From Thraustochytrium sp. TN22 (lineage: Eukaryota > Sar > Bigyra > Thraustochytrida > Thraustochytriidae): a stretch of DNA of 64,000 nt. Shown in pieces: positions 1-64,000 of this stretch. The stretch's first letter is position 1, and each line of letters starts with the position of its first letter. The stretch is taken from NCBI GenBank assembly GCA_013306675.1, contig JABLUY010000167.1:23113-87112 (forward strand), in the 5' to 3' direction. A model generated the notes under the pieces. It was given only the letters and a program-made list of their open reading frames with translations. It did no database searches and had not been told where the DNA came from. The translations under genes and the position numbers were made by a program.

Positions 1-2367
1 AAGGACCCGAGGACAAAGCACTCACTTGACGTGGCTCGCGAAAAGGACGACCTCAAGGAGTGCACCTTCGCGCCGCGCGTCGAGCCGCTCTCGCGCAAGC
101 TGGACGCCATCCTATTGGACCGCCTCGGTGGCGGGGGCGGAGTCGGCGGCGGCAGCAGCGGCGCATCCGCCTCTTCCGCGGCATCCGGCTTCGCAGCCAA
201 CTCGCCGCGCTACGTGCGCCTCTATCAGGACGCGCGCCGTCTGCGCGTGCACCTGGACGACCTGCGCTACGAGAATGATCGCCGAATCGACGAGGCCGCG
301 GACACCGCCTTTGACGCCAGCGCGCCAGAGTTGCAGCGCCAGCGCAAGTACAGCTATGACAGGGAACAGACAATGCGCCTCTACGAGGACGCGCGCCGCA
401 TTGAAGAGCGCAAGGAGCGATTGTATCACCACCTGCGCATCCTCGACGAGGAGCGGCGCAACGTGCGTTTCTCCGCGCGCAATATCGCCGAGGTTGAAAC
501 CGAGCTGCGGAACACCTCCGGCCGCGTCTCCCCGAAGCACCTCATCGAGCCGCGCTCCCCGCAGGACAAGGAGGCCCACCTCACCTCCATGCACGAACGC
601 CACTCGCAAATTCAGAACGCGCTGCAGACCGTGCGCCGCATGCTCGACAAGGAGGAGGACGACCGCACGCGCACACGTTTTTCGGCGGACACCATCGACG
701 CAACCGACGAGGCCAAGGTCTGGAGCCCCACGTCCTACGACGGCCGCCAGGCTCGCGACATTTTACTCCAGGCCAAGCCAGTCTCACCGCGCGCGCGTCG
801 CGCCTCCTCGCCTACGCTCGAGGAGGCCCCAACGCCGCGCCACCTCGTCGAGAGCGTTCCCAAGCTTGACCCTTGGCGTCCGGGCTCGCCCGGCCGCCAG
901 CGCAGGGCTTCCGTCCTCGACTCCGAGTCCGTGCGCACCTCAGATTCCTCTTCGCTGTGGCGCCCCGACAAGCGCGAGGCGCGCCGCGTGGCACAAGCCA
1001 AGCGCGCCGCTCGCTTCAAGGTGCTCTCTGTCAAAACCGGGGGCGCCTCCTCGTCCGCGACGGAGACAGCGATGCACGACGAGGTCGAGGAGGTCGTGGA
1101 GCATCAGGCTGAGGTCGCGGCCCAGGCTCGGATCTCCTCTTCCAGCGTTGCGGTCACCGAGGAGACGCCGCCTCCCACTGCGCAGCCCATGGACCGTGCC
1201 TTTGGCAGCCCCATGTCTCTCCATTCCTCTTCCTCCTCTTCTTCCTCGGCCGTCTCCTCGCACTCGTCCTCCACCTCGCCGACCTCGGCCCCTGTCTCGG
1301 TCTCGGGCGCCGAGGGCTCTGATGATGATGATGATGATGAGGATGGGGATGGGGATGGCGAGGACACGGAGACAAAGCCGACGACTGCAGAGACGATCGC
1401 GTTCACGACGGACATTGCAGACGTCGCGGCCGCGGACGTCACGACGTCGGACGCCGCCGCCAAGGACACCGTGCCATCGGCGACTTCGGTCATCGAGGCA
1501 GGCACGCCCGTGTCGCCTCCCACCGCAACGATCGCTCCAGACATGGAAAAGGGGCCTTCCACGACTCCAAGCTTCGAAGTAGGCTCGCCCATGTCCCCTT
1601 CCACCTCTTCGTCGACTTCTTCCTCCTCATCAAGCAGCTCCTCCGGGGCTTCCTCGTCTTCGAGCTCGGAAGCGGATAAGTCAGACTCGGACTCGGGCTC
1701 TGATTCGGACTCGGACTCGGACTCGGGCTCGGACTCGGACTCGCATTCAGATTCCGACTCCTCGGGCTCGTCGTCCTCGGGTTCCGTCTTGGACTCTGAG
1801 ACATCTGCACCGCTATCGCCGGACGAGCCAAAGTCGGTCGAGAGTGCACTTGGTTTGACCTCAGACCTGCCAGCCGCGGCCAGCCCACCCGTGCCTCCGG
1901 CCGAGTCACGCGAGACGCCGTCGATGCCCAAGAGGCCGCCGGCTCCCTTCAAGAGAAAGCAACACGCCGACGCGGCCAAGGAGGACGCGGACGCGGACGC
2001 GGACGCAGACGCGGACGCGAACTTGGCCGACGGCAGCATGGATATCGAGACCAAGAGCCAGGAGGGCATGGACATGCCCGCTCTCCTCGACCTCAAGACC
2101 CCGAGCTCACCCGTCTCGCAGAGCATGCGCAATACGCATCATGCAAAGAGCCCCGTGTCAGCCTGCAAGAGCGACGCGAGCGACCTTCCTCCTTCTCCCG
2201 TCTACCTCTCCAAGGCGCCGCCACCCGCGCCCGGCAACTTGAAGGCTGCCGCCGCAACGGATGGCGCAAGCGAGCTCGACAGCCTCGGAAGCCTCGACCT
2301 CGACGTCTTCCTCGACCAGGCCGACGGTGCCAACGACCAGGACATCCTTGATCTCCTCGATGACTGA
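1..2367 (+). CDS. Ser/Asp-rich protein with basal-body-like N-terminal motifs (5' partial)
   Basis: The frame is open from base 1, so the beginning of the gene lies outside the window; the first in-window start-like codon (GTG at 31) is not a convincing start. The visible product is about 789 residues. Near the left edge is an ECTFAPRV motif of the kind (CTF-x-P) seen in many protist centriolar and flagellar proteins, followed by two RLY-x-DARR helical motifs (around nt 217-245 and 373-405) and charged coiled-coil-like helices up to about nt 660. The rest is low complexity: Ser runs, a Glu/Asp/Gly stretch near nt 1320-1370, an alternating Ser-Asp tract at nt 1680-1760 and an Ala-Asp tract near nt 1990-2020. 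The end LDLLDD stops with TGA. A cytoskeletal or basal-body role is only suggested by the motifs; no enzyme domain is visible. Confidence 0.7.
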   Translation, partial: KDPRTKHSLDVAREKDDLKECTFAPRVEPLSRKLDAILLDRLGGGGGVGGGSSGASASSAASGFAANSPRYVRLYQDARRLRVHLDDLRYENDRRIDEAADTAFDASAPELQRQRKYSYDREQTMRLYEDARRIEERKERLYHHLRILDEERRNVRFSARNIAEVETELRNTSGRVSPKHLIEPRSPQDKEAHLTSMHERHSQIQNALQTVRRMLDKEEDDRTRTRFSADTIDATDEAKVWSPTSYDGRQARDILLQAKPVSPRARRASSPTLEEAPTPRHLVESVPKLDPWRPGSPGRQRRASVLDSESVRTSDSSSLWRPDKREARRVAQAKRAARFKVLSVKTGGASSSATETAMHDEVEEVVEHQAEVAAQARISSSSVAVTEETPPPTAQPMDRAFGSPMSLHSSSSSSSSAVSSHSSSTSPTSAPVSVSGAEGSDDDDDDEDGDGDGEDTETKPTTAETIAFTTDIADVAAADVTTSDAAAKDTVPSATSVIEAGTPVSPPTATIAPDMEKGPSTTPSFEVGSPMSPSTSSSTSSSSSSSSSGASSSSSSEADKSDSDSGSDSDSDSDSGSDSDSHSDSDSSGSSSSGSVLDSETSAPLSPDEPKSVESALGLTSDLPAAASPPVPPAESRETPSMPKRPPAPFKRKQHADAAKEDADADADADADANLADGSMDIETKSQEGMDMPALLDLKTPSSPVSQSMRNTHHAKSPVSACKSDASDLPPSPVYLSKAPPPAPGNLKAAAATDGASELDSLGSLDLDVFLDQADGANDQDILDLLDD

Positions 2368-2758
2368 TGCCGCCGCCGCGGCCGCCTCAGCTCGACTCGC
2401 TCTGCTAACGTTTTACAACCATTTTATAACATGTGCCCTGAGTGCTTTACGCCCATCATGATGCAGCGAGGACATTAGTACGATCCTCCAGCCTCCTTTC
2501 ATGCCCTGGCGCTGGCCGAGGTCAGCCTTCGGCCAGTCGAGCTTCATGGCGCCCTCGAACTCGGGACGATCACCTTGTTCGGCTTTGCGAGCTCGGGGGC
2601 TTTCCTTGGCCGGAGGCCAGTGCTCTTCCTGTGAGGCGGAGCTCCTTGGCGCCCTGGAACTACGGCTCCAGCTTCAGCTTGTTCGGGTACACGGCTAGCT
2701 CGTAGCTAGTAGATGATCCGGGGTCCTCACTGAGCAGGCGCCGTGCAGAACCTGAACG
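2368..2758. other. Intergenic region
   Basis: This 391-base gap separates two genes on the plus strand. The first 80 bases after the stop include a locally AT-richer tract (tttacaaccattttataac around 2410-2430), compatible with a 3' untranslated region. The remainder should hold the leader and promoter of the next gene. I see no RNA gene and no convincing small coding frame. Confidence 0.5.
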
Positions 2759-5059
2759 ATGACGGACGTTGAGCGCGGCGCGGAGGACGCGGCGCTGCTC
2801 GGCGGCGACGGCGCGGCGGGCGGCGGCGGCGCGGGAGCGGCGGCGGGAGCGGCAGCAGCGGGAGCAGCTGCAGCTGCTGCAGCAGGAGCAGCGAGCGGCG
2901 GGCCCGGCGCGCCGCATGGCCATGCGGCGCGAGGCCTGGGCCGGCCCGGCGCAGCGGCGAGGACCGCCGCGGCCGGGTCGAGCGCGCAGCTCGCGTACGT
3001 GGCGCTGCTGGAGCTGAGCGCCGGCGCGCTGGTGGCCGGCGCGGTGTGCGCGGCGGCCGTGGAGGCGCTGGACGCGGCCGCTGGCCCGCGCGTGCGGCCT
3101 GCGTGCATGGGCGTGGTGCTGGCGCTCGTGGCCTGGGCGTACGCGCGCGCGGTGCGCGCGGCGTGGCGGCTTGGGCCGGTCGCGGCGCGCAGCGTCATGG
3201 TGAGCAGCCCGGCGTTTCGCGGCGCGGCCGCCCTCGCGCCGGACGGGCCGCGGCTCGCAGCCTTTTTCGCGGAGAACTACGGCCCGGTGGAGAACGTGCT
3301 GCCGTTGCTGGACGTGGGCGAGGTGGTGCGCCTGCGCAGGCTGCGCGCCGAGCTGCGCGCCAAGCTCCACGCCGCGGAGCGGGAGCACCAGCGCTGGCGG
3401 CCGCTGCACGGCTTCGTGGCGCGCCTGCCGTGCTGCCGCACGAGCCGCCGCATGGCGCGCCGTGCGGGCGAGCGACGACAGGACCGCCTGCAGCGCTGGA
3501 TGGACCGCATCGACGAGCGCCTCGCGGACCTGGACACCGCGCACCAGGTCGAGGCACTCGGGTGCGCCGTCGTCACCTTTGAGTCGCCCGCGGACGCCGC
3601 CACCGTGCTGCGGGACGGCCTCGCCGTGGGGTCGCACACGCCGGCCGCCGAGGGTCCGGCCGCGGAGGAGGACGAGGACGAGGACGGCTTTGTGTTTTTC
3701 GACGGGCTTGACCCGGCGCATGGCAGCGACGACGACGACTCGCTTCCGTCGCCGCTGCCGGCCGCCCTGCGCCGCGCGCGCGGCGGCGCGGTGCGTGATC
3801 CTGCGCACGGCTGGTGGATGTCGCCGGGCCGCGAGCTGCGCACGCGCTTTGGCGAGGATCTGCAGCCCATCTTCGCGCGGCCGCCGCCCGAGCCAGAGGA
3901 CCTCAACTTCGAGGCCATGCGCGCCGGCGCCGAATTCGCCCGCTCCTCCTGGCAGCGAGAGGTCGGCGTCCTGGCCATGGCTGCGGTGGCCGCGGTGGCG
4001 GGCTTCTTCGCGAGCGCCATCCTTGTCATGCTGGCAGCGGCCGAGGACGACCGCGCCGACGCCTCCTTCCACGGCTACCACTACCACGCGGTGTCCTCCG
4101 AGGCCGACGGCTTCATGGCCTTTGTGGTGGCGGCCGCCATCTCCGCCGCCACTGTTTACCTGGGCCTGCTTGCCGCGGGCCTCGCGGGCCAGCGGGCGCG
4201 GCCCACGTACTCACAGGCCGACGCGGACGCGGTCTCGGCTGCCGCCCTCGTCACGCTCGCGCACTGGTTGGCCCTGTATCTGGGCGCGGTCCAGGCCGGC
4301 CCTGGCGCGGCCAGCGTGCTCTTCTGGCACGTCATCCTGCTCCACGTTGGCGGCCTGGCGCACGCGGTCTACCGTCTAGTCACGCGCACGCGCACCGGGC
4401 CGCGGCTAGGCCTACTGTACGCCGAGGCGCTGGCGCTCCTGGTGGCGCCCGCGCTGGCGAGCGCCACGAGTGCCGCCGCCCTCCTGTGGCCGGCGCTTGC
4501 CAGCCTCGCGCGCCTCATGCTGGAGGACCTGATCAGTGCGTCCCAGCGGAACGAGCCGCCCCAGGGGGCGGGGCCCGACGCCGCTTTCGCGACGCTCTCG
4601 GTGCTCCCGTGGCGTGCGGTTGCGGTCGCGTCACTGCCGGCGCTGAGGGACCTGGCGGACCTGGGGGCGCGCCAGGGCTTCTTTAGGCCAGAGGGTGGCA
4701 ACCTCTTTGCCACGATCTGCTTCGGCTTCGTGCTGGCCGCCGCGCTCGCCTGGACCTGGACCGGCAAGGTGCGCCAGCTTCGATCTCGCCTGCCAGCGGG
4801 CGTGGCGGCCGTTCCGCAAGACGATGCGCCAGCGCAGCGGCGCGAGGGTGCCAGCGGCTCCAAGGGTCACGTCGCGCCGGCGCCGTCCACTGAGGCGCGC
4901 GGCGTGAAAACCTTTATTGGCGCTGAGTGGAGTGCGCTGGCGACGCTCGCGCGTCAGGCCTCGGAGACAGGCGGCCGCACGTATCGCTTGCCGCCTCTGC
5001 GCGACCCGCAGTACGGCAGTGCGCCCGTGGACGAGCCCGTCACACCCAAGGTGCTCTAA
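2759..5059 (+). CDS. Multi-pass membrane protein with OSCA/TMEM63-like cytosolic segment
   Basis: 766 residues, starting at a true ATG. An Ala/Gly-rich N-terminus is followed by two hydrophobic segments (about residues 78-104 and 112-135). Next comes a soluble stretch (about 146-290) that resembles the RRM-like cytosolic domain of OSCA/CSC1/TMEM63 channels: a start like SVMVSS, then FFAENYGPVENVLPLLDVGE, a long charged helix, and a closing ALGCAVVTFESPADAA. An acidic loop (about 300-330) precedes six or so further membrane segments near 402-424, 449-474, 497-520, 518-540, 551-589 and 649-669. If the assignment holds, it is a mechanically or osmotically gated cation channel relative, or an anoctamin-superfamily member. 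The match is from memory and the membrane half is divergent, so 'multi-pass membrane protein' is the safe reading. It converges on the dioxygenase gene, with 99 bases between the two stops. Confidence 0.5.
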   Translation: MTDVERGAEDAALLGGDGAAGGGGAGAAAGAAAAGAAAAAAAGAASGGPGAPHGHAARGLGRPGAAARTAAAGSSAQLAYVALLELSAGALVAGAVCAAAVEALDAAAGPRVRPACMGVVLALVAWAYARAVRAAWRLGPVAARSVMVSSPAFRGAAALAPDGPRLAAFFAENYGPVENVLPLLDVGEVVRLRRLRAELRAKLHAAEREHQRWRPLHGFVARLPCCRTSRRMARRAGERRQDRLQRWMDRIDERLADLDTAHQVEALGCAVVTFESPADAATVLRDGLAVGSHTPAAEGPAAEEDEDEDGFVFFDGLDPAHGSDDDDSLPSPLPAALRRARGGAVRDPAHGWWMSPGRELRTRFGEDLQPIFARPPPEPEDLNFEAMRAGAEFARSSWQREVGVLAMAAVAAVAGFFASAILVMLAAAEDDRADASFHGYHYHAVSSEADGFMAFVVAAAISAATVYLGLLAAGLAGQRARPTYSQADADAVSAAALVTLAHWLALYLGAVQAGPGAASVLFWHVILLHVGGLAHAVYRLVTRTRTGPRLGLLYAEALALLVAPALASATSAAALLWPALASLARLMLEDLISASQRNEPPQGAGPDAAFATLSVLPWRAVAVASLPALRDLADLGARQGFFRPEGGNLFATICFGFVLAAALAWTWTGKVRQLRSRLPAGVAAVPQDDAPAQRREGASGSKGHVAPAPSTEARGVKTFIGAEWSALATLARQASETGGRTYRLPPLRDPQYGSAPVDEPVTPKVL

Positions 5060-5158
5060 GGAGAATGTATGTATCTTAGCAAACTTGCGTGCGTCATACG
5101 GTAGCACTATCGTATCAGGATGTTTCAGGTTCTTGGGCTCTCTGTCTCTTGTGCATGG

Positions 5159-6496
5159 TCAGGCCGAGGCGTCCTTGGCGTCGCCATCATCATCGTTTTC
5201 GTCGTCTCCCTCCTCGTCCTCCTCATCCTCCTCGTCGCTGCTCGAGTCCGAGTCGGTGCCGAAGATGCCCTTGATGCCCTCCAGCTTGGAGTCGTCCTGC
5301 GGCGTGGCAAACTCAAGCTGCGAAATGTCGACGGGCTCGAGCGCCTTCTTGGAGGACTCCTTGAGCTGGACCTCGGGCGGCGGCGCCGGGCGGCAAAAGT
5401 GGATGAACTCGACCTTGTCACGGTAAAACTCGGTGAAGAGGTCGCTGTGCTTTTTGAAGATGCGGAAGCACATGGTGCGGAAGCCCTTGCGATGCTTGGT
5501 CTGGCCACCGTACGCCACGATCTGCGCGGCAACAAAGGCGACGCGCAGCTTGATGGGCGGGCACGGCAAGAAGTCGCGCGAAAAGGCAGGGTCCTCGTAG
5601 TTGGCGTCTCCAACGACCCAGCTCATGGCAATGCGCGGCTGCGCGGGCCGCTGCGGGCCGAGCGTGGAACGGCGCTGCACGTGCGAGCCCCAGTGGATGA
5701 TGCGGTGCGAGAAGTGCCACGCGGAGCCCGGCGGGCAGGGCAACGCGCGAATGCTCTGATAGGCCTGCGGGTCGTTGGCAAAGATCTCCTTGAGCGGGTC
5801 CACGTCCTGGCGGTCCGCCTGATGGAAGAGCGGGTCCGCCGTCGCCGGCACCACGTAGAGGCACGAGTTGTTTGGGCCCGCGTCAGTGAGCGCGAACCAG
5901 GTCGTGCTGAGGCGCGAGGTGCCGTCGGCGCGAAAGGACTCTGGCCCCGAGCCCATACGGTCGCGGTGCGGGCCCCAGCCGCGCTCGCCGCGGTCCGGCT
6001 CCACATACCACGCATACATGTCGCCGATGAAGCGCGAGCCGCCCGTGGCCGCCTCGAGGCGCGCCGCGGCGCCAGCCACGAGCTCCCACGCCTCGTCGAA
6101 GATGAAGATGAACGACGCTGGCCACCCGTGCTGCATGAGCCGCACCACGCCGAGCGCCAGCGCGTGGACCTTCTCCGCGTGGTCCGGGCCCAGCCCCAGA
6201 TCCTCGTGCGTCATGTGGAAGAAGCCATTCTCCGCAAACTCTTCGCGCCGCGTCTGCGCCTGCTCGTTCCACGCCTCCGCTTCCTGCGCCGCGCGCTTCG
6301 CCGCGCGCTGCACGATGTCCTCCTCGCCCACGTGCAGGTGCGGGCACACCTGGCGCCAGTACGCCGCGTCCTCCAGCGTCTCGAGCAGCTGGTCATCCGC
6401 CGCCAGCCCTGGCGCCGCCGCCGCGTCCGGCGCGGGCAGCCTGGCGCCCGCCGCCGCCGCCGCCGCCGGGCTCGCCGTCGCCGCCGCCTCGCCCAT
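5159..6496 (-). CDS. PhyH-type Fe(II)/2-oxoglutarate dioxygenase-like protein
   Basis: 445 residues from the first in-frame ATG; the frame extends further upstream only to a GTG at 6586, so the ATG is preferred. The central region looks like the phytanoyl-CoA dioxygenase superfamily: GWGPHRDRMG supplies an H-x-D iron motif (His177, Asp179), SAWHFSHRIIHWGS gives the distal histidine (probably His268), and a following PRIAMS gives an Arg that commonly holds 2-oxoglutarate (Arg288). The intervening strands (TTWFALTDAGPNNSCLYVVP) also fit the double-stranded beta helix. The N-terminal 35 residues are Ala-rich; the C-terminus is very acidic (Asp/Glu/Ser run) and may be disordered. The substrate cannot be read from the sequence. 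The iron ligands appear complete, so activity is plausible, unlike the JmjC protein further along. Confidence 0.75.
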   Translation of the reverse strand: MGEAAATASPAAAAAAGARLPAPDAAAAPGLAADDQLLETLEDAAYWRQVCPHLHVGEEDIVQRAAKRAAQEAEAWNEQAQTRREEFAENGFFHMTHEDLGLGPDHAEKVHALALGVVRLMQHGWPASFIFIFDEAWELVAGAAARLEAATGGSRFIGDMYAWYVEPDRGERGWGPHRDRMGSGPESFRADGTSRLSTTWFALTDAGPNNSCLYVVPATADPLFHQADRQDVDPLKEIFANDPQAYQSIRALPCPPGSAWHFSHRIIHWGSHVQRRSTLGPQRPAQPRIAMSWVVGDANYEDPAFSRDFLPCPPIKLRVAFVAAQIVAYGGQTKHRKGFRTMCFRIFKKHSDLFTEFYRDKVEFIHFCRPAPPPEVQLKESSKKALEPVDISQLEFATPQDDSKLEGIKGIFGTDSDSSSDEEDEEDEEGDDENDDDGDAKDASA

Positions 6497-7128
6497 GGTC
6501 CTCGCCCTCTTGGTCTGCGGCGCTGCTGCCTGCTGTGACTGCTGCGGCGTGCCGCGGCGCTTGGCACGGCAGCCGTCCCGAGCCACTCATGGTCACTCTC
6601 TATCTCTATCAGTGACGCACTGGCAGACTCGGACAGGGACCAGGACTCGGAGGCGCCGGCAATGCCATCGCAGAACCAGGCGGAGAACTCCTTCAAGCGC
6701 AGCAAGACGCTGCGGCACCCGAACGTGCTGGCGGACCAGGACCAGGACCGTACCAACAGCCCGGGCACCTGCGCGGAAACTCGCGCGCAGCCAAAGTGCC
6801 CAGCGTCCACTTGAGCTGTATGGTAGCCAAGTTAGCGCGCAAAAGACCGAGCACCAAAGCTCTCGGACAAGGCCAGATGAAAAGTGAAAATCGTGATGGT
6901 GCAGTCACACGGCGGCGTCACACGAAATGGGATCAAAGCGCGGGCATCCCGTGCTCCACGTGGCGTCGGCGTCGGCGTTAACGTCGACCCGGCGGAGGTG
7001 ATCAGAGCCGTGCGTCGCTTGCTTCGGTTTGTGCTGGTTTGCTGGCCGGCTGGCTGGCTACTCGAGTCTCTACCTCTAACTTGGCGAAGGCAAGGAAATG
7101 TATACGAAGGACCTGGGCTTGGGCGTGT
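6497..7128. other. Intergenic region with a possible 50-codon ORF
   Basis: This 632-base gap lies upstream of the dioxygenase gene and downstream of the RING gene. Within it an ATG frame at 6662-6814 on the plus strand encodes 50 residues (beginning MPSQNQAENSFKRSKTLRHP). The frame stays open further upstream with Asp/Ser-rich, coding-like composition, so it might be an exon or a small peptide, but nothing else supports it. No RNA gene was recognised. Confidence 0.3.
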
Positions 7129-8634
7129 TTACTCGGCATCGTCCAGGACGATGGGATCCTGGGGTGTCCCGGTGCCCGTCCCGGCGCTGGAGCTGGTCGG
7201 CGTGGAGCGCGCGGCCTGACGCAGGTCCTGGACGGCGTCGGCGTCGTTCACTTGCAGAACGGGGCGGCGCTGGCGCGAGCGTGAGCCCGAGCGGCGGCTG
7301 CCATAGGTTGTGGACGCAAAGGCGGTGGTAGAGGACGCGGAAGAGGAGCCGAGCTCCAAGGGCGCAAAGGCGTCCGTGCTTGGCCAGGCGGAGAGCGCGT
7401 GGACTCCGCCCGACGCGAAGATGCGCTCCGCAAAGGCCGCGACAAGAGGCGCGAGCACCTCGCCCACGGAAAGGGCGTCGGTGGCTCCAGGCGGGCCGGA
7501 AGGTGGTACTGGTGATGGCGACGACGACGACGAAGACGACGACGACGAGGAGGAGGACGAGGAGGACGAGGAGGACGAGGACGACGAGGAGGATGAAGAG
7601 GACGAGCTCGAGGACGAGCTCGAGGACGCGGGGGCGCGCACCGAGGCGGGCTGGCCTTGGAGGGAGCCGCGGCGGCGCGTGGCTGGGCCCTCGGGGCTCG
7701 GCGTAGCGCCGTCGTCCAGGCCGGACATGCCGGGCGCGAACTGGGTCCGGTGCACATAGTTGATGCGCAGGCCGAGCGAGCGCGCGACGAGCGCAACGTG
7801 GTCGAGGAAGTCGTGGATGTCGTCGTCAGACTCCTCGTCCTCGCGCTCGAGCGTGTCACGCAGCTCGCGCGGCGCGACGACCTTGGAGGCGCCAGTCTTG
7901 CTGGAGCGCAGGCTCTTGACCTCGCGCTTGCAGAGCGGGCATCGGCAGCTGCGCTGCAGCCACTTGTCGATACAGCCGTAGCAGAAGCGGTGCTCGCAGG
8001 AGCTCAGCATGCCGCGCTCTTCGATGGAGTCGAGGCAGATACCGCAGGGGTCCTGCTCCGCGGCGGCGGAGGCCGGGTTGGCGGGCGGCGCGCCGGCCGC
8101 GACCGGCGTGGTCTGTGCAGGCGCCGCGGGCGCGCTCGCGGACGGGGCGAGCGGGACGCGCGGGAGCGGGGCAGCCGCGGCGGTGCTGGTGCTGGTCACG
8201 CTGACCGTACTGGTGGCCGTGGAGGGCGTCGCTGAGGCGAGAGTCGCGGCGCGCTCGCGCTTGGGTCGCGCGGACGCGACGCGGCGCAGCTTGCTAGGCG
8301 GCGCGCCAGCGCCCTGCGCCGCGCAGGCAGAGCTGGCAGAGCTGGCGCCGGCGCGCGAACTAGGCGCCGCCGCCGGGTCCTGTTGCGCGAGGTCGTCCGC
8401 AGCGGTTTCCAGGCGCAGGGCAGCGTGGCTGTTTCCGGCGGCGCAGGACGCCGCGTCCGCGTGCTCGCGGCGGCGCTTGCGGTGTTTGCGCATGTGCTCG
8501 GCGCCGGCGCCTGCGAGCGCCGCCGCCACGTCGTGTTGCTTGCCCTCGCTGCCGGCCCTGGCGAGCGCCCTGCGCCCGCGCTTGTTGCTCGTCTCGGCGG
8601 CGTCCGCGTCCGTGCCGGGCCTCGCGCGCCGCAT
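7129..8634 (-). CDS. RING-finger E3 ubiquitin ligase with SUMO-interaction-like tail
   Basis: 501 residues from an ATG. A C3HC4 RING lies at residues 197-235 (C197-x2-C200, C213-x-H215-x2-C218-x2-C221, C232-x2-C235), so it is a likely E2-binding ubiquitin ligase. The N-terminal 190 residues are basic and Ala/Ser-rich with nuclear-localisation-like clusters (KHRKRRR near residue 50). After the RING comes a conserved-looking helical stretch (DDDIHDFLDHVALVARSLGL). A homopolymeric serine run of about 40 residues follows, encoded by a GAC/GAG-type repeat on the plus strand near 7515-7620. The last residues are PQDPIVLDDAE, which match a SUMO-interaction motif (hydrophobic core followed by acidic residues). 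RING plus SIM is the layout of SUMO-targeted ubiquitin ligases, though here the SIM is at the C-terminus and single. The RING call is firm; the SUMO link is inference. Confidence 0.85.
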   Translation of the reverse strand: MRRARPGTDADAAETSNKRGRRALARAGSEGKQHDVAAALAGAGAEHMRKHRKRRREHADAASCAAGNSHAALRLETAADDLAQQDPAAAPSSRAGASSASSACAAQGAGAPPSKLRRVASARPKRERAATLASATPSTATSTVSVTSTSTAAAAPLPRVPLAPSASAPAAPAQTTPVAAGAPPANPASAAAEQDPCGICLDSIEERGMLSSCEHRFCYGCIDKWLQRSCRCPLCKREVKSLRSSKTGASKVVAPRELRDTLEREDEESDDDIHDFLDHVALVARSLGLRINYVHRTQFAPGMSGLDDGATPSPEGPATRRRGSLQGQPASVRAPASSSSSSSSSSSSSSSSSSSSSSSSSSSSSSSSSSSSPSPVPPSGPPGATDALSVGEVLAPLVAAFAERIFASGGVHALSAWPSTDAFAPLELGSSSASSTTAFASTTYGSRRSGSRSRQRRPVLQVNDADAVQDLRQAARSTPTSSSAGTGTGTPQDPIVLDDAE

Positions 8635-9392
8635 CTCGCTCTGCGCCGCGGGGCCGCCTGGCCGCCCTTGCGCCGCGCTGCGCCTCGCTGCGCTGCGCTG
8701 CGCTGCGCGGGGCCGGGCCTCGCGCCGCTGCGTGCCGCCTGCCGCCGCCCGCTCCGCCGCGCGCGCGCGCGGGTCTTCTCTCCTCGCGACGGGGCTCTGG
8801 CCGCCCCGCGGCGTCGCACGCGCGGTAGTGGGTTATCGCCCAGGCGCGCCGCGCCTGCGCCACTTGCGCGCCGCAGCCCCACTTGCGCCGCAAGTCGGGA
8901 ATCGCGTGTGCAGCCGCGCTCTGGCGGCGACGATGCCACGCCAAGTCAGCGTGAGACGGAATCGGCGAGGACTCGGACGATGCAATGCAAGGCAATGCAG
9001 TGCAATGCAGTGCAGTGCAATGCAGTTCGCAGACCAAGGCGGGGCCTCGAGCAGGTTCGAGGCAGCGCAACTTGAAGGCGGCGCGAGAGAGGCGACGCTG
9101 AGACGCGTGGCCGCGTCGGCTACGGCTCGGCAGCCGACTGCGAGGCCTGCTCAGCGGAAGAGCCTCAGAGGCTGCGCGTTGGCGCCGCGACCGTGCACCA
9201 GGGGCCCGAACGGCTTTGCAAGACTCAGTCAACTTGAAGTTGAACTTGACTCAGACTCGAAAGAACTTGTTCTTGTCGAACCGTGGCAACCGCGACGAGG
9301 ACGAGGACTCGAGGAGGGAGGTGGCAGCGGCCGGGACTGTCAGCGAGAGGGAATGCGCGGAATGCGGGCATGTGACTCTGGCAGCTGCGCAG

Positions 9393-9446
<54 letters not shown>

Positions 9447-10039
9447 ATGCAGAGAAGTCACGACGCGTCCGCCCGCGCCACAGCGAATCGCGGTACAACG
9501 AAGGTCTCGCTCCGCGACGGTGAAACCAATCATTCTTCGCTCTCTATTTCTCTCTCTGCGACAATCAGGAAAGGAAAAAGATTGGGTTGGGTCAGGCATG
9601 GGCTAGGTGGTCATCCACATGGGCTGTCAATCAAGGCTGTCATAAGAGACAGTCAGAAAGGGAGGTCCAGGCCCGCTCGCAGCTAGCAATTAGCTGCAAG
9701 CGGGAAGGCTGGCCGTGCCCTAGCTGGAGCAGAACTGGAGACTTTGCTCTCCGGAGGGTGGGTGGCATGCAGGGGAGCACACGATCTGTATGTACGTAGC
9801 TGAGAGCGAGGCAAAACTCTGAAGAGCGTGGAATGGAGAGCAAGCGAAACAACACGACTCGACTCGACACGACACGACACGACCAATACGACGCGAGGAG
9901 AGAGACGGACTGGGAAACTAGCTGCCCACTAGCTAGCAACCCCAGGCCGGCACGTGCTCGGCGCGCCCTCTAAGGTCGGTCCTTGTGAATTCTGCCGCTC
10001 TCCACGCGCGAAGACAGGAGCTTGCCTTGCAGACTAGCT
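8635..10039. other. Intergenic region
   Basis: About 1.4 kb between two minus-strand genes. It holds an interrupted TGCAA/TGCAG tract near 8984-9022, a long AG dinucleotide run at 9396-9443, and short CGACA-type repeats near 9850-9885. Frames here are short and lack coding composition. It should contain the RING gene's promoter on its left and the 3' untranslated region of the JmjC-like gene on its right. Confidence 0.5.
9396..9443. repeat. (AG)24 dinucleotide microsatellite
   Basis: An uninterrupted AG/CT dinucleotide run of 48 bases, upstream of the RING gene start on its promoter side. It is probably length-variable between strains; a GAGA-type promoter element is possible but unsupported. 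Confidence 0.95.
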
Positions 10040-11634
10040 CTAGCAGATCTCAGTAAGCCACTCGGAGAACTCGGAGTTGGCGAGCGAGGCGGCGACACGG
10101 CCCACTGCCGAGTCGCCGGAAGACGGGACATGGTCCTCGACGGGCTGGACGTCCATGAGAGGGTCGGCAACGGAGATGTGCGACATACCAAAGTCGTTCT
10201 CGTCGAAGATGATGGAGGCGGCGTCGTCCGAAGAGACCGGGCCGGCGGCCCCGGCGGGGGCCGCCGAGACGGCATGGTCGACGACGCCGGAGACGACGTC
10301 GTCCACAAAAGAGACGCTCGAGGCGTCGGAAGCCTCGCGCTTGATGGCGAGCAGGTGCTGCACCTCCTCGTTGCTGGCAGCAGCGCTGGTGAGGCTAGAG
10401 ATGCTCTGGTTGTCGTCATCCAAGACGAAGAGCGCCCGGTCGTCGTCCGTCAGGAGCAGCGAGCTCCAGGCCGGCGACCCGGGGATGGAACACTGATCCA
10501 GCTCGTCCACGAGGCTCGACATGGACGGACCGAAGCTCTTGGCGGGCGAGACAAGAAGCGGCTCCAGCGGCTCCGACACCGACTTGGTCGGCGACGGCAG
10601 CAGCGGCGCGGTCAGCGCCAGGGTGTCAAGGTCAGCGTCGGCCTTCTTGGCTGGCGTGGCCGGCGTCGCGCCGGCCTTGCCGCGCTTCGCCTTCTTGGCC
10701 GGCTTGCCCGCCGCAGCGCCCACGCTGACCGACCCGGCCGACGAAGACGACGACGACGTCGTGCTGGAGCTCGAGGCGGCGCACGCGCCGCCCTTCTTGC
10801 GCCGCTTGGCGGCGGCCGGGCCGCCCACCGAAGCGCCGCCGCTGCCTGGCGCGCCCTTCTTCTTCTTGCTGCCGTTGCTGTCGCCGCTGCCCGCGCTCGA
10901 GCCGCGCACCAGCGCGCCGGCCTTGGCCGAGGCGTCCTTGGCGGCGGTGCCGTCCTTGCTCGCAGCGCCGACCGCGGCGCCGGAGGCGGACGAGGCGGCC
11001 GCCGTGGAGCTCGGTGCGTTCGTCGCCGTGGTGGCAGCCGCCGGCGCGGCAGCGGCGGCGGCGGCCGCGGCGCTGGCCATCTTGCGGATGCGCTGTTGTT
11101 CGGTGTACCAGACGCGAATGCAGAGGTCGCGGTCGACGAAGCCCGAGCTGATGGGCCGCATCACGGACGTGATGGGGTGCGGAATCTGCGCAGGCGCGGC
11201 ACGGCGCGGCGCGAGGTCCGGGCGCGCGAGCGAGGAAAGCGCCACGGGCACCTCCCTGGCACGCGAGAGCGCCACGTTGCCGAGCATCTCCTCGATGGTG
11301 GTGGGCGGCTTGACGACGAGGTGCTCGATGCTGGTGGTGCGCGTGCGCAGGAGCTGCGCCACCTCCTGCACGCGCATGCGCAGGTCGTCAAAGTACCACT
11401 TCTCCAGGCACAGCGTCAGGTGCCCGTTGTGCTGCGCGCGGTGGCGCTGCCAGCACTCTGAGCAAAAGACGGCTGGCCGCGACCGTAGGACCTTGCGCTT
11501 TTCGATGGGCACCATGGTTGTCGTGGCCGCCTTGGCCGGGGTCGACGTCGCAGCGCCGTTGGACGCCGCAGCGGGCCGCGCCACGCCCGCGGCCGCCTTG
11601 TCCGGGGACGAGACGGCTTGCGAGGGCGCGCGCG

Positions 11635-11673
<39 letters not shown>

Positions 11674-12443
11674 TGTGCATGGGTTGCGAGGGCGCGCCAG
11701 GCGCCGGACGCGGCGCACCGTGATGCGGCGCGGACGGCCACGGGCGCGACGCGGGCACGGGCTTGCCCGGCGGCATGCCAGGGCGCATGTGCGGGTGGTG
11801 GTGCGCATGCGGATAGAGCGGGCCCATGGCGCCCGGGCGCATCCCATTGTGGCCGGGCAGCATGGCGTTGGGGCGGCACGGGTTGGCGACGGCGTTGGCA
11901 ATGGCGCAGGCACTCGAGGCGGAGCGCGCGAGCGGGTCGTCCTTACCGCCCATGCCGGGCTTGGCATAGGCGGCAGCGGCCGCGGCGGCATGCAGGCCAA
12001 GCGGCGGGCAGGGCGGTAGGATCTTGCCGCCGGGCAAGGAGCCACCGGTTAGCTCGCGCCACGTGGCGATGGCGTCGGCCGAGGTGCCAAGCATCTCGGC
12101 CTCCTGCTCGGTGCAGGAGAATACAACGTTACTGCGGACTGCGGCGGGCGAGCTGAGCCCGTTGCGGCGCTTGAGCACGGTCTTGGTGGTTCCATCCAGC
12201 TGCACCGTGTAGAAGCCGTGGCCACTCTTGGTGACCGTGCCGATCTGGCCCGAGTCATTGACGATGACGCGGCTGTCAACACGCAGCCAGTTCGGCACGG
12301 GAGACCGAGGCTTGCGGCGCGAGGCCGCCTTCTTGTCCGGCCCGCTCAGCGTATTGAGCTTGGCGAGTGGAGGCTTGCCAGGCATGCCGCCAGGCGCCAC
12401 GTACGGCCGCACCGGCGCCATGCCAGCGGGCCGCATCGCAGAG

Positions 12444-12475
<32 letters not shown>

Positions 12476-15307
12476 AGGCGGCATGACGCCCGGTCGGTTG
12501 GCGTTCATGGGCGCGGTGGCGCACGGCCCAGTGGTGCGCGGCACTGGCGGTTCGGTCTTGACTTCGGTCTTGACGGCGGGCTGCGACGGCTGCACGCGGA
12601 CGGCCGGGTCGCCCGGCTCGCTGCGGGTCTCCAAGTCGCGCGGCGCCGGGTGCTCGGTCTTGATGGGCATGCCGCGCGGCGTGGAGAAGGCGGAGCGGCG
12701 CGCCGCATCGACGGCCTGCAGAGGGCGCGGCGCGGCGCCGGCGCCTGCCGCCGGGGCCGCAGAGGAAGTAGTTGTAGGTACAGTGGAGGAGGCCGCGGCC
12801 GTCGGCGCGGTGGCTGCGGCGCCCGGCACGGGCCTGGCAACGGCGTTGGGCGCCGGCCTGCGGCTCGCGAAGAGGGCCGGCTTGCCGCCGGCGCCGAGCG
12901 CAAGAGGACCGGCGGCGGGCTTGCCCGCGAGCGTGTTGGCGCTGGCGGCGGGCTTCTTGTTCGCGGCCAGCAGCGCGAGCGCGGCGTGGTTGAGCGTAGC
13001 AGTGGTGCCAGTGGCATTGAGGTCCATGCTCTTCTCCGGGCCGAGGCAGTCACAGGTGGCGCAGTAAAAGTAATGGTGAAAGAGCTCGCGGTGGCAGTCC
13101 TCGCAGTGCGTGGCGTTGGAGCCGGCCGGCTCGGGCGCCGGGCGGAACTGGTGCTCGAGCGCCTGTCGGCGGATGGCATCCTCACGGTCGAGCGCGTGCT
13201 CGAGCTGCGAGGTGAGCAGGCCGAGCAGCGGGTTGGAGAGCGTCGCGCACTTGCGCTTGGCAGCCTCGAGCTCGGTGATGGCGAGGTCGAGCGCCAGCGT
13301 GAGCATGGGGCGAACCTCGGAGGCGAGGCGAAACGAGGACACAGCGCGCTCCAAAAAGTTCCACGAAGACGAGACCATGTCGCCGCGCGCCATGGTCCAA
13401 AAGACCGTGCCGGGGCTGATGCCGACGAGCTCGCGTGCCTGCAGCAGGCCGTACATGACCGGGATGCCGTTGCGGATCAGGTAGCCGACGTTCGGGAAGA
13501 CCTTGCCAAAGTCGCTGCCGTAGAGCTGGCGCGCCGCCTCGGCGTGCGAGGCGGCCACGGCGCCCCACTCCTCCTGGCCCGGGCCGTGGTTCATGGAAAA
13601 GGTGCGGTACCGGTTCGTGCCCTCGCGCAGCGGCGAGCACACGCCCGTCTCCTTGATGGCCAGCTGCGGTCCGATCTTGAGCGTGGACGGCTGGTGAATA
13701 TGCAGCACGTTGACCGGGCTGGTGAACCGGATACACTCGGGCAGCTTCTTGAGCTCCTCGCGCTGCGGCGCCCAGTTCTCATTCTCCTGGCCCATGGACT
13801 GCCGCGCGCACCGCACGCCGCTCTCTCGCGCCGGTGTCGACGCCGTTGCGATGGTCGTGGAGGCCGCGCCATTGGCGGCAGGGCCAGAGGTGGCCGCGGT
13901 CTCCTCGCGCTTGCGCTTGAGACCAGCCTCTGTTTTCGCGGTGACCGAGGCGCTGGCGGAGGCATCGCCGCCCTTTTTGGCGGCGGCGGCGGCCGCCTCG
14001 GCCTCGGCCGCAGCGGCTGCCGCGGCTGCCGCGGCGGCCGCAGCACGCGTAGCGGCGCGGCGCGTGGCGGGGCGGCGCGCCTCGGCCGCGGCCTTGTCCT
14101 TGGCCTCCTTGGCATCCTGCTCCTTGCCCTCCGCCTTGGCCTTGGCCTCCTCGGCCTTGGCCTGCTTGACGGCGAGGTCATGCACGGTGACGTTGAGCGG
14201 CAGCGAGCCGACGCGCTCCTCACGGATCTTGCACGGGCCCGACACAAGTGCGTGCTTGAAGACCGCGACCGGAACGCTGGCGCGCGGCGGCGCCTCGGCC
14301 TTTCCTTCCTGCTGCTGCTCCTCCTCCTGTTGCTGTTGCTGCTTCTGCTGAGCGTCTTGTTGGCCACCAGCCGCGGCCTCGGCCTCGCCGGCCGACGCCG
14401 CGGTGTCCGCAGAAGCGGCAGCAGATGCAGGCGCAGGAGCGCTACCGGCCACGGCAGACGCCGGGGGCGCCGGCGCTGGCTTGGGCTTGGTCGCGCGACG
14501 TGGCGCCGGCTTGGTCGGGCCCGAGACCTTCTCGAGGTGCGCGAAGCTGAAAAGCTCGTTGCGGAGGCCGGTGGCCTCGACGAGGCCGTTGACGATGGTG
14601 ATGTTCTTGGCCAGGACGCTAGCGCCAAAGGTCTCCGGGTCGAGCGTGGCGTAGTCGTCCTTGTTGACGCGCTGGTGGTCAATGCGCGCGAGCAGATTGT
14701 GGCGCTTGGCCAGCGTCATGCATTCCGCGTGCATGGTACACCCGAGCACGCGGACGAATGACGTGGAGTTGACCTTGGGGAAGTCGATCTTGGGCAGCGC
14801 CTTGACGGCAGGCGCGTTGACGCCCACCATGACTGGCCCCGTGCGCGCCATCTTGTTGGGCCCGTGGCCGTATGCGTGCGGGTGGCCTGGCCGCACGCGG
14901 TACCCTGGGCGCGCCATGGCGGCCATGCGGGCGCCCTGATGGTTCATGCGGTGAGCCGCCTGCATGTGCTGCGTGTGCTGCGCCGCGGGCATGCCAGGCC
15001 GCGCCTGCATCTGCATCTGCATCTGCAATTGCTGCTGCTGCTGCTGCTGGGCGTAGGCCGGATGTGTCTGCGGGTGCGCGACCGGGCGATGCTGCACGGC
15101 CGCAGGAGCGCCCGCATAGGGGCGAGCCTGCTGCACGGGCTGCTGCGCCGGCCTGTACGTGCTGGCCGTGGATGGCGGTGCCCCTCTCGCGGCGGAGGGC
15201 TGCTCCGGCTTAGACGCAGAGGGGGTCGCCGTCGTCATCGGCGCACGCGGCGCCGAAGCCACCACCGCAGCCTGACCCGCCATGGGCTTGGCCACCACAG
15301 CGCTCGC

Positions 15308-15342
<35 letters not shown>

Positions 15343-15559
15343 CCGCCACAGCCGGTCTCGGTTGCTGCTGTGCCTGCTGCTGTGCCTGCTGCTGCGCCTG
15401 CGAGGCGACGACCGGCTGCGGCGCTACCTGGCGCACGACCGCACCGGCCTTGATGGGCGTCTGGATCGCATGATTTGTCGTCGCAGGAGCCGCTGGCTTG
15501 GCCGTCGCAACCGCACTCGAGGCCGCGCTCGCAGGCGCCGCCGACGCCGCCGGTGCCGC

Positions 15560-15603
<44 letters not shown>

Positions 15604-15921
15604 TGGCCGTGGGCGCTGCGGTCGGCGCGGGCTCCGGGTCGGGCCCGAGGCAGAGGCAGCATCGGTAGCGCACGGTGGTGGTGGCGGCGGGCGCCGCGGC
15701 AGCAGGCGGCCTCGCCTGCGTGGCGCCCGGCGCGACGGGCGCGCCGCCCGCCGCGGGCGCGCCTGCCGCGGGCGGCTGCTGCTGCTGCTGCTGGAGTGCC
15801 TGCGTCAGCGCCTGCGGCTGGGTTCGCGGAGGTGGCGGCCGTGCGGCAGCGCCTCGCGGCACGAGCGTCTGCGGCTGTGCGCGCGGCGCGGCAGCTGGCA
15901 GCGGGCGCGCGGGCGCGGGCT

Positions 15922-15953
<32 letters not shown>

Positions 15954-16315
15954 TGCTGCAATTGCTGCTGCTGCTGCTGCTGCTGCTGCGGCGGCGGCGC
16001 GGGCTGCTGCTGCTGCGGCCTGGGCGCGGGCTGCTGCGCGAGCGGCTGCGGCTGACGCGGGTGGCTGTGCACGTGCGCGGGCTCGGGCTCGTGCTCACGC
16101 TCGAGGTCGTGCTTGGCGAGCGGACGCTTCTGCGCGCGCGCGAGCGCGGGCTGCGGCGGCGCGGCGGCCTGCTGCGCCGCGGCGGCGCCCGCGGCGGCGC
16201 CCGCGGCCGCGGCGGCGGCAGGAGTATCCATGCGCGTCGCGGCGGCGGCGCTGCGCTGCTGCTGCACCTGCGGCCGCAGAGGCGCTGGCGCGCGCTCCGC
16301 GCAAGGCCCCGCCAT
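10040..16315 (-). CDS. KDM6/UTX-like JmjC protein, probably demethylase-dead
   Basis: 2,091 residues from the first in-frame ATG (another ATG lies 28 codons in). The frame stays open upstream to 17251 but contains no ATG there. The first 490 residues are Gln/Ala/Pro-rich with polyQ tracts. From about nt 14795 the order of motifs follows KDM6A/UTX: a pre-JmjC segment (NITIVNGLVEATGLRNELFS), a linker, then ELKKLPECIRF, an IKETG strand, NHGPGQEEW and GTVFW. By alignment from memory, the KDM6A iron ligands H-x-E and distal His fall on Arg897, Gly899 and Phe972, so all three are lost, while the 2-oxoglutarate Lys (in IKETG) is kept. The KDM6-type zinc module is split: HCEDC (about residue 1070) and FCSECW (about 1618) are separated by some 545 low-complexity residues. 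These contain a Tudor/KOW-like patch (GQIGTVTKSGHGFYTVQLDG, nt 12180-12260). Lys-rich nuclear-signal-like runs lie near the C-terminus. A chromatin scaffold role is inferred. Confidence 0.75.
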
Positions 16316-19300
16316 GCGCAGCGCGCGCTGCTGCCGCGGCGCTGCCTGCTCCGGCGCGCCGCGCTGGGCGCCCGCTGCGGGGCGGCCTCTCGCGGCGCCG
16401 CGCGCTCGGCCAGCCCGGCGTCGCCGCGCGCGCGGGGAGGGATTCGAGGATTGACGACAGGAGCTCGAGTGGAGCGCTGGATTGGATGTTTGTTTGAATG
16501 CGCGAATGCGTGGATGCGCGCGCACTGCGCAGCCGCGCCGCGCCGCGCCGAGCTGCGCTGCGCCGCGCCGGCCGCCGCGCTGCCGCCGCGCCGCGGGCTG
16601 CGCCGGGGCCGCGCGCTCGCCTGCGCCGCGTCTGCCGCGGCGGCCGCCGCCCCGCCGCCTCCGCCGCGCCCGCGCGCCGCGAGCCGAGCGCAACGCCTTC
16701 TCGCTATCCGCACCTTGCCCGACGAGGAAGAAGCGCGCGGCCGCGAGGCGCCGCCCGCGAGAGAGAGCGCGAGCGCGCGAGAAAGAAAGCAGGCCTGGCC
16801 GCGCGCCGAGCCGCGCCGCCGCGCCGCGCCGGGTCCAGCGGGCGCCGGGCCTCTGCCGGAGCCGAGGCCGGCCGGCCGCGAGCCCGCGCCGAGCCGCGCT
16901 GGCGCCTGGCCTCGGTCGGCCGCGCGCTGCTGATGCCTGCCTGCCTGCCTGCCTGCCTGCCTGGCCGCCCCCCCCCTGCTCGCGCCCGCCGGGCCGCTTA
17001 AGGTGGCGCCGCGCCTGGCCGCGCCGCGACGCCGGGGCTAAGATATGGGCGAGATGAGGGATGCGTGGAGAAGCTTCTTGCCAGGCTTGCCAGGCTTGCC
17101 AGGCTCGGCCTTGGCTCGCGCGGCGAGCGAGCGAGCGAGCGAGCGAGCGAGGCAAGTCGCCACGCAACTCGACGCAAGCCTCGCGCCGGCAAGTCGCCAC
17201 GCGGCCTGGCAGTGGCAAGGGTCGCCGGATCCACTGCTGCAGGACGGCCACCGGCCAGCGACGGAGGTCAGTCAGTCAGTCAGGCTGTCTGTCAGCGGCG
17301 CCTGCGCTGCGCTTCCGGCGCAGGGAAGAAGCACTGCCGCTGTCTGCCAGAGCGCGACGAACCTCTCGAGGCTCCGGAGTCCGGATTGCGCCTCGCAGGC
17401 CCCCACTCCCCGTCTCGCTCCCTCGCTGCTGGCCAGCGTCGCGATGGGCTACTCTGATCAGGCTCGGCACTGCACCGACCGTGACGGCGGCGGCACGTAC
17501 GTACGGTTACAGTGGCGCTCGCCGTCCGATGATGGTTCGCTCCTCGCTCAGCTGAAGCGCCTACTACATCATCCTCAGCCACCGGGTGACGCAGCGCTGC
17601 GAGCCCGCGCCGCGAACCTGACGTCAAGCAAGCCTTGCAAGGCATGGCGTGCCACGCCACGCCACGCCACGCCCAGCAAGCAACGCGGCGCGGCGCGGCG
17701 CAACGCGGGCTAGCTGAGCGCTGCTGCACTCGGTGTCGGAGGCAGGCAGCCTGGGCATGGAAGACGCGACTCGGTGCACAAGGTAGGCCTGGCAGGCTGG
17801 CTGGTTGGGGCGCCACGGCGCCCGGCCACCCACCGCCCCCTGAACAGACTTGCACAAGCGCAGCAAGACGCAGCCTGGCTGGTAGTTCTCGCCGCCACAT
17901 GCCGTCACATCACATCACATCACATCACATCACATGGTAAGGCAAGGCCAAGATTGCAAGCAATGCGTCCAAACCAACACAAGCAGTGGACCGAGGCCAG
18001 GACCGCGGCGGCGGCGGGGATATTTCTGAATGCCGCGGCCCGACTTTGCTGCGCGCAAACTGCTCGTCCTCTGGGACTCGCACGAGGCACACTTGCGCGC
18101 CGTTGCACGCCACGCCGACGCTGCCAGCTGTGCTCGCCTCCAAGCCCAACGATCAAGCGGTGGCGAGCTCGCGAGCTGCTCGGGCAGGCGGGCAGGCAGG
18201 CAGGCACGCACGCACGCATGCACGTAGGCACGCACGCCGCAGGCCAGCTCGCTGAGCTCGGGCTGTGCTTTGCCTTGCTTGCGCAGCTCTCCGAGCGTCA
18301 GCCTGCGCAGCTCTCTTGGCCTGGGAAAGATTCGAGGCAAGGCCAGCCGCACGCTTCGCTAGGACCCACGTGCCGGAAACGCTAGGCCCCGAGCCGCTGC
18401 CCGCGCGCGGTAAGGTGGCTCTGCCGCGCACTCCGCATTGCATGCGCTCCGCTGCTCATTGCTGCGAGACAGGCCCCCGCTGTCCGCCGCCGCGCCAGGC
18501 GCACGAGCAGGCGAGGAGCAGCCGCGCGGCCAGGCGGCCAGAGCCGGGCCCGCGCCGCAGGCCGTGCGCGCGAGCGCCAGGGCCGACGCAGCGAGCAGAG
18601 AGCAGCGCACGGCGGGCGTCGCGGGCGTCAGGCTGGCGCCGCGGCGAGGTTCTCGGGCGCGAGCTGACCTGGATCGACTCGAGGCGACCCACCGCCGATG
18701 ACGTAGCTGGTGCACACTGGTGTGCAGTGACTGCAGGCACTGCAAAGCCTGAGCCTTCAAGTTGCCATGACTCGGACCATGGAGGCCTCAGGCTCAGCCG
18801 CCGCGCTGCCAGCACTGCGCGCTGCACTGCTACCAGGTCAGTCAGGGTCAGCTGAGCTCTCAGCTCAGCTGGTTGCCCGCCGGCGGCGCGGCGCTCTGGC
18901 AGGCCCTGCGGAGACTTGACCGATGGCGGCACTCCAACTAACTTACCTGGCAGGCGAGCGAGTGCCACTGCCAGGCAGCGAGGGGCGCTCTTCCCGCGCC
19001 GCCGCGAGACTGAACCACCGCCGACTCCGAGCGAGCGACGGCGAGCGACTCGGAGCGGACTCGGACCTGGAGCGATCACGAGCGAGCGAGCGAGCGAGCG
19101 AGCTAGGCGCATCAAATTGCACATGGTCGCCACTGCGGTGCGGGTCTGATGCCTTCTGCGGGCTGGGGCGCTCAGGGACACAGCGTGCCACGCAACGCCT
19201 GTGTTGCGGCCGATGCTTTGCTTTGCTTGCTTGCCGGACTTGGCGCGTCTTGCCTGAGCCGCTTGGCGTGGCGTGGCAGGCGAGCACGCGGCGCTTGCTG

Positions 19301-20555
19301 GAGCAAATCGCCCCCCCTCTCACGGAAGCGAGCGACGAGGCTCTCGCTCTCTCGCGCCTCTCGCTCAGCATCATCGATTCGCGGACGCCAGCCCAGCGCA
19401 CTCGGACCTCCAGGTGCGAGTGGGCCCCTAGCACCGAGCTTGCTCCCAGCTACTACCTGCAAGCACCTGCCACCCTGTGCCTCCGGCGGCCGGGCCTCTC
19501 GCGCACAACGGGTGGCGGACGCCCCGCCCGGCCCCTCTCCTGGCCGCGTGCCGCCAGGGCCGCAGGCCCGCAGGGCCGGGCCCCGATCCCGTTCGCGGGC
19601 GCCATTCTGCCATGCGATGACAAGTGATGCGAGGACTTCTGTGGTCCGGTGGCGGCGCCGCCGCGCGCGGCGGTGGCCAATCCGCGCCGCCGTTACGTGC
19701 CAGTGGATGATGCGAATAAAGCATGCGGCGTGTGCGCCGGCGTGCGCCCAGCGTGCGAGCGTGAGCGAGCAATGGCAAGCGACTTGAAGCGCCTCGAAGC
19801 GAGCAAGGGCCGGGCCGCGCGGCTTGGCGCGGGCAGCGGCGAGACCGACCCTGCAAGGACGGAGCTGCGCGGAGCTTTTCGCTGCTTGGCTTGGGCGTAC
19901 GCCACGTGGCGTGAAGCGTGAAGAACACTGACAGTGAGTGCAGTAGCTTCCCATGTGCGAGCGCGGCCCGTGTTGTGGTCGCAGCGCGGCGCGCGTCGAC
20001 TCAGCAGGCTGCGCAGCCTGCACCGTCGGAGGCTGCTGAGGCAGCTGAGCCACGCTACTAGCTTAAGCCTAGTAGGCCCTAGTTCGCAAGCCGCCGGATC
20101 ACGGGATCCCGTGCAGTGAGCGGCACAACAGTGGTTCGGCTCGCTTTGGCCGGTCCACCTGCCTGGCGCTGACCAGCCTTGGCCAGCCACGCCCAGCCTG
20201 GCAGGTGTGCCCCGCTCCGGAAGGAAAAATTCGTATGGCTAGCTACTAGCGACTAGCTACATTCAAGTTCTTGGGAGGAGGCGGTATGCGAGGCGCACGA
20301 ACAGTGAGGCGAGGATGCGCTGGGAGCTCAGCAGCAGCAGATGCCGCGCTGGAGCTCGAACACACGCGCTGGCGTTCTGGTCCGGCGCCGGAGCTGGAAT
20401 GCAATACTGCAGGAGTTCGGATCCAGCGCCCTGGGGAACTAACAGCAAGTAGGAAAGGAAATCAAAGCGGCGCTGGAGACTGGAGCCCGCCAACCAGCCA
20501 GGGTGGCTGGCTGGACATGCCACGCTGTCCCCAGCAGCTCTCGGGCACTTTCGAG
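16316..20555. other. Long gene-free region
   Basis: About 4.2 kb with no convincing gene. Every open frame is short, Arg/Ala-rich and lacks recognisable motifs. It begins with the GC-extreme leader of the JmjC-like gene and carries many short tandem repeats: TGCC units (about 16935-16962), GCCAGGCTT units (17080-17104), GCGA units (17125-17150 and 19080-19102), a CATCA run (17904-17936) and GGCA/GCAC units (18183-18235). I looked for tRNA-like T-loops and found none with a matching acceptor stem. It may hold unrecognised non-coding RNA or multi-exon genes. Confidence 0.45.
17904..17936. repeat. CATCA pentanucleotide repeat
   Basis: Six or so tandem copies of catca/acatc inside the gene-free stretch, with no coding association. 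Confidence 0.85.
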
Positions 20556-20806
20556 GTGTGATGTCATGCCATGAGTTATCGCACACCTACTGACACAGCT
20601 GGACCTGCAGGCTAGAGTCATCCGCGAGGCCGTCAGGGGCAGTGACTGAGAGTGACATCGACCTCCGTGTTAGCCTAGGCCTAGAAGGACGGTGTGATGC
20701 CATGCCATGTGTCATCAGCACACCTGCTGGCACAGCTGGACCAGCAGGCTAGAGTCATCCGCGAGGCCGTCAGGGGCAGTGACATTGACCTCCGTGCCAG
20801 AAGGAC
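20556..20806. repeat. Tandem partial duplication of the rhomboid gene's 3' end
   Basis: Two adjacent copies, 20556-20691 and 20692-20806, begin with gtgtgatg or a near variant and share long identical stretches such as ctagagtcatccgcgaggcc. The right copy contains the last 31 or so codons and stop of the rhomboid gene. The left copy lies just beyond the stop and carries small insertions (for example tagcctaggccta) and substitutions, so it is a decayed gene fragment in the 3' flank. Confidence 0.85.
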
Positions 20807-21860
20807 AGTCCACCGAGACGTGCGTGTAGTTGATGTAGGTGGCTGACACGCCGGCATCGGCACACTCGTCGCAGGTCCACCACGGATTGTCGCCCGGCGG
20901 GAAGGGTACGCACGAGAGGTACCGGCACCAAGAGCACCACTCCTCGGCGTTGACGCCAAAGTACAGCACGAAGAGCGAGGCAACGAAGATGGACGGTGTG
21001 AGCAGCATCGAGAGAGCCTGCAGCACGGTCTGGTAGCTCTTGCGCTCCTTGAGCTCGCCCCAGCGCGTGTACCGGTTAGCCACCAGCACGCCGAAGCCAA
21101 CCAGCACGCCCGTGATGAAGCCCGCGATGTGCGCGAAGTTGTCCAGGTACGGCATGAGTCCCAACATGAGGTTCACGGCCGTCGCCAGCACGAGCTGCGT
21201 CACCACGATGCAGTGCTGCCCGCGGTAAAGCGACCAGTTCAGGACAATCTCGCTCCACGCGCTGCCAAAGAGCGCGAAGATGGCGCCCGAGGCGCCCACG
21301 CCCACCGTGACCGGGCTCAGGATCGCGCTCCACACCACCCCTTCGACGCCGCCCAGCAAAATGATGAGCGCCGCCGCCACGCTGCCGAACTGCCGCTCCA
21401 GCGGGAAACCAATCTGCCACAACGCAAACATGTTGAACAGGTAGTGCAGCACGCCAGCGTGCAGAAAGATGGGCGCGATCAGCCGGTACCACTCGCCCTC
21501 CAGGATGAGGTCGCCGCGCTTCGCGCCCAGTTCCAGCAGTGTGCTCACCGAGACGCCCACCGTCGGGTTCACCGACATGGCCTCCACCTTCCACCCGTTC
21601 ACGGCGAACTCCACCACGAGCATCACCGTGCACACCACCCAGAGCGTCGCGCAAACCACGGGCCGCCCTGACTTGAGCAAGGTCGCCTCCGACTTGTCCT
21701 TCTCCAGGTGAAACGAGCCGTACGAGGACGCCGCGCGCACCAGCCTCCGGAACCGCGTCGGGCTCGCGACGCCCGCCTCATTCGCGCCCGCGCCGCCCGC
21801 CGCCTCCTCGCGCGCGGGCGTCGCGGGCCGCAGCTCGGGCCGCAGCTCCTCCACGGGCAT
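20715..21860 (-). CDS. Rhomboid-family intramembrane serine protease
   Basis: 381 residues from an ATG. After a charged cytosolic N-terminus (about 65 residues), membrane segments start near residue 66. The family signatures are present: EWYRLIAPIFLHAGVLHYLF with the H-x4-H-x3-N pattern (His133, His138, Asn142), the GASG active-site loop with Ser190, and the partner histidine in NFAHIAG (His243). The Ser-His dyad therefore looks intact and the enzyme should cleave membrane-spanning substrates within the bilayer. After the rhomboid core and a final hydrophobic segment there is an unusual Cys/Trp-rich tail of about 65 residues (EEWCSWCRYLSC to LCQQVC) with possible N-glycosylation sites (NYT, NVT), probably lumenal and disulfide-bonded. 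The stop overlaps the tandem duplication described separately. Confidence 0.93.
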   Translation of the reverse strand: MPVEELRPELRPATPAREEAAGGAGANEAGVASPTRFRRLVRAASSYGSFHLEKDKSEATLLKSGRPVVCATLWVVCTVMLVVEFAVNGWKVEAMSVNPTVGVSVSTLLELGAKRGDLILEGEWYRLIAPIFLHAGVLHYLFNMFALWQIGFPLERQFGSVAAALIILLGGVEGVVWSAILSPVTVGVGASGAIFALFGSAWSEIVLNWSLYRGQHCIVVTQLVLATAVNLMLGLMPYLDNFAHIAGFITGVLVGFGVLVANRYTRWGELKERKSYQTVLQALSMLLTPSIFVASLFVLYFGVNAEEWCSWCRYLSCVPFPPGDNPWWTCDECADAGVSATYINYTHVSVDCPSGTEVNVTAPDGLADDSSLLVQLCQQVC

Positions 21861-21883
21861 GGCGCCGCCTGCGCAGCGAGGGA

Positions 21884-21914
<31 letters not shown>

Positions 21915-22623
21915 CGCGTCCGAGTCCGCCTCGCCCTCCTTCGCTCGCGCGCCGCGCCGCGCCGCGCCTCGACCGGGCTGCGAGTCTGCGGCTGGGCTTG
22001 CTTGGTCTCTTCGCCGCGGGACTGCGAGTCCGGGTCGGAGCGCTCGTCAGTCTCGGGCAGGGAGGCGGTCTTCCCGCTCCCGCGGCGCGCCGGCCCGGGT
22101 CCGCGCCGGCCGCCGCCTGCTCCGGCCGGTCTGCGCCTCGCACCGGACCCGGGGCGGCCGCCGGGCCGGCTCGCCAGTTCTCCGCTCTCCCAGACGATGC
22201 GGAGACCAGAACTCGCTCAGGCAGGGAGGGCCGGCCGGCGCCCGAGAGCGCAACGGGCTGGCTAGCTAGCGCCTGCCTGCCTGCCCGCCCGGGCCTGCCT
22301 GCCTGCCTGCCTGCCTGCCTGCGTTGGGCGCGCAACGAATCGATCGCCCGCTTGCGAGAGGGGGGCCATCTTGGTCCATCTTGGTCCAGGCTGACACTCA
22401 CTCACTGGTCAGTGGGCGAGGGAAAGTCCACCTCACTCAGACGCGGCTACACTTTACTTGTTACAGACAACTTGAAAGGCGCTGCTGCAAAAGCAGCGCG
22501 AGCGACGCAGCGGGCCAGCGGCAGCGCCTTGCCAAGTGACGGACGAGGCGTTGTTCTCTTGGACCCCTCCGTGGCGGTTTCCCGTCGGCCCGCCAGCTGG
22601 AACGGCCTTGCACGTGAGCGTAG
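21861..22623. other. Intergenic region with TGCC repeats
   Basis: About 760 bases. Two blocks of tandem TGCC tetranucleotides lie at roughly 21889-21915 and 22269-22322, with short direct repeats such as ccatcttggtcc (about 22365-22388) between the blocks and the acyl-ligase gene's end. It should contain the rhomboid gene's promoter. No coding frame is convincing. Confidence 0.5.
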
Positions 22624-25600
22624 CTAACTTAGCACGATCCCGTCGTCTTGAGGCGTGATGCTGTGCTTGGTGAGCGCTCCCGGATTGACATCGGCTTTGG
22701 TCCGGGCAGCTTGTGGCGCGCATGTGCGCGGGGCGATCGACGCTCGAGGTCCGACGCGGCCATTGCAAAGGCAAACAGCACCAGGCTGCAGCAACGATTG
22801 CGGCCCGATCCGCGAGGGGCCGAGCTCGAAGGCGCCATTCGTGAACTGGTGCGCCGTAAAGTAGACGCTCGTGTCCACGATCGCACCCTCGCCCGCCGTC
22901 AAGAGCTGGTGCTCGCGGAGCCTGCTCGAGTTGAGCACAGCGCCCTGGCCCACGCGAGCCCCCATGAAGCGCGCGTGCATGTTGTACAGCGGGCTCGCGT
23001 GGAGGACAGGAAGCAGAAGGTCCTCAAAGAAACCTGTAAAGTTCTGGTACATGCAGTACATGCTGCCTCGCGTAGGCACCGCGCGGAGCTCATGCGACAC
23101 GCCGAGAACGCCGAGCGCCACCACACGCTGCGGCACCATGGCCAGCCCGAGCATCGCGAGCCACAGGCTGACGGCCACCAACACAATGGCCGCATCGCGC
23201 TGCACCCCGGCATCGTAGAGCACAAAGGAGGCGAACTCGTAGGCCGGGATCAGCGAGACCACCGCGAGGACCAGCACAGCACCTCGCAGAAGGAGCAAGA
23301 GAACCTCTTCGCCGACGCCCCAGAGTCCGGGCGGGTCCGCGTCCTCGGCAGCCAGCGCAAAGGTAGCGCCGCGGAACTTGCGGTGGCCCGACGGCAGCAC
23401 CTCGTCCCTGTCGAGCGCGCTGAGCATAGCCAGGCTCGAGCGCGGCCGGAGCTCGCTCCCAAACCCGAGCGTCGCAAACACGCCGGCCTCGGACTGCGCA
23501 CCAATGCTCACCCGCGCGAGCTGGCCGTCCGATTCGGTCTCCACGAAGATGAGACTGGCCATCGACTTGTCGCCCATGCAGATGAGGTCCGCGTTGGACG
23601 GCGAGACCCAGCACACGGTCGTCGTGAAGGTATCGCGACCGATCGAGGCGCCCAGCGCGCGCAGGTACCACAGCACGACGCGCGTCTCCTCGAGCCACGT
23701 CAGCCAGGTGGCGTACACCAGACCGAAGAGGTAGTCCGCGGCCCAGTGGCGCAGGTCACGCAGCGCACCTGGCCAGACCTCACCCGGACGTAAACGTCCC
23801 ACGAGGACCCACTTGGCGGCGACCGCAACGAGGGACATGACAAAGCCCGTCACGAAGAAGGACGAGGCCCAGAACGCAAGCTCGGCGTAGCGGAAGCCCG
23901 ACGGGTAGCCGCAAGCGTCCCAGATGAGCAGGTTCACCACGCTCGCCGCGAAGTAGATCTGCAAGATCATGCACATGATGACGAGCTTGGCGATGAGATC
24001 GACGACGCTGCTGCTCGCTCGAGACGCAGACACGACGCCCACGCCGTCCGCAGCGTCCACCGCCTCGCCTTCACTGGCCACACGCAGCGGCTCCAGCTGC
24101 GCGCCATCGGCGAGCGAGGCGCCAAGCATCACCACGGCCCCGGCCCGGACCTGGCTCCCGGCACCGAGACGCACGCGCCGGAAGCGGAGCGTGCGCTCTC
24201 GGGCGTCAAAGGCGCGGCAAACGACGCTGCCTTTCACGATCGCGTCTGCGCCGATCGACACGAGGTCCAGGTCCCGCAGCAGCGTCTTGAGCTTGGCGCT
24301 GAGCGCGACGCGCCCGCCCATGAGGATGTAGAACACGTTGAGCAGCGGCGTGTCGACGAGCCAGCGGCCCACCGCATTCTCCCACATGTGCATGAGGCGG
24401 TCGACGAGCCACCAGCGCAAGTACGGCAGCGAGCCGATGGCGACCTCCCGGGGCGCCAAGCGCCAGAGCAGCAGCCACTTGGTCGCGAGAACGAGCAGGG
24501 AGAAGCTGACCATCCAGACCGGGATGACCAGGGGCACGAGCACGCCCATCATGGACGCGGTGTCGGTGACCCGGTAATAGACCCAGGGCTCGCCCAGGTC
24601 GCTCTCGAAGCGCACCCAGTACCCAAAGTGGTAGGCGGGCAGAATGGCAGCGGTCATCTCAAAGAAGATGAGCCAGACACCGAGAAACTGCAGCAGCCCG
24701 GCCAGGCCAGTGGGCAAAGCATGCCCGCCGATGAGGGGAAGCTTCTCGAGAACTTGAAACGAAGCTGCGCTCTTGGCTCCGATCGCCTCGACGATGGCAC
24801 GGACGCTGCGGTGCGTAGCGATGAAGTCCGCCTCGAGGGCGTCTGCATCACTCAGTAGCAATTCCACGAGCGCGTTCACCTCGACCATGGCGAGCGAGCT
24901 CATGCCGGCGTCGAAGAGGTCGTCGTCCGCCTCAAGAGCAGGGCACCCGAGGCTTTGCCGCGCCCTTGTCAGTAGCCACTCGATGCGCGCGTCAAGACCC
25001 TCGGGCATCTCCTCGTCCTCCGTCTCGTCGCTCGTCGTGACCGCCTGGGCCGCGCCGGCCGGGGCCGCGCCGGCCTGCGCGACCACGGCGAGCTGGTCCT
25101 GCAAGAAGGCGTCGCGCGCGGCACGACGACGGATCTTGCCACTCGTTGTCTTGGGCACGGTGCGCGGCCTGATGAGCACCACCTTGGCTGGAGAGAAGCC
25201 ATGATCGCACGTCACTGCTGCACGGACGGCCTCCGCGACCTGCACAGCGTTCGGCAGCTTGGCGTCACGCACCTCCGCCACCACCACCACGTCCTCGGTG
25301 TGCTCAAGGCAAAAGACAGCACAGCACCCGGGGCGAATGGCCGCGCTGCAGGCGTCGACGGTGGACTCCACGTCCTGCGGGAAGATATTGCGCCCGCGCA
25401 CGATGAACATGTCCTTGATGCGGCCGCACACGAAGACCTCTCCCTGCAGCAAAAAGCCCATGTCCCCCGTGCGCAAATACCGCCTTCCGTCCGGCACAGC
25501 CAGCTCTGCATTGAGTACTTGAGCCGACAGATCGGGTCGCCGCAGGTAAGCGTCCACCTTGGAAGGGCCGGCAGCCCAAATCTCGCCCACGCAGCCCTCT

Positions 25601-26781
25601 TCAACCGGCTCCCGTGAGTCCGGGTGCACGCAGAGCAGCGTGATGCCCGGGCCCGACCGCCCGTTGCTGACGAGCGTGAGACCGCCGCTCTGCTCTTCCA
25701 TCTCCTCTTCCACACGCCTTCCTGGCTGAAGCTCGAAGCCGGCGCGCAGATGGACGGCGCGTGGGCCCTTGGGGGGCTGGTGCGTCGAGAGGAGCATCAC
25801 GCTCTCCGCCAGCCCATACGTGGGGTCCATATACTCCATGCGCACGCCCTGCGCAGCGAATGCGTCCACGAAGTGGCGCAGCGTCTCCATGCGCACCGGC
25901 TCGGCGCCAGGCGAATAGCGCGTGCAGGTGCTGAGATCTAGGGTCGCGCGTTTGGCAGGCGGAACCTTGCGCACCACCAGCTCCAACGCGAAGCTCGGAC
26001 CGCAAGTCATGGTCGCGCGGTACTTGGAGATGGTCTCGAGCCAGAGCACCGGATTGCGCAAGAATGCTGCTGGCGAGAACTGCACGGTCGACGCGCCCGC
26101 GGTGATGGCGCTCAGTGTGCACCCAACGAGACCCATGTCGTGGTAAAACGGCACCCAGCTCACGCCTCGAGTCGCCTCATGGATGCCCATTGCCGTGCAG
26201 ATGCTGAACATGTTCGCGTCAAGGTTGCCGTGCGTCACACAGACGCCTTTCGGGTCGCCTGTGCTGCCGCTCGAGAACTGCACAAATGCGATTGTCTCTG
26301 GGTCCGGCACGTGATGCAGGCCTACGCTTGCAGAAGGCTTGGCTTTGCACACATCGTGCCATTTGAGTCCCGCTGGGAACTTGCTCGCCCCGATAAGGAG
26401 GCGGCGAGCGCGCAGGAGAGGCGTGTGCGAAAGCACGTGCGTGAGCTGCGACACCTCGACCGCCTTGGCGAGCTTGGCGAGTCCCGGCTTGGCGTTGTTC
26501 GGATCCGGCGGATACACTGGCACGGCCACGAAGCCGCCCAGAAGGCAGGCCATCATGGCCAAGATGAAGTCGGTCCCCGGGAAGAAGACCAGCAGCACCA
26601 TGTCGCCACGCCTCACGCCCCAGGACCGCTCCATGATGTTCACAATTCCCAGCGCCCCGGCGACGAGCCCTCGACGAGTCAGCACCGACGCCTCTTTGCC
26701 CTTGTCATCCAGCCAGGTGAAGAGCCTTTTGTCTGGCTGCTCATGCGCCAGCCGCACGGCGTTCTCGCAGAAGGTCCCCAT
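22624..26781 (-). CDS. Acyl-AMP ligase, carrier protein and Pls-like membrane tail, copy 1
   Basis: 1,385 residues from the ATG that aligns with copy 3's start (MGTFCENAV versus MAKSICENAV); an upstream TTG was rejected. Residues 1-580 are a fatty-acyl-AMP-ligase-type adenylation domain: QFSSGSTGDPKG (168-179), WVPFYHDMGL, PTYGLAES, YLRTGDMGF, GRIKDMFIVRGRN and KTTSGKIRRR. A carrier domain follows (DDLFDAGMSSLAMVE) with the phosphopantetheine serine at Ser629. The C-terminal 690 or so residues hold three repeats of two membrane helices plus a hexapeptide/left-handed-beta-helix-like soluble domain. That layout, six membrane segments around three tandem soluble domains, is that of the bacterial epsilon-poly-L-lysine synthetase tail (NRPS terminal domain). 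Inferred job: activate a fatty acid, load it on the carrier and transfer it at a membrane to an unknown acceptor. Its C-terminal half is nearly identical to copy 2. Confidence 0.9.
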   Translation of the reverse strand: MGTFCENAVRLAHEQPDKRLFTWLDDKGKEASVLTRRGLVAGALGIVNIMERSWGVRRGDMVLLVFFPGTDFILAMMACLLGGFVAVPVYPPDPNNAKPGLAKLAKAVEVSQLTHVLSHTPLLRARRLLIGASKFPAGLKWHDVCKAKPSASVGLHHVPDPETIAFVQFSSGSTGDPKGVCVTHGNLDANMFSICTAMGIHEATRGVSWVPFYHDMGLVGCTLSAITAGASTVQFSPAAFLRNPVLWLETISKYRATMTCGPSFALELVVRKVPPAKRATLDLSTCTRYSPGAEPVRMETLRHFVDAFAAQGVRMEYMDPTYGLAESVMLLSTHQPPKGPRAVHLRAGFELQPGRRVEEEMEEQSGGLTLVSNGRSGPGITLLCVHPDSREPVEEGCVGEIWAAGPSKVDAYLRRPDLSAQVLNAELAVPDGRRYLRTGDMGFLLQGEVFVCGRIKDMFIVRGRNIFPQDVESTVDACSAAIRPGCCAVFCLEHTEDVVVVAEVRDAKLPNAVQVAEAVRAAVTCDHGFSPAKVVLIRPRTVPKTTSGKIRRRAARDAFLQDQLAVVAQAGAAPAGAAQAVTTSDETEDEEMPEGLDARIEWLLTRARQSLGCPALEADDDLFDAGMSSLAMVEVNALVELLLSDADALEADFIATHRSVRAIVEAIGAKSAASFQVLEKLPLIGGHALPTGLAGLLQFLGVWLIFFEMTAAILPAYHFGYWVRFESDLGEPWVYYRVTDTASMMGVLVPLVIPVWMVSFSLLVLATKWLLLWRLAPREVAIGSLPYLRWWLVDRLMHMWENAVGRWLVDTPLLNVFYILMGGRVALSAKLKTLLRDLDLVSIGADAIVKGSVVCRAFDARERTLRFRRVRLGAGSQVRAGAVVMLGASLADGAQLEPLRVASEGEAVDAADGVGVVSASRASSSVVDLIAKLVIMCMILQIYFAASVVNLLIWDACGYPSGFRYAELAFWASSFFVTGFVMSLVAVAAKWVLVGRLRPGEVWPGALRDLRHWAADYLFGLVYATWLTWLEETRVVLWYLRALGASIGRDTFTTTVCWVSPSNADLICMGDKSMASLIFVETESDGQLARVSIGAQSEAGVFATLGFGSELRPRSSLAMLSALDRDEVLPSGHRKFRGATFALAAEDADPPGLWGVGEEVLLLLLRGAVLVLAVVSLIPAYEFASFVLYDAGVQRDAAIVLVAVSLWLAMLGLAMVPQRVVALGVLGVSHELRAVPTRGSMYCMYQNFTGFFEDLLLPVLHASPLYNMHARFMGARVGQGAVLNSSRLREHQLLTAGEGAIVDTSVYFTAHQFTNGAFELGPSRIGPQSLLQPGAVCLCNGRVGPRASIAPRTCAPQAARTKADVNPGALTKHSITPQDDGIVLS
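22700..24690 (-). repeat. Conversion-like tract shared with copy 2 (left member)
   Basis: This stretch matches 27454-29444 at about 99%, with a constant offset of 4,754 bases and no indels; I counted about 17 substitutions by eye, most of them silent. It covers the membrane/beta-helix tail of the protein and stops abruptly at the carrier-to-membrane junction, beyond which the two genes are clearly diverged. Confidence 0.9.
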
Positions 26782-27359
26782 AATGATGTTGCAGTGCAGC
26801 GCGCGCAGTGCGGCCTTTCGCAAGCCCTTCTCGCCAACGCCGCACAAGACCTGCCTGCCGCCGAGGGGTGGGGGCGGGGGCGCGAGGGAGGACGTTAGGG
26901 TCGCCGTAGCGCGGCCCGCGGCCTTCGCGTTAGGCTCTCAGCGCTCTCACGCTCTCTGTGTTGTAGTTTTGCGAGACGCGCGCAACCACTCGCGCGCCGC
27001 ACGCGCCGCACAGCCTGCGCGCCCTTGCTGGCGCCCGCTGCGCCCCCGCTCGCCCGTCACGGCCCGTGTCCTTCTCGCGGCGCGCACGTGGCACTGGCGG
27101 TGCCGCGATGCGCTGCGATGCGCCGCGATGCGCCGCGGAGGTGCCTTTCCTGTCCAGAGTAATTCAATTATGGTTTGATTACCTCCCGAGTCCTGTCACT
27201 CTGCCCCCCCCATTGGTGGGCCGGCGGGGGCGGGCGGGGCCCCTGGGCCTCGTCCAGCCAAGTGACCTACTAGTACACCGGGTACTACGGGCCGGTAGTA
27301 AGTTACACCCCGGCGGCCCCACTACTGCAGCCTGCAGGGAGTGCAGGCGCCCCCAGATC
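26782..27359. other. Intergenic region between acyl-ligase copies 1 and 2
   Basis: About 580 bases of promoter and 3' flank. It includes a G-rich tract (ggggtgggggcgggggcg around 26865-26882), a small AT-rich island (gtaattcaattatggtttga, about 27159-27178) and C-rich runs. No gene is visible. Confidence 0.5.
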
Positions 27360-30300
27360 TCATACCTGCGCGAGCTCGTCAGCTTGGGGTACCTTGCTCA
27401 GGCTGTGCTTGGTGAGCGCTTCCGAATTGCCAGTGATGATGACATCGGCTTCAGCCCGGGCAGCTTGTGGCGCGCACGTGCGCGGGGCGATCGACGCTCG
27501 AGGTCCGACGCGGCCATGGCAAAGGCAAACAGCACCAGGCTGCAGCAACGATTGCGGCCCGATCCGCGAGGGGCCGAGCTCGAAGGCGCCATTCGTGAAC
27601 TGGTGCGCCGTAAAGTAAACGCTCGTGTCCACGATCGCACCCTCGCCCGCCGTTAAGAGCTGGTGCTCGCGGAGCCTGCTCGAGTTGAGCACGGCGCCCT
27701 GGCCCACGCGAGCCCCCATGAAGCGCGCGTGCATGTTGTACAGCGGGCTCGCATGGAGGACAGGAAGCAGAAGGTCTTCAAAGAAACCTGTAAAGTTCTG
27801 GTACATGCAGTACATGCTGCCTCGCGTAGGCACCGCGCGGAGCTCATGCGACACGCCGAGAACGCCGAGCGCCACCACACGCTGCGGCACCATGGCCAGC
27901 CCGAGCATCGCGAGCCACAGGCTGACGGCCACCAACACAATGGCCGCATCGCGCTGCATCCCGGCATCGTAGAGCACAAAGGAGGCGAACTCGTAGGCCG
28001 GGATCAGCGAGACCACCGCGAGGACCAGCACAGCACCTCGCAGAAGGAGCAAGAGAACCTCTTCGCCGACGCCCCAGAGTCCGGGCGGGTCCGCGTCCTC
28101 GGCAGCCAGCGCAAAGGTAGCGCCGCGGAACTTGCGGTGGCCCGACGGCAGCACCTCGTCCCTGTCGAGCGCGCTGAGCATAGCCAGGCTCGAGCGCGGC
28201 CGGAGCTCGCTCCCAAACCCGAGCGTCGCAAACACGCCGGCCTCGGACTGCGCACCAATGCTCACCCGCGCGAGCTGGCCGTCCGATTCGGTCTCCACGA
28301 AGATGAGACTGGCCATTGACTTGTCGCCCATGCAGATGAGGTCCGCGTTGGACGGCGAGACCCAGCACACGGTCGTCGTGAAGGTATCGCGACCGATCGA
28401 GGCGCCCAGCGCGCGCAGGTACCACAGCACAACGCGCGTCTCCTCGAGCCACGTCAGCCAGGTGGCGTACACCAGACCGAAGAGGTAGTCCGCGGCCCAG
28501 TGGCGCAGGTCACGCAGCGCACCTGGCCAGACCTCACCCGGACGTAAACGTCCCACGAGGACCCACTTGGCGGCGACCGCAACGAGGGACATGACAAAGC
28601 CCGTCACGAAGAAGGACGAGGCCCAGAACGCAAGCTCGGCGTAGCGGAAGCCCGACGGGTAGCCGCAAGCGTCCCAGATGAGCAGGTTCACCACGCTCGC
28701 CGCGAAGTAGATCTGCAAGATCATGCACATGATGGCGAGCTTGGCGATGAGATCGACGACGCTGCTGCTCGCTCGAGACGCAGACACGACGCCCACGCCG
28801 TCCGCAGCGTCCACCGCCTCGCCTTCACTGGCCACACGCAGCGGCTCCAGCTGCGCGCCATCGGCGAGCGAGGCGCCCAGCATCACCACGGCCCCGGCCC
28901 GGACCTGGCTCCCGGCACCGAGACGCACGCGCCGGAAGCGGAGCGTGCGCTCTCGGGCGTCAAAGGCGCGGCAAACGACGCTGCCTTTCACGATCGCGTC
29001 TGCGCCGATCGACACGAGGTCCAGGTCCCGCAGCAGCGTCTTGAGCTTGGCGCTGAGCGCGACGCGCCCGCCCATGAGGATGTAGAACACGTTGAGCAGC
29101 GGCGTGTCGACGAGCCAGCGGCCCACCGCATTCTCCCACATGTGCATGAGGCGGTCGACGAGCCACCAGCGCAAGTACGGCAGCGAGCCGATGGCGACCT
29201 CCCGGGGCGCCAAGCGCCAGAGCAGCAGCCACTTGGTCGCGAGAACGAGCAGGGAGAAGCTGACCATCCAGACCGGGATGACCAGGGGCACGAGCACGCC
29301 CATCATGGACGCGGTGTCAGTGACCCGGTAGTAGACCCAGGGCTCACCCAGGTCGCTCTCGAAGCGCACCCAGTACCCAAAGTGGTAGGCGGGCAGAATG
29401 GCAGCGGTCATCTCGAAGAAGATGAGCCAGACACCAAGAAACTGTAAAAAGGTTGCGACCAATGCAGGCAGCTCGCAGCCTGAGGCACGCGGCACCGGGT
29501 CAAGTGTTGGATTTCCGCCGCGTCTCGTCTCGATGGCCTCCGCGAGGAGGCGCACCGTACGGTGCGTGGCCAAGAAGTCTGACTCGAGCGCGTTCTCGGC
29601 AGCGCCAAGAAGGGAGTCCACATGTGCTGCTACCTCAACCATGGCGAGCGAGCTCATGCCGGCGTCGAAGAGGTCGTCGTCCTCGCCGAGCGCGGCATTG
29701 CCAAGACTCTGGCGCGCCTGGACGAGGAGCCACCGTCGCCGAGCCTCGGGGTCATCCTCAATGTGTTTGATCGCAGCGACCTTGCTCGTGCTGGCACCGC
29801 GGCCGCCGCACTGGGCCACAACAGCAAGCCCACCACGCATAAAGGCGTCGCGCGTCTCGCGGCGGCGGATCTTGCCACTCGTCGTCTTGGGAATCGACCG
29901 CGGTCTGATGAGCAGAACCGCGAAAGGCGAGAAACCATGGTCTCGCGCCACAGCGCCGCGCACCGTGTCTGCGAGCTTCGACGCGTCCTTGAGCGAGGGA
30001 TCGCGGACCTCAGCCACAACGACGACATCCTCAGAGTGCTCCAGACAGAAGGCAGCGCAGCAGCCGGGACGAATGGATGCACTGCAAGCATCGACGCTGG
30101 CCTCCACATCCTGAGGGAAAACATTGCGCCCGCGTACAATGAGCATGTCTTTGAGGCGGCCACAAACGAAGACTTCGCCCTGGTGCACAAAGCCCATGTC
30201 ACCGGTGCGCAAATACGTCTGGCCGTCCGGCTCCGCGAGCTGCGCGTTGAGCTGAGTCGCGGAAAGATCTGGCCGGCTCATGTAGGCGCAAACCTTGGAA

Positions 30301-31673
30301 GGGCCCGCCACCCACAGCTCGCCAACGTGACCCGGCGGGACCGCCTCGCGCGTGTCTGGGTGGACCACGAGTACCGTGGTGCCTGGCGCCGGGACGCCGT
30401 TGCCCACGAGGACCTGGCCTTGGTCGGCATCGTCGTTCTCGGTGGCCTCTATCGCGGTCCCCGCCTCACGCGTGTACGAGGTTCGCAACCGAACTGTGAT
30501 GGGCGCTGCCAGGGGCGCTCGCTGCTGCGTGACGAGCAGCACGTTCTCCGCGATGCCGTAGACGGGACACAGGGAGCCTGCAAGGACGCCTTGCTCCCTG
30601 AAGGTCTCTCCAAACGTCGCGAGGGTCTGCGGACGCACCGGCTCGGCGCCGTTGAGCCAGCGCGTGCACCGGCGAAGATCAAGCTTCGCTCGCACCTCCG
30701 CAGGCGTCTTGCGTGCCACGAGCTCGTAGGCAAAGTTCGGCGCCGTGGTATGTACGGCGCCATACGTGGAGATGGCCTCAAGCCAGAGCCAAGGGCGCCG
30801 CAAGAAGGTGCTTGGTGCCATGAGGACCATCAAGCCCCCCGCCTGCACGTTGGCCAAGATGCAGCCGATGAGACCCATGTCATGGTAGAAAGGCACCCAC
30901 GCGACTCCGACCGAGACCTCTGTCCAGGCCAAAGCGCCACGGATGCTCTCCAGGTTCGCGCTCAGATTACCATGTGTCACACAGACGCCTTTGGGATCGC
31001 CCGTGCTGCCGCTGGAGAACTGCACAAAGGCGAGACTCTCAGGCGCTGGAGCTGCCGGCAAGGCGAGATCGCCGGCTGCAATCCCGGCCTTGCTCACATT
31101 GTGCCACTCAAGGCCCGCTGGGAACCTCTTCGTACCGATGACGAGGCGCCTGGCGCGCAGGAAGCTGGTGTGCGAGAGCACATGTGTGAGCCGCGTAAGC
31201 TCGGCAGCCTTGGCGAGCTTGACGAGTCCCGCCTGGGCGTTGTTTGGGTCTGGCGGGTACACCGGCACGGCGACAAAACCTCCCAGTAGGCAAGCGACCA
31301 TGGCGACGATAAAGTCAAGCCCGGGGAAGAAGACCAGCAGCACTTTGTCGCCCCGTCGGACCCCCCATGACCGCTCCATGACCTTGACGACGCCAAGCGC
31401 GCTGGCGACGAGTCCCCGGCGCGTCAGCACTCCCGCCTCTTCGCCCTTGTCATTCAGCCAGGTGAAGAGCGCCTTGTCCGGCTGCTCGTGTGCGAGCCGC
31501 GCGGCGTTTTCGCCGAAGCCGCACGGGGCACGAGGGTGGTCGCAGCGCTGGCCGCGGCAGTCCTTCGTCCTGCTCTCCGCGCGCTCGCGCTGCGTGCCGC
31601 GGTCATCGTTTTGCGTTGGCGAGACTGCCGCCACGCCTGTGGCCTGCCTGATGTAGGGCGCCGCACCAGTCAT
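27360..31673 (-). CDS. Acyl-AMP ligase, carrier protein and Pls-like membrane tail, copy 2
   Basis: 1,437 residues from the first ATG. The domain order is as in copy 1: adenylation motifs (QFSSGSTGDPKG near 220, WVPFYHDMGL, YLRTGDMGF, KTTSGKIRRR), a carrier with Ser675 (GMSSL), then six membrane helices and three beta-helix-like domains. The N-terminus is odd: the paralogues start just before CENAV, whereas here the matching GFGENAARLAHEQPD is preceded by about 60 unrelated basic residues. Either the true start is different, perhaps through an upstream intron, or this copy has an N-terminal extension that could be a targeting sequence. The adenylation half differs from copy 1 at many sites, so a different acyl substrate is possible, while the tail is almost the same. 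The stop is TGA, and the last few residues differ from copy 1. Confidence 0.87.
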   Translation of the reverse strand: MTGAAPYIRQATGVAAVSPTQNDDRGTQRERAESRTKDCRGQRCDHPRAPCGFGENAARLAHEQPDKALFTWLNDKGEEAGVLTRRGLVASALGVVKVMERSWGVRRGDKVLLVFFPGLDFIVAMVACLLGGFVAVPVYPPDPNNAQAGLVKLAKAAELTRLTHVLSHTSFLRARRLVIGTKRFPAGLEWHNVSKAGIAAGDLALPAAPAPESLAFVQFSSGSTGDPKGVCVTHGNLSANLESIRGALAWTEVSVGVAWVPFYHDMGLIGCILANVQAGGLMVLMAPSTFLRRPWLWLEAISTYGAVHTTAPNFAYELVARKTPAEVRAKLDLRRCTRWLNGAEPVRPQTLATFGETFREQGVLAGSLCPVYGIAENVLLVTQQRAPLAAPITVRLRTSYTREAGTAIEATENDDADQGQVLVGNGVPAPGTTVLVVHPDTREAVPPGHVGELWVAGPSKVCAYMSRPDLSATQLNAQLAEPDGQTYLRTGDMGFVHQGEVFVCGRLKDMLIVRGRNVFPQDVEASVDACSASIRPGCCAAFCLEHSEDVVVVAEVRDPSLKDASKLADTVRGAVARDHGFSPFAVLLIRPRSIPKTTSGKIRRRETRDAFMRGGLAVVAQCGGRGASTSKVAAIKHIEDDPEARRRWLLVQARQSLGNAALGEDDDLFDAGMSSLAMVEVAAHVDSLLGAAENALESDFLATHRTVRLLAEAIETRRGGNPTLDPVPRASGCELPALVATFLQFLGVWLIFFEMTAAILPAYHFGYWVRFESDLGEPWVYYRVTDTASMMGVLVPLVIPVWMVSFSLLVLATKWLLLWRLAPREVAIGSLPYLRWWLVDRLMHMWENAVGRWLVDTPLLNVFYILMGGRVALSAKLKTLLRDLDLVSIGADAIVKGSVVCRAFDARERTLRFRRVRLGAGSQVRAGAVVMLGASLADGAQLEPLRVASEGEAVDAADGVGVVSASRASSSVVDLIAKLAIMCMILQIYFAASVVNLLIWDACGYPSGFRYAELAFWASSFFVTGFVMSLVAVAAKWVLVGRLRPGEVWPGALRDLRHWAADYLFGLVYATWLTWLEETRVVLWYLRALGASIGRDTFTTTVCWVSPSNADLICMGDKSMASLIFVETESDGQLARVSIGAQSEAGVFATLGFGSELRPRSSLAMLSALDRDEVLPSGHRKFRGATFALAAEDADPPGLWGVGEEVLLLLLRGAVLVLAVVSLIPAYEFASFVLYDAGMQRDAAIVLVAVSLWLAMLGLAMVPQRVVALGVLGVSHELRAVPTRGSMYCMYQNFTGFFEDLLLPVLHASPLYNMHARFMGARVGQGAVLNSSRLREHQLLTAGEGAIVDTSVYFTAHQFTNGAFELGPSRIGPQSLLQPGAVCLCHGRVGPRASIAPRTCAPQAARAEADVIITGNSEALTKHSLSKVPQADELAQV
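27454..29444 (-). repeat. Conversion-like tract shared with copy 1 (right member)
   Basis: Partner of 22700-24690; see that entry for identity. Only about three residues differ in the encoded protein over the tract (for example CLCHGRVG here versus CLCNGRVG, and DAGMQRD versus DAGVQRD). Confidence 0.9.
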
Positions 31674-32330
31674 GAGGTGTTGCCTCAGAGAGGCCTTGGG
31701 CAGGTTCACGGCGACCTCCGCGCAGACGCCCGCTTCCGGCGTCCGCTCGTCTCGTCGTGAGCGCCGCTGCAGCGCCGTCGCGGCAGTGCCGCCGCGGCGG
31801 CGGCCTGACTCACGTCAGTGATTGGGACTTCTTGTTTCCAGTTTGCCTGCTTGCAAGCCTTGCACGTGCTGCAGAGCTGGCCGCTGGGATCCTTCGCTGC
31901 CTTGCAAGCTGGCGACCCATCACCACTGGCGTCAATGAATTCTGCACTGCTGCGAGCTCGCAGCGCCCGGGCAGCCTCGCTGCGGCTGCCTGCTGCCACA
32001 GGTCGCCATGCCGGGCCGCGCGACGCGTCGCGATCGCGCACCATCGCATCGTTCGCGCAGAAATGACCGTCCCTGGCTTTCGCGGCGCAGTAGGCCTACA
32101 GTGGAATGAATCACGTCGGCTAATTCTAATTAGGCAGGTAGGCAAAGGCCTAACGTAAAAGTTAGCTCAGGCTCGCCGAGCGTGCCACGACTGCTGCCCG
32201 CCTGGGGCAAAGGTTTGGACGCGCAAAAAGTCATGGAGGACGATTTATTATTTTTTAATCTCTGGGAGAGCCCGACTCAGAGCCTGACAGTGTGAGAGTG
32301 ACTCGAACCGTGACTGGTATCTGACTCTCA
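31674..32330. other. Intergenic region between acyl-ligase copies 2 and 3
   Basis: About 660 bases containing the 5' side of copy 2 and the 3' flank of the interrupted copy 3. An AT-rich patch (tttattattttttaatctc, about 32245-32263) close to the copy 3 stop could belong to its 3' untranslated region. No coding frame or RNA gene was recognised. Confidence 0.5.
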
Positions 32331-35300
32331 TCAGAGCGGCACTGGCAAGTCATCCGCTGGCTCGATGGAGTGTCGACCACCCTTGTCCTGATCAGCTTGG
32401 GCGAGCTGAGGAGCGCATGTGCGCGAGGCGACGGTGGCTCGAGACGCGACGCGGCCGTTGCAAAGGCAGACTGCTCCGGGCTGCAGCAAGGCCTGAGCCC
32501 CCAGACGCGAAGGGCCGAGCTCAAAACCGCCGTTGGTGAACTGGTGGGCCGCGAGAAAGGCGCCAGCGTCCACGATGGCGCCTTCACCCACGCTCAAGAG
32601 CTGATGCTCACGCACAAAGCTCGAGTACAGCACCGCTCCGCGCCCAATGCGAGCACCCATGAAGCGCGCGAAGGCGTTGTACATGAAGGTGCCGTGGAGC
32701 GCCGGCAGCAGGAGCTTCTCGAGGACTGCCGTAAACAGCTGGTACGAGCAGTACATGCTGGGACGCGTCGGGATCTCGTGCAAGTCCCGCCGGAGCCCAA
32801 GGACGACCAGCGCGAGCAGGCGCTGCGCAACCGCAAGTCCGAGCAGGGCGAGCCAGAAGCTCACGGCGAGCAGGATGATGGCGACGTTGCGGTCCAGGCC
32901 AGCGTCGAAGAGCGCGAAGTGCGCAAACTCGTACGCGGGAATCAGGGAGGCGACCACGAGCACGAGAAAGACCGCGCGAAAGAGGAGGAGCGCGGCCTCT
33001 TCCGCCGCACCCCACGCCGGCCGCAGCGCGAGCGCGCTCTCAGACCTGGCAAGGGGGAAGGTGGCGCCATAGAACTTGCGATGGCCGGACGGCAGGACCT
33101 CGCCCTCGGCCAGCGTGCTGAGCGAGGCGAGACTCGATCCTGGCTGCATTGTGCCGCCGAACGAGATTACGGAGAAGAGGCCGATCTCGCAGCGATCGGC
33201 AATGCCCACCCTGTAGCGCTGAGCGCGAGCTTCGGTCTCCACAAAGATGAGGCCGGCCATCGAGCCCTCGCCCATGCTGATCATGTCTGCGTTCGAGGGC
33301 GATATCCACATGGCGTTCGAGATGAAGCTGAAGCGGCCCAGTGTGGCGCCCAGCGCGCGCAGGTAGGCCAGCATGGACCGGGACTCCTCGAAGTACACAA
33401 TCCAGGTCGCAAACAGGAGCGACCACAGGTAGTCCGCAGCCCAGTGGCGCAGACTGCGCAGAAGGCTAGGCGCGGCGGGTCCGGCCCGCAGACGACCGAT
33501 GAGAACCCACTTGAGCCCCACTGCGACAAAGGACATGCAGCATGCTGTGACGAAGTAGGAGGATGTCCAGAACGCCAGCTCCGTGTAGCGGAAGCCCGAC
33601 GGGTAGCCACAGGCGTCCCAGATGGCCAGGTTCACCACGCTTGCCGCAAAATAGAGCTCCAGAATCGCGCACATGAAGACAAGCTTGGTCACGAAGGCGC
33701 ACGCGATGCTGGCGGGGGATGCCACAGCGACCTCGTCTGCTCCACCACTCTCAACGGTCTCGCCCTCGCCAGCCACGCGCAGCGGCTCCAGCTGGGCGTG
33801 GCTGCTGAGCGAGGCGCCCAACAGAGCCATGGCGCCGACGCGAACATGGGCGCCAGCGCCGATGCGAAGGCGCCGAAAGCGCAACGTACGCGCCTTGGCG
33901 TCGAAGGCGCGGCTCACGAGCTCGCCCTTGATAACGGCGCCACTGTCGATGGCGACCAGGTCCACGTCCCGCAGGAGCACCTTGAGCCTGGCCGAAAACG
34001 CGATGCTGCCGCCCAAGAAAATGTAGAATACGTTCTACAGCGGCGTGTCGACAAGCCAGCGCCCGACGCAAATCTCCCACATGTGCAATAGACGGTCCAC
34101 GAACCACCATCGCAGATAGTGCATCGAGCTCAACTCGATCTCGCGCGGTGTCCAGCGGCCGACGACCACCCACTTGGTGACGATGACGAGCGCCGAGAAG
34201 CTCATCAGCCACAAGGGGATGACGAGGGGCACCAGGAGGCCGAACATCGTGAGCGAGTCGGTGACGCGGTAGTAGACCCAGGGCGTGCCCAGGCCACTCT
34301 GGAAGCGCACCCAGTACCCAAAGTGGTACGCCGGCAGAATGGCAGCGGCCATCTCGATGAAGATGAGCCAGACGCCAAGAAACTGGAGCAGGCCAACCAG
34401 AGGCGCGGGCAGCGCGCGGCTGCCCACGCGCGGAAGGTCATCGAGCTGCTGCTTTGACCCGACACGCCGCGCCTCGACAGCCTGCACGATGTCACGAGCG
34501 CTGCGGTTCGAGGCGAGAAATTCCGGCTCCAGCGGCATGCCGTCGCCGAGCATGGTCTCCACCAAAGCACTGATTTCTACCATGGCGAGAGAACTCATGC
34601 CGGCGTCGAAAAGGTCATCGTCGGGGCCCAGCTTCGGCATGTCCAGAGCCTCGCTCGCCTTGCCAAGCAGCCAGTCCAGACGCGCCTCAGGGGTGTCGCC
34701 CACATCATCGTCCAGGTTCGCTGCCGTGTGCTTGGGCGCAGGCCCGCTGCCGCACTGCGCGACCACGGCGAGCTGGCCCTGTAAGTAGGCATCGCGCGTC
34801 GCGCGGCGTCGGATCTTGCCGCTCGTCGTCTTGGGCACGGTGCGCGGCTTGATGAGGACCACGTCGAAAGGCAAGAACCCGTGGTCCCTCGCCACGGCGC
34901 CTCGCACCGTGTGGGCCAGTCCCACCGCATCCTTCATCTTGGCGTTGCGCACCTCTGCCACCACGACCACGTCCTCGGAATGGCCGAGTGCAAAGGCGGC
35001 ACAGCAGCCCGGCCGTATGTCGGCACTGCAGAGGTCGACGCTCAACTCCACGTTCTGCGGGAAGACGTTGTGTCCGCGGACGATGAACATGTCCTTGATG
35101 CGCCCGCACACGAAGACCTCGCTGTGCAGCAGGAAGCCCATGTCGCCGGTGCGAAGGTACCGCTTTCCGTCTGGCTCGGCGAGCTCCGTGTTGAGCACCT
35201 CGGCAGACAGCTCCGGTCTGCTCAGGTACGTGGACGTCTTGGATGGGCCTGTGACCCAGATTTCCCCAAGGTGGCCTTCCGGGACCGCCTCGCGCGAATC

Positions 35301-36482
35301 CGGGTGCACGATGAGCACGATGTTGCCCGGGGTCGGCGGGCCATTGCTTAGTAGAGTCTGGCCGTCTTCGTCCGGACCCGCCAACTCGATCTCGGTGCCG
35401 GCTTCGCGTGCGTACGATGTGCGCAGGCGCACCTGGATAGACTCAGAGCCTGAGACGTGCGAGGAGACCAGAATGACGTTCTCTGCGAGGCCATATCCCG
35501 GGCAGATGAGCTCCGCGCGGACGCCCTGGTCCTTGAAGGTTGTCACGAACGCAGACACGGACTCCACGCGCACCGGCTCGGCGCCACTCAGCCACTGCCT
35601 GCAGCAGCTCAAGTCCAGCTTGTCACGCACCTGCGGCGGCGTCTTCCTGGCCGTGAGCTCGTAGGCGAAGTTCGGTCCGCACGTGAGCTCGGCGCGGTAC
35701 TCGTGGATGGCCTGGAGCCAGAGCCAAGGCTTGCGCAAAAACGCAAGCGGGGACATGAGCACAGAGAGGCCGCCTGAGTTGATCATGAAGAGGATGCAGC
35801 AGACGAGGCCCAGATCGTGGTAAAAGGGCACCCACGATACGCCCCTCGGGGCCCAACGCTGCTCCGAAGGCGGCTGACTCCGGACGCCGGTCTCGTAGAT
35901 GGTCGCCAGGTTGGCGTTCAGGTTGGCGTGCGTGACGCAGATGCCCTTGGGGTCGCCCGTGCTGCCGCTGGAGAACTGCACAAAGGCGAGGTCTTCCGGC
36001 GCGGGTACCCGAGGCGGGTCGATGCGGACCGCCGGCTTGGCCTTGCGTACGTCGTGCCACGTGAGGCCCGCGGGAAACTTGCTCGTGCCGATGATCAGGC
36101 GCCTGACGCGTAAGAAGACCGTGTGCGACAAGACCGTCGTGATCTGCGCGACCTCGATGACCTTGGCCAACTTCGCGATGCCCGGCCTGGGGTTGCTCGG
36201 GTCCGGTGGAAAAACGGGCACGGCCACGAAGCCGCCCAGGAGGCAAGCCATCATGGCCATGATGAAGTCGGTTCCGGGAAAGAAGAGCAGAAGCACCTTG
36301 TCACCAGGATGCACGCCCCAGCTCCGCTCCATGTGGTGCGCGAGACCAAGGGCGCCGGCAAGGAGCTCGTGCCGCGTCAGCGTCGCCGCCTCCTTGCCCT
36401 TGTCGTCCAGCCAGATGAATTGCTTGCGATCAGGCTCCTCCCTCGCGAACTGCACAGCATTCTCGCAGATGCTTTTCGCCAT
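32331..36482 (-). pseudogene. Acyl-AMP ligase, carrier and membrane tail, copy 3, split by an in-frame TAG
   Basis: A single 1,384-codon frame with one internal stop. It starts at an ATG (MAKSICENAV) and has all adenylation motifs (QFSSGSTGDPKG, WVPFYHDLGL, YLRTGDMGF, KTTSGKIRRR) and the carrier serine (GMSSL, Ser631). It runs into the first beta-helix region, where codon 816 (34035-34037) is TAG right after WLVDTPL. Copies 1 and 2 have CTC (Leu) there. Reading continues in the same frame for 567 more codons with every membrane and beta-helix segment matching its paralogues, then ends in TGA. No other lesion is visible. Options are a very young pseudogene, a truncated but useful ligase-carrier protein, stop-codon readthrough, or a base-call error. 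This copy is diverged from 1 and 2 along its whole length, so it did not take part in their recent sequence exchange. Confidence 0.85.
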
Positions 36483-38131
36483 TCTTCTTTCTCTGCGTGC
36501 GTGCGCGCGAATACTTTCGATGCAGATCTGCCGTGGTTTGGCTCATGCATGCTGCAGCCCCCTGCAGAGCATCTCAGCGCCGCTGCTTCCAACTGATGAA
36601 TCAGATTAGACTCGGCCGCAAGTGGCACTGGTGTTGGGCTGTGGAATGTGGCACGCAGCGCACGCACAAGGCCCGCACAAGCCCGCACAAGGCACGCGCG
36701 GCCAAATTACAGCAAATTACAGCACGGGGTCTGGTGGAAAAGTTGAGCTCGGGAAGGGGCTGTCACGGTCTGGCTCGGATGGGAAAGTTGAGCGAGCTCG
36801 GGGAGGTGGGCCGAGTCTACAAGCAAGCGCTGCACACGTTACCCCCGCCAGACGACTTGGAGGTACGTGGCAATGCGTTCCGCAGCCAGCTACGCGCGAC
36901 AAGGAGCTGCCAGCGGGCCGTGGCCCGTTTTCTGCAACACGCTTGCCAGGCTTTTCACGGGAGCAGGCCGAGGTAGGAGGAGGCTTTCCTCTGGTCAGAG
37001 ACTGTACCACCCGCTACCACCCTGTCAAGTGCTCGTGCCACTCATTCCCCGGCCAACTACCATGGCGGCTGGCAGTGCACGAACTTCGGAGCGCCCCAAA
37101 CAAGGCGTAGCCAAACTTTGCTGACAGTGAGCAACCTGCCGCCGTGGTTCCTGGGGAACCAACTTGAGGTCGCTTCCTGACAGGGAGAGACACACTCGGC
37201 TTTCGTGGCACGCGCCCGCGAGCGGCGCCGACCTTGCGCCAACAGACCTGTCAAAGTTCGGACTCCGTCCGAGTCGGACACGACGATACATCGTAGCTGC
37301 ACTGCAGTGGCAGGGCAGGCGCACGCTCGGCCCGCCACCAGCGGGGGCCTGCGGGGCGGCCCGCACTGCAGGGCGGACACCGTGAGACGGGCGGCACGGG
37401 CGGACGCTCCCCGAACGCGCCTCAAACTCAGCTAGGCCTTAGGCCTTACTAAAAGTTGCGCGCGCGCCGCGGTCGGTGATAAGATTACCGGTACCATCCT
37501 GGCCTCCCGGGGCCTGACGGTGCCTGACGGCCTGGCGTGGAGCTAGACCATCACTCGAGCCGCGGTCGCGCTCGGTAAAAGTTGCGCTCCCGAAGGCAGC
37601 GCGTGGCGACCGCGTGCCAGTGGCAGACACCGGCCAGCACAGCTACCATCATGAGTCGTGCATAGTAGAGTTTGAGGCCCAGCCTACACCTGCAGTCACA
37701 CTCGCCGTCGTCACGCTCCGGGACTCCGTGTTGTCATCAGTCGCTCTCGCAAAGCTCGACTTGGACTCCTGGACAGCCTGAGGCGCGGCGGGACTGACTA
37801 TGAAGTCCAGAGGAGCCCGACACTGTGCTGCGAGGCCCCGCTGGACACCGTCGCGTCGCGTCGCGTCGCGGCGGCACATGTGGATGCATGGCCCTTGCGC
37901 GGGCGCGGTCTAATCGTTCGGCCTCTTTGCGAAGCGGCCCAAGCGCGGATAGGCCGGCATGCCATTCTGGGCGGCGACCAGTACAACGTCGCCTCGTCCG
38001 GCCGCGCCCCGCCCCGCCCCGCCCCTCGCGTCCCGGCTCGCCTCGACGGTCGGCGGCGGCGCTCGCGGCGGAGGACGGACGCCCGCTCGCAGCCAGCCCC
38101 CGCGCGGCGCGGCGGCGACGGCGACTCGGCC
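36483..38131. other. Intergenic region between divergent genes
   Basis: About 1.65 kb separating the minus-strand acyl-ligase array from plus-strand prefoldin. It should contain both promoters. Short direct repeats are visible (cgcacaag units near 36660-36690, caaattacag twice at 36702-36722). No frame has coding character. Confidence 0.5.
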
Positions 38132-38961
38132 ATGGCGATGGATCCCACCAAGATGCCGCTGCAGCAGCTGCAGCAGCAGCGCAACGCGATGCAGCAGGTG
38201 AGTGCGCGGCGCAGGGCGGGCGGCCGCCGCGCGCTGCCGCGAGAGCGCCGCGCGCCCTCGCGGCCGCCGCGCGCGCCGGCCGGCCGGCGAGGCGAGGCCA
38301 GGGAGGCGGTGCAGGCCGCGCGAAGACGCGCAACGCTCGCGACGCTCACGTTAGCTGACGACCTCGCACCGCTTTGCGCTTGCAGGAGCTGCAAGAGATG
38401 AAGACTCGGCACCGCAGTATGATGACCGCCGCCAAGCGCTACGTGGAGTCCATGCGGACCGTCGAGATGGTCGAAAAGGCCAAGGAGGGTACGTTCGTCG
38501 GCGTGCACGCGCTCGCACACGCCGGCTTGCGCGTGCGCTCGCCTTCGTCGTCGCAGCCGCAGCAAGATACTGACATGTCCGAACGCGCGCGCAGGCCAGA
38601 AGATGCTCGTGCCCATGAATGACTCCATCTTTGTGCCGGGTGAGCTCTCAAACACGACGCACGTGACCGTGGAGATCGGCACCGGGTTCTTTGTGAAGCG
38701 GACCATTCCGGATGCCAAGGAGTACCTGGGCCGCAAGGTAAGTCGTCCTTTTCAGAGCAGACCTCAAGAACGAGCTCGACTGACCGGTGTTCGGGGTTTG
38801 GGGATTGACTCGCGCAGCTTCAGAACGTGCAGGCGTACATCGAGCGCGTTGGCGTCAACATCCTCGCGCAGGAGAACAACCTCGCGCAGATTGACGAGAT
38901 CTTCAGGGCCCGGGTTGCCATGGTGCGCGAGCAGGCCGATGCGGCAGAGCAGGCTGTCTAA
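38132..38961 (+). CDS. PFDN5: Prefoldin subunit 5 (alpha-type), four exons
   Basis: A spliced gene of 151 codons plus stop. Exons: 38132-38197, 38386-38488, 38595-38737 and 38818-38961. The introns are 188, 106 and 80 bases with donors GTGAGT, GTACGT and GTAAGT and acceptors ending in CAG; the second intron interrupts a Gly codon. The product matches prefoldin subunit 5 along its length: an N-terminal coiled-coil helix (LQQLQQQRNAMQQ then ELQEMKTRHRSMMTAAKRYV), the central beta hairpins (LVPMNDSIFVPGEL, VTVEIGTGFFVKRTIPDAKE) and a C-terminal helix (VNILAQENNLAQIDEIFRAR). Length is close to the usual 150 or so residues. Prefoldin is the cytosolic hexameric holdase that hands nascent actin and tubulin to the CCT chaperonin. 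This is the clearest intron-containing gene in the window and gives the local splice consensus. Confidence 0.95.
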
Positions 38962-39105
38962 AGCGCGAGCGTGGTCGCAGTGGGGCGGATGGGCTGCGCG
39001 CTGTCAAGCAATAGCTGCTTGGCGCGAGCCGCTTCTCAGCAGAGCATGCATGCCTGGGTAGGCGCGATGCAAGGGTACTCTCTATTCTGTCTTTCTGACC
39101 TCGTA

Positions 39106-39192
39106 AGCTGGCATGGCATGGCATGGCATGGGCCATGGCGTGGCATGTGGCATGGTATGGTATGGCATGGGCAATGGCATGGCATGGCATCA
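39106..39192. repeat. GGCAT-type pentanucleotide repeat
   Basis: An imperfect array of ggcat/ggcatgg units between the prefoldin stop and the end of the convergent TTLL gene. It is non-coding and probably hypervariable. Confidence 0.85.
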
Positions 39193-39241
39193 AATGATAT
39201 TCGGTCGTTTCTTTTTCCAATGCATCGCGCCGTCTGCAAAC

Positions 39242-40828
39242 CTAGTCTTGCGCCTGCTTGGCCTCATCCTCCCGCGTTGCCGGCGCCTGCGTCGACGCAG
39301 GAGCGCGTGCCCGGAGCTTGAAGCGCGCAGGTGAGTCGGCGCGCACGTCGGCCGATGGGGTGGCTCGGCGTGGGCGGACGCGCAGCCACTTCTCGTAGAC
39401 CCTGCCGCGGCCGCGCGGTGCCTGCGAAGAGCGCTGGTCGACCCTCTCCAAGAGGTCGACGCCGTCGGGCGGAGCCATGTCGAGGTACTCGCGGCCGAGC
39501 ACTGCGGTGATGTCACGGCCGAGGCGGCGCAGGAGGCCAGCGTGCCACTCGTTCTGCACGCCCAAAAAGGGGTTCGTGTTCGCCTCGATGAGCCAGGGTT
39601 TGAGCTCGTCGTCGAGCAAAATGTCAAAGCCGAAGAGCTCGAACTTGCGCAGTCCGGGCGTCGCCACATTCATCTCCTTATAGGTGGCGCGAATCGCGTC
39701 CAGGATGATGGCCTGGAATCGCGGCACGAGGTCCTGCGCCACGTCCACGCCCTGGTATGCCTGATCGCCATCGAGCGCCTCCTGCAGGTCCGCAAAGGAC
39801 AGCGTGTTGCCCGCCTCGAAGCGGCCCAGCCCCGGGCTCTTGCGCTGCAGGCAGTAGTTCGTCAGGTGCGCCGTGGCGTCGTGCAGCGAGTCCATGGAGA
39901 AGGGCTCCGAGCACGTGCGCAGGTAGCCCTCCCGCGCGATGAAGATCTTGCCGGTGTCCAGCACCAATGCCCACATGCGAATGTCCATCTTACGGCGCCC
40001 GTTGGGCCACAGCAGCGGATTTGCCACGTACCGCTGCACCACGACATTGCCGCCGGCCCTCTCCACGTACGAGCGGATCTCCTCCAGCGTGCGGTGCACT
40101 TCGATGCCGCGCCCGCAGTTCAGTGCGGACGGCTTGCAGATCCACGCCTGGCCCCTGGGCGCGCTCGCTACGGCGCGCTGCAGCGCGGGCCACGCGGCGC
40201 CCGCCAGCGTCGTCACCACGTAGGTGCCCGGGACGACTTCATCCGCCTCGATGCGCCGCTGCGCGTAGAAGCGCGAGAGGCTGCGAAAGAGGCCCGACTT
40301 GGTGCAGAGGGACGCATTGCGCGGGAAATGGTTGACCAGCGGCATGCACGTTGCATTGCCTGGCACGGCGTCAAAGAGCGTGCGCCCGTGCGGCCGCGTC
40401 TCGCTGCGATACGCGACCGTCGGCTTCCACACCACGTCGAAGCCGCCGCGCTCCATCTGGCGACGCATCGCTGCCGTGTCATCTTCGTTGCGCACGTGCT
40501 GCGGCGCCACAACCTCGGGCGGCGCCATGGCTCCGTGCCACTCGGTAAAGGCCTCGCGCATCACTTCGGAGTTACCGGGAAACACGCAAACGCGCAGTGG
40601 CGGCCTCGGCTCGCGGCTTGTGGCCGCATCGCCGCTGCCACCGCGCCGTTTCGAGCTGCTGTGCAGCCGCCGCGACGAGAGCTCCTGCTGCTGCACGAGG
40701 GCCAGCTTATTCGCCTCCGGCTGTTTCTCCTCGGCCTCGGCCGCCTTGCCCTCGGAGTCCGCCAAGCAGTCGTCGTAGTCCTTTGATTCCTCCTGCTCGC
40801 GCTGCTTCTCCTCATCGCTGGCGGCCAT
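39242..40828 (-). CDS. Tubulin tyrosine ligase-like (TTLL) amino-acid ligase
   Basis: 528 residues from the first ATG; the frame extends 14 codons upstream only to a TTG. After an acidic, disordered N-terminus (about 75 residues), the TTL ATP-grasp fold is evident: ICKPSALNCGRGIEVHRTLE (about 229-248), VVVQRYVANPLLWPNGRRKM, DIRMWALV, HLTNYCLQ, and the metal/ATP motif FELFGFDILLDDELKPWLIE with EANTNPFL (about 400-420). TTLL enzymes add Glu or Gly chains to tubulin tails in cilia and the cytoskeleton; whether this one is a glutamylase, glycylase or other ligase cannot be told by eye. The C-terminal 80 residues are basic and Ala-rich, and could bind microtubules. It converges on prefoldin 5, itself a tubulin-folding factor, though I draw no functional link from position alone. 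Confidence 0.92.
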   Translation of the reverse strand: MAASDEEKQREQEESKDYDDCLADSEGKAAEAEEKQPEANKLALVQQQELSSRRLHSSSKRRGGSGDAATSREPRPPLRVCVFPGNSEVMREAFTEWHGAMAPPEVVAPQHVRNEDDTAAMRRQMERGGFDVVWKPTVAYRSETRPHGRTLFDAVPGNATCMPLVNHFPRNASLCTKSGLFRSLSRFYAQRRIEADEVVPGTYVVTTLAGAAWPALQRAVASAPRGQAWICKPSALNCGRGIEVHRTLEEIRSYVERAGGNVVVQRYVANPLLWPNGRRKMDIRMWALVLDTGKIFIAREGYLRTCSEPFSMDSLHDATAHLTNYCLQRKSPGLGRFEAGNTLSFADLQEALDGDQAYQGVDVAQDLVPRFQAIILDAIRATYKEMNVATPGLRKFELFGFDILLDDELKPWLIEANTNPFLGVQNEWHAGLLRRLGRDITAVLGREYLDMAPPDGVDLLERVDQRSSQAPRGRGRVYEKWLRVRPRRATPSADVRADSPARFKLRARAPASTQAPATREDEAKQAQD

Positions 40829-41716
40829 TCTCTTGCGCGCACCTGCACAAGCGAGCACGCGCAGACACAAGCACGCCCAGCCCGAGCTCGTCTCGCTGCT
40901 GGCGAGCGAGCGAGGCCGAGGCCGAGGCCAAGACCAAGACCAAGACCAGGACCAAGACCGAGACCTTCGTCAGGGCCCGCAAGGCTTTTCGCTCTGACGA
41001 GCGAGCGAGCGAGCGAGTGCGCGCGCGAGCAAGCGTGCGGAAATCCCGATCAAATGGAGAGGCCTCCCCCATATATTAAACCACGCAGCGCTCGCTCGCA
41101 CAGCGTCAAATCTTCGCGTGCACTGACGGTGAAGCGAAAAAGCTCTTCGCTTGCATGGCACGTGCCGCACCGGAACGCCACCTCGGCAGCCCCGGGTTCG
41201 CAGACTGCGCAACCCGATCCGTTGAGATGGCCTCGTGCCACAGTGGTCCGAGTCTCGGACTTTGGCGAACCGCGACAAGAACACTGCAAGGAAGCGAAGC
41301 ACGCCGTTTGGGCATGCCCTTTTGCTCACTTGCGCGCGTCGCGGGCTGCGAGGCAAAACCAGCCGCCGAGTCGCGGACGCACTGACGCAGCACGCGCACT
41401 GGCAGGCGCACGCGCGTGTGCCCACCCACCCATCGTACTAGCTAGACTAGTTAGTTAGTCGTTGTGGCTCGACCGGCGAAGCGTGCAGCGAGGAAGGCCG
41501 GCCGCCAACCAGGCAGCCAGTCCTGGTTGTACGCGCGGCAAGCGAACGTTTGCTTGCTTGCTCGCTTGCTTGCCTGCCTGCGTGCCGGCGAATCGACCGG
41601 CACAGGGTGCTGGTCGCGCGCGCGGAGGGCCTCTGACGCGACCGCAGGCGCAGGCCTGGCGGACGGCGCGGGACGGCGCGACACACAGCGCGCGGCGAGG
41701 CGCGCACACAAGAGGC
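40829..41716. other. Divergent promoter region
   Basis: About 890 bases between the divergent TTLL and Ubl/p25/PH genes. It includes an imperfect CCAAGA run (40930-40965) and GCGA units (41000-41022) on the TTLL side, and an atatatt motif near 41091. The plus-strand frame of the next gene stays open through 41462-41716 but has no ATG. Confidence 0.5.
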
Positions 41717-44700
41717 ATGCCCCGCCTCGTGAGCGGCGGGCCGGGCGGCGCTTCAGCGTGGAGCAGTACAGACGTGCTGCGCGTCGGCATCGACGGCAAG
41801 GGCGTCGTCGGCTTCGTCGAGGTCGGCTCGACCAGCAACCTAGCGGACACGCGGCAGAAAATCGCCGCCGAAGTGGACGGCCTCAGCGACGCAAACAGCT
41901 TCCAGTTCCAGCTGCCGGACGGCGTCCCGGTCTCGCGCAAGCAGGAGGCATTGATTTTGTCGCGCGAGTTCCTTCCCGTCGTCACCGTGAAGCTCCGGGA
42001 CCAGCTCGCGCGCGGCGGCGGCCCGCGCGCGGGCGCCACCACGGGGTCAACCGCCACCGCAAGCGCGGGCGCAGCCTCGCCGCGCACCACGAGCGGGTCT
42101 TCGCGCTTCTCGCTCACGCTCTTCGGCTCGCCGCGCGCCACCACACAGCCCATGGCCAGCGGCGCCGCGGCGGCTGGCGCGCCGGCCGCCGCCGGCGGGG
42201 CCACGCCCTACGTGAGCAGTAAGGTCACCGTGAGCTTCCTGGGCGAGCCATATCACCTGTGGGTGACGGCTGGCTACACCTTTGCGCAGCTGCGACGCGA
42301 GGCCGCCCATTACTGGAGCTTCTCGCCTGACCACGTGGTCCTCATGGACGAGGACGGCTGCGCGTGGCCCGACTCCGCCTTGGTCTCGGCCGTGCTGGAA
42401 ACTGGCATGCTCGACTGCCGCGAGATTCTGCTTGTGCGGAAGCCGGGCGCCGGCACCGACGCCCTGGACTCGCCCGTGCCGCCGCAACTCGTGGCGATCA
42501 CCTCTTCCTCATCGTCGAGCGACTCCGGCGCCTCGCTCGTCTCGCCCTCCTCGTCGCCCCGGGCCAAGCGCCCGCCGGTGTCGACGCTCCCCTCCTCCAT
42601 GCGTCGCGAGGCAAATAGCACCACGCTGGAGCAGGTGTCCCTTGACTCAGCACCCCCGGCCGAGCCCCTGGGCGGCGGCGGCTTGGAGAGCGCCGCAGGC
42701 CAGCAGCCCGGCGACAGTGTGCCGTCGAACGTGGTCATCGAGCGCTACGCGGACCTGTGGCGCACCTTTACGTACTATTGCGCGCAAATCGACTCAATGC
42801 GGCCCTTCTCCATGGACAGGCGCGGGTTCTACGGCATCTTGCAGGACTGCAACCTCGTGGACGACCGGCAGTTCTCGCCGGCGAAGCTGAACCTCATCTT
42901 CACAGCCACGTGCAAGAACGGCCGCCAGAGCAACCGCATGTTCTTTGAGGATTTTCTGGACGCGCTCATGCAGATCACGCGCAAGCTACGCGAGGGCAAC
43001 TCGCGGCGACGGCCGTCGTCGCCCACGACGCAGGCGCAGCGCAGCAGCGAGGAGCAGGCCGTCACCGCGCACTTCGTGCAGCTGCTCATGCAGGTCGTGC
43101 TGCCACGCGCCGCCACCTGGAATACGCGAAAGTGGGACATGCACTCGGAGGTGCTGGCCCACCCGGCGGTGCTGGCCACGATGCAGCCGTTCGTCAAGCC
43201 GTTCTTCGACATCTTTAGCTTTTACGCGCCGGCTGTTCCATCCAACAAGCTCGACATGGAGGCCGATGCGCGCTTCTACTGGCCCACCTTCGCCACCTTC
43301 GCGCTCGACTTTCAGTTCGCCGACCTCAATATCCGGCCGCACCTCGCTGAGATTTTCGTCTGCGCCACGCACCACGCTCCGCTACCGCTGCAGGGCCGGC
43401 CGTCCTCCGCGCACGGTGCTCGCCTCGTGCCGCCGGCGCAGGCGGCCACCACCCCGCGCGGTGCGCGCCTCGTGGCTGGCCGCTACCTGCTGCAGCACGA
43501 CGATGGCGAGCCAATCTGGGAGAAGCCCGTGCTGCACTTTGCGCAGTTCCTTGGCGCGCTGCTGCGCGTGGCATGCTACTCCTTCCCGGAGCTGGCGGCC
43601 GGCCCGCACCCGGACCGCGCCGTCAAGGCGCTCATCCAGCACTTCTCCAAGTGCCTGCGCAAGTCCAACGTCATGTCGCTTCTCGACAAGCGCCGCGACG
43701 TCAGCCGGTACCCGAGCGGCCTCATGCAGGGCACCAACGTGCTGTACAAGCGCTTCAGTGAGATGTGGACACTGGACGGCCGCCCGGACTACCTCACCGA
43801 TGCGCCGCTGCCGCAGTCGGACGCCGGCGGCGCGTGCGCCGGAAGCAACGCCGGCGCCGGCACGAACGAGGCCGCGGCGGCCGAGCCGGGCAGCCCCGAT
43901 AGCCCGACGCGGCCCTCGCCGCGCCTCCTGCGCACGCGCAGCCTGAGTGCCTCCTCGCGCTCCAGCCGCTTCGACGCGGCCGCCACCGCCTCGTCCTCGG
44001 GCGCGGCCGCCCAGGCCGTCGCCAGCGGCGGCGCCACGAGCGCCAGCGGAAGCAGTAGCAACCTCGTGGCGCCCGCTGCTGGCGTTGGCCGCCGCGTCCT
44101 GGACGAGCTGCTCGCCGCCGAGGAGGCGCGCACGGCGGGCGGCAACCCGAACGGCCCGGTCGTCACCGCGCTGCTCGGCCTGCAGACCAAGACGAAGGTG
44201 CAAGGGCGTCCAAACTTTAGCCTCTTCGAGGCCGCCGACGACGACCTTGACGACCTCCACGGCCAGCTCGGCGGCTATCTGTCCTCGGACGACGGTGGCG
44301 CTGACCACCTGCGCGAAGACTCGGGCACCTTCTCGCGGGGCGGCGGCGACGGCCTGCTCGGCTCTCCGCGGGCCACGCGCGGCGCTGCAGACAAGTTCGC
44401 GGCTGGTGGCGCAGTCGCTGGCCTCGGTACCGAGGCTGCCAGCTTGGGTGCCCCGGGCCACGCCACGAGCCTCAGCGCAGCTGGCGTCGTGGCCACGGGC
44501 GCATCCTCGCCGCGCGGCGGCGGCGCCGGAGTGTCCACGCAGGCCTCCAAGGACGGTCTCTTTCAGACTGTGGACGGAGTGGACGCGGCCGACGCCATGG
44601 CCGAGCAAAGCGCCACGACCGGCGCCTCGTCCAACTCGCTGCCGGGTGCGCGTGGCCGCAGCGACAGCGAGCCGTCATCGCTGGAGAACGAGGAGAAGGA

Positions 44701-45451
44701 CGGCGGCTCCGACTCGGACATGAGCTCGGGCGAGGAGGACTCGGTGTCGATCCGCAGCCGCGCCGACACAAGCGGGCTCTTTTCCTCCTCCGAACGGGGC
44801 GCCGACGATAAGCGACGCGACGCCTTGCACGCGGCGCGGCGCGCCACGGACGGCTCGCTCACCGTCGAGGCCGTCGACCTGCTGGGCCGCGTCAGCCAGC
44901 CCACGTACGAGCTCCTCTGTCAGGGCGGCGTCTTCCTCAAGCACGGCAAGCGCGGCTTCCCCCACCGCCGATTTGTCTGGTGCGACGAGCGCCTTCAGCG
45001 CGTGTACTGGTGCGCCGTGGACCGCAGGCCCGCCAAGAATGCGCCACGCATCAAGGCGCGTTCCATGTCGCTCCGAGACATTTCGCGCGTCACCGACGGC
45101 CTGCAGACGGACCGCCTGCAGCGCCTGCTCAAGAACAGTCCCTGGGCCTTTCGATCGCGCTCGGCGTCCACTTCCTCAGAGGCCTCTGTCGAGGCGCGTC
45201 GCACGCTCTGCTTCTCCCTGCACGCGCACGCGCGCACGCTCGACCTCGAGGCCGACAGCGCTGAGCTGCGAGGCGAGTGGATTGAGGCCTTTGAGGAGAT
45301 CCTCCGCCTGCAGCAGTCCACCGCGGCCAGCGCCGCCGCCGCTGCCGCCGCCGCCGCCATTGAGTCGACAGCTGCCACTGCTTCCGAGCCGGCGACCGGC
45401 ATGGAGGCAGACGGCAGCTCGCCCCCGCCCCCTCTCGAAATCCCTGTGTAG
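41717..45451 (+). CDS. Ubl-like, p25-alpha-like and PH-domain protein
   Basis: 1,244 residues from the first ATG of a frame that is open further upstream without one. Two segments near the N-terminus (about 20-95 and 167-245) look like ubiquitin-fold/RBD modules (KVTVSFLGEPYHLWVTAGYT then a DGCAWPDSALVSAVL turn). About residues 342-425 resemble the p25-alpha/TPPP EF-hand-like fold (DRRGFYGILQDCNLVDDRQF then RMFFEDFLDALMQI). A helical middle follows, with a Ser/Ala-rich, acidic disordered stretch at about 690-1010. A PH domain closes the protein (about 1067-1198: GGVFLKHGKRGFPHRRFVWC to GEWIEAFEEILR, with the conserved C-terminal Trp). PH plus p25-like modules suggest a membrane- and microtubule-associated scaffold; no catalytic domain is seen. 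The individual module calls other than PH are moderate. Confidence 0.75.
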   Translation: MPRLVSGGPGGASAWSSTDVLRVGIDGKGVVGFVEVGSTSNLADTRQKIAAEVDGLSDANSFQFQLPDGVPVSRKQEALILSREFLPVVTVKLRDQLARGGGPRAGATTGSTATASAGAASPRTTSGSSRFSLTLFGSPRATTQPMASGAAAAGAPAAAGGATPYVSSKVTVSFLGEPYHLWVTAGYTFAQLRREAAHYWSFSPDHVVLMDEDGCAWPDSALVSAVLETGMLDCREILLVRKPGAGTDALDSPVPPQLVAITSSSSSSDSGASLVSPSSSPRAKRPPVSTLPSSMRREANSTTLEQVSLDSAPPAEPLGGGGLESAAGQQPGDSVPSNVVIERYADLWRTFTYYCAQIDSMRPFSMDRRGFYGILQDCNLVDDRQFSPAKLNLIFTATCKNGRQSNRMFFEDFLDALMQITRKLREGNSRRRPSSPTTQAQRSSEEQAVTAHFVQLLMQVVLPRAATWNTRKWDMHSEVLAHPAVLATMQPFVKPFFDIFSFYAPAVPSNKLDMEADARFYWPTFATFALDFQFADLNIRPHLAEIFVCATHHAPLPLQGRPSSAHGARLVPPAQAATTPRGARLVAGRYLLQHDDGEPIWEKPVLHFAQFLGALLRVACYSFPELAAGPHPDRAVKALIQHFSKCLRKSNVMSLLDKRRDVSRYPSGLMQGTNVLYKRFSEMWTLDGRPDYLTDAPLPQSDAGGACAGSNAGAGTNEAAAAEPGSPDSPTRPSPRLLRTRSLSASSRSSRFDAAATASSSGAAAQAVASGGATSASGSSSNLVAPAAGVGRRVLDELLAAEEARTAGGNPNGPVVTALLGLQTKTKVQGRPNFSLFEAADDDLDDLHGQLGGYLSSDDGGADHLREDSGTFSRGGGDGLLGSPRATRGAADKFAAGGAVAGLGTEAASLGAPGHATSLSAAGVVATGASSPRGGGAGVSTQASKDGLFQTVDGVDAADAMAEQSATTGASSNSLPGARGRSDSEPSSLENEEKDGGSDSDMSSGEEDSVSIRSRADTSGLFSSSERGADDKRRDALHAARRATDGSLTVEAVDLLGRVSQPTYELLCQGGVFLKHGKRGFPHRRFVWCDERLQRVYWCAVDRRPAKNAPRIKARSMSLRDISRVTDGLQTDRLQRLLKNSPWAFRSRSASTSSEASVEARRTLCFSLHAHARTLDLEADSAELRGEWIEAFEEILRLQQSTAASAAAAAAAAAIESTAATASEPATGMEADGSSPPPPLEIPV

Positions 45452-45656
45452 ATTGTGTTCCTCGTCCTCTCTCTCCCTCTCTCTCTCTCTCTCTCCCTCA
45501 CTCACGGTCACGCCGTCACGGCAAAGGACAAAAGATTTGCTTGCATGTGTTTGCTTCGCTGACATTCTTCCTGCATTCCCCCGGCACAATCTTTCCCCGC
45601 TTTCGCTTCCGCGGCGAATCATTTGTTTCTGTCAGAAATCACCTCAAGTTTTGGAG
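45452..45656. other. Short intergenic region with CT run
   Basis: The gap holds a pyrimidine run (tctctctccctctctctc, about 45469-45500) directly after the PH gene, followed by the start of the large duplication at about 45615. Confidence 0.6.
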
Positions 45657-45950
45657 ATGCCGCGCCTCAATCGCGAGGAGTACCTGAGCCGCCGCTCGCC
45701 GCGCGCCGACGGCCCCGCGCGCAAGCTCTGCCTGGCGCGGTTGCTTGGCGTCTGCCGCCGCGCCGCCAGCGAGGCGAGGCCTCTCCCCAGATCCTGGTTG
45801 TCAGATAGAGCCAAACAGGGCGTGGAAAAACCCGCCGCCGCGATCAAGCCGCGAGCAAAGCGCGATCGAGGCGGCGCGCGGCGAGCGCAGTCGTCGCGAG
45901 CGGAGCGCAGTCGGGCGGCGCGGCACTGTGCGGCGCGGCGGGGACAGTAG
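45657..45950 (+). other. Leader ORF upstream of Cys/His-repeat gene A
   Basis: A 97-codon ATG frame beginning MPRLNREEYLSRRSPRADGP, ending 52 bases before the main start. Its first 43 or so residues are nearly the same in unit B. It could be an upstream ORF, a first exon, or chance; the recent duplication means the match alone proves no selection. Confidence 0.3.
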
Positions 45951-46002
45951 CCGCCGGCCCGAGCGCGCCCGCGAGCGAGCGAGCGAGGCGGAGGAGGGAG
46001 GC

Positions 46003-48124
46003 ATGGCGCCGCGAGGCCTCCTGGCGTGGCTGCGGTACGGCAAGCGCCCGGAGGACGCGCGCGAGGAGGACGCGCAGGCCGCGGGCGAGAGGCCTGCAGC
46101 GCCGGCCGGAAAGGAGGCGGGCACACCGGCGCAGGCAGCTGCGCGCGACGAGGTGATTGTGCTGGATGGCGACTCGGAGGACGAGGCTGCGCTGGAGCAG
46201 GAGGTGGAGCCGAAGGCGGAGCCGCGAAAGCGTGTCGCCAAACGCGCTGCGGATGCCTCGATCGCAGCGCAGAGCAAGCGCAGCCGGCATGCGGCGACCG
46301 AAGATCTCGGTGTCGGCGATTCTGAAGCGCTGGAGATGGCCGATGTCATTTCCGAAATGGAGCACGGACGCCGTGATGAGGAGCTGGCGGCCCTGGTGAA
46401 GCTGGAGACTGCGGGGCAGTTCGTGGATATCGAGCAGCACGAGGCTTTGTGGCGCCCGGTGAGCAGCTTTGTGAAGATGGAGGTGCTGGCCGCTGCGGAT
46501 GATGCCGCTGCGGCTGCTTTCTGTGAGGAGCGAGCTGCGTCGAGCTTGAGCGAGCGGTTGGCCACTTCTACGACGCGCAACAAAGGAAAGGGATGCTCGA
46601 AGAAGGAAGGATTGAGGAGCAGCCGCCATGAGGGTGAGCAGCGCTACGAGAATGTGGACAATGAGGGGCAAAGTCGGCGCGCCGGCCTCCTCCTTCGCAA
46701 GATCGGTGGAGGCGGGCGGCGCTGCGAGCGTCCGGGCTGCGAGAAGTCTGCCAAAGGTGGCGGCCTCCCCTATTGCTGTGCCCACGGAGGTGGGCGGCGC
46801 TGCGAGCGGCTGGGCTGCGAAAAGCACGTCGCAAGTGGCGGCCTTCCGTTTTGCAAAGCACATGGAGGCGGAGCGCTGTCGCAAAGCAGATTGCGACAAG
46901 GCGGTCGCAGGCGGCGGCCTCCCCTTTTGCATCGCGCACGGAGGCGGGAGGCACTGCCAGCGTGTGGGCTGCGACAAGTCTGCCGTAGGTGGCGGCTTCC
47001 CCTTTTGCAAGGCCCATGGAGGCGGACGGCGCTGCGAGCGTCCGGGCTGCGAGAAGTCTGCCGCAAGTGGCGGCCTTCCCTTTTGCATTGCGCACGGGGG
47101 CGGGAGGCGCTGCGAGCGCGTGGGCTGCGAAAAGCACGTCCAGAGTGGCGGCCTCCCGTTTTGCAAAGCACATGGAGGCGGAACGCGCTGTCAAAACGCA
47201 GATTGTGACAAGGCTGCCGCAAGTGGCGGTCTCCCCTTTTGCATCGCCCATGGAGGCGGAGCGCGCTGTCGCAACCCCAATTGCGACAAGGCGGTCCGCG
47301 GCGGCGGCTTTCCTTTTTGCTGTGCGCACGGGGGCGGGAGGCGCTGCGAGCGCGTGGGCTGCGAAAAGCACGTCCAAAGTGGCGGCCTCCCGTTTTGCAA
47401 AGCACATGGAGGCGGAACGCGCTGTCAAAACGCAGATTGTGACAAGGCTGCCGCAGGTGGCGGTCTCCCCTTTTGCATTGCCCATGGAGGCGGAGCGCCC
47501 TGTCGCAACCCCAATTGCGACAAGGCGGTCGCAGGCGGCGGCCTTCCTTTTTGTACTGCGCACGGAGGCGGGAAGCGCTGCCAGCGTGTAGGCTGCGACA
47601 AGTCTGCCGTATGTGGCGGCCTTCCCTTTTGCATCGCCCACGGAGGCGGGAGGCGCTGCCGGCGTTCGGGCTGCGACAAGGCGGTCCAAAGCGGCGGCCT
47701 CCCCTTTTGCATTGCGCACGGAGGCGGGAGGCGCTGCCAGCGTGTGGGCTGCGAAAAGCTTGTCCGAAGTGGCGGCCTCCCATTTTGCAAGGCCCATGGA
47801 GGCGGACGGCGCTGCGAGCGTCCGGGCTGCGACAAGGCGGTCCAAAGCGGCGGCCTTCCCTTTTGCATTGCACACGGAGGCGGGAAGCGCTGCCAGCGTG
47901 TGGGCTGCGACAAGTCTGCCGTAAGTGGCGGCCTCCCCTTTTGCTGCGCGCACGAGGGCGGGAGGCGCTGCCAGCGTGAGGGTTGCGAGAAGCTTGTCCG
48001 AAGTGGCAGCCTCCCGTTCTGCTATTCGCACGGGGGCGGGAGGCACTGCCAGCGTGAGGGTTGCGAAAAGTTTGTCCGAAGTGGCAGCCTCCAGTTCTGC
48101 TATTCGCACGGGGGCGGGAAGTGA
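46003..48124 (+). pseudogene. Cys/His 26-residue-repeat protein, copy A, frameshifted
   Basis: It starts at ATG (MAPRGLLAWLRYG) as in copy B. The 230-residue unique N-terminus includes a SUMO-interaction-like DEVIVLDGDSEDE and basic nuclear-signal-like patches (PRKRVAKRA). Then come 26-residue repeats with the pattern C-x4-C-x11-C-x2-H ending in HGGG. Two repeats are in frame. At about 46874 the expected gcgcgctgt reads gcgctgt, a two-base loss, and the frame is lost; translation would end at 47208. Sixteen more repeats continue intact in the next frame to a TGA at 48124. Similar C-x4-C...C-x2-H-GGG repeats occur in many oomycete proteins, some labelled WRKY19-like, and probably bind zinc. 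Because the downstream repeats are otherwise open, the lesion is young or a sequencing error. Confidence 0.85.
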
Positions 48125-48269
48125 TGCGAACTCCATGCGTGTGATCGTATAGCGGTCGCCCGAAGCTACTAGTGCTGCTCGCACGCTGCGAGCCTCGGCG
48201 CGGGCTGAATTGATTGACTCAAGCTGCGAGTATCGAATCATTTGTTTCTGTCACCTCAAGTCTTGGGGG

Positions 48270-48422
48270 ATGCCGCGCCTCAACCGCGAGGAGCTCCTGC
48301 GCCGCCGCTCGCCGCGCGCCGACGGCCCCGCGCGCAAGCTCTGCCTCGCGCGGCTGGTTGGCGTCTGTCGCCGCGCCGCCAGCGAGGCGAGGCCTCCCCG
48401 CATCCTAACTACTTCCCGTTAG
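48270..48422 (+). other. Leader ORF upstream of Cys/His-repeat gene B
   Basis: A 50-codon ATG frame (MPRLNREELLRRRSPRADGP...) matching the leader ORF of unit A over its first 43 or so residues, then cut short by the 17-base insertion. The same uncertainties apply. Confidence 0.3.
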
Positions 48423-48628
48423 GTTGTCAGATAGCGCCAAGCAGGGCGTGGAAAAACCCGCCGCCGCGATCAAGCCGCGAGCAAAGCGCGATCGAGGCGG
48501 CGCGCGGCGAGCGGAGTCGTCGCGAGCGGAGCGCCGTCCGGCGGCACGGCGCTGCGCGGCGCGGCGGGGACAGTGGCCGCCGGCCCGAGCGCGCCCGCGA
48601 GCGAGCGAGCGAGGCGGAGGAGGGAGGC

Positions 48629-50284
48629 ATGGCGCCGCGAGGCCTCCTGGCGTGGCTGCGGTACGGCAAGCGCCCGGAGGACGAGCGCGAGGAGGACGCG
48701 CAGGCCGCGGGCGAGAGTCCTACAGCGCCGGCCGGAAAGGAGGCGGGCACACCGGCGCAGGCAGCGGCGCGCGACGAGGTGATTGTGCTGGATGGCGACT
48801 CGGAGGACGAGGCTGCGCTGGAGCAGGAGGCGGAGCCGAAGGCGGAGCCGCGAAAGCGTGTCGCCAAACGCGCTGCGGATGCCTCGATCGCAGCGCAGAG
48901 CAAGCGCAGCTGGCATGCGGCGACCGAAGATCTCGGTGTCGGCGATTCTGAAGCGCTGGAGATGGCCGATGTCATTTCCGAAATGGAGCACGGACGCCGT
49001 GATGAGGAGCTGGCGGCCCTGGTGAAGCTGGAGACTGCGGGGCAGTTCGTGGATATCGAGCAGCACGAGGCTTTGTGGCGCCCGGTGAGCAGCTTTGTGA
49101 AGATGGAGGTGCTGGCCGCTGCGGATGATGCCGCTGCGGCTGCTTTCTGTGAGGAGCGAGCTGCATCGAGCTTGAGCGAGCGGTTGGCCACTTCTACGAC
49201 GCGCAACAAAGGAAAGGGATGCTCGAAGAAGGAAGGATTGAGGAGCAGCCGCCATGAGGGTGAGCAGCGCTACGAGAATGTGGACAATGAGGGGCAAAGT
49301 CGGCGCGCCGGCCTCCTCCTTCGCAAGATCGGTGGAGGCGGGCGGCGCTGCGAGCGTCCGGGCTGCGAGAAGTCTGCCAAAAGTGGCGGCCTCCCCTATT
49401 GCTGTGCCCACGGAGGTGGGCGGCGCTGCGAGCGGCTGGGCTGCGAAAAGCACGTCCTATATGGCGGCCTCCCGTTTTGCAGCGCACATGGAGGCGGAGC
49501 GCGCTGTCAAAACGCAGATTGTGACAAGGCTGCCGCAAGTGGCGGTCTCCCCTTTTGCATTGCCCATGGAGGCGGAGCGCGCTGTCGCAACCCCAATTGC
49601 GACAAGGCGGTCGCAGGCGGCGGCCTTCCTTTTTGTACTGCGCACGGAGGCGGGAAGCGCTGCCAGCGTGTGGGCTGTGAAAAGCAAGTCCAAAGTGGCG
49701 GCCTCCCGTTTTGCAACGCACATGGAGGCGGGAGGCGCTGCCGGCGTTCGGGCTGCGACAAGGCGGTCCAAAACGGCGGCCTCCCCTTTTGCTGTGCGCA
49801 CGGAGGCGGGAGGCGCTGCCAGCGTGTGGGCTGCGAAAAGCTTGTCCGAAGTGGCGTCCTCCCGTTTTGCAAGGCCCATGGAGGCGGGCGGCGCTGCGAG
49901 CGTCCGGGCTGCGACAAGGCGGTCCAAAGCGGCGGCCTCCCCTTTTGCTGTGCCCATGGAGGCGGGCGGCGCTGCGAGCGTCCGGGCTGCGACAAGGCGG
50001 TCCAAGGCGGCGGCCTTCCCTTCTGCACTGCCCATGGAGGCGGGCGGCGCTGCGAGCGTCCGGCCTGCGACAAGGCGGTCCAAGGCGGCGGCCTTCCCTT
50101 CTGCACTGCCCATGGAGGCGGGCGGCGCTGCGGGCGTCCGGGCTGCGACAAGGCGGTCCCAGGCGGCGGCCTCCCCTTCTGCTCTGCGCACGGGGGCGGA
50201 AGGCGCTGCCAGCGTGATGGTTGCGAAAAGCTTGTCCGAAATGGCGGCCTCCCGTTCTGCTGTTCGCACGGGGGCGGGAAGTGA
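48629..50284 (+). CDS. Cys/His 26-residue-repeat (WRKY19-like zinc-binding) protein, copy B
   Basis: 551 residues, intact, starting at the ATG of MAPRGLLAWLRYG; the frame is open 129 codons upstream but without an ATG. Residues 1-235 are unique: an Ala/Glu-rich start, DEVIVLDGDSEDE (a strong SUMO-interaction-like motif near residue 50), basic clusters, and a predicted helical region (ALEMADVISEMEHGRRDEEL). Twelve tandem 26-residue repeats follow, each C-x4-C-x11-C-x2-H, of the form RRCERPGCDKAVQSGGLPFC then xAHGGG. Each repeat has four potential zinc ligands, giving a long rod of small zinc knuckles ending HGGGK at the stop. Repeats of this kind are widespread in stramenopiles. With nuclear-signal-like and SUMO-like motifs a nuclear, DNA- or chromatin-associated role is plausible but unproven. 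Confidence 0.9.
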   Translation: MAPRGLLAWLRYGKRPEDEREEDAQAAGESPTAPAGKEAGTPAQAAARDEVIVLDGDSEDEAALEQEAEPKAEPRKRVAKRAADASIAAQSKRSWHAATEDLGVGDSEALEMADVISEMEHGRRDEELAALVKLETAGQFVDIEQHEALWRPVSSFVKMEVLAAADDAAAAAFCEERAASSLSERLATSTTRNKGKGCSKKEGLRSSRHEGEQRYENVDNEGQSRRAGLLLRKIGGGGRRCERPGCEKSAKSGGLPYCCAHGGGRRCERLGCEKHVLYGGLPFCSAHGGGARCQNADCDKAAASGGLPFCIAHGGGARCRNPNCDKAVAGGGLPFCTAHGGGKRCQRVGCEKQVQSGGLPFCNAHGGGRRCRRSGCDKAVQNGGLPFCCAHGGGRRCQRVGCEKLVRSGVLPFCKAHGGGRRCERPGCDKAVQSGGLPFCCAHGGGRRCERPGCDKAVQGGGLPFCTAHGGGRRCERPACDKAVQGGGLPFCTAHGGGRRCGRPGCDKAVPGGGLPFCSAHGGGRRCQRDGCEKLVRNGGLPFCCSHGGGK

Positions 50285-50441
50285 TGCGAACTCGATGCGT
50301 GTGATCGTATAGCAGTCGCCCGAAGCTTCTATTGCTGCTCGCACGCTGCGAGCCCCGCCACGGGCTGAATTGATTGACTCAAGTTGCAAATTTTAAAAAG
50401 CCAAAATGAAAGAGGGCAGGTGAGCAATTCACTCTATCAAG

Positions 50442-50982
50442 TCAAGCCAGTTCGAAGCGAGCACGCTGGACTGGCGCCATGTCGACAATGCCGGAGGTGA
50501 AGATGTTGGCGCGAAAGTAGGCGTCCAAATCGCGACCTTGAGCCTTGGGCTGGGGCTCAAAGCCCACCAGGTCGGGGTGCACGAGCTTCGCGCGTGCCTC
50601 CCGCAATATACGCCGAGCCTCGTCCGAGGCACGTCGGCGCGCGGCGAGCTCTATGGCCCGCATTTCCGCGGCCAAGGCCGGGGACTGTCGCAACACCTCG
50701 TGATACTCGCGAGTACATGCGTCCTGGTTCTCCCCGCGCAGCGCCACGTCCTCCCCCGTGAGTCTCGCGAGCCGCGCGTACTGAAGCCTTGCGAGCGCAT
50801 CGAGCGTGCAGAGTCCGGCCGGCACACGGTTCAAAAGCACCTGAAAGCGCCGCATGCGAAGCTCCTCGGGTTGCACCGGCGGCACGGAGCTGAACAGCTC
50901 GAGCGTCGCTTGGCGCGCCTCCACCACTAGATCTAGCACGCGTGTACCGGTAATCTCGCGTGCATCCGGATCCGTGTCCACA

Positions 50983-51021
<39 letters not shown>

Positions 51022-53757
51022 CCGTTCGCGCCCGCGTCTGCGTCCGCGTCCACGCGCTCGCGCTCGCTCTTGTTGGTGAAATGCTCGCCGGATCGGAGAC
51101 GCACGACGAGACCGGTCTTGCCCACCGGCAAGAGCTGTAACCGGGTGCGTAGGCCCGTCAGGGCAGGCAGCGTGTCGCGCAGGTGGCGCTGCTGGATGCG
51201 CAGGTCCTTACCCGCACCGTGCAGGCCGTGGGCAAGGCGCAAAAGGAGCCCTAGCTCGACCACCAGGCCTTTTGGTGGTGAGTACACGGCTGCGTTGGTT
51301 GCTACGGCCGTATCGCAGTGGTGGCGGACGAGGCGCATGACAGCGCCGATGCAGGCCTCATTGCGAAGGAGCACAGCGAGGTCCTCGGGCGCGCTGGTCA
51401 GGGTGACGAGCGTTGCGGCGACCGAGAGCTCAAAGGCGTGCGCCTCCTCGGGCAAGGGCGGCGTCTCGCGCAGCGCAGCGACGACCGCATGGGGCAATAC
51501 TTGAAGGCGCCGAGACGCACAGAGGACCATGCGAAAGGCGCCGCTGTGCCGCGCAAGGTGCAAGAGGCAGAGCGCAGCAAAGTTGCGCCGGTCCGTGTCA
51601 AGGCGCTTGAGGCGCGAGGCCTGCCCTGCCTCTGGCGTGGTACATGTCTCGCTACTCTTGCTCAAGGTAGCATGGAGCGAGCCCGGATCCACCGCCTCTG
51701 CTGGCGCGTCCACCGCCGTGGCGGCGAGCGTATGGATGAGGGCGTCGGCGAGGCCTTGGGCCGAGGCATCGAGCAGCCGCAGGAGACTAGGCTCCGCGTC
51801 GGCTGTTCCAAGCCGTCGCGCGAGGTGAAAGAGGACGAAAAGCGCATGGCGATGGGCCACCTTGTCCTCAATCGCCTCGTCGGCATTGTCGGCGTCGCCG
51901 GCCTGGCCCAAGTTGGCGTCCACGAGGAGCGCGAGCAGGGCCTGGAGCAGCTGCGCGCGAGCGTCGCGATTCTCCGGGCCTGATGCAGCGGAGGGGGAGA
52001 AGACCGAGTGCTCCTCGCCCGGGGCAATGGGCTCGCGATGTGCCTGGTCTGCCAGGCGCGCGAGCCAGAGAAGAGTGGCACGAAGGCTCTGGCGCGCCTC
52101 GAGCTCGATGTGGTCGTGCGCAGCCACGTCAATTTGATCTGCCCGCTCGTGCTGGTTGCTGGTGGAGCGCGCCGAGAGTGCGACGAGCGGCACCTCGCCG
52201 CGGAGCGCCTGCACGCGCGCCTCGAGGGCGCCAACGAGCGTCCTGGGGGCTGTAGGCACCATGGAGATCGTTGCGACCGTTCGGCGCTGCGCCTTGGCAT
52301 CTGACCCGGTCAGGAGCGCGGCTGCTAGCGATAGAAGCGCCATCTCGGAGCGCAGGAGCGCCTCGTAGGCGTCTGCGGTCTCGTCTTGGCCCTGCATCTG
52401 GTGCTCCTGCAGTGCACCGACCACCAGGGTGCGCGCCTCGGCAGCAAGATCAAGCAGCGTGGTGCATACATCCGCGACGCGCTTCTCTGCGATAGCGAGA
52501 GCAGCGCCCTCCGCCTCTCTCGCCGTGTCGCAGCGTTTCTGGGCCTCGAGCATGGTGTGGACGCTGCGAGTAAGCACGAGGAGCTGCGGGAGCGCCTCCC
52601 TGGTTTGCAGTGGAAAGTCAGGTCGGATAACGCCCACGAAATTGGCCTCCACGATCGCATGGGCCCACGACGCACGGATGACGGGGACCACCGTTCGTCC
52701 ACCACCGGCCGCGGGTACCGGGGCGGAAGAAAAGACAGAGCGCAAGAGGCAGCGGAAGACAGGGGCGCGCAGGTGCTGGTAGCGGTCTTGCATCGCGACT
52801 TGGACGGCCATGGGCGCCACGAGCGAGCCCAGCGCGGGCTGCGAAGCGCGGGCCACGCGCTCGAGAAATTGCGCGAAGCGAAAGTGCACGGCCTCCTCGA
52901 GGTCGGTCCGCCGCACGTGCACGGCAAGGAGCGCGTGCAGCAGCGTGGCGAGCGCGGTGGGCGCGTTTTGCACGAGCTGGCGAAGCGCCACCTGCTCGCA
53001 GAGATCGATCAGAGAGACTGCGTGGCTTGCTTGCATGGTCGCGTTCTCAGGGTCGTCCGCAGCAAGGAAGACGGCGCGCAAGACGTCGTGCGCATGGGAG
53101 GAGGTGGCGAAGTTGCGGCCGGTGTCCAGCAACGGTGCGAGGAAGCGCAGGGCGACGCCCGGTACGAGGTCTGGGTTGCGGCGTCCAATCTGTGCAACAC
53201 GGAGGAGGTGCGCCCAAAGGTGACCGATGGCATTCTCGGTGAGTGCCGGGTCCCAGAGGACCTTGGTGCGCAGGTGTTCGAGGCGCGCCGAGACCGGGTC
53301 CGCGTCGTTGTCACGGTCGTCGTCATCATCGTTGTCGTCATCATCGCCGCCTGCGTATCTTTTGCGGCGGCCCGTGCGGCGCCCGGTGTGTGATCGACTT
53401 GTGGCGGCCGCAGCGGCGGTGGAGGCGGCGGCGGAGGCGACGGCAGCGGCGGCTGGCGTGCCGGCGTTGGCTCCGCCAGTTGCTTGACTACCGAGCGTAT
53501 CGGCGACCTGGGCGCCGGCGACGAGCAAGGTCTGGGAGGAAAATTGTAGCACAACGTGGATGAGGTCCACGAAGGCGGCGACGGTGGCGTTAAGGGAGCG
53601 GCCGTCCGGTCCAGGCGCGGCGTCGCTCAAGAAGATGGAAGGGGCGCCGTTGCTGGCGGCTTGGGCGTCGGCGCGGCGGCCGGTGGGGCGCCCTGTTCGT
53701 GCCGTGGCGGCCGCCGAAAGGAGGTCCCGGGCACTGGCCAGCGAGACGAGGGTACGA

Positions 53758-53789
<32 letters not shown>

Positions 53790-55025
53790 GTCATCAAGGC
53801 CGCTGCCATGGAGGTCTCCTGCGGCAGCGGCAGCGGCGGCGCCCCGGCGCTCGCGCTCGAGCGCGTCGCGCAGCAGGAGCTCGTCAATGCGCGGCGCGAG
53901 GTCGGCTGCGAGCAGCTTGAGCACGGCGGCGGCGATCTCGAGGTTCTCGGGCGAGTCAGCCGTGAGCGCGGCGGTGCGGGTTGCAACCCCGGCGAGCGCG
54001 GCGGCCGCCGCCGTGACGACGTCGGCGTGCTTGGCGTAGCCGAGAAGTGCGGCGCGAGAGGTGAGGTGGACGAGATGGCGGCCCTTGGCGGCGGCCGCGA
54101 GGACCTGCGCGGCGTGCGTATCGACGGCCATGGCGGCGCAGAGAGCGGCGGTGCGCAGGTCTGCGTGGCCGCGGATGCGCAGTGCCTGCGGGCCGGAGTC
54201 GAGGCGCATGCCGAAGGCGCGCTGATGCGCGGCGAATGCCAGGTCGAAGGTGGCGGGCGCGGCTAGCACCTCGCGCGCTGCCTTGGAGCCGAGCGCCAGG
54301 ACGACCATGAGACGCACCCAGGAGAGCGCGGTCTGCAGCCAGGCTTGCGCGGCGACAGGGTCGGCCTGCTCCGTGGCCGCGGCATGGTCCACGGCAGCGG
54401 CGGCGAGGCGAGTTGCGGTAAAGGGCAGGCTGCCGATGCGGCAGACGTCGGCACGGAGCGCGTCGCGCAAGGGCGTGGGCGCGTCCAGCAGCGTCTCGAG
54501 TGCCTGCACGGCGGGGCGCATGACCTCGTGCCCGGTCTTGCTGGCGGCGCGGTCCAGGATCTTGCCCACAGACGCCACCACGGCGATGCGCTGCAGCTCG
54601 AGCGGGCTGCGCTCCGCGTCGCGCGCCAGCGCCTCGAAGAGCTCAGCGCGCTGGCGCGCGCGCAGGCGCGCAAACTCGGTGGCGTCCAGCTGCCTGCAGT
54701 AGCTGTTTTCCAGCTCTCGCCCTGCCGCGGCGGCACCTGCCGCCCCCGCGGCGCCGCCCCCTGCCGTGCCTGCTGTGGCGCCGCTGCGGAGCGAGGCTTC
54801 CGAGGCCGACGTCGAGAGCTGCCGCTTGAACCGCTTGAGCGCGGCGCCGGGCCTCATCTCGATGCCCCCTGAGTTGTTGGTGTCCTCCTCCTCCTCTTCC
54901 TCATCCTCGCCGCCGTCCTCGTCCGAGATCTCTTCCCCGTGCTCTGCCACGGCGTTCTCCACGAGCCTCGCCAGGTCCGGGTGCACCGCGCCTCGTGCGC
55001 TCGCCCTCCGCCTGAACAGCCCCAT
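50442..55025 (-). CDS. Large helical-repeat protein of unknown function
   Basis: 1,527 residues from an ATG. I do not recognise the family. An acidic stretch (about 32-49) is followed by a long, almost wholly alpha-helical, Leu/Ala-rich sequence with the texture of ARM/HEAT repeats (for example [20 protein letters not shown] and [20 protein letters not shown]). It is broken by low-complexity linkers: an Asp homopolymer near residues 409-423 and an Ala-Asp alternation near 1332-1350 (nt 50980-51030). The C-terminus has a helical motif with conserved-looking ends ([32 protein letters not shown]). No catalytic motif, membrane segment or signal peptide is visible, so a scaffold or nuclear-transport-type adaptor is possible. 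It shares a GC-extreme divergent promoter region with the next gene. Confidence 0.8.
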
Positions 55026-56002
55026 GTCGCCGCGCCAGTGGCCGACAGCCAGCGCGCGACCCCGCGCCGTGCCTGCGCACGTGCCTCGCCGTCAGCGGCC
55101 ACGGCTCGTCGCGCCACGGGGAGGCCTCGGACCAAAGCAACGCAACTTGACAGCGAAAGCCAAAGGCCGCCAAAAGCGGCAAAAGCGAACCCCGCAGCCG
55201 TCCCCGCGCACCCCTGCCCCTCGCACACCCCACTTCCGCCCGCGTTCCTCGCGCAACGAGCGAGTCTCAGGCCGGCTTGCGCCAACGCCGTCGCGCGTCG
55301 CGGCCGTCGCGCGCCGCGCTTGATCCCTGGAACTCCTGCCCCGCTAGCCAGCAGCAGCCAGCAGCAGCACGCACCGGCCAGGCCCCGCCTGCACCCGGCG
55401 CCTCGCCTCGCCTCGCCTCGGCGCGGCGCGGCACGGCGCGCTCGGTCTGCGTCCTGCCGCGCCGCATGCCGCGCCATGCCGCCGCGCCATGCCGTGCCGT
55501 GCCGTGCCGTGCCGTGCCGTGCCGTGCCGTGTGCCTGCCTGCCTGGCCGCGCGTCCCGCCCGCCGCCGCGCGCTGCCTGCCTGCCTGCCTGCCTGCGACT
55601 CGCGAGGCTCTGTCTCGATGCCGTCCCATCCATCCATCTATCCATCCATCCGTGCCAGCCCGCCCTCGCCCTCGCTCCGCGCGCGCGGGCGGGGCCCCGC
55701 GGCGCGGCCGGCTCCGGCTCCCCGCGCGGCGGCGCGCCCGCGGCGGGAATCAAAGCGCGGGCCGGCCGGAACCGCGGGCGCGGGCGGTGACTCTCAGGCG
55801 CGCAGGCCCTCGGCGCCGGGCGGGCGCGCAGCGCGGCGGCGCGGCGCGGGAAGGCGGGAAGAACGCTAGCTCGAAGCTGCGAGGTCCAGCGAGGAGCTCA
55901 GAGACTCGGACTCGCCGCGCGGTCTGCGCCTCGCCACCGCCGGCGAGATCTTCTCTCTTTCTCGCGCTGCGCGTCGCGCGCGCCGGCGGCAGCAGAACCG
56001 AA
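55026..56002. other. Divergent intergenic region
   Basis: Nearly 1 kb between divergent genes, extremely GC-rich. It carries a GCCGT array (about 55494-55530), TGCC units (55576-55595) and an ATCC array (55626-55650). No gene is visible; it should hold two promoters. Confidence 0.55.
55494..55530. repeat. GCCGT pentanucleotide repeat
   Basis: About seven tandem gccgt/tgccg units in the divergent promoter region. Confidence 0.85.
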
Positions 56003-56109
56003 TCACCGCGAGCAGCAGCAGCAGCAAGAGCAGCAGCAGCAGCAGCACAAGGGCAGCAGAGCAGAGCAGAGCAGGCAGGGCAGAGCAGAGCAGAGCAGAG
56101 CAAGAGTGC
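56003..56109. repeat. AGC/AGAGC-rich leader repeat
   Basis: Imperfect agcagc and agagcag units run up to six bases before the start codon of the 230-residue gene, so they very likely form its 5' leader. A purine-rich, unstructured leader of this kind would fit efficient translation. Confidence 0.6.
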
Positions 56110-56115
56110 AGCAGG

Positions 56116-56808
56116 ATGGCCAAGGGTCAGATGTTCATGGGCCGCACCCCCAAGGAGGTGGCGACGGAGATCCACGGGCAGAACAAGCAGAACATGTCCG
56201 GCTTCGGCGGCGTGCGCAACGAGAAGGCCAGCGGCGTGAGCAAGGGCGGCGACGCGCCCAAGGTCACGGGCAGCGTGGCCAACATGAAGTACATGGACCA
56301 CGACCCCAAGGCGCGCGACGGCCGCCACACGCCGGGCTTCAAGACGGAGCTCTACACGGCCGTCTCGGAGAAGGACATGGGCATGTTCCACGAGCTCATG
56401 TCGGTCGCCACGGACAAGGAGGCGCCCGCCATCTACGAGGTCATGCTCAACCTCATCAAGCAGGCCCAGAACGACCGCAACATGACCATCTTCGAGGGCT
56501 TCATCGGCTCCAAGCTGCCCGACTTCACGGACCAGCAGCTCGCCGAGCTCGTCTTCCACGCGCTCAAGAACGAGCTCCCCGAGCTCGCCGCGCACCTCGT
56601 CAAGCAGTCCTCGTACAACAAGGAGCCCTTCGCCAAGGCCCTCGACAAGTGCATTGTCGACGCCGGCCTGCACGACGCGCGCAAGGGCGACGACCCGCTC
56701 ATCGAGCACATTGATCGTTTTGTCGACGAGCACATGCCCGGGGTCGAGCGCGTCTACGAGAAGCACATGGAGGACCAGGAGATGAAGGACCGCATCAGCC
56801 AGGACTAA
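56116..56808 (+). CDS. Protein of unknown function, probably highly expressed
   Basis: 230 residues from an ATG (MAKGQMFMGRTPKEVATEIH). I do not recognise a family. There is no signal peptide, membrane segment or low complexity. The first 70 residues are basic and Gly-rich; the remainder is a compact helical domain (FHELMSVATDKEAPAIYEVM, LAELVFHALKNELPELAAHL). Codon use is extreme even for this locus: Lys is essentially always AAG, Asn AAC, and Asp, Phe and Ile nearly always end in C, typical of abundant proteins. Together with the repeat-rich leader this suggests high expression. Clean composition and lack of introns make it a confident gene despite no known function. Confidence 0.88.
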   Translation: MAKGQMFMGRTPKEVATEIHGQNKQNMSGFGGVRNEKASGVSKGGDAPKVTGSVANMKYMDHDPKARDGRHTPGFKTELYTAVSEKDMGMFHELMSVATDKEAPAIYEVMLNLIKQAQNDRNMTIFEGFIGSKLPDFTDQQLAELVFHALKNELPELAAHLVKQSSYNKEPFAKALDKCIVDAGLHDARKGDDPLIEHIDRFVDEHMPGVERVYEKHMEDQEMKDRISQD

Positions 56809-57391
56809 GACCCCTTTTGCGCCGCCGTGAGAGCTATTTTGCCGCTCCTCTAGCTAGGTAGCTAGCTAGCTAGGAGCTCCTCGTGGTCGGGCCGCGTCAA
56901 CCCTGTAGGTAGTACTATGCTCCGCGAAACGCCACGTTGACTACTTTTTGAGCACGTTTGGATCTTGATGATGCGACACCATGATCATCACGTTTCGGCC
57001 ACGGCAGGGATTTGGCCTGGCTTGGCGTGGCTTGGCTTGGCTTGAGATATGTCTTGATTCCGAGGACAGGCTGGTCTGCTTTGTCGGGCGCGGTCCAGGC
57101 GCAACTTCACTGCTCGCACTGGCAACCGTGACCGATCGGTCGCACATCATGATCTGGCTGCAGTGACTCATCCTCCCTCGTCCCTCGTCCCTTTTCATCG
57201 TCCCTCGTCCCTTTTTCGTCGTCGCTTCCGAGTCGCTTCGCTTCAAGTTCACGCACCGGCAGACGTTCCACGCAAGGGCTCCACGCAGACGCTTCGTGCA
57301 CGCGCTTGGGCGCTCGCTCTTGGGCGGCGCCTGGCCTCGCTCGCGCGCCCTGGCGCTCTCCACGCCCGGCACGGCACGCCGCCTCGCCGCC
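56809..57391. other. Intergenic region
   Basis: About 580 bases. A tagctagctagctag palindromic run lies near 56853-56872 shortly after the stop. Repeats of tggcttggc (57010-57040) and tcccttttcatcgtccctcg-like pyrimidine-rich direct repeats (57175-57220) precede the next gene. No coding frame is convincing. Confidence 0.5.
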
Positions 57392-59758
57392 ATGCTCGCG
57401 CTCGCAACGGCGGCCGGCGTGGGCGCCGTGTACATGCGCACGTTGTACGCGTCCATCCCGGGCGGCGACAGCGGCGAGCTGGTGGCGGAGGCGTGCGGAC
57501 TAGGTCACGCGCACCCGCCAGGCTACCCGCTCTTCACGGTGCTGTACCACGCGGCCGTCTGGGCGCCGGGGTGGCCGGCGACGTGGACGCCAGCGCAGCG
57601 CGCCAACGCGACCACGGCGACACTGGGCGCGCTGGCGGCCGGCGTCCTGCAGGCCTGCGTCGTGGAGCTTGCGCAGGCGCATGGCCTCAAGGTCGGCCCT
57701 GAGCAGAGGCTGTGGGCTGCCCTCGTGGCGGGCGCCTTTGCGCTGTCGCCGCTCGTCTGGCAATACTCCATCGGCGCCGAGGTCTTCGCGCTCAACAACC
57801 TGCTGGTGGCCGTGCTGGTCTGGCTCGCGCTGCGCTACGCGCGCGCTGCGGACGACGCGAGGCGCGCGCGCTGGCTCGACCTCGGGGCGCTCTGGTGCGG
57901 CCTGGCGCTTTGCAACCAGCACACGGCCGTGCTGCTGGAGCTGCCGCTTGTGGCCGCCATCCTGGCGCACGAGGCGCGCTGGGGCCGCGTGCGCCCGCCG
58001 CAGCTCGCGCGCTGGGCGGCGCTCGGCGCGCTCGGTCTCGCTCCTTACGCGTACCTGCCCTGGACGCTGCTGCGCGAGCGCCAGCCCGGGTCCTGGGGAG
58101 ACACCACGACCCTTGGGGGCTTCTTGCACCACCTGCGCCGCGGCGACTACGGCACCTTCCAGCTGTATAGCAAGTCCAAGGACGGCGATGTTGGCATGTG
58201 GGGTCGCATCGGCATGTACCTGGATGACCTCGTGTTGGAGCAGGGCGCCGTGCTTGTCCCCTTCTTCGCGCTGGCCGGTGCCGTCATGGCCGTCGCGGCC
58301 GTGTACGCCGCCTTCACCCCGGCCGCCAAGGCCGCCGGCGCCAAGATGCCGCGCGCTCTGGCCAAGGTACGCATCAGTACCGACAAGGCCGCCACCAGCA
58401 CGGAGGACGAGGCCGTCTCGGAGCCCAAGCAGCGCGCTGCGCTCATGGTGGGCGCCCTCGTCGGCGCCCTGGTCTTTTACGTGCTCGTTTTCCACCTCCT
58501 TAGCAACATGCCCATGGATCAGGCGCTGCTCCGCGGCATCCAGGCGCGTTTCTGGATGCAGCCCAACCTTCTCGTCTTTCTGCTCGGCGCTCTGCCCGTG
58601 GCCACCGCACTGTCCTCGCTACGGGAGAACGGGCTAGCGCCGGCCGCCGTGGCCGCCGCCTTCGCGCTCGGCGCCGGCCTCGTCGCATACCAGGCCACGC
58701 GCTTCTTTCCGCGCATGGACCAGTCCGACAACCACTTCATGGAGCAGAACGCGCGCGCTCTCCTGGCAGGCGTGCCGGCGCAGTCGCTCTTCATCGCGGG
58801 TTGGGACCAGCACTGGACGACCCTGCGCTACCTGCAGCAGTGCGAGGACTTCCGCCCGGACGTGGCCGTCGTCAACGGCCCCATGCTCACATACGCGTGG
58901 CAAGCCTCATACTACGAGGCGTACAAGCACGCACCGACCTGTGTCGAGATCCCACGGGGTTACTGGCTGCACAGTCAGGCTCAGGCATACCAGGAAGGCC
59001 TCGGCTTCTCCACGGTCGACCTTCTCCGAGCCAACCTCGCCAGCTGCCCGGGCGGCGTCTACTTCTCTGGCAAGCTGAGCCACCCGACCGACACCGCCTA
59101 CAACGAGAGCTTTGCGCTGCAGAATCTGGGTTTCGTCACTCAGGTCCTGCCGCGCGGGGCGGAGCCGGCCGTGGAGGAATGGCTGCGACAGTCCGTGCTG
59201 ACGTGGAAACTGGCCTCGGCGCAGCTCGCCGACGGCCTGCCGCCACTCTCCAAGTACCCGGACGACACCTGGGAGTGGACGTTGCGCCGCGACTTCTTCG
59301 ATCATCAGTACAACGACGCGCAGATCGCACTCGAGCACGCCATTGCGCAGAGCGATATGGACATGGTCATCTACGCCGCTGCCACCTTTCGTAATGGCTA
59401 CGAGAACGACCCTGACATGCGCGCGAATGACCTCAAGAACCTCGGCCTTGCCTACATCACGCTCGCGCGCTCCCTGCCCCCGCCGGACGCCGAGGGCCGC
59501 ATTAAGCTGAATGCCAACCCGGCGCTCGAGCCCATGGCCGGTGTGCACGTGCAATCCATCTTTCAGGGCCTTCCCAGCAAGGCTTGGCACCACCTCTGCG
59601 CCGAAAGCGCGCTATTTTTCTGGGACAAGTACCTTTCCACGCCGGACGCCGCCACCGACCCGCAGCGCGCCAGCATCCAGCACAGTGTAGATCGCCTCCG
59701 GGAAATTATCGCCAACGAGTCGAGCAAGAAAAAGGAAGCAAAGGCGGGCAAGGCATAA
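57392..59758 (+). CDS. TMEM260: TMEM260-like protein O-mannosyltransferase (DUF2723)
   Basis: 788 residues from the first ATG, which sits just before the first membrane helix as in the family; an upstream GTG was rejected. The hallmark N-terminal lumenal motif is present: PGGDSGELVAEACGLGHAHP followed by PGYPLF, with the acidic GGDSGEL expected of a GT-C catalytic site. About ten hydrophobic segments follow up to residue 450 or so. A soluble C-terminal half has family-like stretches (LFIAGWDQHWTTLRYLQQCE, VAVVNGPMLTYAWQ) and a TPR-like helical end. Human TMEM260 transfers mannose from dolichol-phosphate-mannose to IPT domains of plexins and related receptors in the ER. The natural substrate here is unknown, but the same ER reaction is likely. 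The C-terminus is Lys-rich (KKKEAKAGKA). Confidence 0.9.
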   Translation: MLALATAAGVGAVYMRTLYASIPGGDSGELVAEACGLGHAHPPGYPLFTVLYHAAVWAPGWPATWTPAQRANATTATLGALAAGVLQACVVELAQAHGLKVGPEQRLWAALVAGAFALSPLVWQYSIGAEVFALNNLLVAVLVWLALRYARAADDARRARWLDLGALWCGLALCNQHTAVLLELPLVAAILAHEARWGRVRPPQLARWAALGALGLAPYAYLPWTLLRERQPGSWGDTTTLGGFLHHLRRGDYGTFQLYSKSKDGDVGMWGRIGMYLDDLVLEQGAVLVPFFALAGAVMAVAAVYAAFTPAAKAAGAKMPRALAKVRISTDKAATSTEDEAVSEPKQRAALMVGALVGALVFYVLVFHLLSNMPMDQALLRGIQARFWMQPNLLVFLLGALPVATALSSLRENGLAPAAVAAAFALGAGLVAYQATRFFPRMDQSDNHFMEQNARALLAGVPAQSLFIAGWDQHWTTLRYLQQCEDFRPDVAVVNGPMLTYAWQASYYEAYKHAPTCVEIPRGYWLHSQAQAYQEGLGFSTVDLLRANLASCPGGVYFSGKLSHPTDTAYNESFALQNLGFVTQVLPRGAEPAVEEWLRQSVLTWKLASAQLADGLPPLSKYPDDTWEWTLRRDFFDHQYNDAQIALEHAIAQSDMDMVIYAAATFRNGYENDPDMRANDLKNLGLAYITLARSLPPPDAEGRIKLNANPALEPMAGVHVQSIFQGLPSKAWHHLCAESALFFWDKYLSTPDAATDPQRASIQHSVDRLREIIANESSKKKEAKAGKA

Positions 59759-60449
59759 GCTCAATCAAAGCAGGGTTGTTGACGAGGTGAATAACAGAGT
59801 AAATGAAGCGAGTGACTGACTGACACACCTCGGAAGGTTGACCGTGCACGCACGCTTCCAGCCTCTGGGACAAAAGATCGCGTTATTTCTAGCTAGAAAG
59901 TCGGCGGCGCACAGGTGCGCTTTCTCGCGCTCGTTCGTTCCCTCTTTCTCTCGCTCGCTCTCTCTCGCTCGCTCTCTCGCTCGCGCGCTCGCTCGCTCGC
60001 TCGCGCGCTCTCGCTCTCTCTCTCTCTCACGCACGGCCCAGTGCGTGCGTTTCGTGTGAAGAGAGAAAGCAAGTCTCAGACGGTGTGCACCCGCAGTGGT
60101 CAGGTGGCCGGCAAAGATGGTAGGCCGCACTACTAGTAGTGGTGCCCCCGGTGCCCCCCGCCACCGGCCCGTGCGCGCGGACCAGCGCGCACACAGATTG
60201 GACATTACGGTCGCCACTTAGCAGAAGCAGTGGACTGCGCACGCGCCGTGGCCCTTGGCCAGCCCCACGCGTTTCACTCGTGGGCCTTCTCGTTGGCTCC
60301 CTCGCTCGGCTGCTTTCGCTCCCTCGCTCGCTAAGCACCGCACTGGCATTGATGATGAGTACAACAGGCCCGCGACGACGAGGTGGCGCTCCGGACCTCG
60401 ATCAAACCCGGTTTTCCAGGCTGCGCGCCGGCGCAGGTGGGCGGGCAGG
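59759..60449. other. Intergenic region with CGCT/CT repeat
   Basis: About 690 bases between two plus-strand genes. An impure tcgctcgctctctctcgctc array spans about 59925-60030. The start of the next gene could lie upstream in this region if an exon is missing, because that product lacks a signal peptide. Confidence 0.5.
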
Positions 60450-61775
60450 ATGGTCTGCGGCGACACGAGCGAGTGGCTGCCGCCCTTCGCCGCGGCCTGG
60501 TACCCGGAGCAGTGGGACGGCATCTGCAGCGGCCACGGCACGTGCGCGGCAGGCGGCGTGGTCTGCGAGTGCGAGCCCGGGTGGACGGGGCTAAGCGATT
60601 TTATTAACACGGAGGGCCTGACGTGCGACACGAGCACGGTGGCGCTCAAGGTGCTGTGGGCGCTCATGCTGGTGATCCTCGTCTACTGCATGTATTCGAC
60701 GAAAACAGAGATCATGAGCAAGGTCACCAAGCACTACGACCAGGTGCGCCGCCGCGAAGCAGCCGGCCTCACGTACACCCTGTACGAGAACAAGGCCCTG
60801 TGCGCTGTGCTCTCGTACCTGATATTTGTTGTGCCTTCGGCCACGCTCGCGGCCGTCCTCATGCTCTTCTCGGACACCGAGCGGCTCGGCGTGACGCCAA
60901 CCTTGACGCTCCTGTTCTTCTGCGCGCAGTGGGGCTTCTTCCTTACGATTTACCTGTTCCAGCCGCAACTGCTGGCCACCCTGGTCCGGGGCACGAATGC
61001 AGAGCGCAAGTTGCTGCGCCGCACACGCTTGGCCGGTGGCTTGAGCTTCGCGCTCTCCACCTTTGCCTCGGCTGTGCCGCTGTTGACCATTTTCTTCAGC
61101 ACGGGCCGTGATACAGCGGCCTACGTCACCTACATGATGTACTTTACCATCTGCACCGTCTCTATGGTGGTATACGCGGCGCAAGCCATCGCCATCTGGC
61201 GCCGCTTCGTCAAGGTCAATCGCAAGCAGCTGACCTTTATCAAGGCCGGCCAGACTGACAATGCGCGCGAGCGGCTCATTTTCTTCCAGGCACACATTGT
61301 TGTGCAGACACTGCTGCAGGGCGCGGCCTTTATCGCCTTCATCGTCTCGCCTTACCTCTACAACAAGCACGCCTACTTTTTGCCCATTAGCTGGATCGGG
61401 GGGGTCTTCTGCTTCCAGCGCCTCGCCATGACCAGCGCTGTGCGCGCCGACACCGCCATCGTTTCGGACCGCGTCTCCTCGTCCATCGTCGACGAGGAAG
61501 CGCGCCCCAATGGGTCGTTCTCCTACTCGCGCAGCCGCAGCGGGCTCTCTGACAGGACCAAGCGCTCCTCGGACGACTCCTCCTCGCAGTTTTCCTCGCT
61601 TGCTTCCACGCTCGATCGCACCATGCCCGCCAGCCTGCAAACCTTCAAAAAGAAGGCCAGCCTCTTCCACGCGCCGGACTCGGTCTTCAGCAGAACCTCG
61701 AACGGTGCACCCGGCGCCGAAATTTGCGACCTCGAGGACAACAGCGACGATGACGACGACGACGGCTACGTTTAG
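60450..61775 (+). CDS. EGF-like plus seven-transmembrane protein
   Basis: 441 residues from the first ATG in a frame open upstream to a TTG at 60255. The short N-terminal ectodomain has one EGF-like unit with six cysteines in sight (WDGICSGHGTCAAGGVVCEC, EPGWTG, LTCD). Seven hydrophobic segments follow (VLWALMLVILVYCMY; VLSYLIFVVPSATLAAVLML; LLFFCAQWGFFLTIYLF; FALSTFASAVPLLTIFF; YMMYFTICTVSMVVYAA; LLQGAAFIAFIVSPYLY; LPISWIGGVFCFQRLAM). The tail of about 100 residues is Ser-rich and acidic, ending DDDDDDGYV, and could carry phosphorylation sites. The layout is that of a small GPCR-like receptor, though I see no family-specific receptor motif. A cleavable signal peptide is expected before the EGF unit but is missing, so a 5' exon may be unannotated. 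Confidence 0.78.
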   Translation: MVCGDTSEWLPPFAAAWYPEQWDGICSGHGTCAAGGVVCECEPGWTGLSDFINTEGLTCDTSTVALKVLWALMLVILVYCMYSTKTEIMSKVTKHYDQVRRREAAGLTYTLYENKALCAVLSYLIFVVPSATLAAVLMLFSDTERLGVTPTLTLLFFCAQWGFFLTIYLFQPQLLATLVRGTNAERKLLRRTRLAGGLSFALSTFASAVPLLTIFFSTGRDTAAYVTYMMYFTICTVSMVVYAAQAIAIWRRFVKVNRKQLTFIKAGQTDNARERLIFFQAHIVVQTLLQGAAFIAFIVSPYLYNKHAYFLPISWIGGVFCFQRLAMTSAVRADTAIVSDRVSSSIVDEEARPNGSFSYSRSRSGLSDRTKRSSDDSSSQFSSLASTLDRTMPASLQTFKKKASLFHAPDSVFSRTSNGAPGAEICDLEDNSDDDDDDGYV

Positions 61776-61795
61776 TCTCGACAAGGCGGCAATGC

Positions 61796-62290
61796 TTGGC
61801 GACTTGGAGACCTTCCAGGCGCAGGCTTCGGTACATACTCTTGGAGAAGAAGCTCGTGCGCCAGTTCTTCGGCGTTCGCGAGGGCGACTCTGCGACGCGC
61901 TTCGCCTCGCTCATCGGGAAGGCAGGCGCCGCTACCGCCAAGGGGCTCGCGCATGTGGACAGCGTCATCCGCGTCTTCTGCATGGACGTGGGTGAGCTCC
62001 GGGCCGTCGCGCGCAGCGGCGGCTGCCTCATCACCGGGACCACCATCGACGCCGTCGGCAACGCGGGGGGCTACTCGATCCCACTGACTTCGAACGCCGG
62101 CATTGGCTCTGCAAACTCCTGCACGTATGCGGCGCGGAGGCGAGCGAGGATGAAATCTTCAAGACCCTCACGAGCGCCGGCGCCACCGATGGCATGTACG
62201 CGATTCCCCGAATACCATCTCCTCATTGTCACTCTCATGAACACGGCCCGGCGGCTCGATGCTCGGCTGGTCATAGGCATCCAGGAAACT
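61796..62290 (+). pseudogene. Frame-disrupted coding remnant, left part
   Basis: Coding-like sequence in alternating frames. From about 61840 one frame reads LLEKKLVRQFFGVREGDSAT and on to ITGTTIDAVGNAGG with strong C/G third positions. At a G6 run (about 62068-62073) meaningful sequence moves to the next frame (DFERRHWLCKLLHVCGAEAS). Near a C4 run (about 62205) it returns to the first frame (RFPEYHLLIVTLMNTARRLD). I do not recognise the family. Changes at homopolymers suggest decay or base-call errors in one gene rather than three separate genes; introns are not excluded. Confidence 0.45.
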
Positions 62291-62812
62291 AACTTAACCC
62301 TCTCTTTTCTTACGGCACAGATCTGTGCCAGCGCACCTTTTTACGAAGTTAGCTTGCTGGGACGCCCCGTATCAGGTCTATCACAGTGGTCTATTCGGAT
62401 TTTCCCTCCCTGTGTTCCCGTGTTTGGGCGGTTCTACATTCTGCAAAGAATCCGCGCGCGAGCGTCGAGGTTCGAGCTCGTTGAGCTCTGCCTCGCGGCG
62501 TGAAGCTTGGGCTGGTCTGCAACGCCGTGATGGAATGAGACGCCGACAGTCTCCAGTCGCTTGCACGGCCGCGGCTGCGCGCGGCGCGCGGCGCGGCGCC
62601 CGCGAGTCGCGCGCCGACGAGCTGCACTCCAGTGCACCTGTGGCAAGTTGCTCTGGCAGCGGGCATCGACGAAGCTGCTGGTCGTGGTGCTACTGTACCA
62701 GGGCGAAGCCGCCAAGGACGACCCATGTCTGCCACTCCGGACCGCACCCCTCGCGGTGGAGGCCGCGCTGCGCGCCGTACGACAAGGAGCAGCTCCAAGG
62801 AGAGGTTTGATC
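62291..62812. other. Region without a supported gene
   Basis: About 520 bases between two coding-like stretches of what may be one disrupted gene. Frames here are short and mixed, with no clear splice pair. It could be an intron, a decayed exon or a true spacer. Confidence 0.4.
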
Positions 62813-64000
62813 TGCTATCAGCGAGGGCGAGGGCGACGACGACTCGGGTGACCAGGCATACGAGCACTCCTTCTACAGCAGCGACGATGACAAGGCTCCG
62901 GACGAAGCTATCAATCTGCCGGTAGATAGGAGTTGTGCCCTAGTGGTGGCGCACCGAGGCATAAGAGCCTTGCAAGCTGGCCCTCGCGGGGCGATGCGCG
63001 TTGCCATCTTTTTCTGTGGCCAAACTATAGGTGCAAGTTGTGGCTCACGGACGCACAAGCGTGTAAGTCATCACGACTGCATCCTCAACAAATGTCGCAG
63101 CGGTGGTGGGCGCCAGCTCGAACAAAGCACTCCCAGAGCAAGAGCTTGGCCCCAGAGCAGGGAACAAGGCGGCCTCGACTGGTTCTTCGAGTCGGAGCTA
63201 TCCGAGTTAAGGCTCTTGAGCAGCGCGGACGCTGGGCGCATCTTGAAACGGCTCGAGAAGCACGTGCGCTCTTGAACGACGTGCGCTCCATTCAAGAGCG
63301 CTTCAAGGTGCTCTTCTCGGAGGTTGACATCGGCAGCATCGAGCCCATGACGCTCGTCCTCCGCATGCACCAAAAAGGCAGTCGAACGGCTGCTGGTCCA
63401 GTACGTGCTTGACGAAGCGCAGAGTCAAGGCAAGATGCCGCACCAGCCTTGCAAGGTCCGGAACTTCTTCGGAATTGCTCTCCACATGCGCAACAACAGC
63501 AAGAAGAAGAATTTTACAGTGACGTGGCTCGAGTGCCACCTCAAGGAGCTTCTGGACAAGAACGTGCACAAGATGCTGGGTGAGTTCAGGGGCGAGGAGC
63601 CGCGCCTCATTGACAGCGCGGTCTGCAGGAGGATGGCGCGGAGCGGCACGTGGACGATCGGGGAGCCGGACGCGGGCGTCGAGGACGACGGGCTGGGCGC
63701 GGCCGGCGAGGACGAGGCCATGACCACGATGGACGCCGAGCAGGCGATCATGACCGCGCGCGTCAGGGGTGGATGGAGGCAGCTGCCAGCGCCCGCCCTG
63801 GCCTGCCTCGTTCGAGCAATCGTCTGGTGCAGAGAGGACCACAAGTACAGGGACGCCAAACACGGCCAGCGCTACCTGCAGCGCAGATTCGAGGACCACC
63901 GCATGACGGCGCCGATGACGCAGACGACTCCGGGCACCGCGCGGGGCGTCTCGGCCATCTCGCGCATGCGCATTGGCGCCTTCTTCACGCTGGAGCGCGG
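62813..64000 (+). pseudogene. Frame-disrupted gene, right part, running off the window
   Basis: One frame from about 62830 reads DDDSGDQAYEHSFYSSDDDK and ends at a TGA just after LSSADAGRILKRLEKHVRS (63275). An overlapping frame continues as LNDVRSIQERFKVLFSEVDI. At an A5 run (63372-63376) sense moves once more, to a frame that is open from 63330 to the window edge with no stop. It reads RLLVQYVLDEAQSQGKMPHQ, then ALHMRNNSKKKNFTVTWLEC and a long helical/basic stretch. Codon use is coding-like throughout. I do not recognise the protein. It is either a decaying gene, one with several base-call errors, or a multi-exon gene whose splice sites I cannot place; a GTAAGT at about 63064 is a candidate donor. 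Confidence 0.5.

Follow-up and report, generated by a model that had tools for sequence, protein, structure and literature searches.

Three genes in tandem on the minus strand of Thraustochytrium sp. TN22 (W1, W2 and W3; positions 22624-36482) encode candidate proteins in which a fatty acyl-AMP ligase (FAAL) domain and a carrier domain are followed by a membrane tail of the type found in the bacterial Pls and PosA synthetases. Comparison of these sequences suggests that each protein is probably a self-contained, CoA-independent membrane acyltransferase, its FAAL loading the carrier and its Pls-type tail transferring the load to an amine or hydroxyl acceptor. The window is the whole stretch of 64,000 nucleotides that was analysed, and all positions refer to it (Table 1). 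Past its in-frame TAG, which the earlier note did not mention, the W3 frame is open and conserved to its end. This stop may be a sequencing error, a recent nonsense mutation or a site of read-through; a frameshift or an intron was ruled out as the cause of the break, since the stop sits in frame.

Table 1. Positions of the three genes and their candidate domains in the window
Feature	Position	Strand	Details
Gene W1	22627..26847	-	open frame of 1407 aa, no stop inside; likely ATG start at residue 23
W1 FAAL domain, residues 27-590	25078..26769	-	Pfam, NCBIfam, alignment, tree
W1 carrier domain (PP-binding)	24781..24981	-	phosphopantetheine serine S650 at 24898-24900
W1 Pls-type membrane tail, residues 703-1407	22627..24741	-	TIGR02353, profile-profile comparison, hydropathy
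W1 tail hydrophobic stretches			residues 711-736, 769-787, 957-975, 998-1016, 1182-1200, 1220-1238
W1 conserved His H1333, third soluble unit	22849-22851	-	
W1 tail part nearly identical to W2 tail, residues 720-1387	22687..24690	-	
Gene W2	27363..31709	-	open frame of 1449 aa; start uncertain: ATG at residue 13 or missed upstream exon
W2 FAAL domain	29814..31511	-	Pfam, NCBIfam, tree
W2 carrier domain	29532..29705	-	serine S686 at 29652-29654
W2 Pls-type membrane tail	27363..29483	-	conserved His H1369 at 27603-27605
Gene W3	32334..36482	-	one frame, 1383 codons, broken by in-frame TAG; ATG start at 36480-36482
W3 FAAL domain	34758..36473	-	Pfam, NCBIfam, tree
W3 carrier domain	34476..34676	-	serine S630 at 34593-34595
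W3 Pls-type membrane tail	32334..34415	-	His H1313 at 32544-32546
W3 in-frame TAG	34035..34037	-	between first membrane-helix pair and first soluble unit

The activating domains of all three genes match the Pfam families AMP-binding (E 3e-45 to 3e-55) and AMP-dom_DIP2-like (E 2e-10 to 2e-12), as well as NCBIfam models named fatty acyl-AMP ligase (E down to 9e-99), in agreement with the earlier note, which had read FAAL-style adenylation motifs in each gene. The best solved relatives are both FAAL-type chains: 7r7f, titled 'polyketide synthase' (E 6e-96), and, at 2e-85, 3kxw ('Saframycin Mx1 synthetase B'). In the tree, 18 host FAALs form one group (SH-aLRT 100) that shares a fork with eight of the 16 bacterial FAALs (98) and lies apart from the Pls A domains. 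The tree contains a single CoA-ligase-like domain (L156), and thus the split between FAAL and FACL rests mainly on the model and PDB rankings. The host and bacterial FAALs contain an insertion of about 40 residues, which we take to be the published FAAL-specific insertion, where the aligned Pls A domains and the L156 domain have a gap. The AFDxSxE site of the Pls A domains reads FYHDMGL or FYHDLGL in the five host domains aligned, which also lack equivalents of Asp217 and Glu221. In PosA these two residues bind the two amines (excerpt of PMC10522769). Features described for FAALs are a specific helix, a blocked CoA pocket and a proline-lined alternative pocket (excerpt of PMC8460268). An ordinary CoA ligase and an amino-acid A domain were ruled out by the NCBIfam matches, the tree and the alignment. 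A grouping with ordinary CoA ligases, which would have spoken against the earlier proposal, was not observed, as models, PDB relatives and tree all place the domain among FAALs.

The PP-binding family matches the carrier region of all three genes (E 2e-7 to 3e-4), barely over the gathering score in W1 and W2. The carrier motif and its serine, noted previously, are found in each of them, and the serine is kept in all 18 readable copies of the family. Genome-wide, there are three matches to PPTase (PF01648). One of them falls within a 4221-aa frame and, presumably, resembles the thraustochytrid fused fatty-acid synthase.

The NCBIfam model of the Pls/PosA terminal domain, TIGR02353, scores 162 bits in W1 (E 2e-47), 160 bits in W2 and 116 bits on the W3 tail piece 32334-34016. 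None of these reaches the curated cut-off of 423 bits, nor does any of the 52 matches in the genome exceed it. The model also matches 13 of the 14 control genomes at E<=0.001 (above the cut-off in one), and thus such a match alone is unspecific. Profile-profile comparison (hhalign) of 17 host tails with five bacterial Pls/PosA tails gave a probability of 100 and E 2.2e-43 over 571 columns. By this comparison, the host tail is homologous to the bacterial tail along its length. Hence the earlier claim of a Pls-type tail holds as regards match and homology, but with a score far under the cut-off. In a hydropathy scan, the W1 and W3 tails each show six hydrophobic stretches arranged as three pairs, consistent with the predicted three pairs of membrane helices and three soluble units; this is a rough test, since the W1 FAAL is also flagged once and the W3 FAAL twice. 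The hexapeptide character ascribed to the soluble units is weak: none of the window genes matches Pfam Hexapep at E<=0.01, and the family occurs below the cut-off in three of five long forms scanned. In the tail tree the host sequences occupy a long branch of their own, apart from 63 prokaryotic tails. The predicted model of the W1 tail has a mean pLDDT of 32 (three-row alignment, window rows only) and does not confirm the tail fold or the position of the histidine described below.

A single histidine is conserved in the third soluble unit. It is found in all 19 host tails and in 61 of the 63 prokaryotic tails, the remaining two of which do not cover the column. Units 1 and 2 lack the motif in every host tail; among prokaryotic tails it is seen in unit 1 of four and in unit 2 of two. 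As judged from these alignments, the host tail keeps the one near-invariant histidine of bacterial Pls/PosA tails.

The genome (37.9 Mb) contains 19 FAAL-carrier-tail genes on 14 contigs, all with FAAL motifs. dN/dS is 0.16-0.33 in 12 comparisons (by simple counting, with several dS near saturation), and the pairs compared are under purifying selection. The long forms of the family carry an extra insert, presumably the optional helical domain of the loading module, for which no credible Pfam or PDB match was found. At third codon positions, the tails of W1 and W2 are 98% identical and their FAALs 51%, a difference on which the earlier note is silent. The left junction of the near-identical stretch lies at the first membrane helix, and we read the stretch as a trace of gene conversion or module exchange. 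Two clear module swaps were observed, W1/W2 and C114/C359/C11, both at the carrier/tail border. On this pattern, loading modules are exchanged against shared tails within the family. A search of the genome for a chlorophyll-binding protein gave no match.

One possibility is that the tail lacks catalytic activity and serves as a membrane platform, and that the FAAL and carrier feed other enzymes, such as a PKS, a FAS or an unlinked acyltransferase. Indeed, just one of the three soluble units has the motif, the hexapeptide signal is poor, and FAAL-ACP didomains that supply other enzymes are known (excerpt of PMC11837247). However, in prokaryotic Pls/PosA tails, too, the motif is largely confined to the third unit, and this family includes active enzymes (excerpt of PMC10522769). 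Retention of the histidine in every host copy and a tail dN/dS of 0.16-0.33 in six pairs also argue against a dead tail, which we consider unlikely. Another possibility is a bifunctional substrate: the FAAL would activate a hydroxy- or amino-fatty acid, and the tail would polymerise it to a polyester or polyamide, much as Pls does with diamino acids. Polymerisation is the sole characterised activity found for the tail family (same excerpt of PMC10522769), and the whole three-unit tail is retained together with its single histidine. On the other hand, FAALs as described in the excerpt of PMC11837247 load starter acids, and the host tails stand on their separate long branch, so that a polymerase appears improbable.

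An ordinary Pls/PosA-type poly-amino-acid (CHPA) synthetase in a eukaryote is very unlikely. The tail is homologous to that of Pls and PosA, and CHPA synthetases have been reported from fungi, Amoebozoa, Metazoa and 'Alveota' (excerpt of PMC10522769). However, FAAL motifs occur throughout the family, 18 members are placed with FAALs in the tree, the tails score under the TIGR02353 cut-off, and the Asp217/Glu221 equivalents are missing from the five domains aligned. Because of the FAAL grouping and the absence of the Asp/Glu pair, we do not file the family of W1-W3 as poly-amino-acid synthetases.

If, as we prefer, the proteins are CoA-independent membrane acyltransferases, the FAAL domain would make an acyl-AMP, probably from a fatty acid, and load the chain onto the phosphopantetheine arm of the adjoining carrier. 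The tail would probably fold as an intramolecular pseudo-trimer of left-handed beta-helices set on six membrane helices. Its third-unit histidine may act as a base, allowing an amine or hydroxyl acceptor to attack the thioester, and an acyl amide or ester would be released at the membrane.

Among the 63 long prokaryotic tail proteins, 61 have an amino-acid-type domain, one has none that is recognisable, one has an acyl-CoA-ligase-like domain, and none has a FAAL; L049, a FAAL-NRPS protein that scores marginally for the tail, was left out of this set. The suggestion that a FAAL had taken the place of the Pls amino-acid domain fits the evidence, and a bacterial source is plausible for both the FAAL half and the tail half, but no donor with the fused FAAL-carrier-tail layout was found. 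A viral origin was rejected: the tail profile gave nine pattern stretches in viral contigs, none of which was confirmed, and the two matches to the full-length profile, about 200 bases long and 30% identical, fell within the FAAL part. Bacterial contamination or an assembly artefact is hardly credible: both halves have bacterial relatives and the near-identical W1 and W2 tails could in principle reflect chimeric assembly, but the genes are scattered over 14 contigs, the GC content of W1-W3 is inside the window range, the genome contains ribosomal protein S4e (found in four archaeal and no bacterial control genomes), and contamination is countered by eukaryotic-type window neighbours (RING-finger, rhomboid, tubulin-tyrosine-ligase, TMEM260-like and EGF genes, annotated on this window's contig only, one of the 14). 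The GC content of the window is 63-75% in 2-kb steps. For two thraustochytrid strains, an average of 45% GC in the reads is reported (excerpt of PMC6050695).

As far as we found, Pls-type tails are known only as makers of poly-amino acids. A FAAL joined to such a tail is not described among the literature matches listed, including the excerpts of PMC8506220 and PMC8070225. Tentatively, these genes may represent a new eukaryotic lipid-making family that combines CoA-free activation and Pls-type membrane transfer in one polypeptide, its approximately 19 enzymes diversifying by gene conversion at the carrier/tail border, which would swap whole loading modules (FAAL, optional helical domain, carrier). 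If so, the Pls-type tail would be a general carrier-dependent membrane acyltransferase whose chemistry could be tested with a simpler substrate, eukaryotes would be able to form acyl amides or esters independently of CoA, and the family would exemplify a natural exchange of modules between loading units and a release unit.

Several known systems resemble parts of this architecture. L156, from genome G326 (phylum of a Polyangia bacterium), has an acyl-activating FadD7-like domain, a carrier and a Pls-type tail with the histidine. However, its activating domain is of the CoA-ligase type with AMP-binding_C and not a FAAL, and in the tail tree its tail has a long branch, placed outside both the host tails and the other prokaryotic tails. 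The eukaryotic FAAL-like protein DIP2 shares the FAAL-like fold and the matches to PF23024. It combines a DMAP1-binding domain with two FAAL-like domains (excerpt of PMC8460268), whereas the host proteins have a single FAAL together with a carrier and a membrane tail, and none of the window genes matched a DMAP1 domain in Pfam at E<=0.01. FAAL-ACP didomains and FAAL-led PKS/NRPS proteins (e.g. 7r7f; L036, L037, L038) have the same FAAL with a DIP2-like C-terminal domain, followed by a carrier. In the FAAL-led PKS/NRPS proteins, a ketosynthase or condensation domain comes next (three checked by Pfam), whereas in the host this place is taken by the Pls-type membrane tail. The epsilon-poly-L-lysine and delta-poly-L-ornithine synthetases Pls and PosA (TIGR02353) have a diamino-acid A domain where the host has a FAAL without the Asp/Glu residues, and the host tail is long-branched and under the cut-off. 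In these synthetases and in the host proteins alike, the carrier is followed by three soluble units and six membrane helices arranged in pairs, with homology along the tail and the histidine motif in the third unit.

Three long frames, W1-W3, were analysed in the window. Pfam identifies an AMP-binding domain, a DIP2-like AMP C-terminal domain and a carrier domain in each of them, and together with the frames this confirms the three minus-strand genes with an adenylation domain and a carrier claimed in the earlier note. The remaining approximately 700 residues of each protein have no Pfam match at E<=0.01. For this part the same note claimed a tail laid out as in bacterial epsilon-poly-L-lysine synthetase, a member of the Pls/PosA family (epsilon-poly-L-lysine and delta-poly-L-ornithine synthetases). 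TIGR02353, the NCBIfam model of the Pls/PosA terminal domain, matches all three proteins, with scores (162, 160 and 116 bits for W1, W2 and W3) below the cut-off of 423. Since TIGR02353 alone also gives matches in 13 of 14 control genomes, the argument for homology rests on a profile-profile comparison, by which 17 tails from the host genome are homologous to the tails of five bacterial plasmid Pls/PosA (probability 100, E 2.2e-43, 571 columns). The in-frame TAG codon of W3 is probably recent, or an error, or read through, because the frame beyond it is open and conserved, and two gene pairs examined give a tail dN/dS of 0.23 and 0.28.

Genes and loci of the host genome and of genome G326
Feature	Position	Strand	Remark
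W1	22627-26847	minus	in tandem with W2, W3
W2	27363-31709	minus	in tandem with W1, W3
W3	32334-36482	minus	in tandem with W1, W2
In-frame TAG in W3	34035-34037	minus	frame downstream open, conserved
Insert-bearing host loci L009, L011, L014, L015, L016, L017, L019, L020, L021, L024
L156 protein (G326)	961-5505	minus	FadD7-like domain, carrier, Pls-type tail

A TIGR02353 search of the host genome (37.9 Mb, 453 contigs) yielded 52 matches, which, minus two weak ones (C441, C199), represent 19 genes on 14 contigs. The fatty-acyl-AMP ligase (FAAL) motifs HD[ML]G and FSSGSTGDPKG are present in all 19 genes, and the carrier serine in all 18 genes other than C401b, which was left out of this count (N in 663 of 1411 codons). 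Nine genes have the short form FAAL-carrier-tail (W1-W3, C16b, C401a, C401b, C116, C55, C453). In the other ten, a helix-like insert of about 380 residues separates the FAAL from the carrier; it is longer and apparently doubled in C114 and C359. Seven aligned inserts gave nothing convincing in Pfam or PDB.

The eukaryotic setting claimed earlier agrees with the window neighbours, which match RING finger, rhomboid, tubulin-tyrosine ligase, WRKY19-type zinc-finger arrays, TMEM260-like mannosyltransferase and EGF, and with ribosomal protein S4e in the genome; by these matches, the host is a eukaryote. A search of its genome for chlorophyll-binding proteins gave no match, which makes an alga improbable. 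Two plus-strand frames at 46628-50281 of the window have 14 and 11 WRKY19-type zinc-finger matches, and minus-strand open frames of 2403 aa (10043-17251) and 1527 aa (50445-55025) have no Pfam match at E<=0.001. PPTase matches are present in the host genome, one of them (C442:184400-184720) inside a 4221-aa open frame, possibly a fused fatty-acid synthase.

The best solved relatives of the host activating domain are FAALs. A tree combining 18 host domains with 16 bacterial FAALs, ten A domains of Pls type and a single acyl-CoA-ligase-like domain, built by a quick search without bootstrap and with long branches flagged, places the host domains in one group (100) within a fork holding eight bacterial FAALs (98). 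Both observations bear out the FAAL-style adenylation domain of the earlier note.

We searched prokaryotes for the same fusion. Of 1833 plasmid records matching W1, none has a place covering 80% of it. A full-length profile scan of genome_contigs (84,980 species by its description) retained the best 80 of 171 relatives, 15 of them with clear FAALs (>150 bits); none of these 15 has a convincing tail after the FAAL, L040 stopping at a contig end, and the FAAL patterns were host-typical, such that divergent FAALs would escape. Tail scores were marginal (15-26 bits) in L049, L038 and L113, and three FAAL proteins checked with Pfam run on into PKS or NRPS domains.

The tail profile was further scanned against 1,820 genomes of five phyla, with matches in 23 of 367 genomes (phylum of a Polyangia bacterium), 3 of 377 (a Sericytochromatia bacterium), 24 of 382 (a Planctomycetota bacterium), 26 of 398 (Grimontia) and 18 of 296 (Streptomyces). 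Scoring was limited to the two or three top candidates in most of these genomes, so more tail copies may exist. Loci were analysed from 81 of the 94 matching genomes, the 13 omitted having open frames of 156-367 aa. The 81 genomes and six plasmid loci yielded 63 long tail proteins (>=1000 aa), the FAAL-NRPS protein L049 (15.5-bit tail score) being set aside. An amino-acid-type A domain is found in 61 of them, L031 has no recognisable A domain, L156 has a FadD7-like acyl-CoA-ligase domain, and none of the 63 has a FAAL. L156 independently combines an acyl-activating domain with a Pls-type tail; an acyl-ligase-like domain has therefore been joined to such a tail at least once elsewhere, with no FAAL in the prokaryotes searched. 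In L279 and L280, from Streptomyces-phylum genomes, the Pls layout is apparently split: the A domain and the tail are encoded by different open frames, which adjoin or overlap, and the one for the tail lies upstream.

When the 19 host tails were aligned together with the 63 prokaryotic ones, one histidine of the third unit proved to be present in all host and 61 prokaryotic tails, the column not being covered in L031 and L234. In units 1 and 2, a like motif occurs in no host tail, and in four (unit 1) and two (unit 2) of the 63 prokaryotic ones. The PosA report (PMC10522769) models one domain of six bent membrane helices bearing three packed left-handed beta-helices; by analogy, the host tail may adopt the same three-beta-helix fold. 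Stand-alone small proteins of ~210-430 aa match single tail units (L159-L163, L242-L249; Polyangia and Planctomycetota phyla), and at L157 (G113, ~1596-5905) a minus-strand FAAL gene adjoins a plus-strand hexapeptide protein akin to one unit.

The modules seem to have been exchanged within the family. Between W1 and W2, identity at third codon positions is 51% for the FAAL (n=564, dS 1.18) and 98% for the tail (n=648, dS 0.04). The likeness switches at codons 720-730, the first membrane helix, and tapers across the final ~25 codons; the flanks (500-600 bases) do not match. C359 resembles C114 in the FAAL and inserts (FAAL third positions 93%) and C11 in the tail (97%), with the change-over again around the carrier/tail border. 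Across 171 gene pairs, FAAL and tail differ by a median of 5 points; the nearest relatives by identity are not the same for the two parts in 14 of 19 genes, with mostly small margins. We suggest that W1/W2 and C359 (C114/C11) are module swaps that arose independently, and limit this claim to these two cases among the 19 genes. Chimeric assembly is a possible source of the W1/W2 likeness or the C359 mosaic.

The FAAL domain would make acyl-AMP, the carrier would take up the acyl chain, and the Pls-type tail would transfer it from the carrier. The first two steps follow FAAL-family knowledge (PMC8460268, PMC11837247); the third is suggested by the tail homology and the conserved histidine. No hint of an acceptor was seen among the window neighbours of W1-W3. 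FAAL and Pls-type tail are each already known; no description of their union was seen in the portions of PMC8460268, PMC11837247 and PMC10522769 consulted or among the literature matches listed. We rate the host proteins as not members of Pls/PosA, because of two defining features tested: the TIGR02353 scores lie below 423, and an amino-acid A domain with the Asp and Glu is lacking. These residues of the AFDxSxE site bind the two amines in PosA (PMC10522769). Pls A domains have AFDxSxE, and the host FAALs have FYHDMGL or FYHDLGL at this place (five host domains aligned).
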